Source: Reichenbachiella versicolor (GTDB taxonomy: Bacteria > Bacteroidota > Bacteroidia > Cytophagales > Cyclobacteriaceae). From it: a stretch of 64,000 nt of DNA. The stretch spans positions 62,001 to 126,000 of the forward strand of contig NZ_QFZQ01000003.1 of the NCBI RefSeq assembly GCF_003171675.1, given 5' to 3'. This document shows, one piece after another, positions 1-64,000 of this stretch. How positions within the stretch are numbered: position 1 is the stretch's first letter; every line of letters starts with the position of its first letter. The notes below the pieces were generated by a model. It had not been told where the DNA came from and searched no databases. It was given only the letters and a program-made list of their open reading frames with translations. A program made the position numbers and the translations under genes.

Positions 1-1161
1 TGGTGCAAACAGTTCTGACTGGACCGTAGGGTCACCATCTTTGACATTGGCTAATACAGTTGGGGCATACCAGTTGCCATTTTCGAACATAGCGCCATCT
101 GGACGTCCGCCTCCGAGTACTACTTCTGCTCCAGCGGTCACATTGTCGTCAACGAGTTTAGCGACTCTATCCAAACCAGCTGTACTTACATTAGGTCCCA
201 TATTGATGCTTTCATCCATTGGGTCTCCGACGGTAACTTGCTGTGCTCGTTTGATCAGTTTTTCAGTAAACTCATCAGCGATTTTTTCATGCACCATGAC
301 CATTTCATTGCAGATACATACTTGTCCACAGTTGGCATATCTGGATATGACAGCTGCTTCTACGGCTTTGTCGACATCAGCATCATCCAGTACAATGAAT
401 GGCGCTTTGCCACCTAGCTCTAGGATCATACCTGTGATGTTATTAGCGGCAGCTCGGTACATAGCTCGTCCGGCATTGGTACTACCTGTGAGACTGATCA
501 ATTTGGTAATAGGGCTTTCTACCAGTTTGGCAGCAGTCGCCACATCTTTGGTCGCTACCATATTGACTACGCCTTTTGGTAATCCAGCTTCGTCTACTAG
601 TCTACAAAACTCCGAGGCTGTAGTAGGAGTCAATTCGTGAGGTTTGATAATCACCGTATTTCCTGTAGCCAATCCGGGTCCTAGCTTTCGTCCAATAAGT
701 GCAAGGGGATAGTTGAATGCGCAAAGAGCAACCATCACGCCATAGGGTACTTTGTGAATTGCTAGGTGTTCATCTGCAAGGTCTGAAGGAAATATGGAGC
801 CTTGAATTCTTCTAGCCGCTTCTGCGGAATAGGTCATGTAGCGAATGGTGTCGTCTACTTCGAATCTTGCTTCTACCAGAGTCTTCCCTTGTTCTTGGAC
901 TAGCAGTTTGGCAAAGTGTTCTTTTTCGGCTTTTAACCGATCGGCAATAGCATAGATGTAATTGGCACGGGTCTGTGCTGGTAGTAGCTGCCATGTCAAC
1001 TGGGCTTTTTCAGAGGTCTCTAGAGCGTATTGTACATCATCGGCATTACATGCCGTCACAGTAGCATACATCTCATTGTTGGCTGGGTTTTCTACTTCGA
1101 TTTTTTCTCTGGTGTTGGAGTCTAACCATTCACCGTTGATATAACATGGGTAGTGTGTCAT
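1..1161 (-). CDS. NAD(P)-dependent aldehyde dehydrogenase (3' end beyond the window)
   Basis: The reading frame from the ATG at 1161 stays open to the window edge, giving about 387 N-terminal residues of a family usually near 480 residues. The ALDH landmarks are visible: the ELGGKAP segment carrying the general-base Glu, and the NCGQVC motif with the catalytic Cys. It oxidises an aldehyde to an acid with NAD(P)+, and it resembles the lactaldehyde/glycolaldehyde (AldA-like) branch. It is the last visible gene of the galactan cluster, 106 bp after the enoyl-CoA hydratase-like gene. Oxidation of 3,6-anhydrogalactose to anhydrogalactonate, or of lactaldehyde, are plausible jobs by context, but the substrate cannot be read from sequence. 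No signal peptide is seen, so it is cytoplasmic. Confidence 0.9.
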   Translation of the reverse strand, partial: MTHYPCYINGEWLDSNTREKIEVENPANNEMYATVTACNADDVQYALETSEKAQLTWQLLPAQTRANYIYAIADRLKAEKEHFAKLLVQEQGKTLVEARFEVDDTIRYMTYSAEAARRIQGSIFPSDLADEHLAIHKVPYGVMVALCAFNYPLALIGRKLGPGLATGNTVIIKPHELTPTTASEFCRLVDEAGLPKGVVNMVATKDVATAAKLVESPITKLISLTGSTNAGRAMYRAAANNITGMILELGGKAPFIVLDDADVDKAVEAAVISRYANCGQVCICNEMVMVHEKIADEFTEKLIKRAQQVTVGDPMDESINMGPNVSTAGLDRVAKLVDDNVTAGAEVVLGGGRPDGAMFENGNWYAPTVLANVKDGDPTVQSELFAP

Positions 1162-1162
1162 C

Positions 1163-1265
1163 TAGTTAATAGTCTGTAGTCAATAGTCCATATTTTATTG
1201 TAGAATCATGAACCAGACTGGTTATACATTATTGATCACGGTTGTCTGTTGACGGTAGACCGTGG
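1163..1265. repeat. Degenerate intergenic repeat (AGTCTGTAGTC / GGTAGACCGTGGAC type)
   Basis: The gap between the aldehyde dehydrogenase and enoyl-CoA hydratase genes contains near-repeats: TAGTCTGTAGTCAATAGTCC, and GTCTGTTGACGGTAGACC followed by GTGGAC. Such low-complexity GTC/GAC-rich spacers recur as non-coding debris in Bacteroidota genomes. No ORF or clear terminator is seen. Low certainty. Confidence 0.3.
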
Positions 1266-1267
1266 AC

Positions 1268-2041
1268 TTATTTAAAATTCGGTTTGCGTTTCTCTACAAA
1301 GGCTTGAAACCCTTCTTTAGCATCATAGGTGTCGTACAATGCATCGACGGATTTAGTCTCATACTCCAGCGATTCCTCGAGTGTCATTCCCTTGTGTCGC
1401 TGTATATATTGCTTAATGGCTGACATCGCTTCTCTAGCTCCAGCCGCTAATTCGCTTACATATTCTTTTACTTTACTTTCGAACTCTTCAACAGTATAAA
1501 GTTGGTTGAATAGCCCAAAGTCAAATGCCTGTTTGGCCGAGATGTTGCTGCCGGTAAGTAGCAGCTCCATCGCTCTACTGGCTCCTAGTAAATCTATCAT
1601 ACGAGGTGTACCTCCATTACCGGGCATCAAGCCAAGTTTGACTTCTGGTAGACCTACTAGATATTGACCGTCTGCTGCTAGTCGGATATCACAAGCCATA
1701 GCTAGTTCCAGTCCTCCTCCTAGGATATGTCCTTTGATGGCTGCGATGACTATCTTTTGACTATCTGATATTGCTGCAGTCACTTCTCTGGCTGCCACTA
1801 CCATTTCTCTATTTTCTTCTTGCGTATTGGATGCGAATATTTTGATATCCGCCCCTGCACAGAAGAACTTGTCTGAGGTACTTTCGATCAGAATCACTTT
1901 GATAGCTTCATCTGCATTGATTTCTCGAATGGTGGAGGAAATCAATTGCAGATATTCTTTGAAGTAGCTGTTTGCCGGACCTCTATTGAGGCTGATCGTG
2001 GCTATTGCTCCGGATTTATTTATTAATAATTCTTTTTCCAT
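1268..2041 (-). CDS. Enoyl-CoA hydratase/isomerase family protein
   Basis: Crotonase-fold protein of 257 residues, counted from the ATG at 2041. An upstream in-frame ATG at 2074 would add 11 unconserved residues and run into a palindromic repeat, so it was not chosen. Both oxyanion-hole segments are visible: FFCAGADI near residue 60 and GHILGGGLELAMACD near residue 105. The second carries the family's first acidic position, and LPEVKLGLMPGNGGT carries the second. The family hydrates, isomerises or cleaves CoA thioesters. It lies downstream of two CoA-transferases in the same direction, so it probably acts on the CoA ester they make. The substrate is unknown. Confidence 0.9.
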   Translation of the reverse strand: MEKELLINKSGAIATISLNRGPANSYFKEYLQLISSTIREINADEAIKVILIESTSDKFFCAGADIKIFASNTQEENREMVVAAREVTAAISDSQKIVIAAIKGHILGGGLELAMACDIRLAADGQYLVGLPEVKLGLMPGNGGTPRMIDLLGASRAMELLLTGSNISAKQAFDFGLFNQLYTVEEFESKVKEYVSELAAGAREAMSAIKQYIQRHKGMTLEESLEYETKSVDALYDTYDAKEGFQAFVEKRKPNFK

Positions 2042-2067
2042 CGTTTTTTCGTCATAAGCAGCGAAGC

Positions 2068-2100
2068 GTGGCAATCTGCTTTGTTATGGCAGATTGCCAC
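2068..2100. repeat. Palindromic repeat, GTGGCAATCTGC stem
   Basis: A perfect 12-bp inverted repeat (2068-2079 and 2089-2100) with a 9-nt loop, flanked by weaker outer arms, sits between the CoA-transferase and enoyl-CoA hydratase genes. It shares the GCAATCT/AGATTGC core with the element at 63232-63269 and, less perfectly, 18320-18410. It is best read as an interspersed REP-like element that forms an intercistronic hairpin. Confidence 0.75.
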
Positions 2101-2131
2101 CTCATTCTTCCTTGTGATGATTTCTTTTTTA

Positions 2132-3274
2132 TCACAAAAACTCCTTTTCTATCACGTCATTATGCTCACCAAGCTTCGGCGTACCAATAGCTGATGTCAA
2201 TAGTTCGTCATTGATTCTGATCGGACAGCGAGTAGTATCATACTTATATCCGTCAGACATATTTACTTCTTGAATCATGTCCAATACCTTGAAGGCTTCT
2301 TGATCTAGTAGTCTATCCCAGTTCATTACATCTGCACACCAGATGTCTGCAGGTTCTAAAATATCTAACCAATGCTGTGTGTGCTGAGTCTTTAGATGAC
2401 CGCTAAGAATGTCCTTGATTTCATCACGTTCGTCATACCAACTTTCGAATGATTCAAACCTTAATAATTCGTCACAACTCATCAATTCTCCTAAAACCGG
2501 AATACTTCCCATAGCAAGGGCCATATAGCCATCCTTGGTTGGGTAAATCCCATAAGGAGCTCCTAAATAGGGGTGGGCATTGCTGGTTTTAGTACGCTCT
2601 GTAGGTTCGCCACCATCCATGTGATAAGTAGTTACTGATTCAAACTGGAGCTCCATGATAGATTCTAGCATGCTTACTTCTATCAAACCTCCTTCTCCTG
2701 TATTACCTTTTCTGACAAGACAGGATAATATGCCTTGGGCTAGATGTATACCTGCGAGCATATCGACTATGGCGATTCCCATAGGTACTGGACCAGCACC
2801 ATTATTTCCGCTCAAGTATGTCAATCCAGAGATGGCTTGTACTACTAAGTCTTGTCCAGCTTTATCCTTCCAAGGGCCATCCTTGCCGTAGCCTGAGATT
2901 TCTCCGTACACTACGGCAGGGTTTAGCCTTGCTACTGTTTCGTAATCTATCCCTAGACGATCTACGACGCCTGGTCTAAAGTTGTGCATGACCACATCGG
3001 CCTTTTTGATGAGTTCATACACCTTACTGCGTTGAGCCTCGTCTTTGAGGTCTACTTGATAGCTTTGTTTGTTTCTATTGATCGCATGGAAAATCGAAGA
3101 CTCTCCATTCATCTCTACATGAGATATGTATAGCTCTCGACAAATATCTCCTGTATTGGGTTGTTCAATCTTAATGACACGTGCTCCTAAGTCTGCTAAC
3201 CTTAAGCTGGCCGATGGACCAGATAAAAACTGACTAAAGTCTAGTACTAAGATTCCTTCTAATGGCTTAGTCAT
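2132..3274 (-). CDS. CaiB/BaiF family (class III) CoA-transferase, paralogue B
   Basis: Class III CoA-transferases move CoA between carboxylic acids through an enzyme-bound anhydride. The 380-residue length is typical. The [22 protein letters not shown]-terminus and the [11 protein letters not shown] segment with the expected catalytic Asp (residue 142) are present, as is the C-terminal RCPIRIND segment. It starts one base after the stop of the other CoA-transferase, so the two are translationally coupled. The pair may form a heteromer or handle donor and acceptor steps. It is cytoplasmic, with no signal peptide. The acyl substrate cannot be told from sequence. It ends just before the palindromic repeat at 2068-2100. 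Confidence 0.92.
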
Positions 3275-3275
3275 A

Positions 3276-4430
3276 TCAATTCAGATTAAATTCTTTTTCT
3301 ATTGCTTCGTTATCTTCTCCAGTTTTTGGAGCTGATTTTCTGGAGAAAATTCTACTACCGTCTATTCTAATTGGGCAGCGAGTGGTTTTTACTTTGTCTC
3401 CATCGCTTGTTTCTACTTCTTGATCCATTTTGAGTACTTGATATCCTTCATGGTTCAAAATTTGATCATAGTTGTAGACCGGTCCACACCAGATTTGCTT
3501 TGTTTCCAACTTAGAGATCCATTCTTCAGTGGTTTTGGAAGTAAATGTTTCTTGCAGCCACTCCATGATGGCATCACGACTGCCAAACCAACTTTCTACC
3601 GATTGAAATGCTACTGGTAGACTAACTTCCATAGCATCTGCCAATTCGCTAAGGGGTTTCATGGCTATAGCTACATGACTATCTGCTGTTTCATATATGC
3701 CATATGGAGCTCCTAAGAAGGCTTGTGCATTCCCTTTTGCTGCTCGATTGCTCATCTTCTTGCCGTTATTGACATAGGCTGTCAATGATTCAAACTGCAT
3801 GTCCATGGTGCTTTCTAGCAAGCTTACTGATACCCTTGAGCCTTCACCTGTTTTTTGCTTTTTGATAAGTGCAGCTAAGATTCCTTGCACCAAGTGACCA
3901 CCGGTGAACATATCTGAGGCTGCTAGTCCCATTGGGGTAGGGTTGTCATCTTTGTTTCCTGTAAGGTAACAGATGCCTGATAGCGACTGAATCAAAAGGT
4001 CCTGTCCGGGTTTTTTTGCCCATGGACCTTTATCTCCATATCCTAGAACGTCTCCATATATGATCCCAGAGTTGATTTGCTTGACTGTTTCATAGTCTAG
4101 CCCTATTTTTTCCATCACACCGGGACGGAAGTTATGGGTCATGACATCAGCCTGTTTGATCATTTCTTTGATCTTAGCTAAGTCATTGGGGTCTTTCAAG
4201 TTCGCACTATAGGACCTTTTGTTTCGATTGATGGTATGAAATACTAAGCTATCTGGGCCTATAAATAGGTTTTTGATAGCTATTTTTCTACCAGCCTCTC
4301 CACTTCCAGGGCGTTCTATCTTGATGACATTAGCACCTAGATCGGCCATCTTGAGCCCTGCTGAGGGACCTGCCATGAACTGAGCAAATTCAAGGACGGT
4401 GATTCCTTCTAGTGGAAGCTTTTTACTCAT
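3276..4430 (-). CDS. CaiB/BaiF family (class III) CoA-transferase, paralogue A
   Basis: This 384-residue paralogue of the next gene keeps the [21 protein letters not shown] start, the [16 protein letters not shown] segment and the [11 protein letters not shown] motif with the candidate catalytic Asp at residue 144. Its ATG lies inside the end of the solute-binding-protein gene (8-bp overlap) and its stop is one base from the next start, so the three genes form one translational unit. Two full-length CoA-transferases side by side suggest a dedicated CoA-ester route for an acid made in this locus. That route is inference. Confidence 0.92.
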
Positions 4431-5565
4431 CGTCTAAAGATTTGATGTACAATTCGTTCAGTTTGTCAAGGACTGTTTTTGGATTACCACCATTCATCAT
4501 ATATTCTCTGATCGGTGCTCCAGAATTATCTTGAAAGAACATATGTCCATGATATCTTGGTCTCAAGAAAGACCTGTCTAGAGCAGGTAATGTATCCTTG
4601 AAGTAATCCTTGGTCATGAAGTTAGTGTATGTATCTGTCCATGCTTTTCTGTGCCCTGGCTGACCACCATTGTCAAAGAAAAGTGTGCGCTGAGTCAATG
4701 GATCTGCTGTGAACTCTACGTATTTAGCAGCTATTTCTGCATGCTTACATTCTGAGGAGATTGCTAATCCAGTACCTCCTAGCGTACTGATAAGACCTTG
4801 TCCATTTAGCTCTACCATGTCATGGAATTTTAAGAATTTGCGTGCATAGCCTTCTCTTGAGTAGTTAGTATAACCATAAGCGAACGGCGAATAGGCGTAT
4901 TTATCACCTAGGGTCATCGCTTCGTAGACTTTGATCGGGTTAAAATCATAGGATTCGCGGTCAATGTGCTGTCCCAAATCGCGCAATAGATCCAAACCTT
5001 TTAGTCCTGTCTCTTCTGAGATAAAGTGGTCTTTAGTAGAGGCAACTTCTTCACCTAGATTACAACATACCATGTAGAAGCTCATCAGTGTATCTTGTGG
5101 AATACCTGGGATCGCTACTTTTCCTTGTTTAGCAAGTTCCACTAACTCATCCCAATTTTTAGGAGGCTCTTCTAGCAAATCTGGTCTACTTGCTGCTACT
5201 GGAGTAGCTGCATCTATGGCTAGTGCCCACTGGTGATCATTGTATGAATAGCTTTCATGTGATCTGCCGACAGTATTTTCAGCTTGATCTTTAATGAACG
5301 CTTCAGGAAGGTATTTATCTAGAGGAAGTATCACTCCCGTTCTGGCAGCAAACCCTGCCCAAGGGTGATCGATGATCAATAAATCGTAACGTTTGGCTAG
5401 TTCGTTGATAGGTTCATCAGCGAAGGCTTGTAATGACCTTTTTTCCCAAGTTATTTCTATGTTGGGGTTTAGTTCATGAAACCTTTGAGCAGTAGCCACG
5501 GCAGAGGTGAAGCCTCTGCTATGATCCCATGTTATTCCTTTTAAATGTATATTCTCAGTACTCAT
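4423..5565 (-). CDS. ABC-type solute-binding protein family 1, without signal peptide
   Basis: The 380 residues fit the family 1 (sugar/oligosaccharide) solute-binding fold. The N-lobe begins GITWDHSRGFTSAV and FHELNPNIEITW, the middle has PPKNWDELVELAKQGKV, and the C-lobe ends with a hinge-type EFTADPLTQRTLFF segment. Such proteins normally carry a Sec or lipoprotein signal, but this one starts MSTENIHLKG with no hydrophobic stretch, so it should stay in the cytoplasm. No ABC permease or ATPase is nearby. It overlaps the first CoA-transferase by 8 bp and heads the block of two CoA-transferases, hydratase and dehydrogenase. It may have become a cytoplasmic ligand-binding or enzymatic subunit. 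Function unknown. Confidence 0.85.
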   Translation of the reverse strand: MSTENIHLKGITWDHSRGFTSAVATAQRFHELNPNIEITWEKRSLQAFADEPINELAKRYDLLIIDHPWAGFAARTGVILPLDKYLPEAFIKDQAENTVGRSHESYSYNDHQWALAIDAATPVAASRPDLLEEPPKNWDELVELAKQGKVAIPGIPQDTLMSFYMVCCNLGEEVASTKDHFISEETGLKGLDLLRDLGQHIDRESYDFNPIKVYEAMTLGDKYAYSPFAYGYTNYSREGYARKFLKFHDMVELNGQGLISTLGGTGLAISSECKHAEIAAKYVEFTADPLTQRTLFFDNGGQPGHRKAWTDTYTNFMTKDYFKDTLPALDRSFLRPRYHGHMFFQDNSGAPIREYMMNGGNPKTVLDKLNELYIKSLDDE

Positions 5566-5688
5566 TTTGTTTTTTCTTAACCGACGTCGAGGTTTTTAGT
5601 CACTTCGTCATTTTCATGCTTTAAGTACAAATGTTGCTTGTACAGAGCGTGAAATAGTATTTTATCAATAGACTCGTTATAGACTCGC

Positions 5689-8007
5689 TTATTTCTTAGC
5701 GTTTCTGATCTCTTCGTTCTCTTTGAGCTTGCGTTCCTTTTGCTCTTTATTCAGTCCGTACTTGAAGTACTCTTCTGGAGCTCTGAGGAAATTATGATGT
5801 TTGAAGTCTGGATAGTCGTGATCTAAACTCAAGTCACAATCAAAGCGATAGAGTTCAGAGTGCCATCTTTTGTTTTTGCCTTTGAAGTTGATGAAGTGAC
5901 CAATCCCCCATGTGAAACCACGACCATCTCCATTGTCAAGAAAGGCATCAGGTATATAGCCATTTGGACCTGTAGGCATCATCTCTGTGATCGCCATGAC
6001 TTTGAAGTTGACCCAGTCTTCTGCATATTGGATCGTGAAGTGTTCACTACCATCACGAATAGATAGTGCGGCGACACCAGTTTTCCATGGGAAGAAGCAG
6101 ATCTCGTGTCCTGAGTTTTGAACTGGATTAAGCGGATGCTTTTCAAATGGTCCTAACGGATCATCCGAAATGGCTAATCCAATACCACTCCATACTGTCT
6201 GAGGACGGTTGAAAGCTGCCTTGTAGTAGACATAAATTTTACCATCATGGACAAGTGGAGTAGGTGCCTGTATGGCAAATTGATCCCACTCACCTTTAGC
6301 TCCAGTTGGTATCACGACATCGTTGACGTGTGTCCATGGACCATCTGGGGAGTCCGAGTAAGCCACTCCTACAGGACAGTAATCTCCACGAACTCCACTT
6401 GGTTCTGTGAATGCTTGATAATAGATGTAGTATTTGTCTTTGAATTTCAGGATATCTGGTGTAGCCACTGCACGCCATCCTGGAGTTGGGTATTCAGGAC
6501 GGGTTACTGCGACGCCTTGCTCATCCCAGTGGAAACCATCTTCACTGGTTGCATACCATACTTCTGCTAAGTCCCAGTCAGTGGTAGGGATGGTGTCATT
6601 CCAAGTACCATCGGTATTCATGACGGTATAGTCTTCAGAGAATCTACCTACTGGTGGAATTGGTGTTTCTCTCTTGGTGTACCATACATAGTACTTTCCA
6701 TTTTCGAATAGCACTTTCGAAGGGTCACGACGTGTGACAGTAGCATCTCCATCGTTGTAGTCTAGGCCTGTTAGCTTAGTATATCTGAACTGGGTATATA
6801 GTTCGTTTTTAGCATTGACATAGGAAGGGTATTGGTTAAAGCTTCTGTCCAATGCTGAACTCAATTGATAGTCGGGTGAATACTCAGTTACCTGATATGG
6901 GAAAGCTTTTGTACCTGGCTTGGGAGTTTTTATTGGAATAATTAATGAATAAGAATCATCGCTTCCTTCAGGTAGTATGGCAATGATCAATGCTTTTGGA
7001 AGCCCTTCTTCCATATAGAACTTTGGCATGTCAGCGGTTCGCTTCGTTTTAGTTACAGTACCATCAGTCCATTTGATTTGACCTGCTTCTATGACTACGA
7101 AGTTTTTAGCTGGTTTCCAACCGAATCCCATATCGTCACCTTCAAACAGTAGGGTAGAACCTTTTGGGTGATCACCCCAGGCTCCTCTAGAGTCTTTGGC
7201 TAAGCAGTAGTAGTTTCCGTTGAAGATCCATTCGATGTGATCGTCTATCGCGAAAGATGCTGTCTCGTGCGTAATGAATGGAATCTCTGTATCTACAAAA
7301 GGTCCTTGTGGAAAACGAGAAACGGCTGTGACATGTACTACTTTCCCATGCTTGAATTTAGGGTTTGGCTCGACATACTTATAGGCCATTAAGTACTTGC
7401 CATCATTTCTACGAGTCACGGTAGGAGTAGAAGTCATCATTCTGTCTCCTGTCACATCGATCAATGGCTTATCGCTTCTAGTCCATTCTCCATTAAGATC
7501 GTCAGCTACCGCTAGGCCGATACGTTGATTATTTCGGTTTACCCACCACTCAGCATCTTTAGTCGATGGTTTGCGGTTTTTCTTGGTTTTATCCCAATAT
7601 CCGCTGCCTTTGTTGCCCATGTAGTACAGGTAGTATTTTCCTTTTTCGAAGATCACATGAGGATTGTGGGTACAATCTCCGTCCCAATATTGTTTGCCTC
7701 GGGCTGGTAGTACTACATTTTTAAATTCGTAGGGTCCTGTCAAGTTATCAGATACTGCATGTGCAATCTCTGAGTGTGTAACCCATCCTAGGTGCCCACG
7801 ACTTTTGGGCCAACGGGAATAGATAGCGTGGTATTTTCCGTCTTTGCCTTTGAGAATGTTTGTTCCCCAGACATTGTATTTTTTTTCTTGTATGATGTTC
7901 GCTTTGTCGAATTTCTCTGGGAGTAATTCCGCAAAGTTGAAGTCTGTCTGAGCAACGCCTATCAGGCTTGTCAGCAGTATCAGTGTTGTAAATAAGATGT
8001 GTTTCAT
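5689..8007 (-). CDS. Two-propeller fusion: GH43-like domain + GH117-like domain
   Basis: A 772-residue secreted protein with signal peptide 1-19 (cleavage after GVAQ). Residues about 20-365 match the stand-alone GH43-like protein at 19782-20921 (shared YSRWPKS, SEIAHAV, YYLYYMGNKG). Residues about 366-760 match the GH117 protein at 18420-19715 (shared RRDPSKV, WYATSEDGF, NSGHE). GH117 enzymes remove terminal 3,6-anhydrogalactose from red-algal oligosaccharides using an Asp base, a second Asp and an unusual His acid. Here the Asp of RRDPS (428) and the His of NSGHE (634) remain. However, the HDPxP motif of the paralogues reads QAPTP, putting Ala581 where the second Asp should be. The GH117 half may therefore be inactive or altered. 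Confidence 0.88.
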   Translation of the reverse strand: MKHILFTTLILLTSLIGVAQTDFNFAELLPEKFDKANIIQEKKYNVWGTNILKGKDGKYHAIYSRWPKSRGHLGWVTHSEIAHAVSDNLTGPYEFKNVVLPARGKQYWDGDCTHNPHVIFEKGKYYLYYMGNKGSGYWDKTKKNRKPSTKDAEWWVNRNNQRIGLAVADDLNGEWTRSDKPLIDVTGDRMMTSTPTVTRRNDGKYLMAYKYVEPNPKFKHGKVVHVTAVSRFPQGPFVDTEIPFITHETASFAIDDHIEWIFNGNYYCLAKDSRGAWGDHPKGSTLLFEGDDMGFGWKPAKNFVVIEAGQIKWTDGTVTKTKRTADMPKFYMEEGLPKALIIAILPEGSDDSYSLIIPIKTPKPGTKAFPYQVTEYSPDYQLSSALDRSFNQYPSYVNAKNELYTQFRYTKLTGLDYNDGDATVTRRDPSKVLFENGKYYVWYTKRETPIPPVGRFSEDYTVMNTDGTWNDTIPTTDWDLAEVWYATSEDGFHWDEQGVAVTRPEYPTPGWRAVATPDILKFKDKYYIYYQAFTEPSGVRGDYCPVGVAYSDSPDGPWTHVNDVVIPTGAKGEWDQFAIQAPTPLVHDGKIYVYYKAAFNRPQTVWSGIGLAISDDPLGPFEKHPLNPVQNSGHEICFFPWKTGVAALSIRDGSEHFTIQYAEDWVNFKVMAITEMMPTGPNGYIPDAFLDNGDGRGFTWGIGHFINFKGKNKRWHSELYRFDCDLSLDHDYPDFKHHNFLRAPEEYFKYGLNKEQKERKLKENEEIRNAKK

Positions 8008-8042
8008 TTTGCTACTTTTTTGTTTGTTGGAATGCTTACATC

Positions 8043-8160
8043 CCTCTTGCCCTCTTTAAAGGGAATTGGTCGCCATCGTGAGAAGAGAGCTGTGATCTGT
8101 TTTTAGAGTGGTTTGCTCCTCAATACAGAACGCTTTGTTGTTCCTTCTCTCGATGACGGG
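8043..8160. repeat. Palindromic intergenic repeat
   Basis: The spacer between the fusion gene and the next GH117 gene contains CCCTCTTTAAAGGG (a short palindrome) followed by a long imperfect inverted repeat. The arms CGCCATCGTGAGAAG near 8071 and CTTCTCTCGATGACGG near 8144 are almost complementary. It resembles the widespread CATTGCGAG-type interspersed repeats. No ORF is seen. Confidence 0.55.
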
Positions 8161-8165
8161 TTTGG

Positions 8166-9473
8166 TTACTTCTTCTCTTTCTTTTTATATCTGCCTTCTG
8201 GGTGATAATTCAATGTTTCCATGCTTTGAGCGAAGTATACATCTGGGTGATGCCAGTCGCCTGTTTTCTTGAAAGATGAGTTTTCATAATCAAGGCTCAA
8301 ATCGCAATCAAATCTTCCCATTATTGAGTGAAGTGTGGTAGGGGTACCAGCATTCACGAAATGGCATAGTCCCCAAGTGAAACCTCTGTTACCTCCTTCT
8401 TTTTCGAATAGGTTTGGAATGAAAGGAGCTGCTGCAGTAGGGGGGAGTGAAACATTTGCTGCTGGAACGAAGTTGACACCGTCTTTTGAGAACTGAATAG
8501 ACTCTCTTTCATTTCCATCTTTGATCGCTAAGGTTGCTATTCCATCTTTAAATGGCCAATAAGTAGTCTCATGTCCTGAGTTCATTACTGGATTAAGCGG
8601 ATGCTTTTCGAATGGTCCTAGTGGGTTGTCTGCTGTCACCAATCCATGCGCAACGGCATATTTGTCTCTTAAATGAGGCCACTTGTTATAGGCGGCTTTA
8701 TAATAGATGTGAATCTTGCCGTTGAAAATAATAGGATGTGGATCATGAGTTGCATTTTGATCCCACTCACCTTCTTTGCCGAAAGGAATCACAGCGTCAG
8801 CACCATGTGTCCATGGACCATCGGGCGAGTCAGCATATGAAACTGATACAGGGCAAAGGTCTCCTCTTAAGCCACTTGGTTCGTCAAATGCTTGATAATA
8901 CAGATAGTATTTTCCTTCCCATACTAGAATATCAGGTGTAGCAACTGATCTCCAACCAGATTTTGGTTTTTCTGGTCTTTCGACTGCTGGACCTATTTCA
9001 TTCCAAGTGATTCCATCTTCACTGGTTGCATACCAGATATCTGAGAGATCCCAATCGGTAGATGGTATGACATCTGTTGCTTCTTTGGCTCGGGAATATC
9101 CTATAGGTGCCACTTCAGTGTTCCTGTAAGTATACCAGATGTAATATTTGCCATTAACAAAAACTGGTCTGGAGGGGTCACGACGAGAAACAGTTCCATC
9201 ATGGCCATGGTAGTCGAACCCTTTCAACCTTGTGTATTTGAACAATGAATATAGATCATTGTCTTGTACACGTTTTGCTGGGTATTCAAACATACGTTGA
9301 GTTGAAGTACTCATAGGAATGTCTGGTGCTGTCTCAGGCATTTTGAATGGAAATGCTTGTGATGAAGTAGGCTCCTTTGGAGTTTCTTGTTTAGCTTCTT
9401 TAGTCTTTGTACAACTAAAGGCTAATGCGATACAGGCTGAAAATGCACCTGCTTTGATGAATTGCTTTATCAT
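8166..9473 (-). CDS. GH117 family glycosidase (anhydrogalactosidase type), lipoprotein
   Basis: A 435-residue five-bladed propeller enzyme with a lipoprotein signal (LAFSC, Cys21). The GH117 triad is complete: Asp99 in SRRDPS, Asp244 in THDPHP and His301 in NSGHET. The family cleaves the alpha-1,3 bond of a terminal 3,6-anhydrogalactose from agaro- or carrageeno-oligosaccharides. It lies 2 bp from the preceding GH117 gene, which is clearly its tandem duplicate (same KWP...RDKYAVAHGL segment). Membrane anchoring places it facing the periplasm or the cell surface. L- versus D-anhydrogalactose specificity cannot be decided by eye. Confidence 0.9.
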   Translation of the reverse strand: MIKQFIKAGAFSACIALAFSCTKTKEAKQETPKEPTSSQAFPFKMPETAPDIPMSTSTQRMFEYPAKRVQDNDLYSLFKYTRLKGFDYHGHDGTVSRRDPSRPVFVNGKYYIWYTYRNTEVAPIGYSRAKEATDVIPSTDWDLSDIWYATSEDGITWNEIGPAVERPEKPKSGWRSVATPDILVWEGKYYLYYQAFDEPSGLRGDLCPVSVSYADSPDGPWTHGADAVIPFGKEGEWDQNATHDPHPIIFNGKIHIYYKAAYNKWPHLRDKYAVAHGLVTADNPLGPFEKHPLNPVMNSGHETTYWPFKDGIATLAIKDGNERESIQFSKDGVNFVPAANVSLPPTAAAPFIPNLFEKEGGNRGFTWGLCHFVNAGTPTTLHSIMGRFDCDLSLDYENSSFKKTGDWHHPDVYFAQSMETLNYHPEGRYKKKEKK

Positions 9474-9475
9474 GG

Positions 9476-10783
9476 TTATTTCGTTGCTTGTGTTTCTTGT
9501 TTTGCTGCTTCTATTCTTTTCTTTTTCAATCCTCCAAGTCCCTGCTTGAAGAATACTTCTGGTCTATGCCATACCCCTGTGCTTTTCATTCTTGGCTCGT
9601 GAACATCTAAGCTTAAATCACAATCTACACGGGCAATGATCGAATGCTTTTTATCTCTTGATGTAGCTGCGTTGATGAAGTGACATACACCCCAAGTTAC
9701 CCCTCTTCCATATTCGGTTCCTGTGAAGGCATCAGGTGTGTAGAATCCAGTGGCTGTAGGAGTAAGCTCTACAGTTGCAGCGATATTGAAATTGACGCCG
9801 TCTGCGGCATATTGCATAGTTTGTGCTTCGTTACCATCCTTGATCGCTAGTGCTGCGATGCCTTCTTTAAATGGGAAGTAGGTCGTCTCATGTCCTGAGT
9901 TCAGTACCGGATTTAGCGGGTGTTTTTCAAATGGACCAAATGGATCTTCTGCGATGGCCAATCCATGGGCTACCGCATACTTATCACGTTTTTCTGGCCA
10001 TTTGTTGTAGGCAGCTTTGTAGTATAGGTAGATTTTCCCATTGTATATGATCGGGTGTGGATCTTGAGTTTGGTCTTGATCCCATTCTCCCTTTTTGCCG
10101 AACGGTACTACAGGTTTACCAACATGTGTCCAAGGGCCATTTGGTGAATCGGCGTAAGCCATAGAAATTGGACACCAGTCTCCACGCGTACCGCTTGGTT
10201 CGTTGAAGGCTTGGAAGTACAGGTAGTATTTGCCTTTCCAGATTAGAATATCAGGAGTAGCTATTGATCTCCATCCTAATGCTGGTTTCTCAGGTCTAGC
10301 TACTGCTACCCCTTGTTCTTCCCAAGTGAAGCCGTCTTCACTGGTAGCATACCATAAGTCACACAAATCCCAGTCGGTAGATGGAATTTCGTCAGTTGCT
10401 TCATTTGCTCTATTCCAGCCAATTGGAGGAACCTTAGTATGGCGTTTTGTGTACCAAATGTAGTATTTTCCATCAATCAATACTGGTCTTGAAGGGTCAC
10501 GTCGGGTGATAGTTCCATCGCCTCCATTATAATCGAAGCCTTCTAATTTGGTATACTTAAACTGCGAGAAAAGCTCATTGTCTTGTACACGCGGGGCTGG
10601 GTAATCAAACATTCTTTCCGCTGCTGCACTCATAGGAAAGTTTGGCTTCGATTCAGGTAGTTTATGTGGAAATACCTGATTGGTGACTTCTGCTGGAGTC
10701 TCTACTTCTTGTTTTGGACTGCATGACCATATCATGGCGATGGTCAATAGAGGAATAATTAGTTTACTAGTCATCATTTGCAC
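9476..10783 (-). CDS. GH117 family glycosidase (anhydrogalactosidase type), lipoprotein
   Basis: Tandem paralogue of the next gene and the same length (435 residues). The lipobox ends at Cys21 (IAMIWSC) if translation begins MQMMTSK; the second or third Met would also leave a functional signal. The catalytic residues expected for GH117 are present: Asp96 (TRRDPS), Asp241 (TQDPHP) and His298 (NSGHET). It follows a sulfatase by 4 bp and precedes the second GH117 by 2 bp, so the three are one transcript. Two close copies suggest dosage or slightly different substrate tailoring, for example desulfated versus methylated ends. That is inference. Confidence 0.9.
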   Translation of the reverse strand: MQMMTSKLIIPLLTIAMIWSCSPKQEVETPAEVTNQVFPHKLPESKPNFPMSAAAERMFDYPAPRVQDNELFSQFKYTKLEGFDYNGGDGTITRRDPSRPVLIDGKYYIWYTKRHTKVPPIGWNRANEATDEIPSTDWDLCDLWYATSEDGFTWEEQGVAVARPEKPALGWRSIATPDILIWKGKYYLYFQAFNEPSGTRGDWCPISMAYADSPNGPWTHVGKPVVPFGKKGEWDQDQTQDPHPIIYNGKIYLYYKAAYNKWPEKRDKYAVAHGLAIAEDPFGPFEKHPLNPVLNSGHETTYFPFKEGIAALAIKDGNEAQTMQYAADGVNFNIAATVELTPTATGFYTPDAFTGTEYGRGVTWGVCHFINAATSRDKKHSIIARVDCDLSLDVHEPRMKSTGVWHRPEVFFKQGLGGLKKKRIEAAKQETQATK

Positions 10784-10787
10784 ATTG

Positions 10788-12569
10788 TTATTTTAACATT
10801 TTTATATAGGTGTAATACACCCCATATTTTTCTTTGCCTTCGATGAAGTCGTTCACGAGCATGGTCTTTCCTTTGGAGAGGTAGACCTCGAAGGTAACGG
10901 CTTCATCGGTAGGTGAAATTTCTTTTTCTAGTATCTGGTTGGCGATACTGATACGCACTTTTTGTGGTGAAATAGCCTTGTAATCATAGAGATCCTTTGG
11001 GTTCTTTTTCGGGGTTCCCAATATTGGACCTGAACATTCCTTTGGCCATCTTTGACAACTAATGAGATACTTGCCATCCTGTTCGATTTTGAGCGAATGG
11101 GTGTTATTGGTGTTTTTCATACCAGCTGAAACTTGCTCAGCTTTCCAGATGCCTTTGTCTTCACCGATGGCATGTTGTATTGTTAGCTTGACTTCTGGCT
11201 GGATTGAATTGCCAATAATGTGGTATGGGAATTCATTATACTCTGGATTCTCTTTCGCTTTTTTGACGAATTCCTCATTAGCAGTTATCATTCGATAGGC
11301 TAAGTCCCAATTATCTCTTCCAATGTTGTTTTTTTGAAAACGGTCATTATCTACATTGTAGAGTTGATCACCATTAATTAACCTCCAATCATCTACCATT
11401 ATGCATGTTTGGTCAAAATCCATAGGAGGTCTCCAGTCCTGTCTATGATGGATGAACACCATTCGATCTTCGAGTTTCTTAGCTTTTTTCTGTAAAAGAA
11501 GGGAGAAGTCTAGTCCATCGAGTTCCATGTTACTAGGAACTTTTAAATCGCATAGACTTGCTAGAGTCGGTATCAAGTCTACGTGTGCAGTTAGCTCGTT
11601 AATATCCTTTCCACCTTTGATCTTTCCGTCTTTCCACCGGATGAAAAATGGTACTCGGTGACCACCTTCAGCTTTACTGCCTTTCTTACCTCGGAAACCA
11701 TAATTGTATCCAATCTTGCCATCTTTGCTAAGGCCGTTACCAGAGCCATTGTCCGTGGTGAATATCAAGATCGTGTTATCTGCTAAATCATTCTCCTTGA
11801 GGTATGCTTCTAGCTTGCCGAAGTTTTCGTCGATGTTGGTGATCATACCGTAGAACTCTGCACTGTATATGTTTTTGCCTACTTCAGGTCTGTAAGGCGC
11901 TGCGTACTTTTCTTCTACAATTAGTGGGCTATGTGGTGCATTTGTGGGTAGGTAGATGAAGAACGGCTTATCCTTATTCTGGTCGATGAACTTCATGGCT
12001 TCTTGGAACCAAACATCTGTACAATAGCCTTTGAATTGTTTGGGCTGATTGTTGACATAGTACATGTCATCAAAGTAGCTATTTCCCCAATAGTCTGACA
12101 GTTCACCAACTCCACCCGCCAAGTGTTGAACAGCAAGATCAAATCCTGAGTCAGTCGGTCTCACGGGATAGTTGTCTCCTAAGTGCCATTTACCAAACAT
12201 TCCTGTGGTATAGCCATTGTTTTTGAAGATGTCTGCCATAGTAGTAGCTCCTTCGTGCATGGCATCTCGACCTTTGTAAGTTGCCCAGACACCATTGTTG
12301 ATAGGGTAACGGCCTGTCATGATAGCAGCACGGGATGGAGCACATAATGGACTGACATGGAAGTCTGTCATACGAATGGCTTCTGTATAAAACTCATCGA
12401 GATTAGGTGTTTGAATATAAGGATTACCATGACAACCTATATCTCCGATACCTTGGTCATCAGTAAGTATGAGGATGACATTAGGTTTGGAATTTGGTGC
12501 TGCAATTAAAATACCTTGCAACGTGATCAGAGTAAGTAGTATTTGTAATCTTACCATTGCTATCATCAT
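10788..12569 (-). CDS. Type I sulfatase (formylglycine-dependent, S1 family)
   Basis: This 593-residue secreted sulfatase carries the maturation motif CAPSR (Cys76), which is converted to formylglycine, followed by the GRYP segment. Metal-binding LTDDQG near residue 36 and FTTDNGSGNG near residue 275 are as expected for the alkaline-phosphatase-like fold. The signal peptide spans about residues 1-24. The last 140 residues or so (after the IGNSIQPEVKL segment) extend beyond a standard sulfatase and look beta-rich, with NTHSLKIEQDGKYLIS. They resemble the extra domain of some arylsulfatases rather than a sorting signal. It presumably removes sulfate from galactan oligosaccharides so that the GH117 and GH2 enzymes can act. 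The regiospecificity is unknown. Confidence 0.92.
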   Translation of the reverse strand: MMIAMVRLQILLTLITLQGILIAAPNSKPNVILILTDDQGIGDIGCHGNPYIQTPNLDEFYTEAIRMTDFHVSPLCAPSRAAIMTGRYPINNGVWATYKGRDAMHEGATTMADIFKNNGYTTGMFGKWHLGDNYPVRPTDSGFDLAVQHLAGGVGELSDYWGNSYFDDMYYVNNQPKQFKGYCTDVWFQEAMKFIDQNKDKPFFIYLPTNAPHSPLIVEEKYAAPYRPEVGKNIYSAEFYGMITNIDENFGKLEAYLKENDLADNTILIFTTDNGSGNGLSKDGKIGYNYGFRGKKGSKAEGGHRVPFFIRWKDGKIKGGKDINELTAHVDLIPTLASLCDLKVPSNMELDGLDFSLLLQKKAKKLEDRMVFIHHRQDWRPPMDFDQTCIMVDDWRLINGDQLYNVDNDRFQKNNIGRDNWDLAYRMITANEEFVKKAKENPEYNEFPYHIIGNSIQPEVKLTIQHAIGEDKGIWKAEQVSAGMKNTNNTHSLKIEQDGKYLISCQRWPKECSGPILGTPKKNPKDLYDYKAISPQKVRISIANQILEKEISPTDEAVTFEVYLSKGKTMLVNDFIEGKEKYGVYYTYIKMLK

Positions 12570-12579
12570 TTGTAAAAGT

Positions 12580-12633
12580 CATTAATAGCCTTAGATAGTC
12601 AGGATACATACTGTGCCATCTGGGCTATTAATG
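12580..12633. repeat. Intercistronic inverted repeat (CATTAATAGCC arms)
   Basis: A perfect 11-bp inverted repeat, CATTAATAGCC at 12580-12590 and GGCTATTAATG at 12623-12633, encloses 32 nt with partial inner pairing. It lies between two sulfatase genes on the same strand. It lacks a T-tract on the minus strand, so an RNA-processing or stability hairpin is more likely than a terminator. Confidence 0.6.
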
Positions 12634-12698
12634 TCTTGTTGAGTTTTTGTTTATCTGAATAGTGGTCTGTCAGTTTGAAAAAAGTGATTGATACATTG

Positions 12699-14537
12699 TC
12701 ATAGTTTCAGTTTATAGTCATGCGCTCCTGGAGCGAAATTGCTGCGATAGACAGTGGTACCATCAGCTTTTTTACCCCAGCCTACTTCGACTCTATCGTC
12801 ACCTAATACAATATCCATGAGCTTCTTTTTCATCTTCATGGCGATCTCTTCGTAGTTTTTGTCGAATGCTAAATTTTTAGTCTCTTTTGGATCTTTGGTC
12901 ATATCGTATAAGGCAGGGTCAAGTTCCTTGTATGAGGCGTTTAGTGCCCATTCCATATTTTCGCCTCTTTTCTTATGAGGACGCGTTTGCATAGAGAAGA
13001 CATATTCTTTGGTTCTTATATAAGCTCTTGGGCCAGTTACTGCATGACTTTCTCCTATGATGTAGTCGCGCTTTTGGGCTTTGCCCGATGCTATTTGCGC
13101 CATGTCCATTCCGTCCAGATATTCATATTGTTTATCCTTCAGGTTGGCTCCTCCGGCTGCCATGAAAGTTGGTGCTATGTCTATAAATTCAGTATAGTCT
13201 TGCACTACCTTTCCAGCTGGAAAAGTTTTCTTATCAGATGATACAACTACAATAGGGTTATGGCTATCGATCTCCCATGAAGAAAATTTAGATATAGCGC
13301 CGTGATCATTGAGCTTCCATCCATGGTCGCCACATACAAACATGATGATCCAGTCTTGATTGTTCTTTTCACTGTACTCGATAAAAGCTTTGGCTGCTTG
13401 ACCTACGAGTTCGTCGCCATAGGCGCAAAATGCGTAGTAGTCCTGAATCATTTTTTGCTTTTCTTCATCTGTGAAATGGTCTGACATGCTCTTAATGGCG
13501 ATTTTTTTCAGTTGTGAAGGCATATTTTCCAATTCCTTTTTATTGAATTCTGGAACTTTATATTTCTTCTTAGCAAACCTTTCTCGGTAGCTAGCAGGGG
13601 GTAATACTGGAGTGTGTGGATAGTCAAAACCTATATTACAGAATAGAGGCTTTGAAGTATCTACTCCTTCAAACACCCTTGATCCAGCTGCAAATTTTTT
13701 GTTCTCGTTTTTTAGGTAGTCTTCGAAAATGGATGCGTAGTGGCCATCACGCGTTTTACCGGCAGGTTGAGAACTAACTCCTGATAGGATTATCCCATCA
13801 ATATTATTATTGGGTTTTTGGGGAGTGTAATGACGTAGAAGGTCATATTTCTTCATAGTCTTTTTGGCAGTTCCTTTGTGTTTAGAGTTATTTACTTCGA
13901 GTTCTTTATGGACATATTCGAATTCACCCTCTGGGGTCACAAAGAACTTGACTTGTTTCATTGGCTTTTCTAGTTTCTCACCGTCCATTTCATAAAACCA
14001 ATCTTTACCCCAATCTGTCAATCCGTCTCGACGTAATTGTTTAAAACTGATATTGGTCTGATACATCTCAAATGGTACAGATTTGCCCTGATTATTGATA
14101 GTTTTAATTCTCACACCTTGTTTGCCAATGATGATTGTCTGGTATCCGAGATCTGCCATTTGCTCGGGCAAAGTAGGTTTGCAGTGCTCTGCATTGTTAT
14201 TATAGTACTCGAATTCGTAAACCCCTGATCTGAAAGGGTACCTTCCTAGATGCATCGCAGATCTGGATGGCGCACATCCAGTTGCCTGACAGTAAGTGTT
14301 GATGTAGGTTGTTCCTTGACTTACTAGATTATCTACATTTGGAGATTCAACATAACCTAGTTCACTCATTTCTTGTCCAGTAAGGATCTTATTAAATGAA
14401 CGAACAGCATCATATCGCTCATCATCTGTCAACATCCATAGAATGTTAGGCTGTTGTTTTTGGGCGATAGTGCTTTTACTAGCTAAAAGTATGGTTAATA
14501 CTGCTAGAATTAGTCTGACCAATTTCATACTCTTCAT
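12699..14537 (-). CDS. Type I sulfatase (formylglycine-dependent, S1 family)
   Basis: A 612-residue secreted sulfatase with the maturation motif CAPSR at Cys88, metal ligands in MLTDDERYD near residue 36, and a second metal segment, [14 protein letters not shown]. It differs strongly from the other two sulfatases of the locus (longer insertions, ending [14 protein letters not shown]), so it probably attacks a different sulfate position. Its ATG overlaps the stop of the upstream GH16 gene by one base (TAATG), coupling translation of endo-hydrolase and sulfatase. The signal peptide covers about residues 1-25; an alternative Met is at position 4. Confidence 0.92.
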
Positions 14538-15481
14538 TATTTAGTTTTTAACGGGTGATAGTGAAACCAATCCACTTCGAATGTGGAATTTGTTATTTGT
14601 TCTTCTTGTATTGGTGTTTTTCCTTGTGGCAAGAAAAGGTTTCCTAAATACCAATACAGTGGCTTTCTAGCTTTGTTCGGAACAGTTCGTAGTGATGGCG
14701 CAACATCATTTTCTGAGAAGTTGATACGGTGTCCGACTTTTACCCATTCTTCACTGTCAAGGTACCACATTTGTAAGTACTCAGGGTGGTATTCCATTCC
14801 CCAAGTTTGCCACTGGTCAAAGCCTGATCTTCCGATTATTTCGCCTTTGTATTTATCCTTTTTTCCATCGATCATGATGGCCTTTTTCCAACCGAATGAA
14901 GGTCCTGGTTTTATATTGACCTTTACTTTCTTATTTAAAGAATCTACCCACAGGTAGCACGGTGCATCTGAACTCCAGTCAGTTTTTACTTTTGACCAAG
15001 TCGAGAATTCCATGATGTCGATCTCCATCCAGTTGCTATTCTCACCAGTTGTTCCGGGTACATTGTTTCTTCTAGTGTCGTTGAGAGATCCCCATACTGA
15101 GGGGTGCCAAGCGTTTCGGGCGTCTGGAACGATACCGGTAGTCTTCCAATTAAATGCGTAAAACCCGTATTGGAAATAATTATTTGAGACGATAGCTCCA
15201 GCTTTACGCTTGTTCTTGTGACCATAGCAAATCAGTTTACCGTCTTTTTCTTGGACATACTCTTTGCCTTGCCCTAGACCTGTTTTGGTAGATTCTCTAT
15301 AGTGCCATTTCTTCGTATCGAAGGAATTGTTTTTTCGTTTTCCGTTGAATTCATCAGAGTATTTACTATCCGGCTTCGATGCATAGATGTTCTTGAGTTC
15401 TGGTGGAAATAGCCCTTGTGCTTCTACTTGTGTAGCAAGTAGAAGAGGGAGGATGAGTAGGAGTATTATGCTTTGATTCAT
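14537..15481 (-). CDS. GH16 family endo-galactanase (carrageenase/agarase/porphyranase type)
   Basis: Translation is taken from the ATG at 15481, which gives a clean signal peptide ([12 protein letters not shown] to VEAQ). A longer frame to 15556 would only add repeat-derived residues. The mature protein is a GH16 jelly-roll of normal size (314 residues in total). The active-site signature reads EIDIME with nucleophile Glu153, Asp155 and acid/base Glu158, followed by a beta-bulge-type FSTW. It has the WHPSVWG segment also found in its neighbour. GH16 enzymes of red-algal galactan loci cut internal beta-1,4 linkages. Which galactan is cut cannot be assigned. It shares a stop/start overlap with the following sulfatase gene. 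Confidence 0.9.
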
Positions 15482-15483
15482 GT

Positions 15484-15555
15484 CTATGTTTCTTTTAAAT
15501 CTTATTAACCCCCTCTGACTAAAGGGGGAATTCTTTCGAAAAGAAGTGAGGAGCA
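15484..15555. repeat. Intergenic palindromic CCCCCT...AGGGGG repeat
   Basis: The spacer between the two GH16 genes contains CCCCCTCTGACTAAAGGGGG, a short hairpin of the type also seen near 8043 and 25712-25745. It is followed by an A/G-rich stretch. It is non-coding, although in-frame read-through would extend the downstream GH16 N-terminus artificially. Confidence 0.45.
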
Positions 15556-15565
15556 TTAACTGAAA

Positions 15566-16594
15566 TTATTTTGTTGGGATCAACTTCGATTCGTCTTTCA
15601 AAATTTGCTTACTTCCTGTTGGTTGATCATTTTCCCATGCCCAATCCATATCAACAGCCTCGATGTGTCTGTAGTATCTAAAGAAGTCAATGTCAAAGGA
15701 CATGTCTTCACTTGTTCGTTGGTTTTTACCTTCTTGAATCTGGCGATATATATAGCGAGCTACTATGTTGCCAAGAATCCAGAATACAGGTGTTCTTGAC
15801 TTTTTACCGATGGAGGATTGGGTGTATTTGCTTTCTGGAACTTTGTTATTGTCTTCTACAAAATTCACTACTCTGTCTCCATATTCTTTCCACTGACCAT
15901 CTTCCCATAGCCATAGTTTAAGATGTTCAGGAGAATATTCTAAACCGATTGTCTGCCATCTATCGTCCGTAATATCCGCGTGGTCTTTCATTTCGGCTTT
16001 TTCATGTTTGGCAGGAATGATGTTTCTACGTTTGCCCTTACTATCTAGCATGCGTGCATTGGTATGGCTGCCCCATCCATTAGATCCGTTTTTCCATTCC
16101 ATGAAGTCTAATTCCAACCAAAAATCAGGAGGGCATGAGGTACGATTTTTACCTTCAACATTGTCTAGTCTTGCTCCCCATATTGATGGATGCCAGACGG
16201 TTCTTTTTTTCTTGACTTCTGGAGTATCGACTCCTCGATATCTGAACCTAGTTACATAAAAACCATAATAGCCTGTAGCAGCAGACACGATTCCTGCTGT
16301 TCTGTATTCGTCGTCTTTTCTTTCTGCTTTAATCGAGACATATTGAACCCTGCCTTCTTTTTCCATTTGTACCAATGACTTGTCATTGATGTAGGGAGTA
16401 GTGGTCTCATTACCAGTATTTCTTCGTGCCCATTTTTTATTATCAAGCTTCTTGGAGTTGAACTCATCAGAAATACTCGCATCTCGGTAATTGACATAAT
16501 TTTCTTTTGTTCCAGATGGAAGTTGAGAAACTGTTTGTGCCTGTGTGACTATTGGAAGTAGAACTAGTGCTACTGCTTTATATAAGTTTTTCAT
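15566..16594 (-). CDS. GH16 family endo-galactanase, second copy
   Basis: A 342-residue secreted GH16 protein with signal peptide 1-20 (IVTQAQ). The active site is ELDFME: Glu161, Asp163 and Glu166 are all present. It shares the WHPSIWG and FWILGN-like segments with the neighbouring GH16 but is otherwise quite different, with a longer C-terminal region (RYIYRQIQEGKNQ). The two enzymes are more likely complementary than redundant, for example cutting differently sulfated stretches of one polymer. It lies 9 bp after the beta-helix gene, in the same transcript. Confidence 0.9.
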   Translation of the reverse strand: MKNLYKAVALVLLPIVTQAQTVSQLPSGTKENYVNYRDASISDEFNSKKLDNKKWARRNTGNETTTPYINDKSLVQMEKEGRVQYVSIKAERKDDEYRTAGIVSAATGYYGFYVTRFRYRGVDTPEVKKKRTVWHPSIWGARLDNVEGKNRTSCPPDFWLELDFMEWKNGSNGWGSHTNARMLDSKGKRRNIIPAKHEKAEMKDHADITDDRWQTIGLEYSPEHLKLWLWEDGQWKEYGDRVVNFVEDNNKVPESKYTQSSIGKKSRTPVFWILGNIVARYIYRQIQEGKNQRTSEDMSFDIDFFRYYRHIEAVDMDWAWENDQPTGSKQILKDESKLIPTK

Positions 16595-16603
16595 ATCAGG
16601 TTT

Positions 16604-18268
16604 TTATTCTACTTTATTGAGAACCCACTGGTAGTTTGAGTCTTTATGATTTTTGACAATAGAGACTATAGCTTGGTCATTGTTTTTGATTATTTGACTT
16701 TTTCTTTCATTTCCTCCTGGTAGAAGGGCATACTTTCCATCTTTTTGATGAATCGAAAATCCTGGTGCTCTTTCTAGGTCTCTGTAGTCTCCTTTAGCTT
16801 CGACAAGTACAAACTCTTCGAATAGCACATAGGGCTTGCCAAGATTGGCATCCTGCTCTGGTTTAGTAGGGCCTTTATAGACTTCTAGGTAGAATTTGTC
16901 TTTATTCTGGTTTTGGATTAAATAGTAACTTCCAAGTTTAGAACTGTAATCGTAGGAGATTTTCCACTTGAATTGGTCGCTAGTAGGTAGCTTTTTGGAT
17001 TTCAAAAATTTGACTACTCCATCGACTAAGGCTAGGTATTCTCCACTTTCCCATTGGATAAAGTAAGTGCCGGATTCAATTACCTGTTTGCATTTTGTAT
17101 TGCTTACTTTGGAGTATGCTCCATCTATTCCAGGTTGAGGGTTGCCATCGGTGCCGATTTTGATATCTGTGTTGTTGCATCCCCAAAAAGTGACATATTC
17201 TGTTCCAGGTACTGGGTTGATAATTTTGTTGCTATTGATCGTGATATTGTGTGCGCCGGATGCTGAGATGAAGCGTTCAAGTTTTCCATTGTTTTCAATC
17301 ACATTGCCAGTGATGTTGATGTCAAAGCAGGTAGCTGTGGCACCGAGGCTCATAACTTGAAAGGCTTTATCTCCTTTGAAAATAAATCTATTGTTGGTGA
17401 CGTCTATATTATTCGTGAATTCTTCAAGATGGAAAGGTTCTTTTTTAGATAGCTCACAGATCATGATATTGTTAGTGAATATCATATTAGAGCCTTTTGA
17501 TATACTGAATCTCGTATCAACGAATTTGGAATTGCTGACTACCGTGCCATTGTGATTCCAAGTAGGGGCGTATTCATCATTTCCTGCATCATGACTAAGA
17601 GCTGAGCTTTGGCCTCTTTTAGATTTTTCGTCTGGTTCAAAGTAACACCTATCGATGATCAATTTGCCGCGACTGACAGTCGGATACACTCCTTTGGCTA
17701 CAGACCGATTCAGCCATAGTCCAGAATAGCCATAACTCTTGAAAGATACATGTGAGATTTTACCACTACAGCCATCAGGCATACTAAGAACGACTTTCGC
17801 CCAGTGCCTTGCAGTCCAGTTCTTACAGTCAAAAAATACATTTTCGAGGTTCAAAACTGGTTCATGAAATCTTTCTCCTCGTAGACCTGCTTGATCCCAT
17901 TTGATATTAGAAATGGATACGTTCTTACAGGTCTTAGTAATCTCTATGGGGGAGCCCGTAAACGCTATTGTAGTTTTTATGAGTTTTTTATCTTCATAAG
18001 CTCCCATCACTGTTTCATCTGACCCGATTTTGTTTGCTCCGTTGATCGTGAAATCGGCCTTTGCTTTGGCGACGTTTTTTGGTAGGTGAATTGTCCAGCT
18101 GCCTTTTTCAAAAGTGATTGTGCCTCCTTCTTTTAGGAGTTTTTTGAATTCTGCAGTGGCTTTGGCATCAGAGTCGTCACTTTTGATCGTGACGTCTATA
18201 GCTTGTGTTGTAAAACATAGCGTCCCAAGGAGGATGGTAACTGTGTATTTGAATATGGCTTTGTTCAT
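16604..18268 (-). CDS. Secreted right-handed beta-helix protein with C-terminal beta-rich domain
   Basis: 554 residues from the ATG at 18268. This start was chosen because it gives a standard signal peptide ending FTTQA; 14 extra residues from 18310 are unlikely. Residues about 80-385 show the repeated short strands with Asn and hydrophobic ladders of a parallel beta-helix (for example NITGNVIENNGK, NITINSNKIINP). The last 170 residues or so contain GTYFIQWESGEYLALVDG and a QWVLNKVE ending, which resemble a trefoil/ricin-like carbohydrate-binding module. Beta-helix folds include iota-carrageenases (GH82), several lyases and GH110 galactosidases. I cannot place it in one family, but context suggests a galactan-active enzyme. 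Confidence 0.75.
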   Translation of the reverse strand: MNKAIFKYTVTILLGTLCFTTQAIDVTIKSDDSDAKATAEFKKLLKEGGTITFEKGSWTIHLPKNVAKAKADFTINGANKIGSDETVMGAYEDKKLIKTTIAFTGSPIEITKTCKNVSISNIKWDQAGLRGERFHEPVLNLENVFFDCKNWTARHWAKVVLSMPDGCSGKISHVSFKSYGYSGLWLNRSVAKGVYPTVSRGKLIIDRCYFEPDEKSKRGQSSALSHDAGNDEYAPTWNHNGTVVSNSKFVDTRFSISKGSNMIFTNNIMICELSKKEPFHLEEFTNNIDVTNNRFIFKGDKAFQVMSLGATATCFDINITGNVIENNGKLERFISASGAHNITINSNKIINPVPGTEYVTFWGCNNTDIKIGTDGNPQPGIDGAYSKVSNTKCKQVIESGTYFIQWESGEYLALVDGVVKFLKSKKLPTSDQFKWKISYDYSSKLGSYYLIQNQNKDKFYLEVYKGPTKPEQDANLGKPYVLFEEFVLVEAKGDYRDLERAPGFSIHQKDGKYALLPGGNERKSQIIKNNDQAIVSIVKNHKDSNYQWVLNKVE

Positions 18269-18319
18269 TGTTTCTGCTTTTCGTCGGAGGGATTTTACAA
18301 ATATTTCCAAAGGTTATTT

Positions 18320-18410
18320 TGCCATCATTGCGAGTAGAGGGAAGGAGCAATCTGTATGAAAACGTACTAGGTTATTCTTATAGATCGCTTCTTTCCTTGT
18401 GATGAAGGCA
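18320..18410. repeat. Long imperfect palindromic repeat
   Basis: Outer arms TGCCATCATTGCGAG (about 18320-18334) and CTTGTGATGAAGGCA (about 18396-18410) and inner arms around GAGCAATCT and AGATCGCTTC make a roughly 90-bp imperfect hairpin. It lies between a GH117 gene and the beta-helix gene. It belongs to the same interspersed family as 2068-2100 and 63232-63269. Confidence 0.6.
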
Positions 18411-18419
18411 TATTCAATG

Positions 18420-19715
18420 CTACTGCTGTTTCAATGCTTCTGTCTGTGCTTTGATTCTTTCTTTTTGGTTTTTATTCAGCTTTTGTTTGTAGTAAAAGTC
18501 GATTGGAAACCACTGTCCTGTTTTTTTCATGGCAGGATCATCTACTTCTAGGCTCAAGTCACAGTCAAACCTTGCAAGGATGCTGTGTTGATTAACTCCA
18601 TATCTACCAGCATTGATGAAGTGACACATACCCCAAGTGATACCTTTTCCAAATTTCGTATCAGTGAATGCGTCTGGAACAAATGGTCCTGTGGCTACTG
18701 GTAATAGTTCTACTATAGAGGCTATTTCAAAATTCACCCAATCTTTTGCGTACTGAACTGTAAAGTGTTCATTTCCATCTTTGGCTACCATTGCTGCTAC
18801 ACCTTCTTTGAAAGGAAATAGGGTTACTTCATGTCCGGAATTCAATACTGGATTAAGCGGATGTTTTTCGAATGGACCAAGAGGATCATCAGAGATGGCT
18901 AATCCACCACCGACCCATACTGGATTGGGTCTATTAAAGGCAGATTTATAATAGATGTAAATTTTACCATTATGAACCATAGGGTATGGATCATGGATAG
19001 CGTATTGATCCCAGCTACCTTCTGGACCATTTTCGATGACTATTTTACCCGCAGGTGTCCAAGGGCCGTCAGGTGATTCCGCCCAAGAAGCTGTCACTGG
19101 GCAATAGTCTCCTTTTAGTCCACTGGCTTCCATGAAACCTTGATAGTACAAGTAGTATTTACCTTTGAATTTCAAAATGTCTGTGGTAGTCACTGCTCTC
19201 CAGCCTACTTCAGGCTTAGGAGGACGAGGTACTGCGACACCTTGCTCAGTCCAAGTGAAGCCGTCTTCACTCGTGGCATACCAGATTTCTGCTAAATCCC
19301 AATCTGTAGAAGGAATGGTATCATTAGCTTCAGCTGCTCTCTTAGCTCCTACAGGGATGACTGGTGTATGACGTTTAGTATACCATACGTAGTACTTACC
19401 ATTTTCGAAGATCACTTTAGATGGATCTCTACGAGAGATGGTGCCATCGTGACCATTGTAATCAAACCCTTTGAGTTCGGTGTATTTGAATTGAGAATAG
19501 AGCTCATTGTTGCGAGGATGAATGTCACTGTAGCTGTTGAAGCTTCGATTCATAGCTGCGCTCAGATTTTCTCTATTCTTTGTTGTTTCTGTGATTGTAT
19601 AAGGAAAATCACCTTGAGATGCTTGATTTGTCTCAGGGGTTGAATCCTGCTTTGATTGACAAGCGATTGCAATCAAAGCGATCATAGCTAGGAAGCAATT
19701 AATTGTAGTTTTCAT
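18420..19715 (-). CDS. GH117 family glycosidase (anhydrogalactosidase type), lipoprotein
   Basis: A 431-residue lipoprotein (lipobox IAIAC, Cys19) with the full GH117 set: Asp97 (SRRDPS), Asp242 (IHDPYP) and His295 (NSGHEV). It is the closest relative in the window of the C-terminal half of the fusion protein at 5689-8007, sharing FENGKYYVWYTKR and DWDLAE. It lies just downstream of the GH43-like gene that matches the N-terminal half of the fusion, in the same order. The two separate genes and the fusion therefore represent the same functional pair. It probably removes terminal anhydrogalactose in the periplasm. Confidence 0.9.
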   Translation of the reverse strand: MKTTINCFLAMIALIAIACQSKQDSTPETNQASQGDFPYTITETTKNRENLSAAMNRSFNSYSDIHPRNNELYSQFKYTELKGFDYNGHDGTISRRDPSKVIFENGKYYVWYTKRHTPVIPVGAKRAAEANDTIPSTDWDLAEIWYATSEDGFTWTEQGVAVPRPPKPEVGWRAVTTTDILKFKGKYYLYYQGFMEASGLKGDYCPVTASWAESPDGPWTPAGKIVIENGPEGSWDQYAIHDPYPMVHNGKIYIYYKSAFNRPNPVWVGGGLAISDDPLGPFEKHPLNPVLNSGHEVTLFPFKEGVAAMVAKDGNEHFTVQYAKDWVNFEIASIVELLPVATGPFVPDAFTDTKFGKGITWGMCHFINAGRYGVNQHSILARFDCDLSLEVDDPAMKKTGQWFPIDFYYKQKLNKNQKERIKAQTEALKQQ

Positions 19716-19734
19716 AGTTACATTTTTAAGAGGT

Positions 19735-19778
19735 ATCGTTGCGATGAGAGAATTACCTTCCTCGCAATGACGACCATT
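19735..19778. repeat. CATTGCGAG-type degenerate palindrome
   Basis: TCGTTGCGATGAGAG followed by CTTCCTCGCAATGACGA forms an imperfect inverted repeat in the short spacer between the GH43-like and GH117 genes. The right arm matches a common interspersed bacterial repeat; the left arm looks decayed. Confidence 0.5.
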
Positions 19779-19781
19779 ATT

Positions 19782-20921
19782 TTATTCTTCTACATCATAC
19801 TTTGTGATCTTCAGTGGGATCTGGATGTTGTATGATTGTCTCACGTTATTTTCATCGTAGATATCAGCAGCACATAGTAAGGCAACAGGCTCACCGTTTT
19901 CTATGAATACTTGAGGTCTTTCTAAGTGGTCGAACTTCTGAGATTCTCCATCTTCCCATACCACAGTTTTGTCAGATATTTCGAAGTATTTGGCTCTATC
20001 CCAGTTGATCCCGTCCTCTGAGTCGTAGTGTACAAGAGAGAATAGTCTCTTTTTACCTTCAAACTTGATGCGCTTTACAATAGCTCTATATTTCCCGTCT
20101 TGGTACCAGATGTACGGATCCTCAGCAGGGAATCTTTCCCCTTCAAACACAAATACTGGATCAGGGTACTTTTTAAATGGACCTGTAGGAGTGTCTCCTA
20201 TTGCTACCATGTGTACTACAGGACCCCCAGCTGGAAGTTTGAATTGTTTACCGACCGCCTTATAGACAACCAATATTTTTCCGTCTGTCATTTGGCATAC
20301 AGAAGGATTGGAAGTCATCAGCGCATCATATGAAGTTGAGTCAGGAGAAATATCAATTACAGGCTTGTCCAGTCTAGTCCATGGACCATATGGAGTATCA
20401 GCTATTGCTACGCCTATACGCTGATTGTTTCTATGCTGCCAATTGAGTTTTGCTTTTCCAGGTACACTTGGAGTCTCTAAGTTTCCCTTATTTCCCATGT
20501 AGTACAGGTAATATTTACCGTCTATCTTCTGCACAGTAGGGTTGTGTGTAGTAGTCGCATCCCAGTAGCTGCTGTCTCTCATTGGTAGAGAAACATCATT
20601 GAATTTGAATGGGCCAAACGGTGTTTTCGCTACAGCATGCGCGATCTCAGAGTAGGTGACCCATTCCCATCCTAGGCTTTTTGGCCATCGAGAATAAAAC
20701 ATATGATACAGCCCGTCGTCGCCTTTGGCTAGTGTTCCGCCCCATATGCTCATAGTATCGCTCTCGAAAACTGCCGATCTAGATACTTTACCGAACTCGA
20801 TTTTGTAGTCCTTTACTATTTCTTTTTCGACATTATCGTTGGCCGTTTTTTTCTGTGCGCAGGAGATGACTAGTATGGCCATAGCTGCTATTAGTAGTTG
20901 TCTCATTATCATCTTTTTCAT
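19782..20921 (-). CDS. GH43-like five-bladed propeller glycosidase, lipoprotein
   Basis: 379 residues with a lipoprotein signal ending at Cys21 (AILVISCAQ). The sequence alternates propeller-blade motifs: GGTLAKGDDGLYHMFYSRWP, THNPTVQKIDGKYYLYYMG, TSNPSVCQMTDGKILVVYK and AEDPYIWYQDGKYRAI. It is homologous to the N-terminal half of the fusion at 5689-8007 and, more distantly, to 32852-34534. It belongs to the loose GH43/GH117-like superfamily often found in algal-polysaccharide loci. The reaction is unproven; removal of a terminal sugar or anhydrosugar is likely. It starts 1 bp after the stop of the large GH2 gene. Confidence 0.85.
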   Translation of the reverse strand: MKKMIMRQLLIAAMAILVISCAQKKTANDNVEKEIVKDYKIEFGKVSRSAVFESDTMSIWGGTLAKGDDGLYHMFYSRWPKSLGWEWVTYSEIAHAVAKTPFGPFKFNDVSLPMRDSSYWDATTTHNPTVQKIDGKYYLYYMGNKGNLETPSVPGKAKLNWQHRNNQRIGVAIADTPYGPWTRLDKPVIDISPDSTSYDALMTSNPSVCQMTDGKILVVYKAVGKQFKLPAGGPVVHMVAIGDTPTGPFKKYPDPVFVFEGERFPAEDPYIWYQDGKYRAIVKRIKFEGKKRLFSLVHYDSEDGINWDRAKYFEISDKTVVWEDGESQKFDHLERPQVFIENGEPVALLCAADIYDENNVRQSYNIQIPLKITKYDVEE

Positions 20922-20922
20922 A

Positions 20923-23900
20923 TTATCCCTTTGTTGCTTTTTGGACTGGTGACCAGCTGCTCACTTTGTCTTTGTTAGTTCTTTTAATTTTGAAATAAAC
21001 ATCTCCAGTGAAGTCGAGGTCTGCGACGATCATACCGCGAGCATTGGTCTTGACTGTTTTGTTGAGATTATTCTTTGAATTTCCATACTTGACTTCGTAA
21101 GTCATATCCCCAATTTCACCAGTGATACCAATGATTAGCTTGCTGTCGCGGATCATAGTCTTCCATACGAATGGAGGTAGAATCGTGCCTTTAGGACTTA
21201 GGACATGTTCTGTAGAGCCTTCACTAATTCCTGCTGGATTCATGGCAAATAGCTGTACAGAGTATGCGTTGTTCGATAAGCTATCCAAATCAAGGTATGG
21301 GTTGATGGTTTTAATACTTTCAGATTTGTTATTTGCTTTATCAGTATAAGTTACGAAGTATTCAGATGCATCGAAAGTAGGTGTGAAGTAGATTCTGGCT
21401 CCTTGCTCACTTTCAATTACGTTTGTAATTATCGGTTTTGAAGGTGTATCAAAGTGAATCACTTCTTCATATCTACTGTACCCGTTTGGACTCATTAGAT
21501 TGATGTGGAAGCTGAAGGCATCTTTCGGAGCATCCCAACTAATTTCTCCAGACCATAATTCGTCCATAGGACTTAATGTAGGAAGCTCTTTAGTGAAGGA
21601 TTTTACGGTTTTTCCACTTCTGTCTTTAAACTCATAGTCTAGTGAGTAGTCTCGCATAGTGTAGCATGGATAGTCAGTAGGGCCTTTGATGTCTATGGTT
21701 ACTGTACCTTTGCCAGATGCTGCATCAAATTCGCTGATTGTTATACCGTTGACAGGACTGTTTTCTTTGCTGATTCTATCGAAGAATCTTCTTTTCTGCC
21801 TCCAAACATCGACAAGTCCCCACGTTCTGTTTTCTTCTTCAGTAGATCCAGCATAACCACTTTTATAATCATTGTATGTCCAAAGTGAAGCACCGACGAT
21901 GAACGTGTTTTTGAATCGAATTTCTTTGTTCCATACGCTGACGTTCTTAAGGTCTTCGTCGAGTGAAGTAGTAGGATGTCTACCTACACCATATTCTGAT
22001 ATGAAAATAGGTTTGTCATTCCATTTGCTTCTTAGTTCTTGAAATACTGTATTAGCAGGTCCTTGGAAGCCGTAGTGGTTGTGCATGATGATGTCCACAA
22101 ATGTATTCGGGTCATTTTCTGGAGTCTGTGTTTTTCTCCACCCAGAGTTACTCACGCATGTCACGAGTCTCTTATCATCAAGAGAATCTTTCAGGTACTT
22201 GATGATGTCTCTACCGTATTCGTAGTGATCTGCTAGTTCGTTGCCGACACTCCATCCGATGATGCTTGCATGATTGACATCACGCTCAATCATCTCACGT
22301 AGCCACTGTCTGACGAGTGGATAACCTGGTGCCGTGAATTCAGGGTTGCTTAAGTGACGGACGTTTACTTCTTCGAATAATAGAATACCCTTCTCATCGC
22401 ATCGGTCTATTAGTTTTTCATTTTGGGTGCCGTGCATGATACGCATGAAGTTGGCACCTGATTCTTTCATTTGGTCTACATCTAAGTTGATGATTTCTTG
22501 TGGTTCTGAGCTACCCCAGTATCTGTGGTCACTGACTCTGTTGAACCCAGCTAATCTTACTGCTTCCCCGTTGAGGAAGAACTGAGAGTCTGAGACTTCT
22601 ACTTTTCTGATGCCGAATCTATCGCTCTGAACGTGTACTACTTTGCCTTTTTCGGTAATGGAAGAACTGATTTGATAAAGCTCTGGCGTATCAAAATGCC
22701 ATAGTTTCACTTGTTCTTTGGTCAGGGAAGTAGTGGTTTCAAATTCGAAAGTCGAGTTAGCTGCTACCTTAATTGACTTTTCCATTTGAGCCAACTCAGA
22801 ATCTTTTGAAATCGATGATTTGAAGCTCAACTTGCGAGTCTTGCCTGATTTGTTTTCTACTCTTACTTTGAGATTTATGTCTGCAGTTCCAGTAGTCAGG
22901 TTAGGGTCAGCATGGATGTATTGGTAAGATATTCTTACATCATTGTTTTTGACCAATTCTACATCTCTGATAATTCCTCCCCAGTTCCAAGTAGCTCCTA
23001 CGATGAAGTTGTTGTCAACCTGTACAGCGATGATGTTATCACCATCAAAGTTTAAGAAGTCTGTAACATCAAATTCGAAAGGAGTTAAACCACCTCTATG
23101 GCTTCCTACTTTTTGACCATTGACGAAAATATTGGCTAGGTGATATACTGCTCCGAATTTCAAACGAACTCTTTCAAAGTCATTCTTTTTCCAATCCGAT
23201 GGAAGCTTTACATGTTTTCTGTACCAAGCAATACCTGAATAGTTAGAGTATTCGTTGATCATTCCCCAGTGACCAGGCACTTTGAGATCTAGCCAATCAG
23301 ATGCATTGACGTTTACTTCATGAGCTTTGCTACTTTGTACTTTTGACTCTTCAAATTTTTTGCTGTCCAATGGTCTGAACATGATTCCGTCGGCTACTAC
23401 TACGCTTTTAGCAACAGATGTGATTTCCACATATTCTTGATCTGACCCTGTAAACTCATGAACCCCTAGACTTGCCCATACACCACATTGTGTTCTACCA
23501 CTTAGGTAGTCAGTACTGACACCGTTTTTATGCTTGATGTTGTATTGGATGTTTTGGTTGGCACCGAATGGATGGAAAGCATATACTTCGTAATAGCCTG
23601 CTTTTTTCAAACTAGGGAAATACTTCAAGTTGCTTTTATCTCCCGGTTTGAAGAAGTGCTTTTTATAATCTTTACCCCACATCAGAGTCTCTCTCTCTGG
23701 TTCTGTGCTTGTTTGCCAGTTTCCCTCAGTTTTGACTCTGTCGTCATCATTGTCAATGATGATGTCTGTCTCGGTAGGGACTATATCTCTATAGTTTGAT
23801 CCCTCACCTGCAAAAGCTTTGAATTTCCATGTTCCATTGAGGGAGAAAACGCTCTCCCCTGTATCTTCAGCCGATGCTGAATATGTTATGGTACATAGCA

Positions 23901-23943
23901 GTACCAGTATTGTTAAAAGTGTTTTTTTAGTAGTATCAATCAT
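20923..23943 (-). CDS. GH2 family beta-galactosidase-like enzyme with inserted golvesin-type domain
   Basis: 1006 residues with signal peptide 1-25. The GH2 sandwich begins at SLNGTWKFKAF (about 34), is interrupted by about 150 residues (55-195), and resumes at WLDLKVPGHWGM (about 217). The insert (IIIDNDD, NWQTST, GYYEVYAFHP, EYVEITS) resembles golvesin/xanthan-lyase-type carbohydrate-binding domains. The TIM barrel carries the acid/base Glu569 (GWSVGNE) and nucleophile Glu650 (IFISEYG). A fibronectin III-like segment follows at about 830-915, then another beta-rich tail. GH2 enzymes remove terminal beta-linked sugars, here most likely galactose from odd-numbered galactan oligomers. It sits 1 bp before the GH43-like gene. 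Confidence 0.9.
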   Translation of the reverse strand: MIDTTKKTLLTILVLLCTITYSASAEDTGESVFSLNGTWKFKAFAGEGSNYRDIVPTETDIIIDNDDDRVKTEGNWQTSTEPERETLMWGKDYKKHFFKPGDKSNLKYFPSLKKAGYYEVYAFHPFGANQNIQYNIKHKNGVSTDYLSGRTQCGVWASLGVHEFTGSDQEYVEITSVAKSVVVADGIMFRPLDSKKFEESKVQSSKAHEVNVNASDWLDLKVPGHWGMINEYSNYSGIAWYRKHVKLPSDWKKNDFERVRLKFGAVYHLANIFVNGQKVGSHRGGLTPFEFDVTDFLNFDGDNIIAVQVDNNFIVGATWNWGGIIRDVELVKNNDVRISYQYIHADPNLTTGTADINLKVRVENKSGKTRKLSFKSSISKDSELAQMEKSIKVAANSTFEFETTTSLTKEQVKLWHFDTPELYQISSSITEKGKVVHVQSDRFGIRKVEVSDSQFFLNGEAVRLAGFNRVSDHRYWGSSEPQEIINLDVDQMKESGANFMRIMHGTQNEKLIDRCDEKGILLFEEVNVRHLSNPEFTAPGYPLVRQWLREMIERDVNHASIIGWSVGNELADHYEYGRDIIKYLKDSLDDKRLVTCVSNSGWRKTQTPENDPNTFVDIIMHNHYGFQGPANTVFQELRSKWNDKPIFISEYGVGRHPTTSLDEDLKNVSVWNKEIRFKNTFIVGASLWTYNDYKSGYAGSTEEENRTWGLVDVWRQKRRFFDRISKENSPVNGITISEFDAASGKGTVTIDIKGPTDYPCYTMRDYSLDYEFKDRSGKTVKSFTKELPTLSPMDELWSGEISWDAPKDAFSFHINLMSPNGYSRYEEVIHFDTPSKPIITNVIESEQGARIYFTPTFDASEYFVTYTDKANNKSESIKTINPYLDLDSLSNNAYSVQLFAMNPAGISEGSTEHVLSPKGTILPPFVWKTMIRDSKLIIGITGEIGDMTYEVKYGNSKNNLNKTVKTNARGMIVADLDFTGDVYFKIKRTNKDKVSSWSPVQKATKG

Positions 23944-23962
23944 CGCTAAATATTATTTCATC

Positions 23963-25690
23963 TTATTTCTTTTTGATATTGTAGATCTGGTTGATCTGCA
24001 TGTATGCCTTTTTAGGGTTTCTGTTTTCATCCACTACTCCCCACTCTCTGAATCCAGAAGCCGGTGTGTTTTTGTAGTTGCTTCTGTAGTCATTATATGA
24101 CCAAAGTGAAGAACCGACGACGTAGTCAAGCTTATTGAGACCTTGAAGCTGATTGACCAATTCATCAGACAATGCACCTTGAGGAGCAGGGCCGATTTGT
24201 TTTTTGCCGATCTCACTCACGAATATTGGCTTGCCAGGAAAGTTCTCATGAGTAGCTTTCGCACATTTTACCCCATCACTGTAACTGTTGATACACAGCA
24301 GGTCCAATTTTTCAAATGGTTCATTGGTGATGTCAACATTTTTCTTGTAAGAAGTCAAGCTGACATAGGTTTTAAGCCTTGTGGTGTCTAGCTCGTCGAT
24401 GTAGTCCAACATAGAATTGATGTACTCAAATTGGTCTTTGGTTAGTGTTTTCTCAGACCATTTACCTTCAGGGTTTCTTAATTCATTTCCTACACTCCAA
24501 CCTACCACTGAGGCGTGATTGTAGTCACGATTGATCATTTCCTTCATCCACTTTTTTGTCAATGGATTGTCTTTGAATGTTTGAGGGTCATCGTCACCCC
24601 ATACTGGTATTTCTTCGATGATCAAGTAGCCAACGCTGTCGCAGAAGTCAAGAATATTTTCTGACAATGGAGCATGCATCATTCTCGAAAATCTACCTCC
24701 TAAAGCCATCATGTCTAGGATGTCTTGTTGGATTAGGTGATCAGGTTCAGTATTTCCGTATGCAGGGTGGTCGTGGACGCGGTTGAAACCATTCATATAA
24801 ACCACTTCATTGTTGAGTAATAGGCGCTCACCTTTAGCTTCAAGCTTTCTTATTCCAAATTTGTCTGATGAATCATCTACTGCGCTGCTATTGGATGTCA
24901 GCTTAGTGTTCAATTCATATAAGGTAGGAGTGTCAAAGTGCCATAGGTCAAAATCCTTTATAGGCTTAGAGATAGTTGTGGAGACTATTTTTTCACTATT
25001 AGCAGGAATATTGTCTGATAATGACTCAAAGCTGAATACACTTTTATTGTTATGCTCAATAATGCTATTCAGAGCAATTGCTTTGCTCTTTTTTGAATTG
25101 TTTTTGACTTTGATTCTAAGTGCGAAGTCGACTACTTCTTTGTCAAAATCAGGTATAGCCTCGATGTGTTGATATACGATCCTAAGGTCTTCATTGGTAA
25201 TCAAATTAACATCTCTGCTGATGCCTCCCCAAGGCCACCATGCACCTCGATGATAAGTGTTGTCAGCCATGACAATGACGGTATTTTCCTTTTTGTTTTT
25301 ACCAGTGATATTAAATTCAAAAGGAGTGTAGCCGCCTACATGTTGTCCTAGTAATTCTCCGTTGAGCCAAACCTTAGCTGTTTGAAATACGGCATCGAAT
25401 TTCAACCTGATTTGTTTGTTTTTCCATGTTTTAGGAACATTGAAAGTACGTTTGTAGTAACCCTTGCCTACATAGGTAGAGTAGCGTTCACGAGTGTCCC
25501 AGTTGCTAGGTACATTGAGCGTATCCCACTTGATGCTAGAAGATAAGATTTGAGCTTCTGTCGTTTCATTGTCTGCGTAAAACTCCCATGTTCCATTTAG
25601 AGATATGACTTCCTTACTTTGAGCTAAAAGAGGAAGGTTCATGGTTAGTAAGAATGCTAGGAATAGGAGGCATATGTTTTTGACTAGCAT
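23963..25690 (-). CDS. GH2 family beta-galactosidase-like enzyme
   Basis: A 575-residue protein from the ATG at 25690, which gives a good signal peptide (MLVKNICLLF to LLAQ). The frame runs open to 25810, but those extra residues come from an intergenic repeat. It has the classical GH2 three-domain core: sandwich from SLNGTWEFYAD, Ig-like domain, and TIM barrel with Glu403 (GWSVGNE) and Glu493 (IFVSEIG). It ends shortly after the barrel (GVVDENRNPKKAY), a compact form lacking the extra modules of the neighbouring GH2. Substrate is likely a beta-galactoside released from the polymer. It is 19 bp upstream of the larger GH2 gene. Confidence 0.9.
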   Translation of the reverse strand: MLVKNICLLFLAFLLTMNLPLLAQSKEVISLNGTWEFYADNETTEAQILSSSIKWDTLNVPSNWDTRERYSTYVGKGYYKRTFNVPKTWKNKQIRLKFDAVFQTAKVWLNGELLGQHVGGYTPFEFNITGKNKKENTVIVMADNTYHRGAWWPWGGISRDVNLITNEDLRIVYQHIEAIPDFDKEVVDFALRIKVKNNSKKSKAIALNSIIEHNNKSVFSFESLSDNIPANSEKIVSTTISKPIKDFDLWHFDTPTLYELNTKLTSNSSAVDDSSDKFGIRKLEAKGERLLLNNEVVYMNGFNRVHDHPAYGNTEPDHLIQQDILDMMALGGRFSRMMHAPLSENILDFCDSVGYLIIEEIPVWGDDDPQTFKDNPLTKKWMKEMINRDYNHASVVGWSVGNELRNPEGKWSEKTLTKDQFEYINSMLDYIDELDTTRLKTYVSLTSYKKNVDITNEPFEKLDLLCINSYSDGVKCAKATHENFPGKPIFVSEIGKKQIGPAPQGALSDELVNQLQGLNKLDYVVGSSLWSYNDYRSNYKNTPASGFREWGVVDENRNPKKAYMQINQIYNIKKK

Positions 25691-25787
25691 AGACTCATTT
25701 GAGTCTTTCGAAATACTCCCTTGTGCTCCTTTTGAAAAAGGGGCTGTGTACGTTGATGCCTTCTGAAGATAATTCATTTTCATAGTC
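25691..25787. repeat. Intergenic CCCTTT/AAAGGG-type spacer element
   Basis: The spacer between the sulfatase and compact GH2 genes contains CTCCCTTGTGCTCCTTTTGAAAAAGGGGC, of the same kind as the spacers at 8043 and 15500. It happens to stay open in frame with the GH2 gene, which creates a false longer start. Confidence 0.4.
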
Positions 25788-27401
25788 TTAGTCATTCCAG
25801 TGTTTTTCAATTACAGCTTGTAAGTGAGGGTAATTGGTATCTTCTTCGTTTAGTTCGGCTCTTTTGGCTTTCAATTCAGACTTCATCTTTTGGATGATGT
25901 CAGCGTACTTAGGGTTTGCATATTCGTTTTGCATTTCCTCAGGATCACGCTGTAGATCATAGAACTCCCATGCTGGAGGAGTATCAAAGTCATATCGTCC
26001 CCATTTGTCCGATGGAGTGTCTAATTTGTAGTAGCGACCATAGAACAAAATGAGCTTGTAACGGTCGTTTCGGATGCCGAAGTGTGCTGGGTTGGCATGA
26101 CGGCTACCCATGTGCATCCAGTATCTATAGTATGTTGATTGTTGCCAGTCATCAGGTGTTTCTCCTTTGGCCAATTGGCTTTTAAAGCTGTTTCCTTGCA
26201 TGTAATCTGGAACCACTCCTCCAGCTACTTCTATGAGTGTCGGCGCAAAGTCGGTATTGTTGATGATAGCATCTGAACGTAGTCCTTTAGCAAAACCTTT
26301 TGGATAGTGGACAATGAATGGCATACGCATAGATTCTTCATACATCCATCTTTTGTCGATGTAGTCATGTTCACCAAGCATGAAGCCTTGGTCAGCTGTA
26401 TAAACAATAATGGTGTTTTCGTATAGTCCTTCTTTTTTGAGGTAGTCGATCAGTCGTTTGACATTGTCGTCAACACCTTTGACACAGCGGAGGTAGCGCT
26501 TAAGGTACTCTTGATACGCCTTGTGTTTGTGGTTAGGGTCTGTTGGGTCAAGCCCTAACGTTCTTCCCATTCCTCGGATTGTATTTCTATTGCCCACAGA
26601 GGAACCTATGTCATGAATCAACTCATCGTTTTTTCCTCGAGTAGCTATAGATCCATTGTTACCATTGTGGTACATGCTGGCAGGTTCTGGGATGTAAGTA
26701 TCCGCTAGGTAGTCTTTGTATCTAGGCGCAAATTCGAAATTGTCATGAGGAGCTTTGAAATGATGCATCAATAGGAAAGGTTTAGACTTGTCTCTTTTTT
26801 TATCTAGCCATTCGATAGATAGGTCAGTGATGACGTCTGATGAATGCCCTTTGTATTTGTTGACTTTGACTTCGTGTTTACCATATTTACCGAAGTTGAC
26901 TTTAGTGAGTTCTTTTCCGTCTCTTGAGTGGAATATTGGGTCAAAGTATTTTCCTTGAAGCGGTAGGACTTCATAGTGATCAAATGACTCTGGTGCTACT
27001 TTGAGGTGCCACTTGCCGATGACAGCTGTTTCATAGCCTAGCTTTTTCATTTCTTGAGGTAGGTGTTGCTTCTCCACAGGCAGCCACTGGTGGAGGTCTA
27101 ATACGCCGTTGGTCTGTGGGTATTGTCCTGACAGGATACTGGCACGGCTCGGAGTACAGATGGCATTGTTACAATAGACCTTGTCAAATATGATACCTTC
27201 TTTGCCCAACTGATCGAGGGTAGGGGTAGGATTCAATGGAGCCAATCGACTTCCATATATACCAAATGCCTGAGTCGTATGGTCGTCAGACATAATGTAC
27301 AGTATATTCGGAGTCTTCTTCTTCGCAATGGAAGTAGAAAGAGCTCCGAGTAAGATCACCGTTACTATTACTATTTTTCTTATCATCTTATCAATATTCA
27401 A
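25788..27401 (-). CDS. Type I sulfatase (formylglycine-dependent, S1 family)
   Basis: 537 residues with signal peptide (Met6 is a possible alternative start) and mature N-terminus KKKTPNILYIMSDD. The maturation motif is CTPSR with Cys82, followed by ASILSGQYPQTNGV, and a DQGFMLGEHDYIDKRWMYEESMRMPF active-site segment is clear. This layout resembles iduronate-sulfatase/choline-sulfatase-like S1 subgroups rather than the other two sulfatases here. It is therefore the third, distinct desulfation activity in the locus. It is upstream of the GH2 pair, which fits desulfation before beta-galactosidase action. Confidence 0.92.
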   Translation of the reverse strand: MNIDKMIRKIVIVTVILLGALSTSIAKKKTPNILYIMSDDHTTQAFGIYGSRLAPLNPTPTLDQLGKEGIIFDKVYCNNAICTPSRASILSGQYPQTNGVLDLHQWLPVEKQHLPQEMKKLGYETAVIGKWHLKVAPESFDHYEVLPLQGKYFDPIFHSRDGKELTKVNFGKYGKHEVKVNKYKGHSSDVITDLSIEWLDKKRDKSKPFLLMHHFKAPHDNFEFAPRYKDYLADTYIPEPASMYHNGNNGSIATRGKNDELIHDIGSSVGNRNTIRGMGRTLGLDPTDPNHKHKAYQEYLKRYLRCVKGVDDNVKRLIDYLKKEGLYENTIIVYTADQGFMLGEHDYIDKRWMYEESMRMPFIVHYPKGFAKGLRSDAIINNTDFAPTLIEVAGGVVPDYMQGNSFKSQLAKGETPDDWQQSTYYRYWMHMGSRHANPAHFGIRNDRYKLILFYGRYYKLDTPSDKWGRYDFDTPPAWEFYDLQRDPEEMQNEYANPKYADIIQKMKSELKAKRAELNEEDTNYPHLQAVIEKHWND

Positions 27402-27500
27402 TGGCTAGGTCACTAGTTAATATCTGTCAAGTTGGTAGTGAAACATCAGCCAATACCTGTCAGATCATTACTTGTTTTCGGGGTAACATTGGCACTTTTT

Positions 27501-27531
27501 GAAAAGGACCGCCGGCTGCTACCGACGATCC
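27501..27531 (-). terminator. Terminator-like hairpin after the FAD oxidoreductase gene
   Basis: Read on the minus strand, GGATCGTCGG - TAGCAG - CCGGCGGTCC forms an imperfect GC-rich stem followed by TTTTC. It lies 12 bp past the stop codon of the FAD oxidoreductase gene, so it may end or attenuate transcription before the downstream sulfatase. Confidence 0.5.
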
Positions 27532-27542
27532 ATAGAGCTTAA

Positions 27543-29822
27543 TTACTTACATACAACTTCAAACAAAGAAGCAGGTACATCCGAATTTGGATGAGCGACC
27601 TCTATGCTGATACCTTTGGTTTTATAACCTGACTCAAGGGTCAGTGTGTTGATGGTCTGGTAATTGTCCTTGATGTCGAACAGTACTTTTCCATCCAAAT
27701 CCTTAATCACATAATCTCTCACGCAGAATGGCACTACATCTTCTGGGTGTCCCATGAGCGTAGATTCCATAGCGTGGTCATAGTCTGAATCCATGAATAG
27801 CTTGATCTCAGATAATGATTTTTCTTCACTCCATTCGATGGTCAATGAAGGGTTGCTATCACTTAGCTCCGAAGCCCAGGCATTGGCCTCACCCCAAGGT
27901 CTTACGTATCCATTACCGATGTTTGCAGAATCGAATGACTCTATCGCAGGGCTGATTTCCATAGCGATATTGTGACCCGCAGGACGTCGTGCAGGTATCC
28001 AGAATTCGAATGCATCAACACCGATACCTTCCGGTGGTCGTTGCGCTCCATCGTTAGATACAGCTTTGTTCACTCCATTGAACACCGATAGCACGCCTGA
28101 ATATCTTTTCTTACTTTGTAGAATACTGACTTTGTCATTTGACATGAAGGTCACGAATCCATACTGCTCCCCAGGGAGCCCTTTTGAGAATGAAACTTCA
28201 ATGTCTTGCTCACCAGCTTTCAGATCAATAGTCTGTGATTCTAGAATAACTTCAGGAGCGTAGTTCTTAGACTTCTCAGAAGTCCTTAAATGTACTTCAA
28301 GTGCTGTGGCTTCGTCTGCTTTGACTTTGACCTTGACTTTGTATTGTGTGTCAGCCTTGAGCGGTAATAATTGTGCTGCTGAAGTAGATAAGTTCAACCA
28401 CTCACCGTCAAAAGGAATCTCGCTTAGTTGTAGTGTAGACGAAGCAGAGACTTTAGCTTGAGTAACTAAGTTACTGTCTGCCTCAATCTTAATATTTGGA
28501 ATACTCTGCCCCGCTAGGTTTAGCTCATTCTGCAACTCTTTGAGTTTAGCACCAGAAATCAAGTCAGCAGGTTTGTCACTATTCGCAGCACAAAGTGCCG
28601 CTGCCATCCCTACTGCCATACCACCAGTACCAGCAGTCGCCATTACTCTAGTAGAACCAAACGCCACGTGGGTAGCACTAATAATTCTTCCGCCAAGGAA
28701 AAGGTTATCAATATCCTTGCTCACATACGCTCTGTATGGGATTTGATAGATACCTTTTGAGTGCCACTGAGTACATCCTGATAGCTCACTGTAGACACCG
28801 TCAGCAGGGTGTAGATCTACAGCCCATCCTCCATGTGCTACCGCATCCTCGAACTCTCTTTGTTCGATAAGGTCCTGCTGCTTCATCATGTAGTGACCTT
28901 CGAACCTGCGGCTTTCTCTCTTACCAGGAATAGTAGCCACCCATTCTAATGTCAAATCATCTACATCTTCGAATTCTCCAGAGTTCTTGATGTGATCCCA
29001 CACCCCATAGATTACTTTCCATAGTTCGTATTTGATTTCTTCAGAGTCGTGGATAGTGTCTCTACGTCCTCCGTATTCAAACCACCAAAATCTACATCCC
29101 ATGTCAGTTTTGCTGATCAGCTTGTAGCGTGGTATCTCCGTGATGTCTTGCAACGCATATGACGGAGGAATGTACTTAACAGGCTCTCCAGCGCTTTTGC
29201 TATAGAAGTACATAGAGTGTCCTAGTAATTCTCCATATCCTTTGTCCGGAGCGAATAATTCACCAAACTCTTCTTTGGTCTCGGCTCCCATTCTGAAGCT
29301 CGCTCCAGCTTGGAAGGCTACTATACCATCACCAGAGGCATCGAGGAACAATGGTGCTGCGATGATGTATTTAGTAGAGTTTTGTGTGTTGAACGCGGTT
29401 ACTGATTTAATAGTCTTTTCACCGGCCTTAGTGACTTCATACACGCCAGTATTGAGTAGGAGAGTGATGTTTTCTTCCTGTAGTACCTTGTCTAGGAGGA
29501 TGGTGTCGAATATGACAGCGTTACCTTCCTTGTTTTTGTACATATTTTCAACAAGGATTTCATCCATCACACCACCTTCACGAGACCAGCGGTTGTTGTT
29601 GCCCATGTGTGAAGTAGCTCCAAGTATCCAAAGTCTTACTTCAGAAGAGGCATTTCCACCCAATACAGGTCTGTCCTGTACGAGTATTGTTTTGGTTCCT
29701 TTTCGTGCTGCGGTGACCGCTGCACAGACACCTGCTACGCCACCTCCGATCACTACGAAGTCCGCATCGAGTTCTTTGGTGGTGTTTTGTCTAGTTTCTT
29801 GACTATATGCTTGTTGTATCAT
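27543..29822 (-). CDS. FAD-dependent oxidoreductase (FAD_oxidored type) with C-terminal beta-rich extension
   Basis: 759 residues. A Rossmann FAD-binding motif GGGVAG (26-31) follows a short N-terminus, and the region to about residue 435 matches the FAD_oxidored family (GGNASSEVRLW, GDGIVAF, GGRIISATHVAFGS, TAGTGGMAVGMAAALC). The last 300 residues or so look like two beta-sandwich modules of the F5/8 or CBM kind (for example EWLNLSTSAAQLLPL and WASELSDSNPSLTIEWSEE). The start MIQQAYSQE resembles the tail of a signal peptide, but an in-frame stop lies just upstream and no hydrophobic core is present. Location is therefore uncertain. It may oxidise a sugar or a sugar-derived acid. The substrate is unknown. 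Confidence 0.85.
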   Translation of the reverse strand: MIQQAYSQETRQNTTKELDADFVVIGGGVAGVCAAVTAARKGTKTILVQDRPVLGGNASSEVRLWILGATSHMGNNNRWSREGGVMDEILVENMYKNKEGNAVIFDTILLDKVLQEENITLLLNTGVYEVTKAGEKTIKSVTAFNTQNSTKYIIAAPLFLDASGDGIVAFQAGASFRMGAETKEEFGELFAPDKGYGELLGHSMYFYSKSAGEPVKYIPPSYALQDITEIPRYKLISKTDMGCRFWWFEYGGRRDTIHDSEEIKYELWKVIYGVWDHIKNSGEFEDVDDLTLEWVATIPGKRESRRFEGHYMMKQQDLIEQREFEDAVAHGGWAVDLHPADGVYSELSGCTQWHSKGIYQIPYRAYVSKDIDNLFLGGRIISATHVAFGSTRVMATAGTGGMAVGMAAALCAANSDKPADLISGAKLKELQNELNLAGQSIPNIKIEADSNLVTQAKVSASSTLQLSEIPFDGEWLNLSTSAAQLLPLKADTQYKVKVKVKADEATALEVHLRTSEKSKNYAPEVILESQTIDLKAGEQDIEVSFSKGLPGEQYGFVTFMSNDKVSILQSKKRYSGVLSVFNGVNKAVSNDGAQRPPEGIGVDAFEFWIPARRPAGHNIAMEISPAIESFDSANIGNGYVRPWGEANAWASELSDSNPSLTIEWSEEKSLSEIKLFMDSDYDHAMESTLMGHPEDVVPFCVRDYVIKDLDGKVLFDIKDNYQTINTLTLESGYKTKGISIEVAHPNSDVPASLFEVVCK

Positions 29823-29913
29823 TTTCTTGCTAAAATTTCTCGCTTCTAAGTCTGTCTTGTTGAGCGTTGGTTTTATTTGACCTTTCCTTCTCGCTCATCT
29901 AGATGTTTTTTTA

Positions 29914-29947
29914 AATACCCCCAGCTACTTTCGCAGCCGAGGGGTAT
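29914..29947 (-). terminator. Strong hairpin between symporter and FAD oxidoreductase genes
   Basis: AATACCCCCAGCT and AGCCGAGGGGTATT pair with a short loop just after the symporter stop codon. The minus-strand sequence continues TTTAAAAAAA rather than a pure T-tract, so partial termination or 3'-end stabilisation is likely. Confidence 0.5.
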
Positions 29948-29967
29948 TCTGACTATTACTATACTTA

Positions 29968-31623
29968 TTACTGTCTTAAATTCTTAAATATTAAAATCGC
30001 TCCGAGTAGTGTTACCACTGCTCCTGTGACGGCTACTAGTGTGAAGCCATTTTCGGCCATGAATGAGAGTCCAAAAATCAAGAGTCCCGTCACTCCAATG
30101 CCTGTACCTATTACTCGTACACCTCTTTTATTGCCTTCTTCATCAGCGTCTTCCTCTTCACTTTCTTCAGGTTCAGCTTTTCTGTTACTGATATAGTTGT
30201 CATAGTCTTCGGTACTACCTTGACTAGCTCTAGCATATACTTCGTAGGCTGCCAATAGTACTATAGGTAGACCTACTCCGAATATCATTTCCCATGCTCT
30301 GTCTAGTTTGAAGTCCATTAAAGACGGCATGATGAATTTCATAAAGCCATTGATCGTCAGAGAGACTATAGTGACTATCAAAGTAGAAATTCCAGTCTGA
30401 TACTTGGAGAATAGTGTCCAGATCGGAGGGAGAAACATAGCTCCACCTGTGACAGCGGCTAGTCCCATGACTACTGATACTATTCCTCCCATCAATGGTA
30501 CTAGCAGTGCAACGAGAATGGTGATCAATCCTAGAATGATAGTTGCTATTCTTCCGACCTTGACTAGTTTCTCATCAGGGGTCTCTGGGAAGAAATGTTT
30601 GTATAGGTCATTTGATAATACGCTGGCAGAGATATTCAGTGTGGTGTTTACAGAACTGGATGTGGCGAAGATCATACCACCTAGCATCAGTCCAAGCATT
30701 CCCACTGGTAGTACTTCTTTACACATCAGTAGATAAGCTCCTTCATCAGCGAGCCCGTCTAGTTCTGGGTTTAGCACTCTATAGATCATCGGTGGTAGCA
30801 TCCACACTAATGGACTTACTACATACAATGCACTGAATAGCCAACCTACTTTCTTAGCGTCTTTTGGTGCTTTTACACTGGTATATCGCTGCACATATGC
30901 CCAGTTACCAGCGATAAAAAATAAGTTGTAAAGTCCAAAAGCGATCATGAAACTAGGTGTGTACTCTTCGTTGAAAAAGTTGAAGAAGTTCTCTGGCGCT
31001 TGTGAGATGAAATTGTCAATGCCACCGATTTTGTCAAATGAAAGAGGTACTACGATCAGTACAGCTGCTGTCAATACTACGAACTGCAATACGTCTGTCA
31101 CGATTACCGCCCAAAGTCCGCCTACTGCTGTGTAGATTAGGATCAAGACTCCTAAGAAGACTATACTTCCGGCGATAGGAATACCTGTAGAGACCTCAAC
31201 AATCTTGGCAACTGGATACAAAAAAGCTCCAGTGGTGAACATTGAGATTCCTAAGAATAAATAGGTGTAGACTTTTTGAGTGTTGTGGCCTAGTCTTTTA
31301 GTGATGTAGTCGGCTGCAGTGATGGATTTGGTTTTTTGCCAAGCTGGGGCGAATGTGAAGGCGATGATTAACCCTGCTATACACATGGTCCATTGAATAG
31401 CGATGGCTACCCAACCACTGCTATAGGCGATCGATCCCCATACTACGAACGTTCCTGCAGAGAAGAAACTCATAAAGAGAGAGAGTCCACTCATCCACCA
31501 CGGTAGCGCTCCACCTGCAGCAAAGAAGGACTTTACGTTTTTGCCCGATCCGGAGAAACTAATCCCGCAGAGAAATACAACGAGCGTAAAAGCTAATATG
31601 ACAGCAATGTCGATGTTGTTCAT
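29968..31623 (-). CDS. Sodium:solute symporter family (SSS) transporter
   Basis: 551 residues with about thirteen to fourteen hydrophobic helices. The start NIDIAVILAFTLVVFLCGI, the GGALPWWMSGLSLFMSFFSAGTFV signature region and the AVGGLWAVIVTDVLQF helix are typical of SSS sugar symporters. A charged EESEEEDADEEG loop lies near residue 480. It is the first gene of the galactan gene train, about 145 bp upstream of the FAD oxidoreductase. It probably brings a released monosaccharide or anhydrosugar across the inner membrane with sodium. The substrate is inferred from context only. Confidence 0.9.
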   Translation of the reverse strand: MNNIDIAVILAFTLVVFLCGISFSGSGKNVKSFFAAGGALPWWMSGLSLFMSFFSAGTFVVWGSIAYSSGWVAIAIQWTMCIAGLIIAFTFAPAWQKTKSITAADYITKRLGHNTQKVYTYLFLGISMFTTGAFLYPVAKIVEVSTGIPIAGSIVFLGVLILIYTAVGGLWAVIVTDVLQFVVLTAAVLIVVPLSFDKIGGIDNFISQAPENFFNFFNEEYTPSFMIAFGLYNLFFIAGNWAYVQRYTSVKAPKDAKKVGWLFSALYVVSPLVWMLPPMIYRVLNPELDGLADEGAYLLMCKEVLPVGMLGLMLGGMIFATSSSVNTTLNISASVLSNDLYKHFFPETPDEKLVKVGRIATIILGLITILVALLVPLMGGIVSVVMGLAAVTGGAMFLPPIWTLFSKYQTGISTLIVTIVSLTINGFMKFIMPSLMDFKLDRAWEMIFGVGLPIVLLAAYEVYARASQGSTEDYDNYISNRKAEPEESEEEDADEEGNKRGVRVIGTGIGVTGLLIFGLSFMAENGFTLVAVTGAVVTLLGAILIFKNLRQ

Positions 31624-31998
31624 AATTCTTATCTAATTCATATAGTTTGAAAGCTCCATATCAGTAGTTAGTAGACTCGAAATGAGAGCTTCGTCTATTA
31701 TAAATTTAGGAATAAGAATTCCACTCGAAGCGTTAATTCTGTTCTTTGCGAGTTCAAATGCGTGAACAGGCTAACTTGTTGATTTAAAATGTTTTTACTG
31801 TGAGTTAAAATAGGGGTATGCATAGTGTGAACAAGCTGTTCATTTGAAAATTGACCGTAAGAGTGAGGTAATCTTTCTGGACTATGCTGTAAAGTGTTAA
31901 AACTTCCAGTAGGTTTGGTAAGGGGCTGAGGTTGTATTGGAATCTGTTCATAGATTCTTAAGTACAATAGAGAAAATCGACATTCTCTAAATGCCGAT
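31624..31998. other. Non-coding spacer with no convincing gene
   Basis: About 375 bp upstream of the symporter. A weak minus-strand ORF (31698-31967, 89 residues rich in His, Gln and Thr) has no domain, signal or coding look and is not accepted. The promoter of the galactan transcript should lie here, but no clear TAnnTTTG box was found on the minus strand. Confidence 0.4.
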
Positions 31999-32358
31999 TT
32001 ACGAGTTTTTTTCTTCTTTCAATGCTCGTATTTCATTGGTTAGTTCATCCACCTTGGTTAGTAATTCTCTCATTACAGGGTTCGAAGTAGAAGCGTTTCG
32101 AAGTTCTTCTTCTCGAAGACCTAAAACGGTATCAATCCTTCCAACAATTAGTGATAAAACCATAAATACAAGAAACAATATTGGAGTCGAGATAATGAGG
32201 TTGTTAAATATTAGTTCACCAAAATATGTCTCTTTATATGCTTCTAGAAGTACAAAAAGAAGCATTAGAAATTGTGCATATCCTATGTACATTCTTGCCC
32301 TGTCAATGTAGACTTTCCATCGAATGAGCGTTTGTTTATTCGCTTTAATCTTAGCCAT
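31999..32358 (-). CDS. Small membrane protein with C-terminal coiled coil
   Basis: 119 residues: a basic N-terminus, two membrane segments (about 27-45 and 50-72) and a charged C-terminal helix (EEELRNASTSNPVMRELLTKVDELTNEIRALKEE) predicted to be a coiled coil. Small 2TM-plus-coil proteins of this kind (2TM-domain like) are common in Bacteroidota, but no function is known. It stands alone between the galactan cluster and the hairpin array. Confidence 0.65.
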   Translation of the reverse strand: MAKIKANKQTLIRWKVYIDRARMYIGYAQFLMLLFVLLEAYKETYFGELIFNNLIISTPILFLVFMVLSLIVGRIDTVLGLREEELRNASTSNPVMRELLTKVDELTNEIRALKEEKNS

Positions 32359-32654
32359 GAATAGAATTGTTTGAGGTTAGCTTAATGTTACTCATAGTAC
32401 TGTTTACAGAAAAATATTAGTTCCTAGTCATTATTGAGAAATAGCTAGAATAGTTATGCTCTTAATTTATTAATCGCATAAAAATTAACATCGCATATTA
32501 CTTTCCAATAGATGGAAATTCAACTTGTTCGCACTATAGTTTTTAATAGCCCTTAAATTATACAAGTCTTAAGCCCCCTACCAACATAGGGTATTATAAG
32601 GCATTGCTTTTAGTACCTCCAGACGGTTGGGATTACTCTAAATAAGTCAAATAT
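32359..32654. other. Non-coding spacer
   Basis: About 300 bp without a credible ORF, between the small membrane protein and the hairpin array. It is AT-rich. No promoter or RNA gene could be supported. Confidence 0.4.
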
Positions 32655-32846
32655 TCAGCTCCGCAGCGGAGCGACCAATTGTTCAGCGTAAAAATGTTCC
32701 TCCGTGGCGGAGCAACGTTTTGTTTGGCGTAAAAACCTTCCTCCGCAGCGGAGCACACTTTTGTCAAGCGTAAAAAGCTTCCTCCGGAGCGGAGCGAGCT
32801 TTTGTCACCAGTAAAAACCTTCCTCCGCCGCGGAGGAAGCTAAAAA
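32655..32846 (-). repeat. Five-unit 41-bp tandem array of terminator-like hairpins
   Basis: Units repeat with a 41-bp period (clear at 32700-32822; first and last units diverge). Each has a GC-rich palindrome, CTCCG-NNN-CGGAG, with longer arms that differ between units. Read on the minus strand each stem is followed by a T-run (GGAAGGTTTTTAC, GGAAGCTTTTTACG, GGAACATTTTTACG). The unit nearest the 32852 stop has a 9-bp perfect stem, CTTCCTCCG/CGGAGGAAG, then TTTTT. The array directly follows the GH43-like gene on that strand and looks like a stacked terminator. Confidence 0.85.
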
Positions 32847-32851
32847 AGGGA

Positions 32852-34534
32852 TTACCGTAGGATCACTGGACCGTTGATAAGTTCTTTCTTTCCTGAGTCT
32901 TGAGTGATCATGACTCGTATTTGTATAGATGCGTTATAGTTACCATGAAACCTTGATGGAAGTGTAAGAACCGTCTTTTGGTAAGGGGCCAATGAGTCAA
33001 TGCTGCTTTTGGCTATTGGTTTCCATTGTTGACCTGATAGGTATTCTATTGATAGGGGCGTCTTGGGAGAAGTGACCTGTCCGAAGTTTTGAACCTCTAG
33101 TTTTACAATAGAGTTGTGCTTACTAATTCCAGAGATCTCTGGATGGAGACATGAGATCATTGGTTCTATGTACTTCACACCGGGGAGCTTGGAGTAGCCA
33201 AATAGCATTTTGCCTTTCTTGGTCTTACCTAGTAGTTTGGCGGCAAAGTGAGTGTCGTTTAAACCATTTCCTATTCCATCAAATATCAATATGATGTCTT
33301 TACCGGTTTTCTGTGTTTTGATCAGTTTACTACCTCTTCCGTAGTTAACCTCGTCTGACGATCCAAATCTGAGAGATTTTAGGTCAAAGTCTCTATGTGG
33401 GTCGAAGTCTACTTCTGACTTGACCAATACCTTGATTTGTTTGGTGTCTTTGGTGATGGGTTCGTCATTGAGGATGGAGAGTAGGCGACCTTTGATCAAG
33501 GGGATTCCTATGTTCTTTGAGCTATGGTGATCGTTTCCTTTGTCTTGTCTCTTGATGGTGTCACATACTGCAAAATTGGCTTGATAGGCTCTACCATATT
33601 CGTCCTGAAGTATCTTGATGCGCTCGTATTTATACCAGTCTACTTTAGTGCCATCTTCATAGGTAGCGATGCCGGGGGTATATGCCTCACCTGGTTCGAG
33701 TTTCCATTCTAAACCATCTTTGGATCGGAGGTAGTAGGCGATTCTACCAAGCCAGTCATTGACGATCATGTGGTACTGGATATTAGTTCGCCAGACTACC
33801 GGGTCTTCGTATTTGCCTTCGAATGGAGGGTAGGCACTTTTAGACGTGATTTGGTAGTAAGGAGGGAGACCCGTCTGACTGATCCATACACCACCACCTC
33901 TACAAATCATTAACTGAGAACCATCCTCTCTTTGTGCAAATGTAAGGTTGGACATATGTTCTTGAATCGGGCGTTGGCGAGCGTCGAACGATGGTGTTTT
34001 TTGTTGCCAAGGTCCCCATAGGCTTGGAGAGGTGTAATAGGCTTTGTTGACGAATACGGCATAGCCATCATTTTTCAGTTTGATGATTTCGGGGTTGTGA
34101 CCTTTGCCGATAATGTCTTTGACCGTAAATGGCCCAAGTGGATGTGAGGCTGTGGCGTGTATCACTTCAGATCGAGGCCATTCCATGTGGCCTTTGGGAG
34201 AGTCTTCTAGCCACCTACAGACGTATTGATGATATAGACCAGTACTGTCTTGAGTGATATTTCCTCCCCAGTAAGACCACGTACTGTCTTCGATGCCGTT
34301 TTGTATGCTGCGCGGAATAACTTCTTCGGCTCCCCAGGTTTTGTCAGTTAATAGACCCATTAAGTGTATTGGTTGAAATCTATCAATGAATCGAGCACCT
34401 TCTACGACCCCGTTCCAGTTTTCGGGTAGGGGTCTTTTGACATCTTGAGACAGGGTATGGTGTGACAAACAAATTAATAGTGTGAATAGGCTGAGTGCGA
34501 CAGAGGCGATGAGGACTGATCTATGGTTGTTCAT
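32852..34534 (-). CDS. Secreted GH43-like propeller protein with C-terminal beta domain
   Basis: 560 residues with an N-terminal signal/anchor (SVALSLFTLLICLSHHTLS). Residues about 60-370 are related to the GH43-like proteins at 5689 and 19782: WGGNITQDSTGLYHQYVCRW, SEVIHATASHPLGPF, GHNPEIIKLKNDGYAVF and KYEDPVVWR. A C-terminal part of about 190 residues (SEVDFDPHRDFDLKSLRFG onward) adds beta-sandwich modules that could bind sugar or place the enzyme. The usual Arg and Asp positions of the family seem conserved, but the reaction is not known. It stands 1.2 kb from the symporter, on the same strand, with its own -7 box upstream and the hairpin array downstream. Confidence 0.8.
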   Translation of the reverse strand: MNNHRSVLIASVALSLFTLLICLSHHTLSQDVKRPLPENWNGVVEGARFIDRFQPIHLMGLLTDKTWGAEEVIPRSIQNGIEDSTWSYWGGNITQDSTGLYHQYVCRWLEDSPKGHMEWPRSEVIHATASHPLGPFTVKDIIGKGHNPEIIKLKNDGYAVFVNKAYYTSPSLWGPWQQKTPSFDARQRPIQEHMSNLTFAQREDGSQLMICRGGGVWISQTGLPPYYQITSKSAYPPFEGKYEDPVVWRTNIQYHMIVNDWLGRIAYYLRSKDGLEWKLEPGEAYTPGIATYEDGTKVDWYKYERIKILQDEYGRAYQANFAVCDTIKRQDKGNDHHSSKNIGIPLIKGRLLSILNDEPITKDTKQIKVLVKSEVDFDPHRDFDLKSLRFGSSDEVNYGRGSKLIKTQKTGKDIILIFDGIGNGLNDTHFAAKLLGKTKKGKMLFGYSKLPGVKYIEPMISCLHPEISGISKHNSIVKLEVQNFGQVTSPKTPLSIEYLSGQQWKPIAKSSIDSLAPYQKTVLTLPSRFHGNYNASIQIRVMITQDSGKKELINGPVILR

Positions 34535-34563
34535 GAAGGTTTTCTAGTACTTATTCTATTTGT

Positions 34564-34571
34564 CAAATATA
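34564..34571 (-). promoter_or_regulatory. Candidate -7 box for the 32852-34534 gene
   Basis: Minus-strand TATATTTG matches the Bacteroidota -7 consensus TAnnTTTG 30 bp upstream of the start codon. No clear -33 TTTG was seen. Confidence 0.4.
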
Positions 34572-34785
34572 TAGGTAGTATGGGTAGGGTTGGCTCTCTG
34601 TGCTATGATAGTAATCGAGATGAAGATATGACTTCTATATTCGTACCATAATGCCCCCCTTGTATAATATGTGTATAGTAACAAAAGCGGCATTCTCTAT
34701 AATGGTCATGTACGTATTTTGTCTTCTGTAATATAGATTAGCACATTGAAGATTTAGATCGATACTTCTAAGTCGACTTTTGTAG

Positions 34786-36003
34786 ATGAATAACCCTGAA
34801 TTAGAAATATTAATCCGTTTCGTTGAGAAGAAATTCAACAATGGGAGCCGAAAGACTTGGAAGAACAAGGATTTTGAGCAGTTGAGTTTTACCATTCATC
34901 GCCAGACTAAAATTTTAATTAGCGTAGCTACTCTCAAGCGTCTTTTTGGTAAGGTCAAAACAGGTCAGAACTATTCTCCTCAGCCTTCGACCTTGGATGC
35001 ACTCAAGCAGTATTCTGATTTTGATAAACTGTATGCTGAAAGTCAAGAAAAGAAATACAGACGTGCTAAACTTCTCATGTGGTCGGTCATCGGTGCGGTC
35101 GTTTTTTGCATCTTTTACCTTATCATACTGAATCCAGAACCCGTTTTTGAGAAGGAAGAAAACTTAGTAGAAGGAAGTCTGACATTGACGAAAGTGGAGG
35201 GGAAGTGCCCTGCTACTGCTTTTTTTGATGTTGAAATGGAGGAAACAGATAAGGTAGTCAGGGTTCACTTTGATGATAATAGTCCTTCCAAGGTCGTGAA
35301 TGGTCAAAAACACATTTCTCATTTTTACCCATATCCAGGTGTATTTCGTCCTCAGATGAAATCCAATGGAATACTTGTAGATAGTAGTCAGGTAGTACTG
35401 GTAGAGACTGACGGTTGGCAGGCCATCTCTCATTATTTTGGAAAGCAGGTTCAGGCTAGGTATCACCCGATGCCATTTGAGAAAAGCTATAGTGACAGTA
35501 TTTTTCATGCTACTAAAAGAGATATTTCTGCCGTAGGATTGGATACTAGTAAGGTGGTAGTAGTCAGAGTGGATAACTATGAGAGAACGGAGTATTCTGG
35601 AGATAGTTTTCACTTAAAAGCTACTGTGAGGAATTCTACTTTTTGGGCAGGAGTGCGGTGCTACTCGGTCATCTTATTGGTTCAAGGTACTCAAGGCAAA
35701 GTGTTTATCAAATTGGTCCAAGATGGATGTAGTGGATATAGTGATATTGTACTGGGAGATGTAAGATACTTTGGTACTAAAGAGTCTACGGTAATGGCTA
35801 CAGACTTGAGTGATTGGTTGGATGTAGAAATCATCAATCAAGAAAAGAATGTAGAGGTTTGGCTGGGTGGAAGCCGTGTACTCAAGCAGTCATATCAAAA
35901 GTCCATAGGTGATATAGTGGGTACTTCTATCATATTTCATGGATCTGGATCGGTTAGAGATTTTGAATTGGTCAATCCTGACGGCTTAAAAATAGCTATT
36001 TGA
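34786..36003 (+). CDS. Membrane-anchored putative regulator: cytoplasmic helical domain, TM, PKD-like and lectin-like domains
   Basis: 405 residues. Residues 1-85 form a helical domain with SVATLKRLFGKV and PQPSTLDALKQYSDF, a pattern repeatedly seen in Bacteroidota proteins and resembling a DNA-binding helix-turn-helix. A single membrane helix at about 96-115 follows a basic stretch, giving a cytoplasmic N-terminus. Outside, residues about 128-210 look PKD-like (VRVHFDDNSPSK) and 215-400 look like a concanavalin/LamG-type lectin (NYERTEYSGDSFHL to GSVRDFELVNPDG). This makes a one-protein carbohydrate sensor that could control the nearby galactan genes. DNA binding is inferred, not shown. It is divergent from 32852-34534. 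Confidence 0.65.
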   Translation: MNNPELEILIRFVEKKFNNGSRKTWKNKDFEQLSFTIHRQTKILISVATLKRLFGKVKTGQNYSPQPSTLDALKQYSDFDKLYAESQEKKYRRAKLLMWSVIGAVVFCIFYLIILNPEPVFEKEENLVEGSLTLTKVEGKCPATAFFDVEMEETDKVVRVHFDDNSPSKVVNGQKHISHFYPYPGVFRPQMKSNGILVDSSQVVLVETDGWQAISHYFGKQVQARYHPMPFEKSYSDSIFHATKRDISAVGLDTSKVVVVRVDNYERTEYSGDSFHLKATVRNSTFWAGVRCYSVILLVQGTQGKVFIKLVQDGCSGYSDIVLGDVRYFGTKESTVMATDLSDWLDVEIINQEKNVEVWLGGSRVLKQSYQKSIGDIVGTSIIFHGSGSVRDFELVNPDGLKIAI

Positions 36004-36124
36004 AAGAGGGCTATATTCTCAGGTATTAGAGGTGTTAAAGGTTTAGTCTAGTTTTTGTCAGTTTCTAACTTGGACATATGTAGGGGCTTGCGTTTAATTA
36101 GCATGCAGAAACACAAAAATTATA

Positions 36125-36490
36125 ATGCAGATGGTACGATTAATAATGGCACTAGCGGTAATAGTGCTTTCAATGAATGTGGCGAGTGCTCAAACAAAAT
36201 TTGAGAACCAATCAAAATTCGTCACAGAAAAGATGGCAGAGAAATTCGGTCTTTCTAAGAAAAAACAAAAAGAGTTTTATGAGGCTAGATTAGCATTGGC
36301 TAAAACGGGTTCTGAGTATTGGGTGAAGAACAAAAATGGAGAGTTCGCATCTAAAGAGGAATACGATAAAGCACGTGGAGCTGCTACTAAGCCATACCAA
36401 GACAAGCTTATTGAGCTATGTGGAGGAGATTCAAGAGCTTATTGGAGATTCAATAAGGAGCTAATGCCTGAGGTGAAAAAAATCCAATAA
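36125..36490 (+). CDS. Small secreted protein, tandem paralogue 1
   Basis: 121 residues with signal peptide 1-22 (NVASAQ); the second Met, at 36131, is an equally likely start. The mature protein is helical and Lys/Glu-rich, with TEKMAEKFGLSKKKQKEFYEAR. It is the tandem duplicate of the next gene. The pattern of an MAEKF-xxSKKxQKxFYEAR helix resembles periplasmic metal/stress-response folds (Spy/CpxP-like) only loosely. Function unknown. Confidence 0.75.
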   Translation: MQMVRLIMALAVIVLSMNVASAQTKFENQSKFVTEKMAEKFGLSKKKQKEFYEARLALAKTGSEYWVKNKNGEFASKEEYDKARGAATKPYQDKLIELCGGDSRAYWRFNKELMPEVKKIQ

Positions 36491-36528
36491 TTAGTAGTTC
36501 TAAGTTTAAACATTAACAAAAAAACAAG

Positions 36529-36888
36529 ATGACAAGAGTAATATTAACAGCACTAGTAATGGTGCTTGTACTGAATGTAGCAAGTGCTCAATCTAAGATA
36601 GAAAACCAAGCTAAGTTCTATACTGAGAAAATGGCTGAGAAATTTGATATCTCTAAGAAGGATCAAAAGAAGTTTTACGAGGCTAGAGTTGAATTGTCTA
36701 AGACTAGCGCTGAGTTTTGGATGAAAAAGAAGAACGGAGAGTTTGCTTCTGATGAGGAATATAAGAAAGCTCAGCAAAAGGCGACTGGTCCTTACTTTGA
36801 TAAACTAATTGAGTTGACTGGTGCGAAGTCAAATGAATTTTGGAAATACAACAGGGAGATAATGCCTGAGGTGAAAAAGATCAAGTAA
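36529..36888 (+). CDS. Small secreted protein, tandem paralogue 2
   Basis: 119 residues with signal peptide 1-21 (NVASAQ), 38 bp after its paralogue and more than half identical to it (TEKMAEKF, GEFAS, EIMPEVKKIK). It lacks the Cys found in the first copy. A rho-independent terminator follows at 36915-36945, so the two genes are one transcript. Unknown function; probably periplasmic. Confidence 0.75.
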   Translation: MTRVILTALVMVLVLNVASAQSKIENQAKFYTEKMAEKFDISKKDQKKFYEARVELSKTSAEFWMKKKNGEFASDEEYKKAQQKATGPYFDKLIELTGAKSNEFWKYNREIMPEVKKIK

Positions 36889-36914
36889 GAACTAGGTCTT
36901 AATATGATATAGGA

Positions 36915-36945
36915 GCCTTCACTGTCTTAGTGAGGGCTTTTTTTT
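36915..36945 (+). terminator. Rho-independent terminator after the small secreted proteins
   Basis: GCCTTCACT - GTCTT - AGTGAGGGC forms a stem with one mismatch followed by eight T, 27 bp after the stop of the second small secreted protein. Confidence 0.85.
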
Positions 36946-37076
36946 ACTCTTCCACTTCCTGAAATGTTTAATGCTTTTGATTTAAGGCCGAAGAAAACCC
37001 CGAATAAACAAAGTTTGCTTTGAATTTAGGCTTTGATTTCTCTTTTAGAACTAAAATCAATTATCAGAGAAGCTCT

Positions 37077-37116
37077 ATAAAAAAGCCTCTGCAAACATTG
37101 GTCTGCAGAGGCTTTG
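37077..37116 (-). terminator. Rho-independent terminator of the superoxide dismutase gene
   Basis: Minus-strand AAGCCTCTGCA - GACCAATGTT - TGCAGAGGCTT followed by TTTT lies about 20 bp beyond the sod stop codon. The 11-bp perfect stem makes this a strong terminator. Confidence 0.85.
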
Positions 37117-37135
37117 TGATAGATAAGGATGCTAA

Positions 37136-37738
37136 TTACTTAGCTGCTTCAAATCTCTTATTTACTTCTTCCCAGTTGATTACATTGAAGAAAGCTTCGA
37201 TGTAGTCAGGTCTTCTGTTTTGGTAGTTAAGGTAGTATGCGTGCTCCCATACGTCCAATCCTAAGATAGGAGTACCTCCACATCCGATACCTGGCATCAA
37301 TGGATTGTCTTGGTTAGCTGTAGAGCAAACTTCAACTTTACCATCTTTAGCGCATAACCATGCCCATCCAGATCCAAATCTTGTAGCTGCAGCGTTAGCA
37401 AACTCAGTTTTGAAAGCTTCGAATGATCCGAAAGCAGCAGTGATAGCGTCAGCTACAGCACCTGTAGGCTCTCCTCCACCGCTAGGACTCATGATAGTCC
37501 AGAATAAAGTGTGGTTGAAATGTCCGCCACCGTTGTTTCTTACAGCGCCGTTTTCGAAACCAGCAGTCATCAATTCCTCTAGAGATTTACCTTCTAGATC
37601 AGTGCCTTCGATAGCTCCGTTCAACTTAGCAACATAAGCAGCATGGTGTTTGCCATGGTGGATTTCCATTGTTTGCTTGTCTACATGTGGCTCAAGTGCA
37701 TCGTGAGCATATGGTAAATCAGGTAATTCAAAAGCCAT
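37136..37738 (-). CDS. Superoxide dismutase, Fe/Mn type
   Basis: 200 residues, the usual length of cytoplasmic Fe/Mn-SOD. All landmarks are present: [29 protein letters not shown] and the [15 protein letters not shown] metal-ligand signature. It converts superoxide to peroxide and oxygen. Iron versus manganese preference cannot be settled by eye, so no sodA/sodB symbol is given. It is a single-gene unit with its own terminator. Confidence 0.96.
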
Positions 37739-37916
37739 GATTATTATATGTTTTGGTGAAAATTGTTTTGGTGTAAAAATAGATGTTATGAGACAATAAT
37801 GATGTCCGTTTCATCATTCTATTTTATCGATAGATTGAAAGAGTTTATTAGGAGCCCCATAGCTTCTGTAATTCAAGACTTTTAGAGCTTAGGTACTATG
37901 TATTGGTGTGGTATGT

Positions 37917-38363
37917 TTATCTAATTTTTTTGAAGAAATCTGTCATCAGCTTTCCGCATTCATCTGCCATTACTCCGCTTTTGATTTTGACTTTGGGGTG
38001 CGGTGCATTGGGTGCCATTGTTGTAAAACCTCTTTTTTCATCAGCAGCACCATATACTATTTCATCTAATTGAGACCAATAGGTAGCTCCAATACACATA
38101 GTGCAAGGCTCGAGTGTGACGAATAGTCGGCAATTAGCAAGGTACTTCGTGCCTAAGTAGTTTTCAGCAGAGGTAATAGCTAGTATTTCGGCATGGGCGG
38201 TGACATCCTGTAGTTTTTCGACTTGATTGTAGGCTCTAGCGATAATTCTATTTTCACAAACCACTACAGCTCCTACTGGGATTTCTCCTTCTTCAAATCC
38301 GTACTGTGCTTGTTTGATAGCCTCGCGCATGAAGGCTTCATCAGAGTGGAGGCCTTCTATCAT
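37917..38363 (-). CDS. tadA: tRNA adenosine deaminase / nucleoside deaminase
   Basis: 148 residues of the cytidine-deaminase-like zinc fold: HAE (57-59) with the catalytic Glu, and PCTMC (86-90) with the two zinc Cys. Length and the EIPVGAVVV and WSQLDEIVYGA segments fit TadA, which makes inosine at tRNA-Arg position 34. A guanine-deaminase-like role is the alternative. It overlaps the preceding unknown secreted-protein gene by 4 bp. Confidence 0.88.
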   Translation of the reverse strand: MIEGLHSDEAFMREAIKQAQYGFEEGEIPVGAVVVCENRIIARAYNQVEKLQDVTAHAEILAITSAENYLGTKYLANCRLFVTLEPCTMCIGATYWSQLDEIVYGAADEKRGFTTMAPNAPHPKVKIKSGVMADECGKLMTDFFKKIR

Positions 38364-38914
38364 TTGAATTTAGCTTTTACAATGATACTATTCATGATGT
38401 CGGAAGCTTGATTTTGCCACCTATCTTTCATGGTAGCAGGACATGTGAGGTTGAATATAAGAGATGTAGTACCAAATATGGCGTATTGGATATAGGTGTA
38501 TTTTCTTATAGACTTGTTGTCTTTGAATGAATTGGGATCTCCTTTTACTGTGGAGATGAATTCAAAATAGACATATTGCTTACCATTGACTTCTTTGATG
38601 CCTTCGGAGATCATATCCACTTTGTCATATAGGTTGTAGATGTTTGATTTTTGGAAGCTTTTCATGATATCCATGTCCTTTTCGCTCCATCGAGAGGTGG
38701 CTTTGTTGACGCCAATATCTACGATCAAACTTTGATCGGTATACATGGCCATTGGGCGCTGCATCGTAAAGTATTTTGAGGCAATTTCGTCATCGGTCAT
38801 TGGGCGAAAGCCATTAGGAAGTGACATGAATATTTTCTCTGCTACTTCAGTTTTGACGAGGTTTGAAGGGAAAAAGAGACTTAAGGATAGTTGTAGTAAT
38901 AGCAATAATTTCAT
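38360..38914 (-). CDS. Secreted protein of unknown function
   Basis: 184 residues with an N-terminal signal (LLLLLQLSLSLFF). The mature part reads FMSLPNGFRPMTDDEIASKYF and later KQYVYFEFISTVKG, similar in layout to small secreted alpha/beta proteins that accompany stress or secretion genes in this phylum. I recognise no defined domain. Its last codons overlap the start of tadA. Confidence 0.65.
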   Translation of the reverse strand: MKLLLLLQLSLSLFFPSNLVKTEVAEKIFMSLPNGFRPMTDDEIASKYFTMQRPMAMYTDQSLIVDIGVNKATSRWSEKDMDIMKSFQKSNIYNLYDKVDMISEGIKEVNGKQYVYFEFISTVKGDPNSFKDNKSIRKYTYIQYAIFGTTSLIFNLTCPATMKDRWQNQASDIMNSIIVKAKFK

Positions 38915-38993
38915 AGGAATTAGCTTATGCTTAATGTTAGAAGCAAAGCTAGAACTAACCAGACTACTTCAAGTAATCTGGTTAGTAGAAATT

Positions 38994-39875
38994 TTAGTGA
39001 AAGTTCACTGCTGCTAGTCTGTCTTTCACGACGGCTTTGATTTCTGGTAGTACCTTTTCCATGATGAATGGAGGATATGCAGTATCGCCAGCTTTGTCGA
39101 TTTCTGTTTTGGCATACTTCATATATGTTGAATGTACTATGGTGCCTATGTTGATTTTACTCATTCCCATCTTGATGGACTTTTGGATATCTGCATCAGG
39201 GATACCTGTGCCACCATGTAGTACTAGCGGTGCAGGTATAGCTTCAGCGATCTCTTGTAATCTATCGAAGTGAATTTTTGGCTCAGTAGGCGTGAATCCA
39301 TGGGCTGTTCCGATTCCTACAGCTACAATATCTACTCCGGTAGATTCGTATAGTGCTCTGACATTGGCTACACTAGCTAGAAAATCGTCATCACACTTGA
39401 CTTCTACACCTCGCCCCATGATCTTGCCGATTTCAGCCTCTACTACTACTCCTGCTGATGAAGCGTATTCTACTACTTGTTTAGTCATTTCGATGTTTTC
39501 CTGAAGGCTAGATTGAGAACCGTCAATCATGACTGAGTCATAGCCTGCATCTATAGCCTGCTTACACAGGTCAACGGATGTACTATGGTCTAGGTGCAAG
39601 TAGATTGGATTACTGGATACTTTTTTGAATCCATCTACCAATGATCTGAATACTTCAGGGCTATTCAAATAGGCGACTGGTGGGTAAGTCATGACCATGA
39701 CGTTGGTCTCCATTTCTTCTGCTGATTCTACTACAGCCTTTAGGTCGTAGTTGTCGTTAACATTGAAAGAAGGTAGGCATTTGTGACTAGCTCTGTAGTC
39801 TTTGAAGAGATCATTTAACGTATCGTACTTTTTGTTGTACGCTACCTGTGTAGGGTTATCTATTAGAGTGTCCAT
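38994..39875 (-). CDS. Class II fructose/tagatose-bisphosphate aldolase family
   Basis: 293 residues from the ATG at 39875; a longer frame to 39905 overlaps the isomerase gene more. The zinc- and substrate-binding segments of class II aldolases are present: HLDHSTSVD, VEAEIGKIMGRG, GIGTAHGFT and LVLHGGTGIPD. It splits a phosphorylated ketose into two trioses. It is the last gene of a kinase-isomerase-aldolase operon and overlaps the isomerase gene by 20 bp. The phosphosugar is unknown: galactose- or tagatose-derived, deoxy- and sulfo-sugars are all possible. Confidence 0.9.
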   Translation of the reverse strand: MDTLIDNPTQVAYNKKYDTLNDLFKDYRASHKCLPSFNVNDNYDLKAVVESAEEMETNVMVMTYPPVAYLNSPEVFRSLVDGFKKVSSNPIYLHLDHSTSVDLCKQAIDAGYDSVMIDGSQSSLQENIEMTKQVVEYASSAGVVVEAEIGKIMGRGVEVKCDDDFLASVANVRALYESTGVDIVAVGIGTAHGFTPTEPKIHFDRLQEIAEAIPAPLVLHGGTGIPDADIQKSIKMGMSKINIGTIVHSTYMKYAKTEIDKAGDTAYPPFIMEKVLPEIKAVVKDRLAAVNFH

Positions 39876-41367
39876 ATAGGTGATGTTTTCTTTTTTCGAT
39901 TTCAATTTCTTTGATGCCCAGCCAGTGGTTGAGTTCGTTGAGTTCTTTTTGAAGATGACCTCTTCCTATGATCCAGTGGTGGTCGAGTCCGTTGCTGAGG
40001 ACGGTACTAAGAATGTCTCCGGAGTCATTTTTCTCTGGGAAAACTTCGGCATAACTGCCTCTGAAAGCCATTTTAGATTCGTGGATTTCACCTTCCCATG
40101 TCAATACTTTTGAGGCGTCTGGGTATTGGTATTTTGCTACTGTAATGGGGCCATGTTTTTGAAGAAACTCAAGCAGCATTCCCATGCTAGATTCTTCGCT
40201 GAAGTTTTCAAGGATACTATGATTTCGTATTTCGAATCCTGTCGCTTCATTGATGAGCTTGGTAGGTGCTCCGCCACAGTGCCAAAATCCAATTCTGTTT
40301 TGTTTGTCGTTGACCAATGACAAATCAACAAGTGTAGGAATCGATTTTCCAAAGCTGATCTGATTCATGATGATCATGGTCAATAGTGCTCCCATATCAG
40401 ATTCGTCTGCTACAGGTATACCTAAGTCTTGTACCAAGGCTCCAGCTCCATCACCTGCTATACCGAAGTGGTCGAATAGCTCAGGCCAGTTTTTTAGTCC
40501 AATTCCCAGATAATCATTTTCTCGAGCATAATCTGCCATGGCTAGTGATAGTCGAATGGACTTTTGCATTTGTTCATCAGTCACGTTGTTGAACTTACAG
40601 AGTGGATGGTTCAATAATGTGTCCTGAATTTCCTTGATCGTATTATCTGTGAACCGTTCTCCATGTTGCCAGATTGTATCGAAGTCTATTCTATCTACTT
40701 TGATGCCGAATCGATTCAGTAGAGCTAGTTCGTTTAGTTCACAGTCGTAGAACCCTGGAACTCTGAATCCTCCTATCATACCTATGGAGCGCTGGTTGAT
40801 AGACGCTATGGCATAGACTGATTTAGCGAACATCATGATGTTGCTCTCAAACTCGATGTCCTCTGGAGACTCAAATATCCATGAGTATTTTACTCCACAA
40901 GAGTTGAAGATATTGAGTAGGAAGTTTTGTCCGCATAGACGGTTATTTACTAATCTACCACCTGTAGGTTCATCATGAGACCAGCTCAATACAGGTATTT
41001 TGTTTTGGTTAAGCCATCTAGCCAAAGTGGCTGCTAAATCCCCTGCTATGAATGAGGCTTGATAGATAATAATCCCGTCAATGCCTTCAGCATGCATGCT
41101 TTGTAGCCACTTATGGATTTCTTCTTTGGTCTGTAGAGGTTTTTGGGATGTGAGGAGTTTGAATCTATCCTGAGGGAGTACGGCCTCTAGCTTTTTCTTT
41201 GCGATATCGTAGCTCTTGATTATTGATTGCCAATCGAAGTGCTCTTCTAGTCCTATTCCTACTAAGGCAATTTTAGCCGTGTAGGCGGGTTTGGGGGGCA
41301 TGATTACTTTTTCGAATAAGTGGCTTACGATGCCATTGGTTACTGATATTTCTTGTAATGATTCCAT
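39856..41367 (-). CDS. L-fucose/L-arabinose isomerase family protein
   Basis: 503 residues of the metal-dependent aldose-ketose isomerase family that includes FucI and AraA. Recognisable parts are the N-lobe EGIDGIIIYQASFIAGD, the middle GMIGGFRVPGFYDCE and the C-terminal WHCGGAP and GLDHHWIIG segments with the conserved His. It is too different from FucI or AraA to name. It sits 10 bp after the PfkB kinase and overlaps the aldolase gene, so it should make the ketose that is phosphorylated and cleaved. The isomerase, kinase and class II aldolase combination also occurs in sulfoglycolysis variants. Confidence 0.8.
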   Translation of the reverse strand: MESLQEISVTNGIVSHLFEKVIMPPKPAYTAKIALVGIGLEEHFDWQSIIKSYDIAKKKLEAVLPQDRFKLLTSQKPLQTKEEIHKWLQSMHAEGIDGIIIYQASFIAGDLAATLARWLNQNKIPVLSWSHDEPTGGRLVNNRLCGQNFLLNIFNSCGVKYSWIFESPEDIEFESNIMMFAKSVYAIASINQRSIGMIGGFRVPGFYDCELNELALLNRFGIKVDRIDFDTIWQHGERFTDNTIKEIQDTLLNHPLCKFNNVTDEQMQKSIRLSLAMADYARENDYLGIGLKNWPELFDHFGIAGDGAGALVQDLGIPVADESDMGALLTMIIMNQISFGKSIPTLVDLSLVNDKQNRIGFWHCGGAPTKLINEATGFEIRNHSILENFSEESSMGMLLEFLQKHGPITVAKYQYPDASKVLTWEGEIHESKMAFRGSYAEVFPEKNDSGDILSTVLSNGLDHHWIIGRGHLQKELNELNHWLGIKEIEIEKRKHHLYGHSNR

Positions 41368-41377
41368 TTGCGTTACA

Positions 41378-42280
41378 TTAAATTTTGTTTAAAACAGGAC
41401 AGTGTTCGTCCATAAAATCACGATCGGGTAAAAAGGTGCGACCGCCAAAATGCTGAGCGACTTGAGAGGCGTAGAAGCTGGCATATACTAATCGATCTTC
41501 CAATCCTTTGCCTTGGAGTAATGCTGATGCATAGGCAGCATGAAAGGAATCTCCACATCCTGTAGTGTCTACGACTTTGGTTTTAAAAGCTTCTTGATGA
41601 ATCAGTATGCCATTATTCAAAGTATAAGAGCCGTTCGCTCCATCGGTGATGATGACCTGTCCATCAGTCATTTTGATTAACTCGTGGAGGCAATCTTCTG
41701 CGGTATCTTTGTTGGTGAGGTTTTGAGCTGCTTCTAGAGGGAGAATAGGGTTAGTAGCCAGTTGGATCATCTCAATCATAGCTTTTCGATCACTGGTCTC
41801 GAGATCAAGAATGGACTTAATGCCATGTCTCTTAGCTATCTTCAGTAGATGTGTGTTGGTATCAATATCATACCCATCAACTAGCAGTAGTTTAGCTTTT
41901 TTAATTTTGGTTATGTCAATATCTTCTGGAGATACTTGTCTGTAGTTTTTGATTGAATACATGACTGTTCGCTCTCCTTCATCATCCACCTCCACTACTG
42001 CAATAGCAGGAGTGGCTGCGCTTTTGTTAATAAAAAAATCAGTTTTGACACCGTGCTTGGTCAATTCTGTTTGAGCAATATGACTAAGTGTATTGTCGCC
42101 AAAGTACCCTAAGAACCCCGTTTCATGTCCTAGTTTAGCTAATGCACATGCAGCATTTCCAGCTGGAGCTCCTCCTTGAATTATGATTTGGTCACAAGCC
42201 GTTTTTTCACCTCTAGGTACTTGAGCGGGTACTGATATAAGGAGGTCTACCACATTGAGTCCACTACAAATTACTTCCAT
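41378..42280 (-). CDS. PfkB-family carbohydrate kinase
   Basis: 300 residues with the PfkB signatures: GGAPAGNAACALAKLG near residue 37 and DTTGCGDSFHAAYA at 238-251, in which Asp244 is the catalytic base. It phosphorylates a sugar with ATP. It is the first gene of the kinase-isomerase-aldolase operon. A TACTTTTG -7 box lies just upstream and an AraC-type regulator is divergent, so sugar-induced control is likely. No substrate can be read. Confidence 0.9.
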   Translation of the reverse strand: MEVICSGLNVVDLLISVPAQVPRGEKTACDQIIIQGGAPAGNAACALAKLGHETGFLGYFGDNTLSHIAQTELTKHGVKTDFFINKSAATPAIAVVEVDDEGERTVMYSIKNYRQVSPEDIDITKIKKAKLLLVDGYDIDTNTHLLKIAKRHGIKSILDLETSDRKAMIEMIQLATNPILPLEAAQNLTNKDTAEDCLHELIKMTDGQVIITDGANGSYTLNNGILIHQEAFKTKVVDTTGCGDSFHAAYASALLQGKGLEDRLVYASFYASQVAQHFGGRTFLPDRDFMDEHCPVLNKI

Positions 42281-42301
42281 GTTTCTTTCCTTTTGTTATT
42301 T

Positions 42302-42309
42302 CAAAAGTA
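42302..42309 (-). promoter_or_regulatory. -7 box of the kinase-isomerase-aldolase operon
   Basis: Minus-strand TACTTTTG matches TAnnTTTG 21 bp upstream of the kinase start. No good -33 element is visible, as often found in promoters that need an activator. The AraC-type gene is divergent, so its operator probably lies in 42281-42412. Confidence 0.5.
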
Positions 42310-42412
42310 GAGGGTGGTTTCATGGAGATGTAAATCCTATTTTGTTTAAAAAGTGTACTATATTTCCATATTTATTAGTCGTATGATTTATATCAGGAAA
42401 AAATAAAGCCTA

Positions 42413-43249
42413 TTGAAGCCGCAGCATGAGCATATTAATTATGAAATAGATAGTTCGATTCATGTGTTCAAGTATGTCAATAAGAATTTCGAATCACCTT
42501 GGCATTATCATGAAGAGTTTGAATTGACTTTTGTAATAAAAAGTAGTGGAATTAGATATGTCGGAAATAGCATTGATGACTTCTATGTTGGGGATTTAGT
42601 GTTACTGGGGCCATCTGTTCCACATTCTTGGAAGAATAATGGTGGATATACCGATGGGGCAGAGTCAATATGTGTTCAGTGGAAACAAGAAGTGCTAAAT
42701 CAATTCTTATCGAATAGTATAGAGTTTCATGCTATTCATCAAATGCTACAGAAAGCAAAACTGGGGCTGAGATTTAATTTAACAAGTTGTGATGTTGAAT
42801 CTACGTTGCTGTCGCTATTGGATTTAGAACCAGCTCCAAGACTGTTGACTTTTTTGAATTTATTATGGAAGTTGACTCAATTGGAACATATAACAATATC
42901 TGCTATTGGCGATTTTGTGCTAGATGAAGCTACTGATCAGCGTGTGCATAGGGTTTTGAGACATATCGATGATAATTATAATCATAAGATTACGCTAGGA
43001 GAGGTGTCGGATTTGACCTTCATGACAGAGGTGTCATTCTGTAAGTTCTTCAAACGTCGATTCAATAAGTCTTTTACCAATTACTTAAATGAATTTCGTA
43101 TTCGTAAAGTGTGTCAGCTTCTCCGTGAATCAGATCATAAGCTAATAGAAATAGCGATGTCTTGTGGTTATGATAACATGTCTTTTTTTCATCGTCAGTT
43201 TAAAAAGTACATGGATATGACACCTAAGGAATATCGATCTAGGTATTAA
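42413..43249 (+). CDS. AraC-family transcriptional regulator
   Basis: 278 residues. The N-terminal cupin (WHYHEEFELTFVIKSSG, GDLVLLGPSVPHSW) should bind a sugar. The C-terminal AraC domain has both helix-turn-helix motifs (ITLGEVSDLTFMTEVSFCKFFKRRFNKS and IEIAMSCGYDNMSFFHRQFKKYMDMTPKEYR). The frame has a stop three codons before the TTG at 42413 and no in-frame ATG near the conserved start, so TTG initiation is assumed. It is divergent from the kinase operon and likely controls it. Its 3' end overlaps the convergent TPR-LuxR gene by 4 bp. Confidence 0.9.
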   Translation: MKPQHEHINYEIDSSIHVFKYVNKNFESPWHYHEEFELTFVIKSSGIRYVGNSIDDFYVGDLVLLGPSVPHSWKNNGGYTDGAESICVQWKQEVLNQFLSNSIEFHAIHQMLQKAKLGLRFNLTSCDVESTLLSLLDLEPAPRLLTFLNLLWKLTQLEHITISAIGDFVLDEATDQRVHRVLRHIDDNYNHKITLGEVSDLTFMTEVSFCKFFKRRFNKSFTNYLNEFRIRKVCQLLRESDHKLIEIAMSCGYDNMSFFHRQFKKYMDMTPKEYRSRY

Positions 43250-44847
43250 GTCAAATCCGAAATGAACTTTTCTAAGTTATCCTGTCGAGTTAGGCCAAGC
43301 TTTTTACGTAATCGATATCTGGTTGTATGTGTGCTTTCGATGGATAGCCCGAGTAGTCCTGCGAGTTCTTTACTATTGAAACCTAGCTTAATTAAGGCAC
43401 ATAGTTTCAAGTCACTTGGAGTTAGGTTTGTGTATCTTTTTTTTAGAGTGTCATAAAAACTCTGGTTAATAGAAACGAATCTTGACTCGAACTCTTGCCA
43501 GTCATCAGCTTGACTTAAATTAATAGTATTGACAATGGAATTAAGAGACTTTTGATCAGGGCTGTTTTTTTGTTCTTTAATCTGTTGTTTGATTTGTTTG
43601 ATAGTCTCATCTCGCTTGAGTATTTGCAGTGCCGACGCCGTTAGTTCTCTGTTTTTAAGGTCTAAAATTTCATTCGTCTTCTCAAGTTCAAGCTGCTGAC
43701 GTTCTTTCATTATCTTCTTTTCAGCTTTATGCCTATTTCTGATATGTCTATAGAAAAATAAGCCTGTAATTGCTACCATCAATACTCCCATATAAGTAAG
43801 GGTAGTTCTTAGTCGCCATACTCTTTCTTCTTGCTCTAGTTGTTCAATTTTCTGGGCTTGTATGACTTTGATTTGCTCTTCTTTCTGTTGACGAAATTCG
43901 TCTTTGATTTCTAGCAGTGCCTGATTTAGACTACTTCTACTGCTAAAAAGAGAATCGCTCATGATTTTAGCCTGAGTCATTGCTTCTAACGCAATAGCTA
44001 GATGTCCCATTTTCTTATTGAGATTAGCTTTAGCGATCAGGATGTCTGGGATAATGTCTTGATGACTAAGATGTATTTCTCCTCTTTTTAGTGCTCGATT
44101 GTAGCGGTCATTGGCTAGTGTCAGTTGTCCCTTGGCTTCATAAATTTGCCCAAGGAAATAGTGAAAATAGACCATGTATGACGGATTGTGTTTTAAGTAG
44201 CGCTTTTCTAATGGTAAAAGAGTCTCGAGGGCTTTGTCAACATCTCCGTCTATAAAATCACAATAGGCTCGCTCGGTCTGATAAAAAGATTTATTAGTAC
44301 TTTTCTCTCCCTTGATACTAACACAACTATCTAAAAAGATTCGAGCTGTATCTGTAATGTTTAGCTTTCTATAAAGAATAGCTAGAGCCCAATATTCTGT
44401 ACTTCTTTTGGAAGCTATTTCTGGATCCTTAGATTTTTTATAAATGGAAATTGACTTATTGAAATACAATTTTGCATCGTCGTATCTGTAGAATAAACTG
44501 TACAGCCAACCTAATCCACTATAGACAGTTGCTTTTGATAATTCGAGATTGGCTTGATCGGCAAGCTTTAGTGCTTCCCAGTATTTGTCATATGATGAAC
44601 TGAAATTAGCATGGTGAGCATGGAGTTTTGACCATTCGACTAGCGTATTAATAGCATTCACTGTGTCCCCTTTTTGCATCATTAGGTCATAGTTCTGCTC
44701 AAATAGTAAGTAAGCCATTTCTGGCTCAGAGAAACGAAGCTTAAGAGCTCGATTTAGGTAGTTCTTTGGTGTGTTTTTCCAATTTGATTTTTGAGCACTA
44801 GCTGATAAACAGCTGAACAATCCGATCACTAGTAAAAGTCTTGTCAT
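43246..44847 (-). CDS. TPR-containing membrane regulator with C-terminal LuxR-type HTH
   Basis: 533 residues: signal peptide 1-18, TPR-like helical repeats about 20-290, a coiled coil, one membrane helix (about 347-367), a second coiled coil rich in Glu and Lys (375-425), and a LuxR/GerE HTH at about 470-530 (LTPSDLKLCALIKLGFNSKELAGLLGLS). Such Bacteroidota proteins sense signals in the periplasm through TPRs and act on DNA from the membrane. The next gene in the divergent direction is a GH117 lipoprotein, a possible target. The signal itself is unknown. Confidence 0.85.
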   Translation of the reverse strand: MTRLLLVIGLFSCLSASAQKSNWKNTPKNYLNRALKLRFSEPEMAYLLFEQNYDLMMQKGDTVNAINTLVEWSKLHAHHANFSSSYDKYWEALKLADQANLELSKATVYSGLGWLYSLFYRYDDAKLYFNKSISIYKKSKDPEIASKRSTEYWALAILYRKLNITDTARIFLDSCVSIKGEKSTNKSFYQTERAYCDFIDGDVDKALETLLPLEKRYLKHNPSYMVYFHYFLGQIYEAKGQLTLANDRYNRALKRGEIHLSHQDIIPDILIAKANLNKKMGHLAIALEAMTQAKIMSDSLFSSRSSLNQALLEIKDEFRQQKEEQIKVIQAQKIEQLEQEERVWRLRTTLTYMGVLMVAITGLFFYRHIRNRHKAEKKIMKERQQLELEKTNEILDLKNRELTASALQILKRDETIKQIKQQIKEQKNSPDQKSLNSIVNTINLSQADDWQEFESRFVSINQSFYDTLKKRYTNLTPSDLKLCALIKLGFNSKELAGLLGLSIESTHTTRYRLRKKLGLTRQDNLEKFISDLT

Positions 44848-45071
44848 ATTCAGTTACAATTTGTGAAAGGTTAAGGGTTGGGAGGTCAAAAATCTTTATT
44901 TTAAAGCTTTAAAGCAAAATAAGTTAGTTGACTTATTATAGATTGTTTAGGGGGGATCTAGTTTTTGTTTAGTTATCGTTTAGATGATTCTATTCTATCC
45001 TATTAATTAAAGTGCCTTCTTTGTGATGAACGATTTTAGAGATAAAATCTATAAACTAAACATTAATTATC

Positions 45072-46295
45072 GTGATAAGATTAAGATTTTCGGTAGCTAT
45101 ACTACTTGCTTCGTTAGCAATGGTATGCTGTCAGCCTCAACAACAACAAACAAGCGATTGTGATAAAGAGCTTGATCTCTCCCCAGAAAAATTAGATTAT
45201 TTAGGAATTACCAATAAAGACTATCTAAGTGCGGCATCTAAAAGAGCTTTGGCTTGGCCTGATGATTTGACTAATGAGTGGTTTGGAACTTTCCAAGTTT
45301 ACGATCTCAAAGGAGATCTTGCTTATGAAGAAGGGGTAGTAAGACGAGATCCTAGTGCCGTTATTAAGGTAGATGGTTTGTATTATGTATGGTACACTAA
45401 AAGCACAGGTAAAACTCAGGGTTTCGAAGGGGATATAGAGAACGAAAAGGTTTTCCCATGGGATAGATGTGATATCTGGTATGCTACTTCAGAAGACGGT
45501 TGGACTTGGAAAGAAGAAGGAGTGGCAGTAGCTAGAGGAGAAAAAGGAGCCTACGATGATAGATCTGTTTTTACAACGGAGATCATGGTTCACGAAGGGA
45601 CTTACTACTTGTGCTATCAAACTGTCAAATCACCTTATATCAAGAGAGTAAAAAATCAAGTAGGTCTAGCTTGGTCGGATTCTCCGAACGGACCTTGGAC
45701 TAAGAGTGAAGAACCTATTTTAAGCCCTGCTGATAATGGCGAATGGGGTAACGATGATCCTAATGATAGATTCAGTGTGAAGAAAAAGGGTGATTTTGAT
45801 AGTCACAAAGTTCACGACCCATGTATCATTCCTTTCAAAGGTAAATTCTACTTGTACTATAAAGGCGAACAGATGGGGGAAGGGTTTACTTTCGGTGGAC
45901 GTCAAATCAGACATGGTGTAGCCATTGCTGATAATCCAAAAGGACCGTATGTGAAATCCAAGTACAATCCTATTTCTAACAGTGGTCACGAAATCTGTGT
46001 ATGGCCTCAGGATGGAGGAATTATGTCTTTGATCACCACGGATGGACCAGAGAAGAATACTATTCAGTGGTCTCCAGATGGTGTTAACTTTGAAATCAAG
46101 TCCGTTATACCTGGAGCTCCTCACGCAATTGGACTGAACAGAACACTAGATACATCTGAGCCATTTGCTATTTTTGATTGGGGATTAACTCACCAATACA
46201 AAAACTACAACTGGCAATATATCAGAAGATTTAAAGGAACTCAAAAGACAAGTCATACAGCCAATAGTGACGCTAAGGCTAAAGGAGGTAAGTAA
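45072..46295 (+). CDS. GH117 family glycosidase, divergent member, lipoprotein
   Basis: 407 residues with a lipoprotein signal (AMVCC, Cys19 or Cys20). The triad is intact: Asp93 (VVRRDPS), Asp249 (VHDPC) and His306 (NSGHE). It has insertions not seen in the other four GH117 domains (about 113-130 and 225-245) and lacks their AFxEPSG segment, so it belongs to another clade. It lies alone, 14 kb from the main galactan cluster, divergent from the TPR-LuxR regulator and followed by its own terminator. Substrate is probably an anhydrogalactose end, but a different one may be used. Confidence 0.85.
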   Translation: MIRLRFSVAILLASLAMVCCQPQQQQTSDCDKELDLSPEKLDYLGITNKDYLSAASKRALAWPDDLTNEWFGTFQVYDLKGDLAYEEGVVRRDPSAVIKVDGLYYVWYTKSTGKTQGFEGDIENEKVFPWDRCDIWYATSEDGWTWKEEGVAVARGEKGAYDDRSVFTTEIMVHEGTYYLCYQTVKSPYIKRVKNQVGLAWSDSPNGPWTKSEEPILSPADNGEWGNDDPNDRFSVKKKGDFDSHKVHDPCIIPFKGKFYLYYKGEQMGEGFTFGGRQIRHGVAIADNPKGPYVKSKYNPISNSGHEICVWPQDGGIMSLITTDGPEKNTIQWSPDGVNFEIKSVIPGAPHAIGLNRTLDTSEPFAIFDWGLTHQYKNYNWQYIRRFKGTQKTSHTANSDAKAKGGK

Positions 46296-46318
46296 GAAAC
46301 ATCAACTTTAAGTTGAGT

Positions 46319-46357
46319 AAGCCTTGGGGTCTTTGACCTTGAGGCTTTTTTGTTTTT
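46319..46357 (+). terminator. Rho-independent terminator of the GH117 lipoprotein gene
   Basis: AAGCCTTGGGGTC - TTT - GACCTTGAGGCTT with a following T-run, 24 bp after the stop codon. The GNAT gene converges from the other side. Confidence 0.85.
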
Positions 46358-46362
46358 GGACG

Positions 46363-46797
46363 TTATCTTAATTTCTTGCAAAAATGATATGCTAGTATTT
46401 CATATCCTTGATTGAAGTAGAACTTATGAGAACGAGAGTTGGTGGAGAAGGTGTTTAGTTCAATCGAGTTGCAATCATGTTCTAGAGCCCATTCTTCCAA
46501 ATAGTTGAATAATGCTTCACCAATACCCTGAGATTGATATTTTGATGTAATAATTACATTGTCTACTTCAAGTTGTTTCCCTGAGTATAATCTCACCGTA
46601 AGCCATCCACTAGTTACCCCAACTAGTTTTTCATTGATGAAACATCCAAAACAGACATAGTTATCAAACTCAAACATCTCTTTGTTTCTGGCTTCTAGAG
46701 TGTCTTTTGGAATTGAGGGATTGAGTTCAGAAATAAGTACTAGTATGGAATCAATATCATCTTCAGTAATAGGATAGAAGTATAAATCTTGAGGCAT
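46363..46797 (-). CDS. GNAT-family N-acetyltransferase
   Basis: 144 residues with the acetyl-CoA-binding segment SQGIGEALFNYLEEWA and the C-terminal RSHKFYFNQGYEI strand typical of GNAT enzymes. Substrate unknown. It stands alone, convergent with the GH117 gene. Confidence 0.88.
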   Translation of the reverse strand: MPQDLYFYPITEDDIDSILVLISELNPSIPKDTLEARNKEMFEFDNYVCFGCFINEKLVGVTSGWLTVRLYSGKQLEVDNVIITSKYQSQGIGEALFNYLEEWALEHDCNSIELNTFSTNSRSHKFYFNQGYEILAYHFCKKLR

Positions 46798-46930
46798 GGG
46801 TGAGAACTTTATTTAATAGACTTTAATAAAGTTCAGGATTATATTTCAAAATTCCGAGGAGTGTAAAACGGAAGTAGTGTAAAACAAGGTGGGACAACTT
46901 AAATGAATGTCCTCCTGTAAGGAATATTAT

Positions 46931-46980
46931 AGCAGTCTGTAGAGGGTTTCGATAGAATCACCTACAGACTGCTGTTTTAC
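46931..46980. terminator. Long hairpin between valS and the GNAT gene
   Basis: AGCAGTCTGTAG (46931-46942) and CCTACAGACTGCT (46961-46973) make a 12-bp stem with an 18-nt loop. TTTT follows on the plus strand but not on the minus strand, where valS ends 54 bp away. It may be a processing or termination hairpin. Direction uncertain. Confidence 0.45.
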
Positions 46981-47033
46981 CTCAGTACAAAGAAGGGTAA
47001 ATTATATTGATTGTTTTCCGAACAGTATTTCGT

Positions 47034-49652
47034 TTATAGTTTCTGATTGAGTAAAGCTATTTTCGCTTCAGCATCGGCCTTTTTCTTTTTCTCCATTGCT
47101 ACTACTTTTTCAGGAGCATTATTGACGAATTTTTCATTGCTGAGCTTCTTGTCTATACCCTTGATGAAACCTTCTAGACGAGAGATTTCCTTCTGAGCTT
47201 CTTCTTTGTCTTCAGCTGTGTCAGCATATTCACCAAGTGGGACGTAGAATTCATCCTTTTCGATTATGAAAGTTGCTGCGTTCTCTATTTTACTATCGGT
47301 CCCTTCCACAGAACTAACATTTGCCAGTTTCTGAATTACAGGAATATAAGCTTCGTAAGAAACAAAATCAGTAGCCTTTATTTTTAATTCAAGAGCTTCT
47401 TTCGGAGACATACCTTTGCTACTTCTTACGTTTCTGATACCTGTTATAGCTTCGAATACATCACTTGTCTTCTTTACTTGGTCTGCATCGAATCCAGCAT
47501 GTGTAGGCCATTCAGCGATCATTACATAATCTTTGTCCCCTCTGTCCTGTAGGTTGTGCCAAATTTCTTCGGAGATAAACGGCATGAATGGATGAATTAT
47601 CTTCATTACTTGCTCTATGAAACCAATAGCTTGATCATAAGTCTTTTGGTCGATAGGTTCTCCATATTTTGGCTTGATCATCTCAAGATACCAAGAACAG
47701 AAGTCGTCCCAAACAAGCTTATAAGTACTCATTAGGGCTTCAGATAGTCTGAACTTAGAGAATAAATCATCAAGCTCAACAACTACTTCGTTAATTCTAT
47801 TCATAAACCACTCTCCTGCAATCTTAGCCGCAGGATCTTGAGGAATGTCTTGTACTTCTTGAGTCTTAATGAACCTAAAAGAATTCCATATTTTATTAGC
47901 AAACTTGGAACCTTGCTCGCAAAGTTTTTCATCAAATAGAAGGTCGTTACCAGCAGCGGAGCTCAATAGCATTCCTACTCGGACTCCGTCTGCACCATAT
48001 TGGTCTATCAAGCCTAATGCGTCAGGGGAGTTGCCTAAGGATTTAGACATCTTACGTCGTTGAAGATCTCGAACCATACCTGTAAAGTACACTTGTTCGA
48101 ACGGCTTTTCATTAGCAAATTCGTATCCAGAAATGATCATTCTAGCTACCCAAAAGAAGATAATGTCCCAGCCAGTTACTAGAGTTTGAGTAGGGTAATA
48201 GTATTTATATTCTTCGTTATCAGGGTTTGCAAAACCATCAAAACATGAGATAGGTACTAATGCGCTACTAAACCAGGTGTCTACTACATCTTCATCTTGC
48301 TTCAAGTCGTCCAATGTCAAGCTTGAATTGCCTGTGTCCTTGATAGCCATTTCAAGAGCTTCTTCCTTGGTTTTGCCAACAGCTACACCGTCATCACCAT
48401 AGTAGTAAGCAGGAATTTGCTGCCCCCACCATAGTTGACGAGAGATAGGCCAGTCTTTAATGTTTTCTAACCAGTGTTTGTAGGTGTTTTTGAACTTGTC
48501 TGGGAAAAACTGAATGTTATCATTCATTACATTTTCCAAAGCAGGTCCAACAATCTTCTGCATGTCTACGAACCATTGCAATGAAAGCTTTGGCTCAATC
48601 ACTGTGTCGGGATTACGTTCTGAAAACCCAACTTTGTGCCTCATGCTCTCCACTTTTACCATATGTCCAGACTCTTTCAAGTCGATTGAGATTTGCTTTC
48701 TAGCTTCCTCTCTGGTCATGCCAACATAGAACTGAGCATCTTCATTTAGTGTCGCATCGTCATTTAGAATATCAATAGTTTCTAAGTTATGCTTTTGACC
48801 TAAATCGTAGTCATTGGTGTCGTGAGCTGGTGTCACTTTCAAACAACCCGTACCAAATTCTAGGTCAACATATTCGTCTTCAATAATAGGAATGACTCTA
48901 TTTACCATCGGAACAATAGCTTTTTTCCCTTTTAGGTGAGTATATCGTTCGTCATTTGGGTTGATACAGATTGCCGTATCTCCTAAGATCGTTTCAGGAC
49001 GAGTAGTAGCAATAGTTACTTTCTTATCACTCCCTTCTATTTCGTATTCTACATAGTATAGAGCTGCGTCTACGTCTTTGTAAATTACCTCTTCATTGGA
49101 AATGGTTGTTTGAGCAGTAGGATCCCAATTGACCATTTTGTAGTCACGATACACATATCCTTTCTTGAAATAACTGATGAATACATCTCTTACTGCTGCA
49201 GAGTTTTTTTCATCCATAGTGAAGAATGTTCGATCCCAGTCACATGATGCACCGAGTCTCTGAAGCTGATTCAGTATGATTCCTCCGTATTTATCTTTCC
49301 ATTCAAATGCATATTTTAAGAATTCTTCTCTCGTCAAGTCAGATTTTTTTATCCCCTTCTCTCTGAGCATTCCTACCACTTTGGCTTCAGTGGCAATAGA
49401 TGCATGATCTGTTCCTGGTACCCAGCAAGCTTCTTTGCCTTCCATTCTGGCTTTACGAATCAATACATCTTGAATGGTGTTGTTGAGCATATGCCCCATG
49501 TGAAGTACACCTGTGACGTTTGGAGGAGGAATGATGATCGTATAAGGCTCCTTATCTGGATTAGGAGTTGATTTGAAAAATCCCTTATCAAGCCATTCTT
49601 GATATCTTTTGCTTTCTACCTCAGCTGGGTTGTACTTCGTTGATATAGACAT
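47034..49652 (-). CDS. valS: Valyl-tRNA synthetase
   Basis: 872 residues, normal for ValRS. The class I motifs are clear: HMGH (51-54) within PPNVTGVLHMGH, and KMSKS within RRKMSKSLGN. The editing-domain region TRPETILGDTAICINP is intact, and the C-terminus has the Lys/Glu-rich coiled coil that binds tRNA (EAQKEISRLEGFIKG). It charges tRNA-Val with valine. A TAnnTTTG box lies 39 bp upstream. Confidence 0.98.
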   Translation of the reverse strand: MSISTKYNPAEVESKRYQEWLDKGFFKSTPNPDKEPYTIIIPPPNVTGVLHMGHMLNNTIQDVLIRKARMEGKEACWVPGTDHASIATEAKVVGMLREKGIKKSDLTREEFLKYAFEWKDKYGGIILNQLQRLGASCDWDRTFFTMDEKNSAAVRDVFISYFKKGYVYRDYKMVNWDPTAQTTISNEEVIYKDVDAALYYVEYEIEGSDKKVTIATTRPETILGDTAICINPNDERYTHLKGKKAIVPMVNRVIPIIEDEYVDLEFGTGCLKVTPAHDTNDYDLGQKHNLETIDILNDDATLNEDAQFYVGMTREEARKQISIDLKESGHMVKVESMRHKVGFSERNPDTVIEPKLSLQWFVDMQKIVGPALENVMNDNIQFFPDKFKNTYKHWLENIKDWPISRQLWWGQQIPAYYYGDDGVAVGKTKEEALEMAIKDTGNSSLTLDDLKQDEDVVDTWFSSALVPISCFDGFANPDNEEYKYYYPTQTLVTGWDIIFFWVARMIISGYEFANEKPFEQVYFTGMVRDLQRRKMSKSLGNSPDALGLIDQYGADGVRVGMLLSSAAGNDLLFDEKLCEQGSKFANKIWNSFRFIKTQEVQDIPQDPAAKIAGEWFMNRINEVVVELDDLFSKFRLSEALMSTYKLVWDDFCSWYLEMIKPKYGEPIDQKTYDQAIGFIEQVMKIIHPFMPFISEEIWHNLQDRGDKDYVMIAEWPTHAGFDADQVKKTSDVFEAITGIRNVRSSKGMSPKEALELKIKATDFVSYEAYIPVIQKLANVSSVEGTDSKIENAATFIIEKDEFYVPLGEYADTAEDKEEAQKEISRLEGFIKGIDKKLSNEKFVNNAPEKVVAMEKKKKADAEAKIALLNQKL

Positions 49653-49690
49653 TGCTCTCGCAGTTATTCTTTTTCCAATTAAAATGACCG

Positions 49691-49698
49691 CAAAAGTA
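49691..49698 (-). promoter_or_regulatory. -7 box of valS
   Basis: Minus-strand TACTTTTG fits TAnnTTTG, 38 bp before the valS start. The -33 TTG is not evident. Confidence 0.5.
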
Positions 49699-49753
49699 TA
49701 TAAAGGTTAGGAATACTTAGATTGTAATTTATTTACCTATTGTTGATTTTAGT

Positions 49754-50248
49754 ATGAATTATATAATTAGAGAGGTAACAGCAAAAGATGCAGAACAGAT
49801 TGCTGAAATATATAATTATTATATTCTTAATAGTGTTGCAACATTTGAGGAAGAGTTGATAGATCCTAAGGAGATTCAAAAAAGAATATCTAATATTTTG
49901 GAATCGGGTCACTTTTGGTTTGTTGTAGAATATAATGGTAACCTGATAGGTTATTCTTATTCTAGTCTTTGGAAAGAAAGGGTATCTTATCGTTTTTCAG
50001 CTGCAGTTGCGGTTTATTTGGATTTAAATTTTACTGGAAAAGGGTTAGGGAACAAGCTTTATGAGGCGTTATTTAAAAAATTGAAAGAGAAAAATATTCA
50101 CACTGTAATAGGTGGTATTACTCTACCGAATGAAGGCAGTGTAGCATTACATGAAAGTTTTGGTATGAAAAAGGTCGCACATTTTTCAGAAGTTGGGTTC
50201 AAGTTTGGAAAGTGGCTTGACGTAGGTTATTGGCAAGTCATTTTGTAA
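49754..50248 (+). CDS. GNAT-family N-acetyltransferase (phosphinothricin acetyltransferase-like)
   Basis: 164 residues starting IIREVTAKDAEQIAEIYNYYI, with VAVYLDLNFTGKGLGNKLYEAL as acetyl-CoA site and GGITLPNEGSVALHESFGMKKVAHF as the C-terminal signature of the Pat/MddA group, which acetylates phosphinothricin, methionine sulfone or similar amino acids. The real substrate is unknown. A bidirectional terminator follows. Confidence 0.9.
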   Translation: MNYIIREVTAKDAEQIAEIYNYYILNSVATFEEELIDPKEIQKRISNILESGHFWFVVEYNGNLIGYSYSSLWKERVSYRFSAAVAVYLDLNFTGKGLGNKLYEALFKKLKEKNIHTVIGGITLPNEGSVALHESFGMKKVAHFSEVGFKFGKWLDVGYWQVIL

Positions 50249-50264
50249 TAAAAAATGTTAAAAA

Positions 50265-50295
50265 AAGGCTGTCTTAAATTCGACAGCCTTTTTTT
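50265..50295. terminator. Bidirectional rho-independent terminator
   Basis: AAGGCTGTC - TTAAATTC - GACAGCCTT has an A-run before and a T-run after the stem, so it can serve the GNAT gene (+) and the convergent 50308-50577 gene (-). Confidence 0.85.
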
Positions 50296-50307
50296 AATTT
50301 AATCAAT

Positions 50308-50577
50308 TTAAATGACCACACGTCTAATCTTATTGAGAGGAATTGATAATCCTCCATGAAGGGTTAGAAACTTTTCAGTCACTGCTAAAATCTTAGCATC
50401 TTTTCTTATTAAACTACCTTCTTCATTGATATAATGTAATTCAAAACTCTCATTATATAATGAGCTTATTCTTGCCGCTCGTTTGAGGTCAGAGATCATT
50501 TGCTGGTTGACTACAGTTACTTTTTCTACAACTGAATTGTACTGCTTATCTTTTATCAATTTAACTGCATTTATCAT
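50308..50577 (-). CDS. Small conserved-looking protein, unknown (Rof/Sm-like barrel possible)
   Basis: 89 residues, no signal. The second half (SFELHYINEEGSLIRKDAKILAVTEKFLTLHGGLSIPLNKIRRVVI) has the strand pattern of a small SH3/Sm-like barrel, similar in layout to Rof-type proteins that bind Rho. The resemblance is weak and the function is open. It ends at a shared terminator. Confidence 0.6.
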   Translation of the reverse strand: MINAVKLIKDKQYNSVVEKVTVVNQQMISDLKRAARISSLYNESFELHYINEEGSLIRKDAKILAVTEKFLTLHGGLSIPLNKIRRVVI

Positions 50578-50647
50578 CTTTCTACTATTTTAATTTTTAA
50601 TTGATTTAAAGGTCAGATGGATGTTTGATTAACAAACTTTGGCTTAA

Positions 50648-50926
50648 TCAATAAAAGATCTTGAGACAGCAATACAAGAGAAATAGATTGGTTTGTTGTG
50701 GTAAGAGTGAGATCCTTGGTCGATCCTCCGTTGTATATTGAAAGAGAAGGAGGTACTCCTCGTTTTTTACTTTATGAGATTTGGTAACCTTTACTACATG
50801 TCTCGATATAATTAATTCTTTTTCATTAGTTTCATAGACCTCTTTTTCTACCACTATGGGAGCAGATATTAATGCTGACAGTAAGCAGGCAGTTACTAAT
50901 AAAGACGAATTATTTATAATTAACAT
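50648..50926 (-). CDS. Possible small secreted protein
   Basis: 92 residues with a fair signal peptide (VTACLLSALISAPIV) and a short Lys/Glu-rich mature part; the C-terminus (QQTNLFLLYCCLKIFY) looks unlike a folded protein. It may be a genuine small gene or a chance ORF. No domain was recognised. Confidence 0.35.
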   Translation of the reverse strand: MLIINNSSLLVTACLLSALISAPIVVEKEVYETNEKELIISRHVVKVTKSHKVKNEEYLLLFQYTTEDRPRISLLPQQTNLFLLYCCLKIFY

Positions 50927-51132
50927 AAATAAATGTAAATAATGTATTACATAACAATAAGTTTATGAACGATGAAGGTGAAGTTTGGTTTTGTCTAGCA
51001 GTTACTTTTCTTTTTCTCTGAAAGGAATTGTCGTGTTTTTACATAAGAGCCAAGGTTCTTGATTGAGGAGCTTGGTAGGTTGGTTATGGCTATGAGAAAT
51101 AAGAAGTGATCCAGAAGTTAAGTTATTAACTG

Positions 51133-51190
51133 TAAACAAAAACAAAGCCTTCAGGATTGAATTGAAAAACTCAATGATCTTGAAGGCTTG
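51133..51190 (-). terminator. Rho-independent terminator of the haem-binding lipoprotein gene
   Basis: On the minus strand AAGCCTTCAAGATCATTGA pairs with TCAATCCTGAAGGCTT across a short loop and is followed by TGTTTTTGTTTAC, 24 bp past the stop codon. Confidence 0.8.
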
Positions 51191-51212
51191 AAAAAAGTAG
51201 TATAACGTTTTT

Positions 51213-51620
51213 TTAATTGACTTGAGCTAATAACTCTTCAGTCCATTTGTAAAGAATCTCAGATTCTTCTTTAGTCAATTCTTTGTCTGGATATTTAGAT
51301 AGAAACTTTTCTGGAGGCATTTCACCATCTTCTAATACTTCTTGTACACCGTATAGTTTCTTCGCAAGAAAAGGCTTTTTCATAGTAGGTAAATCTTGCC
51401 AAATAAGCTCATCCTTAGCTTTATCGTTTTTGGAATCAGGATTATGGCAGCTCATGCATTTATTGTCCACGATAGCCAATACGTTTTCCGGGTATTCAAA
51501 TAATCCTGCAGGTATTTCCTTTGTTGAAGAAGTTGATTCAGATGATTTTTTTGATTTTGAGCATGAAGTTAAACATATGGAAAGGAAAGTGATAGATGTC
51601 AGAAGAACGAATAATCTCAT
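51213..51620 (-). CDS. Haem-binding (cytochrome c-like) lipoprotein
   Basis: 135 residues: lipobox ending Cys20 (ICLTSC), one CMSCH haem site (55-59), then the DGEMPPEKFLSKYPDKELTKEE segment typical of the Haem_bd family, with a Met that may be the second iron ligand. Probably a periplasmic electron carrier or sensor. Confidence 0.85.
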   Translation of the reverse strand: MRLFVLLTSITFLSICLTSCSKSKKSSESTSSTKEIPAGLFEYPENVLAIVDNKCMSCHNPDSKNDKAKDELIWQDLPTMKKPFLAKKLYGVQEVLEDGEMPPEKFLSKYPDKELTKEESEILYKWTEELLAQVN

Positions 51621-51792
51621 TTGTTAGAAGTCTAAAATTAGAGGGAAGACGACTGATAATTTTATTATTACGTCTCACTGCCCTTTTGTGAAATTCTTGA
51701 TTGCCCTTATCAATCTAATGTATTGATTATGAAATTTTTCAAAAAGGTGTTTAAATCAAACCAAAACTGCGAAAAGCCATTTTTTACACTGC

Positions 51793-52512
51793 TCATGGTG
51801 TGGTTAATCTTTTGATTACCTCTGCAGCCATTGTCATTCCAAACATAGCTGGCATATAGGAAATAGTGCCATAGAAAGATTTTTTATAATGAGATCCGTC
51901 AGTTAGTTTTAGAGAGCGTTTTGATTGAATTTCTTCTGAAAACACACATAAAATCCCTCTTGTTACGCCTTTTCCTCTCAAAGTTGCCTTAAGTTGCTGG
52001 GCGAACTTACATTCTTTCGTTTTGCTCAGGTCTCGAATTTTTATTTTGGATGGATCGAGTTTTCCACCAGCTCCCATAGAAGAGATGAATTTAGCTTTCA
52101 TCCTACGAAGGGTTAGTAAGAAGGATATTTTTGGAACAAAGCTATCTATGCAATCAAGTGCAAAGTCAAAGCGGTTTTCTAATAAGAAGCTATGCATAGA
52201 ATCGGGTTCCATGAATTGGTCGATGACCGTAATATTAAGTTTTGGATTAATATCAATAAATCGCTCCTTTAGTACATGAGCCTTAAGTTGACCAACGGTA
52301 GAATCCAAGGCTGGGAGTTGACGATTTTTATTAGTAGGGTCTACTTCGTCTCCATCAATGATCGTAATCTTGCCTACTCCAGCTCTAACTAATGTTTCTG
52401 CGGCATAGCTACCTACTCCGCCAAGTCCTACAACTAATAGATTTGAGTTTTTGAGTTTATCAAGAGCTTCAGTTCCGATTAATAGTTCAGTACGTTCTAA
52501 CCAGTGACTCAT
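51793..52512 (-). CDS. tcdA: tRNA threonylcarbamoyladenosine dehydratase
   Basis: 239 residues of the E1-like ThiF/MoeB fold with nucleotide motif GLGGVG (29-34), DGDEVDPTNKNRQ and a SSMGAGGKLDPSKIKIRDLSKT segment characteristic of TcdA (CsdL). It cyclises t6A to ct6A in tRNA using ATP. It overlaps the TatD gene by 4 bp. Confidence 0.92.
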   Translation of the reverse strand: MSHWLERTELLIGTEALDKLKNSNLLVVGLGGVGSYAAETLVRAGVGKITIIDGDEVDPTNKNRQLPALDSTVGQLKAHVLKERFIDINPKLNITVIDQFMEPDSMHSFLLENRFDFALDCIDSFVPKISFLLTLRRMKAKFISSMGAGGKLDPSKIKIRDLSKTKECKFAQQLKATLRGKGVTRGILCVFSEEIQSKRSLKLTDGSHYKKSFYGTISYMPAMFGMTMAAEVIKRLTTP

Positions 52513-53177
52513 AGCTTAAAGAATTGCTTTGCGTTTTTGTTGATTTGTTTGCTAAGGCTAAATAGATCAGTATTCAGCATTTTCGCAGCGCGAATATATA
52601 CATCCTTGATGTTAGCATTAGCCATGCTATCTGTTTCTAAAAACAGTCGATCCAAGGGTATAGTTTTTAACAGGCTACTAAGTTTGGAATCTGGCATTTC
52701 TGGCATTAGAGATAAGTAAAAGCCTTGCCCAATTAACTGTTTGGCTAGTGTAGGATGTCTATTATAACCGTGTATACACCATTTTTCAATGTTAGGATAT
52801 TCTTTCTTGATTTTAATTATTTGGTCAGATGCTCTTACACAGTGAATAATAACCGATTTGCCAAGCTCAGATGCAATGTTGAGTTGAGCCTTAAGAGCTA
52901 AGGTCTGGCTTGCAATATCTAAGCCTTTGAGTTTATCTAGTCCTATTTCCCCCATTCCAAGGCATTTAGAATTATTGAGGTTTTGTTTAAGTAATGAAAC
53001 TTCTTCTATTGAGATCTTTGGAGTAGCCCACCACGGGTGTATGCCGATAGTGAAATATTCAAAAGGTTTGTTTTGACCTAAATGTAATGAGACCACTTCC
53101 AGTGTATCGGGTTCACCTTGATGTCTAAGGCGATGAGTATGAAAATCGAGGTAGGATATTTTTTGTAGTATATTCAA
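52509..53177 (-). CDS. TatD-family hydrolase
   Basis: 222 residues, metal-dependent TIM-barrel hydrolase. Metal ligands are expected in FHTHRLRH, GEIGLDKLKG, VIIHCVRA, IHGYNRHP and LETDS. This is shorter than canonical TatD (about 260 residues) and closer to the shorter Bacteroidota group. Proposed as a DNase or tRNA-linked nuclease; partner tcdA is coupled downstream. Confidence 0.88.
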   Translation of the reverse strand: MNILQKISYLDFHTHRLRHQGEPDTLEVVSLHLGQNKPFEYFTIGIHPWWATPKISIEEVSLLKQNLNNSKCLGMGEIGLDKLKGLDIASQTLALKAQLNIASELGKSVIIHCVRASDQIIKIKKEYPNIEKWCIHGYNRHPTLAKQLIGQGFYLSLMPEMPDSKLSSLLKTIPLDRLFLETDSMANANIKDVYIRAAKMLNTDLFSLSKQINKNAKQFFKL

Positions 53178-53243
53178 CTAATTACATGTAATATTTTTTG
53201 AGCGAAATTCACTAATTCACAAACTTTAAAAAAATATACTAAA

Positions 53244-54032
53244 ATGAGATCACACGAGATTGATTATAAAATTCAAGGTAATGATATGCAGGTGGTATCG
53301 ATAGAACTTGATCCACAAGAGACAGTCATCGCTGAAGCTGGAGCTATGAATTGGATGGATGGAGATATTTATTTTGAAGCCAAAATGGGAGATGGTTCAC
53401 AGCCAGATCAAGGAATCTTTGGGAAATTAATGAGTGCTGGTAAAAGAATGTTGACTGGAGAATCAATGTTTTTGACTCATTTTACTAATCAGGGTCATCA
53501 GAAGCAACAAGTATCTTTTGCCGCTCCTTATCCTGGTAAAATAGTCCCATTGAATCTTCAACAGTTAGGTGGTGAGATATTGTGTCAGAAAGATGCATTT
53601 TTATGTGCGGCTAAAGGAACTCAAATTTCAATTGCTTTTACACAAAAATTAGGGTCAGGCTTCTTTGGAGGAGAAGGTTTTATACTTCAAAGCATAAAAG
53701 GAGACGGGATGGCATTTATGCATGCAGGAGGTACTGTAGTGGAAAAAGAGCTTAATGGAGAAACTTTAAAAATAGATACGGGGTGTATTGTTGGGTTTAC
53801 ACCAGGTCTTGATTACAGCATAGAAAGAGCGGGTAATCTAAAGTCAATGTTTTTTGGAGGAGAAGGTCTTTTTTTGGCTACTGTCAGAGGTGTAGGGAAA
53901 GTGTATTTACAGAGTATGCCATTCTCAAGACTTGCCGATAGAATAATAGAAAGTGCACCTAAGGCTGGAGGTTCTTCTCAAGGAGAAGGTTCTGTTTTAG
54001 GAGGTTTGGGTAGGCTAATTGATGGCGATTAA
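53244..54032 (+). CDS. TIGR00266 / AIM24-family protein
   Basis: 262 residues. The double beta-roll pattern with repeated Gly-rich turns fits the family: [53 protein letters not shown] and [25 protein letters not shown]. Function is unknown in bacteria; yeast AIM24 is mitochondrial. Single-gene unit, divergent from the TatD gene. Confidence 0.9.
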
Positions 54033-54131
54033 GTACATCAGAGCGTAGTTGAATAGTGCCCTTTGTACTGGTAAAGGAAGATCTGTCTATAAGGACGGAG
54101 AATTTTAGGGTGTTATTCAAGTTCGCTTTGT

Positions 54132-54150
54132 GGATTTAGGGCGTAAATCC
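54132..54150. other. Small hairpin before the Lrp 3' end
   Basis: GGATTTA - GGGCG - TAAATCC is a perfect 7-bp stem in the spacer where the AIM24 and Lrp genes converge. It has no T-run, so it is at most a weak stop. Confidence 0.3.
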
Positions 54151-54170
54151 GAAGATTAACTGAATTGCGG

Positions 54171-54626
54171 TTAAAGAGGGATGTTTCTCCTAAATGCACA
54201 GCCAAAATCAATTATTGATTCAGTTTTAGAAATGCCCTTTATGTGATCAATTTGATCGTAAAGTATACTTCGCATCTCTTCATTACTTCGAGCAACTATT
54301 CTAACGAACAATGTGTATTGCCCAGATATGTAGTAGCATTCTGTGACGTTAGGGATCTTTCTGAGCTCTTCTACTATTGATTCGCTACTTGAGTCTTCTT
54401 TTAATGTCAATCCTGTGAAGGCTGACCATTCATAACCAAGCTTTCTTTCATTGATTACTGGGGAAAATTTTTCCAATACACCATGCTCTATTAAGTTGTT
54501 AACTCGCTGATGAACAAGGGTGTTTGATACTTTAAGGTCGTTAGCAAGACCTGAATAGGGCATTCGGGCGTCTTCTGAGAGTTTATTTAATATGTTTTTG
54601 TCAATTTGATCTAGTTCTTTCTTCAT
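54171..54626 (-). CDS. Lrp/AsnC-family transcriptional regulator
   Basis: 151 residues from the ATG at 54626; the frame could begin at a TTG at 54635, but that TTG is part of a TAATTTTG promoter box. The N-terminal winged HTH (LDQIDKNILNKLSEDARMPYSGLANDLKVSNTLVHQRVNNL) and the RAM effector domain (YYISGQYTLFVRIVA) are clear. It is divergent from rocD, which suggests that it controls ornithine/arginine catabolism in response to an amino acid. Confidence 0.93.
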   Translation of the reverse strand: MKKELDQIDKNILNKLSEDARMPYSGLANDLKVSNTLVHQRVNNLIEHGVLEKFSPVINERKLGYEWSAFTGLTLKEDSSSESIVEELRKIPNVTECYYISGQYTLFVRIVARSNEEMRSILYDQIDHIKGISKTESIIDFGCAFRRNIPL

Positions 54627-54632
54627 ATTGGT

Positions 54633-54640
54633 CAAAATTA
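54633..54640 (-). promoter_or_regulatory. -7 box overlapping the lrp start region
   Basis: Minus-strand TAATTTTG matches TAnnTTTG and ends only 6 bp before the chosen ATG (54626), so the transcript might be leaderless or nearly so. Confidence 0.4.
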
Positions 54641-54722
54641 AAGTTAAAAAGGCAGTTTAATTTTTAAATTGACATTTTATTATTCTTATTTGCGTCATAA
54701 TTAAATTGTTATAACTGAATTC

Positions 54723-55967
54723 ATGTCAAATATCACTTCAGAATTTATTAGTCAGGAATCTAAATTTAGTGCTCACAACTATCATCCTTTACCTGTAGTA
54801 CTTTCTAAAGGGAAAGGCGCTAAGGTATGGGATATTGAAGGAAAAGAGTATTTTGATTTCTTGTCGGCTTATTCTGCAGTAAATCAAGGGCACTGTCACC
54901 CAAGAATAGTTGATGCTTTGACTGAACAGGCTCAGCGATTAACACTTACCTCGAGAGCTTTTCATAATGATCAGTTTAGTTCATACGCCGAGTATATTAC
55001 TTCAGTATTTGGCTTTGATAAAATTCTTCCTATGAACACTGGAGCTGAGGCAGTAGAGACTGCAATGAAAATTTGTAGGAAATGGGCTTATGACAAGAAA
55101 GGTGTCGAAGAAGGGGAGGCAGTAATTCTATTCGCTAGTGGTAATTTTCATGGAAGAACCTTAGCAGTTATTTCGGCATCAGACGATCCAGATAGTAAAG
55201 GAGGTTTTGGTCCTTACATGAATGGTATTGGGCAAGTCGAGTATAATAATATCGAATCTCTTCAAATAGCTCTTCAGGATAAAAATGTAGCAGCATTGAT
55301 CATCGAGCCGATACAAGGAGAAGCCGGGGTGGTAGTTCCTGATGATCGTTATATGAAACAGGTAGGGCATCTATGTAAAGAGAATAATGTAATACTAGTT
55401 GCGGATGAAATTCAAACTGGGATTGGACGTACAGGCAAGATGCTATGTATGGAAAATTACGATGTGAAACCTGATATGGTTCTTCTCGGAAAAGCACTAT
55501 CAGGTGGTACAGTGCCAGTTTCAGCAGTGCTGACATCTAATGAAGTTATGGATGTAATTAAACCAGGTCAGCACGGATCAACTTACGGAGGTAGTCCATT
55601 AGGATGTGCAGTAGCTGTAGAAGCGTTGAAAGTGGTTCAAGAAGAAAGCATGATGCAGAATGCTATACAGATGGGTGAATTGTTTAGAAAGAGAATCGCT
55701 GATATCGCATCAAAAACGGACTTAATCACAGAAGTAAGAGGGAAAGGGTTGTTGAATGCTATAGTAATTAACTCAGGAGAAGAGTCAGATGTAGCTTGGA
55801 ATATATGCGTGGATTTAATGAGTAAAGGTTTATTGGCTAAGCCAACTCATGGAAATAAGATCAGATTTGCTCCGCCTCTATGTATTACTAAGGAGGAAAT
55901 GGATGCATCTCTAGACTTGATTGAAGAAAGTATTATGAAATTTCAAACTTCTACAATAGAAGCTTGA
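54723..55967 (+). CDS. rocD: Ornithine aminotransferase
   Basis: 414 residues, class III PLP aminotransferase of OAT length. The PLP Lys is Lys257 in LLGKALSGG. NTGAEAVETAMKICRKW, GNFHGRTLAVIS and IIEPIQGEAGV match ornithine aminotransferases. It converts ornithine and 2-oxoglutarate to glutamate semialdehyde and glutamate, and pruA downstream finishes the route. Divergent from the Lrp regulator; a good terminator follows. Confidence 0.95.
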   Translation: MSNITSEFISQESKFSAHNYHPLPVVLSKGKGAKVWDIEGKEYFDFLSAYSAVNQGHCHPRIVDALTEQAQRLTLTSRAFHNDQFSSYAEYITSVFGFDKILPMNTGAEAVETAMKICRKWAYDKKGVEEGEAVILFASGNFHGRTLAVISASDDPDSKGGFGPYMNGIGQVEYNNIESLQIALQDKNVAALIIEPIQGEAGVVVPDDRYMKQVGHLCKENNVILVADEIQTGIGRTGKMLCMENYDVKPDMVLLGKALSGGTVPVSAVLTSNEVMDVIKPGQHGSTYGGSPLGCAVAVEALKVVQEESMMQNAIQMGELFRKRIADIASKTDLITEVRGKGLLNAIVINSGEESDVAWNICVDLMSKGLLAKPTHGNKIRFAPPLCITKEEMDASLDLIEESIMKFQTSTIEA

Positions 55968-56021
55968 TTTTAAAAGTTTAGTTGAAAATGGCCTTAGTTT
56001 ATAAGGTGGTTTTAGGGTTTG

Positions 56022-56054
56022 GGTTGTCTGGTTTTTTCAGACAGCCTTTTTTTT
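56022..56054 (+). terminator. Rho-independent terminator of rocD
   Basis: GGTTGTCTG - GTTTTTT - CAGACAGCC followed by eight T, about 55 bp after the stop codon. Confidence 0.85.
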
Positions 56055-56670
56055 CTAATTTTTGTAAAAAAAGAATTTTGAATAATAATCTTAGTCCTTA
56101 TCAGAACAAGTGAAAAGTAGTTTCAATATGGGATTTAACAGTGTTTCATATGTTTTGTTTCGAGGATCGTTACACGGTTTGATTAAGTCTAAAAACACTT
56201 CTATTATTGTATTGTAATGCTTAAGTCTTTTCGATATTCTTTCGTTTCTTCAAGTTTAATGTTTAGAACTATGAATCTGATAGGAGTTCATCCAACTCTC
56301 AATAATTAGATGTTTTTGAATGGAGTGTCATACTCTGAGTAAAGAGCTTTGTTTATATCTAACAATTGTATTCACTAAAACCCAATTCAAGAATGATAGT
56401 TCTTTGTTTTTTAGCGTTCAGCTATTCTTAAGTGAAGTTAAAAAGCCTCAAGAGTGTGTATGGCAGCGAGTGTAGGTAAATAGATAGGAGTAGAAATTAA
56501 TAGACTTGATCGATGATAACTATTTCAGCCTTAAGCCAAATAAAGAAACCCTTAATTAATAGCAACTGGAGTCGGTCGTGTTTTGCCGGCTCCGTTTCTT
56601 GTTTCTGAGCTAGATGATAAAGTGATAGTCTAATTTTTCGTTTTAGTAAGGTGATAGGTTGGTCACCTTA
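56055..56670. other. Intergenic region with one GC-rich hairpin
   Basis: About 600 bp without a credible ORF between the rocD terminator and the end of the ctlX-like gene. A hairpin GGAGTCGG - CCGGCTCC at 56568-56593, followed by GTTTCTTGTTTC, is terminator-like on the plus strand. A second stem (AAGGTGA/TCACCTT, about 56648-56669) abuts the stop codon of the ctlX-like gene. A small RNA here cannot be excluded, but there is no positive evidence. Confidence 0.4.
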
Positions 56671-57612
56671 TTAATTGTTTAAAGGAAGAAAAACTTCAGC
56701 AATCATACATCTGGCACTACCTCCACCGTTATGCTCTATCGTGTCTAAAGGACTAGATATGATTCTATGATTGTGCTTTAAAAGTTGGTTTATTTGATCT
56801 TGGTCAAGAGCTTTATGTGCAGATTCTGACATAATTAAGATTTTATCTTCTTTGTTGTTTTTTATTTGGAGCATATTTCCTGCGAATCGTTCTAGTTGTA
56901 TTTCTGTCAATTCTATAATTTCTTTATTCATTTCTTTCAATTTGTTTACTACCATTCTTCTTTCGCTCTCTTCATCAATGCAGTCTAGACAGATTACACA
57001 AAAAGTGTCGCCCATACACATCATGACATTGGTATGGTAAATAGGTTTTCTTTCACCTAATACGCTTTGGTTCGCGTTGAAGGCAAAAACCTTGTAACCA
57101 AATTGTTTTTCAAAATCATACAAAGCAGGTACTTGAGTTCTTTCAGATAGCGCTGCAAAAGCTACTTTGTTTTTACGGTCAAGTACTAAACTACCGGTTC
57201 CCTCTAAGAAAATTTCATTCGTTTCCCAAGTCGTCATGTCAATTACTTTGGAAAGATGGAATCCCTCTTTTTGAAGTCTCTCAAGAATATCGGACCTTCT
57301 TTCTAATCTACGATTTTCAGCAAACATTGGAAACAATCCCACGGTGCCATCTTCATGAAAAGAAATCCAGTTATTCGGAAAGATTGAATCTGGAGTATCT
57401 GTTTTGAAAGTGTCTTGTGTTACTATTACATTTATACCGTTATGTATTAATGTATCAACCATTTGATCAAACTCTTTAATGGCTTCTACTCTCACTTGGG
57501 ATGGTGCCAGGTCTGATGATTGTTGGTAATAATTGTTTATCGCTGTCTCTTCATTTTTTCTAAATTGACAAGGACGAATCATCAAGATGTTGTTTGTTAG
57601 ATGTTTATGCAT
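56671..57612 (-). CDS. ctlX: Amidinotransferase-fold hydrolase, CtlX (citrulline utilisation) type
   Basis: 313 residues of the guanidino-group-modifying fold: MIRPCQF start, PDSIFPNNWISFHEDGTVGLFPMFAENRR, HTNVMMCMG and the catalytic Cys302 in GGGSARCM. The PNNWIS and FPM motifs are characteristic of the CtlX branch, known in Francisella to hydrolyse citrulline to ornithine, CO2 and ammonia. It lies next to a second family member and between rocD and pruA, which fits feeding ornithine to RocD. Confidence 0.85.
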   Translation of the reverse strand: MHKHLTNNILMIRPCQFRKNEETAINNYYQQSSDLAPSQVRVEAIKEFDQMVDTLIHNGINVIVTQDTFKTDTPDSIFPNNWISFHEDGTVGLFPMFAENRRLERRSDILERLQKEGFHLSKVIDMTTWETNEIFLEGTGSLVLDRKNKVAFAALSERTQVPALYDFEKQFGYKVFAFNANQSVLGERKPIYHTNVMMCMGDTFCVICLDCIDEESERRMVVNKLKEMNKEIIELTEIQLERFAGNMLQIKNNKEDKILIMSESAHKALDQDQINQLLKHNHRIISSPLDTIEHNGGGSARCMIAEVFLPLNN

Positions 57613-57613
57613 T

Positions 57614-58531
57614 TTATTCTCGGATTAATGGTAGGGTGGTACACCTGAAAAGTCCTCCCATTTTGGAAATAGAACTGTAGTCTACTTTTTCTACTTTAAA
57701 ACCTCTTTTTTCTAGTTCTTTATTCAGTTTATAAAATCTTATATCACTGATAATGATGTTTTTACTAATAGAAAATACGTTAGAGTTCATGGAGGAAGTT
57801 TGCTCTTCATTTAGAAAAATACAATTCTCTTTCCCGAAATAGTCAATGATATAATCTACGTCCTCTTTGTTCTTGAAACCTGAAGGGCCAATAATGCAAC
57901 TGTTCTCTCCGATAGGTTGAAAACAGCAGTCCAGATGCAAAGTATTGATGTTAGGGTTTGTGTCTGACTTGTTAAGTTCTATCTTTTTTAAAGTGTAATT
58001 ATTGATGTTATTATTAATTTCTTTTAAAGCAATATTATTTGTTCTGCTTGTTTTGAATTTACTAAAATCAGGCTCTTTTGAATAGCCTATGAAAACATGA
58101 TCTTTCCATACTATAACATCCCCTCCCTCTACTCTAGATTCTTTAGATAAGCGTATTGTCTTTTTAGGCGAAATTAAATTTAATATTTTGTCAAGCGCAT
58201 CTTGTTCATGACTTCTATCTTCTATGATATTTGGTAGGAAATAAGTGTCCCCAATTACGAAACCTAAATCTCTTGCATATACTTGATTAGTATCGGATAA
58301 ATTCTCGGGTCTATATACTTCTATTTTGTAACTATCTAAAATAGAGTTTATTGTATTGAGTTCTTTTGAGACTGTGTGTTCACTAGGGTAGTCAGAATTA
58401 ACTACGCTCTGATATGATGTTGCATCATAAGTTTCGCTCAGTGTTGGTACATTTCCCATGTCCATACCCAAGCCAAGTATCACAGCTTTTAGCTGCGATG
58501 ATTCATCAGTTATATTTAAGTTCATTGACAT
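57614..58531 (-). CDS. Amidinotransferase-fold hydrolase (arginine deiminase/DDAH type)
   Basis: 305 residues; the second Met (residue 3) is an equal start. YARDLGFVIGD supplies the N-terminal substrate motif, EGGDVIVWKDHVFIGYS the second, LHLDCCFQPIG the catalytic His region and Cys297 (GGLFRCTTLP) the nucleophile. The family includes arginine deiminase, dimethylargininase and agmatine deiminase. Arginine to citrulline is the attractive reading, as the next gene resembles a citrulline hydrolase. It starts 1 bp before the ctlX-like gene in the same transcript and is divergent from pruA. Confidence 0.85.
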   Translation of the reverse strand: MSMNLNITDESSQLKAVILGLGMDMGNVPTLSETYDATSYQSVVNSDYPSEHTVSKELNTINSILDSYKIEVYRPENLSDTNQVYARDLGFVIGDTYFLPNIIEDRSHEQDALDKILNLISPKKTIRLSKESRVEGGDVIVWKDHVFIGYSKEPDFSKFKTSRTNNIALKEINNNINNYTLKKIELNKSDTNPNINTLHLDCCFQPIGENSCIIGPSGFKNKEDVDYIIDYFGKENCIFLNEEQTSSMNSNVFSISKNIIISDIRFYKLNKELEKRGFKVEKVDYSSISKMGGLFRCTTLPLIRE

Positions 58532-58705
58532 ATTTATTGATTGTCATTTAGCTTTTTCCCCTTAACTAATAGCCAATGAAACTAGGACGAAGGTAAAAGC
58601 ATTTTTTAATTTTTCAAGGGTTGTTAACTTTTTTTAGACTTATAATATTTTGGGTATGCCCAAATAAATATTGTTATTAAAAAATATATTAATACTCTAA
58701 AACTG

Positions 58706-58735
58706 TTTGATCAAACGGCGCGTTTCATAGATTTG
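58706..58735 (+). promoter_or_regulatory. Promoter of pruA
   Basis: TTTG at 58706-58709, an 18-bp spacer and TAGATTTG at 58728-58735 fit the Bacteroidota -33/-7 consensus (TTTG, TAnnTTTG) almost exactly, 19 bp before the pruA ATG. Confidence 0.75.
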
Positions 58736-58754
58736 CAGACTAATCATTACAGTT

Positions 58755-60380
58755 ATGTCAAACGGAATATTCACCGTGCCGGCTCCGGTCAACGAGCCAG
58801 TATTGGATTACTCTGTCGGAAGTTCAGAGAGAGAATCAGTTAAGTTGGAATTTGAAAAGCAGAAAAGCGAAGTTTCAGATATACCTATGTATATAGGAGG
58901 AGAAGAGGTTTTTACTGAGGAAAAAGTTTCCATTAATCCTCCTTTTGAGCATGCGACTATCATTGGTCATTATAACAAAGGAAATGCTAGTCATGCAACT
59001 AAGGCAATTGAGGCTGCGACAAAAGCAAAAAAAAGCTGGGCCAATATGTCTCATACAGATAGAGCTGCAATTTTCTTACGGGCTGCGGATTTAATATCTG
59101 GTCCATATAGAGATAAAATTAATGCAGCAACGATGCTGTGTCAATCAAAGAATATCTATCAGGCGGAAATTGATTCTGCTTGTGAGTTGATTGATTTTCT
59201 TCGCTTTAACTGCCATTTTATGGAGCTAATTTATGCAGATCAGCCACTGTCATCTTCAGAGACATGGAATAGGATGGATTACCGTCCTCTTGATGGCTTT
59301 GTATTCGCAGTGACTCCATTTAATTTCACAGCAATAGCAGGTAATTTACCAACAGCTCCTGCAATGATGGGGAATACTGTGATATGGAAGCCTGCGGACT
59401 CACAGATTTATTCTGCAGCAGTTATTATGGAGGTACTTATTGAGGCTGGATTGCCAAAAGGAGTGATTAACTTAGTGTATGCAGACGGACCGGAAGTCGG
59501 AGATATAGTTTTTAACCATGCAGATTTTGCAGGACTGCATTTTACTGGTAGTACACAAGTTTTCAAGGATCTTTGGAAAACAATTGGAAGTAAATTAGAT
59601 GTGTATAAATCATACCCTAGAATTGTAGGAGAAACTGGAGGAAAGGATTTTATTTTAGCTCATCAGTCTGCTGATCCGAAGGCAGTATCTACGGCGATGA
59701 TTCGTGGAGCATTTGAATTTCAAGGTCAAAAGTGTAGTGCGGCTTCTAGAGCATATATACCAGCTACGCTTTGGGATGAAATAAATAAGTATCTAGCAGA
59801 AGATTTAAAAACAGTAAAAATGGGTTCCCCAGAAGATTTTTCAAACTTCATAAATGCTGTAATTGATGAACGTGCTTTCGATAAGATTGAAGGTTATATT
59901 GAGATGGTGAAATCAAGTACTGATGCTGAAATTATATTTGGAGGTAAATGTGATAAGTCCATTGGCTACTTTATTGAGCCTACTGTTGTTCTTGCTAAAG
60001 ATCCTCAATTTGTAACCATGAAAGAGGAGATTTTTGGCCCTGTACTTACAGTATATATCTACGATGAAAAAGAGTATGATAAAGTCTTGCAATTAGTAGA
60101 TACGACATCTTCTTATGCTTTGACTGGAGCAATATTTGCTAAAGATCGAGAAGTGATATCTTACACTACTAGAGAACTAAGTCAGGCAGCTGGTAACTTT
60201 TATGTAAATGATAAGCCTACAGGAGCTGTTGTAGGTCAGCAGCCATTTGGTGGAGGTAGAGCTTCTGGTACCAATGATAAAGCGGGTTCTATGATGAACT
60301 TACTTAGATGGACTTCTCCTAGAAATATCAAGGAGAACTTTAATTCTCCTATTGACTATAGGTATCCTTTTATGGGATAG
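58755..60380 (+). CDS. pruA: L-glutamate gamma-semialdehyde dehydrogenase (1-pyrroline-5-carboxylate dehydrogenase)
   Basis: 541 residues, the length and layout of stand-alone P5C dehydrogenases. Catalytic Cys327 (FQGQKCSAASR), general-base Glu293 (GETGGKDF), and FHFTGST-like NAD-binding segment LHFTGSTQVF are present. It oxidises glutamate semialdehyde to glutamate with NAD+. Combined with rocD it ends the ornithine/arginine route. It has its own promoter and terminator. Confidence 0.96.
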   Translation: MSNGIFTVPAPVNEPVLDYSVGSSERESVKLEFEKQKSEVSDIPMYIGGEEVFTEEKVSINPPFEHATIIGHYNKGNASHATKAIEAATKAKKSWANMSHTDRAAIFLRAADLISGPYRDKINAATMLCQSKNIYQAEIDSACELIDFLRFNCHFMELIYADQPLSSSETWNRMDYRPLDGFVFAVTPFNFTAIAGNLPTAPAMMGNTVIWKPADSQIYSAAVIMEVLIEAGLPKGVINLVYADGPEVGDIVFNHADFAGLHFTGSTQVFKDLWKTIGSKLDVYKSYPRIVGETGGKDFILAHQSADPKAVSTAMIRGAFEFQGQKCSAASRAYIPATLWDEINKYLAEDLKTVKMGSPEDFSNFINAVIDERAFDKIEGYIEMVKSSTDAEIIFGGKCDKSIGYFIEPTVVLAKDPQFVTMKEEIFGPVLTVYIYDEKEYDKVLQLVDTTSSYALTGAIFAKDREVISYTTRELSQAAGNFYVNDKPTGAVVGQQPFGGGRASGTNDKAGSMMNLLRWTSPRNIKENFNSPIDYRYPFMG

Positions 60381-60397
60381 GTCTTTAGAGTTTTTAA

Positions 60398-60433
60398 AGC
60401 CATAAACGTCTAAAATACGTTTATGGCTTTTTT
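60398..60433 (+). terminator. Rho-independent terminator of pruA
   Basis: AGCCATAAACGT - CTAAAAT - ACGTTTATGGCT, a perfect 12-bp stem with a T-run, 18 bp after the stop codon. Confidence 0.88.
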
Positions 60434-60500
60434 CTAAATTCAATTCACCATTTTTTTCTAACAGTTCACCTTCTTTATTCTTCAATCCACCGATATAGAG

Positions 60501-60531
60501 TTTACCACGATCGGGTGTCATCCTAAGTTTG
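60501..60531 (+). promoter_or_regulatory. Candidate promoter of the small secreted protein gene
   Basis: TAAGTTTG at 60524-60531 matches the -7 consensus; TTTA at 60501-60504, 19 bp upstream, is a near -33 element. The start codon lies 43 bp downstream. Confidence 0.5.
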
Positions 60532-60573
60532 CATTGTAATCGAAAACAAAACAACAACACAAACAATAAAACG

Positions 60574-60915
60574 ATGAACACTTTGAAAAGCTTATTAATC
60601 GCCGTAGTACTATTCGCCTCTACTTCAGTTTTTGCTAAAACAGGAAAGTTATTGGACGAGACTAAAACAGCTGCTATCGATGTAGTGATTGAGCAGCAGA
60701 GAAGTGGGAAAGTTATTGTTGGCTTCGAGAAATTTGGTTCAGATATAGTGAAGATCAAAATTTATGACGAAGAAGGAAACGCGGTTTATTCTGAAAGAGT
60801 AAAGAAGGCAACTTTAATGCTTAAGAGATTTGATGTTTCTTTATTACCAGAAGGTGATTATTCATATGAAGTTTCTATTGCTGATTATGCGGTAGAAAAA
60901 ACAATAACTAAGTAA
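60574..60915 (+). CDS. Small secreted beta-sandwich protein
   Basis: 113 residues from the ATG at 60574, which opens a clean signal peptide (MNTLKSLLIAVVLFASTSVFA); upstream in-frame Met at 60529 precedes an Asn/Lys-rich leader that is probably 5' UTR. The mature 90 residues read as an Ig-like strand series (KIKIYDEEGNAVYSERVKKA, GDYSYEVSIAD), similar to DUF3244-like or sorting-domain-like modules of Bacteroidota. Function unknown. Confidence 0.75.
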   Translation: MNTLKSLLIAVVLFASTSVFAKTGKLLDETKTAAIDVVIEQQRSGKVIVGFEKFGSDIVKIKIYDEEGNAVYSERVKKATLMLKRFDVSLLPEGDYSYEVSIADYAVEKTITK

Positions 60916-60940
60916 GAATTTAGAATATTTATAAAAAAAT

Positions 60941-60976
60941 AAAAGGCTAGCTCACACTTTTGAGCTGGCCTTTTGT
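60941..60976 (+). terminator. Rho-independent terminator of the small secreted protein gene
   Basis: AAAAGGCTAGCTCA - CACTTT - TGAGCTGGCCTTTT, with one mismatch and a T-rich tail. Confidence 0.85.
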
Positions 60977-61119
60977 TTTTCTACTATTCACTATCAGGTC
61001 AAAATGTGTAGTTCATATTAGACAATAACAAAAAGGCTGTTGAGACTTGTTGAGTTTGCTGCCACAGCTGATTTTTTATTACCTTCTTTCAAGGGTTATT
61101 AGTTGTTAGTAAGGCTTGA

Positions 61120-63231
61120 TTAATATCCTCCCTGATATTTTCTTACGAGCCATTCTATCGTTGCTAATAGAATGATTAGAGCAAGTAACCATTTAATGTT
61201 TATCACAGATAGAATTTCTTCATTTGAGGAAATGCGATTTGGGAATTCTTTATTCATTAGCGCATGCTGTAAATCATTAATGTTTGCAGAAGTATAAAAT
61301 GACCCTTGGTTGTTTTTGGCAATGCTTCTTAGCAGATTAAAGTTTGATACTCGGTTTAAACTTTCCAGTCTGATTTCTTTTACGCTAAATACTCCTTTTA
61401 CTCTTTCCTTTTTATTATTGACCGTAGCTGTAGCCTCGTAGTTATATATTCCTTCTTTCAGATCAGTGATTTCTAATTTTGATACTCTAGAAGAAGGAGT
61501 GAATATGTATTCTCTTTCAAAAGCATTAGGTCCTGTCACGGTGAATTTTATTTCTGTGCCGTAAATGCGTTCATACAATTCATTGTAGAGTTCCGCTTTG
61601 AATTCTATGGCTTCGTTACTAGCAAACTCTTCTTTGGTAGTGTATGCTCTTAGTTTCTTTCGATTTTCTTTGGTCGACAAATATTTGATAGCTTTCATAA
61701 ACAAACCGTCAAATGCTCTTGTGTCATTATTTATAGCAAATTCTTGCATCCTCCATTTCCAAATACCTTCTCCATATAGTACACCTGATTTTAAGCTATT
61801 TGACTCACCTATAAAAAACAACGGCCGTCTGGTTTCTATTGAACCTACATTTTGAAATAATAGAGCTTCGTGCCCTATTGGTACAGAGTACTCGCCATAC
61901 GGAACTGATATTGGAGGAAAGCTCTGATAGATTTTAAATTCATTAGGGTCGATTTCAAATTTGCTGAAAGCTTGATTGACTGAACCAGTTACTTGATCAT
62001 GTTGACTTCTCTTTTGAGTAATGTTGATCAAAGGCTCCATCTTGTTTATGGTTTTTATGTATGATCGATTTCCTAATACAAATAGCATAGGTGTTTTTTG
62101 CTTTTTTAATGTCTCAATAAGTTTTAGAGTCTTATTGTATCGATCGTATGGGTTATGAATAATTGCAAGGTCAAAACCTTCTTTTGACTTTGGTTCTTTT
62201 ACATGCGGTATCCAAGTTTCTAATTGAAAATTTTGGTTTTGCTCGATGACAGCAGCCAACGCTTTGATGTCTGGGTGTGGTGCCGGTGCTGCAATTACTA
62301 TTTTAGGTTTCCCTTTTACGATTTCAATAAAAAGTCTCTGAAAATTGTTTTCTGTTATTTCTTCATTGCCTAATGGAGCAACTTCAATTGATAGTCCCAT
62401 TAATCCAGCTTTAAGAGCTTCTATTTCAAATTCTACCCTTTGAAGAGCTGTTTCTTTTGTAAACTTAATGACTTTGCTTTTGATGGTTTTACCAGCTTTT
62501 TTAATGTCAATTCTTGTGGTATTACCTTTGAAACCATAATTGGCTACTTCTGCGATTACGGGAAACTTATTGTCTTGATAAGCTACTTTATTATACAATA
62601 CATTCTTTAGAACAATATCTGTAGGTTGGATAGTGTCACCAACTCCTATTACATTAATGGGGAGTTTATAGGGGAAGTAATCTGGAGATGCTCCTTTGTT
62701 ATAAATGCCATCTGAAATCAGTATTAGGGAAGCGACATTCTTATCTTCATATTGTGCGTCTAGGTTTTGTAACCAATTATTAAGGTTTGTTTCTTGGTTC
62801 TGAAATTGAACTTGATTCAGATTTGATTCTTTTCCAGAAAGCATTTCCAAGGATATGTCCATCCCTCTGGCATACATTTTTTGACGAATGGTCTCTATGG
62901 ATGTTACAACACTGTTGAGCTGTTCTTGATCTCCGTTAGTCATAGACTGAGAGTCATCAATAGCGAAAACAAATAAGGGTCTTTCAATGTTATTTTGGAA
63001 TTGCTTCATCATTGGATTGAGCAACAACACCATAATAAAGAAAAGGAGTATGACTCTCAAGCCAAATAATGTCCAATTGAGCCATTTAGGCCAAGGATGT
63101 TTTTTCGAATACAGTAAATATGAAACTCCCACACTTATGAGCGTTATTAATGCAAGGTATGCAGGACTGTAATCGAAGTTAAATATTGGCAATATTGAAA
63201 GTTTTTGATTCCTAACTGGGTGAAATTTCAT
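61120..63231 (-). CDS. Membrane protein with von Willebrand factor A-like domain
   Basis: 703 residues from the ATG at 63231; a TTG start at 63252 would lie within a palindromic repeat. Two N-terminal membrane helices (about 21-37 and 50-70), then a vWA-like domain with the MIDAS-like start FAIDDSQSM near residue 90, followed by beta-rich domains and a C-terminal membrane helix (IKWLLALIILLATIEWLV). The layout resembles BatA/BatB-related or other Bacteroidota vWA membrane proteins. The MIDAS is DDSQS rather than DxSxS and needs checking. It follows fabG by 62 bp. Confidence 0.85.
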   Translation of the reverse strand: MKFHPVRNQKLSILPIFNFDYSPAYLALITLISVGVSYLLYSKKHPWPKWLNWTLFGLRVILLFFIMVLLLNPMMKQFQNNIERPLFVFAIDDSQSMTNGDQEQLNSVVTSIETIRQKMYARGMDISLEMLSGKESNLNQVQFQNQETNLNNWLQNLDAQYEDKNVASLILISDGIYNKGASPDYFPYKLPINVIGVGDTIQPTDIVLKNVLYNKVAYQDNKFPVIAEVANYGFKGNTTRIDIKKAGKTIKSKVIKFTKETALQRVEFEIEALKAGLMGLSIEVAPLGNEEITENNFQRLFIEIVKGKPKIVIAAPAPHPDIKALAAVIEQNQNFQLETWIPHVKEPKSKEGFDLAIIHNPYDRYNKTLKLIETLKKQKTPMLFVLGNRSYIKTINKMEPLINITQKRSQHDQVTGSVNQAFSKFEIDPNEFKIYQSFPPISVPYGEYSVPIGHEALLFQNVGSIETRRPLFFIGESNSLKSGVLYGEGIWKWRMQEFAINNDTRAFDGLFMKAIKYLSTKENRKKLRAYTTKEEFASNEAIEFKAELYNELYERIYGTEIKFTVTGPNAFEREYIFTPSSRVSKLEITDLKEGIYNYEATATVNNKKERVKGVFSVKEIRLESLNRVSNFNLLRSIAKNNQGSFYTSANINDLQHALMNKEFPNRISSNEEILSVINIKWLLALIILLATIEWLVRKYQGGY

Positions 63232-63269
63232 GAAGCAATCTAAAAGACTCAATTGTTTCAGATTGCTTC
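63232..63269. repeat. Palindromic GAAGCAATCT repeat abutting a start codon
   Basis: GAAGCAATCT (63232-63241) and AGATTGCTTC (63260-63269) form a perfect 10-bp inverted repeat with an 18-nt loop. On the minus strand the stem ends exactly at the ATG (63231) of the vWA protein gene. Same core as 2068-2100. Confidence 0.75.
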
Positions 63270-63293
63270 ATAAATCGTGATTAATCGAAAGAT

Positions 63294-64000
63294 TTAGGTC
63301 AACATTGCACCACAAACATTGATTACTTGACCAGAAATGTATGTTGATTGATCACTGCCTAAAAATACACAGCAATCTGCCACTTCTTCTGGTTTTCCAC
63401 CTCTTTTCATAGGGATAGAATCTCTCCATCCTTGAACGGTTTTTTCATCTAAAACTTCAGTCATTTCGGTTTCGATAAATCCTGGAGCCACAGCATTGCT
63501 CCTAATTCCTCGTGACCCTAGTTCAAGTGCTACTGATTTAGTAAAACCAATAATTCCAGCCTTAGAAGCTGAGTAATTTGCTTGCCCGGCATTTCCTCTC
63601 ACTCCAACTACAGAAGAAATGTTGATTATAGATCCAGCTTTTTGTTTCATTAATGTTCTAGTAGCTGCTTTTACAGTATTGAAACAAGATTTTAAGTTTA
63701 CATTAATTACCTTATCCCATTGTTCTTCTGACATTCTCATTAGAAGAGTATCCTGTGTGATACCAGCATTGTTAACTAATATGTTAAGGCTTCCAAATTC
63801 AGAAACTACACCATTGATTAATTCCTCAGCAGCTGAGAAATCAGAGGCGTCAGATCTGAAACCTTTAGCTTTTACACCGAATGCTTCCAACTCCTTAACA
63901 AGAGCCTCACCCTTTTCTACACTTGACAAGTAAGTAAATGCTACGTTAGCACCTTGTTCAGCATATTTTAATGCGATAGCTCTACCTATGCCTTTTGAAG
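63294..64000 (-). CDS. fabG: 3-oxoacyl-ACP reductase (5' end beyond the window)
   Basis: Short-chain dehydrogenase with the N-terminus cut by the window edge; the visible frame covers about 235 residues of a usual 245-250. The partial Rossmann motif SKGIGRAIAL, the NNAG motif (LNILVNNAGITQD), the catalytic Ser (INISSVVGVRG) and YSASK, and NAVAPGFIETEMT are all present. FabG reduces 3-oxoacyl-ACP with NADPH in fatty acid synthesis. An internal ATG at 63929 is not the true start, since coding sequence continues upstream. Confidence 0.93.
   Translation of the reverse strand, partial: SKGIGRAIALKYAEQGANVAFTYLSSVEKGEALVKELEAFGVKAKGFRSDASDFSAAEELINGVVSEFGSLNILVNNAGITQDTLLMRMSEEQWDKVINVNLKSCFNTVKAATRTLMKQKAGSIINISSVVGVRGNAGQANYSASKAGIIGFTKSVALELGSRGIRSNAVAPGFIETEMTEVLDEKTVQGWRDSIPMKRGGKPEEVADCCVFLGSDQSTYISGQVINVCGAMLT

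Follow-up and report, generated by a model that had tools for sequence, protein, structure and literature searches.

A signal-less solute-binding-fold protein encoded with family III CoA-transferases in a conserved gene block that points to an undescribed intracellular sugar-breakdown module

The window analyzed here is a stretch of 64,000 nucleotides from Reichenbachiella versicolor, and its positions 1–5565 carry an operon-like single block of genes on the minus strand. The first gene of the block encodes a signal-less family 1 solute-binding-fold protein (SBP; 4423..5565, 380 aa). It is followed on the same strand by two paralogous family III CoA-transferases (CTs), CT1 (3276..4430, 384 aa, candidate nucleophile Asp173) and CT2 (2132..3274, 380 aa, candidate nucleophile Asp171), by a crotonase/enoyl-CoA hydratase (ECH; 1268..2074) and by an aldehyde dehydrogenase (ALDH; 1..1161). 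All of them score above the curated Pfam cut-offs (SBP_bac_8/SBP_bac_1, CoA_transf_3 for both CTs, ECH_1 and Aldedh). The start of CT1 overlaps the end of SBP by 8 bp and 1 bp lies between CT1 and CT2; the ORF list agrees with the initial annotation on these spacings and on the gene positions. The ECH start is listed as TTG 2074, perhaps to be replaced by ATG 2041, giving 257 aa. ALDH is truncated by the window edge, with 387 of 481 aa inside the window, and the contig runs on to complete it (L004). Located 123 bp upstream of the block is a GH43-type two-part enzyme, perhaps GH117-like (5689..8007, minus strand), which lies outside the conserved core and, like a GH117-type enzyme at 9476..10783 (minus strand; relatives 4u6b, 4u6d and 4ak5), provides a PUL context. 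In the records examined, the public label of the SBP gene is "extracellular solute-binding protein" or ABC transporter binding protein, a label that implies transport in a setting where it probably does not take place.

An ordinary ABC binding protein with a mis-called start and an accidental CT linkage is a hardly credible reading of SBP. It accords with the SBP_bac_8/1 match and the MalE-like fold, but the space upstream is too short for a signal peptide, none was seen in relatives, ABC genes are absent from the 43 sequences tested, and the SBP-CT linkage is maintained across phyla. The stop-to-stop frame of SBP has 390 codons for an ORF of 380 aa, which leaves about 10 codons upstream. Among 45 SBP loci, which include that of the window and two duplicate pairs but not L026 (broken frame, no motif), the upstream stop is at most 26 codons from the TWxH motif in 35, and 44 have no start codon more than 23 codons ahead of the motif. 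The exception, L074, has a start codon 61 codons ahead, but this stretch is not hydrophobic (KD12 1.18). In four Flavobacterium frames (L021, L022, L023 and L025) a hydrophobic stretch lies upstream of the ATG, with no start codon within it. Hydrophobicity at the N-terminus (12-residue KD, counting from 12 residues ahead of the motif) is at most 1.48 in SBP versus 1.63–2.50 in seven annotated ABC-type binding proteins, a gap with a narrow margin at the low end. Neither the window SBP nor any of the 45 homologue loci measured thus shows the export or lipoprotein signal of an ABC solute-binding protein, and a mis-called start is ruled out as far as sequence can tell. This upholds the absence of a signal peptide reported in the initial annotation, which had set against its own reading the chance that homologues carry signal peptides and that the start is misannotated.

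Linked importer genes are missing as well. A tblastn search with five probes (E 1e-4) gave no ABC permease or ATPase match in the window, in L003 or in 41 Bacteroidota loci (including two duplicates). The absence of importer genes from these 43 sequences rules out a role in ABC import and bears out the earlier remark that none lies near the block. In several Proteobacteria an ABC importer is present nearby, accompanied by a separate, signal-bearing SBP of its own; the importer-side SBP in L029 lacks a leader at its annotated start. By every sequence test applied, SBP is very probably cytosolic.

It is also evident that the block is no one-off arrangement, as it is kept in Bacteroidota and across phyla. 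The order SBP-CT1-CT2 is found in 18 of 18 Bacteroidota contig loci, nine of which have all five genes in order. A same-strand CT adjoins SBP in 18 of 19 plasmid loci from Alpha- and Betaproteobacteria, Streptomyces and Bacteroidota, chosen by hand for variety and not at random out of 145 records; the Sinorhizobium meliloti pair is plasmid-borne. We mapped 44 loci, excluding L070 and L089 (which repeat the contigs of L017 and L030) and L028 and L036–L039 (SBP outside the ORF cluster). A CT lies within 400 bp of SBP in 44 of 46 loci, and in 18 of 44 loci the overlap between the two genes is exactly 4 bp. The order CT-SBP-ECH-FAH recurs in Streptomyces, Azospirillum, Pararhizobium and Variovorax, and SBP, CT and ECH or MaoC recur jointly in three phyla. 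Phage records gave no match at E 1e-5. Among 395 Bacteroidota genomes, SBP occurs in 19, and two PF02515 genes are present in all 19 versus 5 of the 376 others (3.7e-28, Fisher's test, uncorrected for kinship). A second sample of 299 genomes, which shares some members with the first, has a CT in 21 of 22 SBP genomes versus 12 of 277 others. The SBP-CT association is far above chance, and we are nearly certain that the block is a conserved module. The gene-neighborhood analysis proposed in the initial annotation therefore did not yield the lack of conservation that was to count against its reading; its view that such families are not usually found as a unit is mistaken as regards SBP, CT and ECH/MaoC, and the composition it took as unique is conserved.

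The linkage has exceptions. In the second sample, no CT lies within about 9 kb of 5 of 26 SBP places (G690, G639:C34, G721:C1:3085060, G492:C3 and G497), as judged from 13 retrieved sequences, from L070, L071 and L080 for three more places and from coordinates for the remainder. PF02515 is wholly absent from G690 although SBP is present, and G378 has SBP inside an L-rhamnose isomerase operon, at a distance of about 60 kb from its CTs. A rule that SBP never occurs without a CT nearby is contradicted by L084, L102, L103, L108, L109 and L111. A functional link between SBP and CT is nonetheless likely.

Structure prediction of SBP alone (AF2, pLDDT 83) retains the family 1 fold recognized in the initial annotation, and Pfam, the predicted structure and Foldseek agree on a type II binding-protein fold. 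The model matches 6dtq, 7ape and 8hpn at a TM of about 0.8. SBP thus shares its fold with MalE and LpqY of ABC family 1 but differs from them in lacking a signal peptide and an importer found nearby, and identity is 14–19% in the Foldseek rows shown. The 50 rows shown are all ABC binding proteins or apparent MBP fusions and include no enzyme of this fold. In an alignment of 67 different SBP sequences (without L026; L038 included with two stops as X), 17 columns are invariant and 27 more are conserved at at least 95%, and in several loci, such as L010, L011 and L013, the conservation of SBP exceeds that of CT1, CT2 and ECH. No SBP-CT fusion was seen, the longest family frame being 443 aa.

Such enzyme-like conservation would suit an SBP that is itself an enzyme of sugar-acid metabolism (a lactone isomerase, epimerase or lyase) while the CTs do another step. 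MqnA and MqnD are enzymes that share the broad fold of SBP. Moreover, two loci in which no CT or ECH was found (L102 and L108) still have SBP, accompanied by an SDR gene and by a lactonase-like one that was identified by eye from its resemblance to the Pfam-tested one in L106. However, a plain binding cleft also fits the invariant residues, the Foldseek rows shown offer no enzyme, and an independent enzyme leaves the conserved overlap with the CT genes unexplained, so that we regard this explanation as rather unlikely. Still less likely is a cytosolic sensor or buffer that binds a sugar or acid and controls CT or a neighboring IclR regulator. An IclR gene of one cluster is found in 16 of the 44 mapped loci, divergent from SBP in L084 and Ponticoccus, and a few loci keep SBP without CT; however, IclR of that cluster is absent from 28 of the 44, and nearly every mapped SBP has its CT close by.

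The CTs match PF02515 over its full length (profile 1–366) with 318.8 and 328.2 bits (cut-off 23.3). The initial annotation was right that both keep the candidate catalytic Asp: all 86 aligned rows of the CT cluster have D at this position. The CT tree groups the CT1 rows in a single clade and 33 of 38 CT2 rows in a second one; the two clades are alike in shape as judged by eye, and five type C CT2 rows are unplaced. Two CT genes occur together in 38 of 44 mapped loci, a pairing that resembles the paralogous genes of benzylsuccinate CoA-transferase (BbsEF type, 9fn0). Both CTs match 9fn0, more weakly than formyl-CoA or succinyl-CoA transferases, and the benzylsuccinate system is, to our knowledge, without an SBP. 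ECH matches the crotonase family model and has both crotonase Glu motifs, which are kept in 15 of 15 ECH sequences; a MaoC GD(F/Y)-type motif is found in 25 of 28. ECH or a MaoC hydratase is present in 38 of 44 mapped loci. In carnitine dehydration, the family III CoA-transferase CaiB acts with the crotonase CaiD, and CoA is recycled from product to substrate. The block likewise encodes CT and crotonase together, but the carnitine CoA-transferase model scores 81 bits here (cut-off 413), and the block differs further in its pair of CTs, its SBP and its sugar genes.

Neighbors of the module include sugar dehydrogenases, lactonases and FucP, RhaT or rhamnose genes, with FucP in 16 and RhaT in 12 of the 44 mapped loci. 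The neighboring FucP exceeds the cut-off of TIGR00885; fuconolactonase-like and didehydro-deoxyrhamnonate hydrolase-like neighbors score below their respective model cut-offs. Many module loci resemble the non-phosphorylative L-fucose/L-rhamnose pathway in their FucP, lactonase-like, FAH-like and SDR genes but additionally contain CT, SBP and MaoC, frequently along with Gfo/Idh/MocA and another SBP that lacks a signal. These genes fit the route through the CoA ester of a sugar acid that the initial annotation had put forward. Our favored reading, tentative and at somewhat less than an even chance, is that the block represents one form of a module, widespread and cytosolic, in which an acid derived from a sugar is broken down in a CoA-dependent manner, with SBP as the partner that binds the acid. 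The sugar would enter by a sugar/H+ symporter, or in Proteobacteria alternatively by a separate ABC or TRAP importer, and be oxidized to an aldonic or similar acid, to which the CT pair would transfer CoA. The crotonase (ECH here, MaoC in other versions) would then remove the alpha proton and eliminate at the beta position, giving a product of the 2-keto-3-deoxy type whose CoA would be handed to the next acid molecule, in the manner of CaiB and CaiD with carnitine. We give this CoA-activated elimination on a sugar acid the same guarded standing as the module reading itself. SBP may bind the hydrophilic acid in the cytosol and present it to CT or confer specificity; that it is a presenting subunit is possible but doubtful. 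The initial annotation had named enzyme subunit, chaperone and sensor as roles for which the fold may have been recruited.

The recurring module points to an undescribed intracellular sugar-breakdown module. The initial annotation knew of no described system, and among the literature matches listed, in a search whose scope took in few subscription journals, we likewise found no published description. The portions seen of PMC9007349 contain nothing on an SBP-CT pair, and the CoA-transferase in those of PMC8407117 (S. meliloti) is a glutaconate CoA-transferase. Should the proposed mechanism be correct, sugar-acid CoA thioesters would form a branch of L-sugar and algal-sugar breakdown that has so far gone unrecorded, and an enzyme-tied cytosolic job would be added to those of the SBP fold. 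A bolder form, a shade more doubtful than the presenting role, is that the fold has become a cytosolic subunit handing sugar acids to CT and that sugar-acyl-CoA thioesters are regular in the sugar catabolism of Bacteroidota, Proteobacteria and Streptomyces. This would be a new class of CoA-dependent sugar-acid dehydratase, one that we know of on no pathway map.

Ordinary candidate dehydratases coexist with the module: MR/MLE in Alphaproteobacteria and a UxuA-like one in L106 among several loci, and UxaA-type dehydratases in 14 of 14 genomes tested. The CoA route therefore need not replace that step, and the idea that it does so everywhere was dropped. In favor of the CoA route, 7 of 11 FucP-type genomes have no enolase-superfamily (PF13378) match better than 2.7e-31. 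These seven do have matches that exceed the Pfam cut-off, with E values between about 1e-25 and 1e-31, which by their size we tentatively take to be MenC and dipeptide epimerase. The link to anhydrogalactose suggested in the initial annotation is weak. On that account, the window version (type A) would act on 3,6-anhydrogalactonate and stand in, through CoA, for the cycloisomerase: ALDH would make the acid, the CTs would charge it, and ECH would open its ring in a beta elimination. In favor of this account, the PUL contains a GH117-type gene, several hosts are named agarivorans or Zobellia, and ALDH is close to 6j75, a 3,6-anhydro-L-galactose dehydrogenase according to PMC10163077. The Zobellia/Vibrio pathway likewise oxidizes its sugar with an ALDH-family enzyme in a red-algal PUL but uses a cycloisomerase, and no CoA step is mentioned in the portion seen of PMC5698469. 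However, the closest solved relatives of ALDH include 3k2w as well as 6j75, and it is also near lactaldehyde dehydrogenase. The same genome has elsewhere a strong 3,6-anhydro-L-galactonate cycloisomerase match (L091, E 1.7e-191), which weakens the proposal that type A serves L-anhydrogalactose and makes it improbable. Many relatives of the block lie in L-fucose/L-rhamnose-type loci, and its SBP-CT core is shared by Flavobacterium contigs that have FucP loci.

The initial annotation read five reverse-strand genes as a solute-binding-fold protein of family 1 (SBP, window 4423-5565), two family III CoA-transferases (CT1, 3276-4430; CT2, 2132-3274), a crotonase (ECH, 1268-2074) and an aldehyde dehydrogenase (ALDH, 1-1161), and both positions and families are borne out by an ORF map and Pfam. 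The end of SBP reaches 8 bp into CT1, CT1 and CT2 are 1 bp apart, and the gap before ECH is 57 bp with the listed TTG start and 90 bp with the ATG; that between ECH and ALDH is 106 bp. As the window is part of a longer contig, the truncated ALDH was extended to its full length of 481 aa. CT1 and CT2 are the only genes in this genome matching the CoA-transferase model PF02515.

Conservation of the 3- to 5-gene block was looked for across genomes and is evident: SBP-CT1-CT2 is kept in 18/18 Bacteroidota contig loci (with a broken SBP frame in L026), and all five genes stand in order in 9/18. A profile of 17 SBPs searched over 395 Bacteroidota genomes identified 19 carriers, all at E 6.4e-152 or better, and the next match was at 2.3e-10; the SBP family is thus sharply bounded in this sample. 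Two PF02515 genes are found in 19/19 SBP genomes versus 5/376 others (P = 3.7e-28, Fisher's exact test, kinship ignored), and at least one in 68 of the 376 genomes without SBP. A second sample, of 299 genomes belonging to a single family and overlapping in part with the first, has SBP in 22 (threshold E 1e-20 or better); 21 of these have a CT compared with 12 of the 277 others, and SBP E-values descend more evenly, to 2.4e-82. In G713, counted among the 22, CT and SBP matches are both only partial and lie close together (G713:C5:231203-233786, locus L113), and the pair may be decaying jointly. SBP is absent from all seven same-genus genomes compared, which makes the block an accessory feature of this genus.

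Some SBPs have no CT beside them. The SBP of genome G378 (L084:9385-10545) lies within an L-rhamnose isomerase/aldolase operon with a divergent IclR gene, about 60 kb from the CTs; the nearest CT is about 18 kb away in G497; no nearby CT was found at G639:C34, G721:C1:3085060 or G492:C3; and G690 (95% completeness) has SBP and no CT anywhere in the genome. These loci indicate that SBP can persist with no CT beside it, and speak for a function tied to the sugar or its acid more than to CoA.

That SBP lacks a signal peptide, as initially annotated, is upheld by frame length, start codons and hydrophobicity in 45 loci. Its stop-to-stop frame has 390 codons versus 380 residues; the upstream stop lies at most 26 codons from the TWxH motif in 35/45 loci, and no start codon occurs more than 23 codons before it in 44/45. 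The exception, L074, has a start codon 61 codons upstream, and the intervening stretch is not hydrophobic. Four Flavobacterium loci have a hydrophobic frame upstream of SBP, but no start codon inside it. Maximum hydrophobicity near the motif (Kyte-Doolittle type, 12 residues) is 1.48 versus 1.63-2.50 in seven ABC-type binding proteins of neighbouring operons, and the gap to the lowest of these is small. An AlphaFold2 model built on 16 sequences (pLDDT 83.1, pTM 0.80) has as its best PDB matches in Foldseek sugar-binding proteins such as 6dtq, 7ape and 8hpn (TM about 0.8). Many of the 17 columns invariant among 67 different SBPs are at strand ends, which in this fold would line the cleft. Broken SBP frames (stops or frame break) occur at L038:8001-9128 (Rhizobium plasmid) and L026:1433-2613 (MAG contig).

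The 44 mapped loci comprise 39 from Bacteroidota and 5 from Alphaproteobacteria; a main-cluster CT occurs in 42 of them, ECH or MaoC in 38, Gfo in 26 and a lactonase in 20, and L035 has a CT outside the main cluster. Bacteroidota loci include type A, that of the window (SBP-CT1-CT2-ECH-ALDH), type B (SBP-CT1-CT2-SBP2-Gfo-MaoC-FucP, with divergent SDR, FAH, MDR and lactonase), type C (SBP-CT-CT-lactonase-RhaT-Gfo-MaoC) and type E (SBP-ECH-CT with SDR nearby, L104-L107), L106 also holding 7-bladed lactonase, UxuA-like and RraA-like genes. SBP2, a second, different SBP-fold protein, has no signal in 21/21 rows (20 distinct loci). It adjoins CT2 in 20 distinct loci, mostly with a Gfo/Idh/MocA gene next (e.g., L030:11454-12686 and L016:13557-14789), and has a relative in Croceibacterium (L095:2429-3616).

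SBP relatives were found by tblastn in 145 plasmid records, a number that a very different query also gave. In 18 of 19 opened loci, hand-picked for variety (including three from Bacteroidota, L030, L031 and L101, and two from S. meliloti, L028 and L032), CT adjoins SBP on the same strand; in the Jannaschia exception it lies about 4.5 kb away on the opposite strand. In Alphaproteobacteria, the locus typically also encodes a fuconolactonase-like amidohydrolase, IclR, an L-rhamnose mutarotase-like protein, Gfo/Idh/MocA, MaoC and MR/MLE, together with a dedicated ABC importer. This importer comes with a different SBP, which has a signal in L033, L034, L036 and L037 and none at the annotated start in L029. 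The order CT-SBP-ECH-FAH is common to Streptomyces, Azospirillum, Pararhizobium and Variovorax, and S. meliloti has the CT-SBP pair alone among unrelated genes. No publication on the SBP-CT pairing or aldonyl-CoA names was among the matches listed in a search of mainly open-access literature.

The core common to these loci is CT, SBP and an acyl-CoA hydratase, in sugar loci. Its simplest chemistry, by analogy, would be that CT charges a sugar acid with CoA and the hydratase performs beta elimination on the sugar-acyl-CoA. CaiB and CaiD recycle CoA, and by this likeness the module would recycle its CoA in the same fashion. The candidate nucleophile Asp is kept in CT1 (40/40), CT2 (40/40) and other CT rows (6/6), both crotonase Glu motifs in 15/15 ECH and a 'GDFFPHH'-like motif in 25/28 MaoC. 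A tree of 86 CTs groups all 38 CT1 rows in a single clade and 33/38 CT2 rows in a second, and the branching inside the two looks alike by eye; neither the five CT2 rows of type C nor the proteobacterial single CTs are firmly placed between them. The simplest reading of the tree is an old duplication retained as a pair.

In 7/11 FucP-type genomes no match to the enolase-superfamily model PF13378 is better than 2.7e-31; these seven carry other genes of the fucose-type oxidative route, and four have a single ILVD_EDD gene. Their weaker PF13378 matches, partly above the Pfam cut-off, are presumably putative MenC, dipeptide epimerase and enolase by size. Strict replacement of the ordinary dehydratase by the CoA route is countered by UxaA-type genes in 14/14 genomes tested and by MR/MLE or UxuA-like genes in other types. 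The CoA step, and the acid on which it would act, are therefore proposals.

The window's polysaccharide utilization locus (PUL) holds GH43/GH117-type enzymes, GH2 and sulfatases, and the nearest solved relatives of ALDH are 3k2w and 6j75, the latter being the structure that a table in PMC10163077 cites for a 3,6-anhydro-alpha-L-galactose dehydrogenase. The initial annotation suggested anhydrogalactose as a possible source of the acid. A cycloisomerase match of 639 bits is present elsewhere in the genome, and therefore the module probably serves another acid. At least five GH43-type genes lie in one PUL at 5689-20921, the tested one being GH117-like and close to 4u6b/4u6d. Two adjacent ORFs (339-342 aa) at 14537-16594, with no Pfam match above cut-off, have sulfatase and GH genes on either side. 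A DDE transposase gene (L003:10377-11648) is found on the left side of the PUL, with GH2 and sulfatase genes close by.
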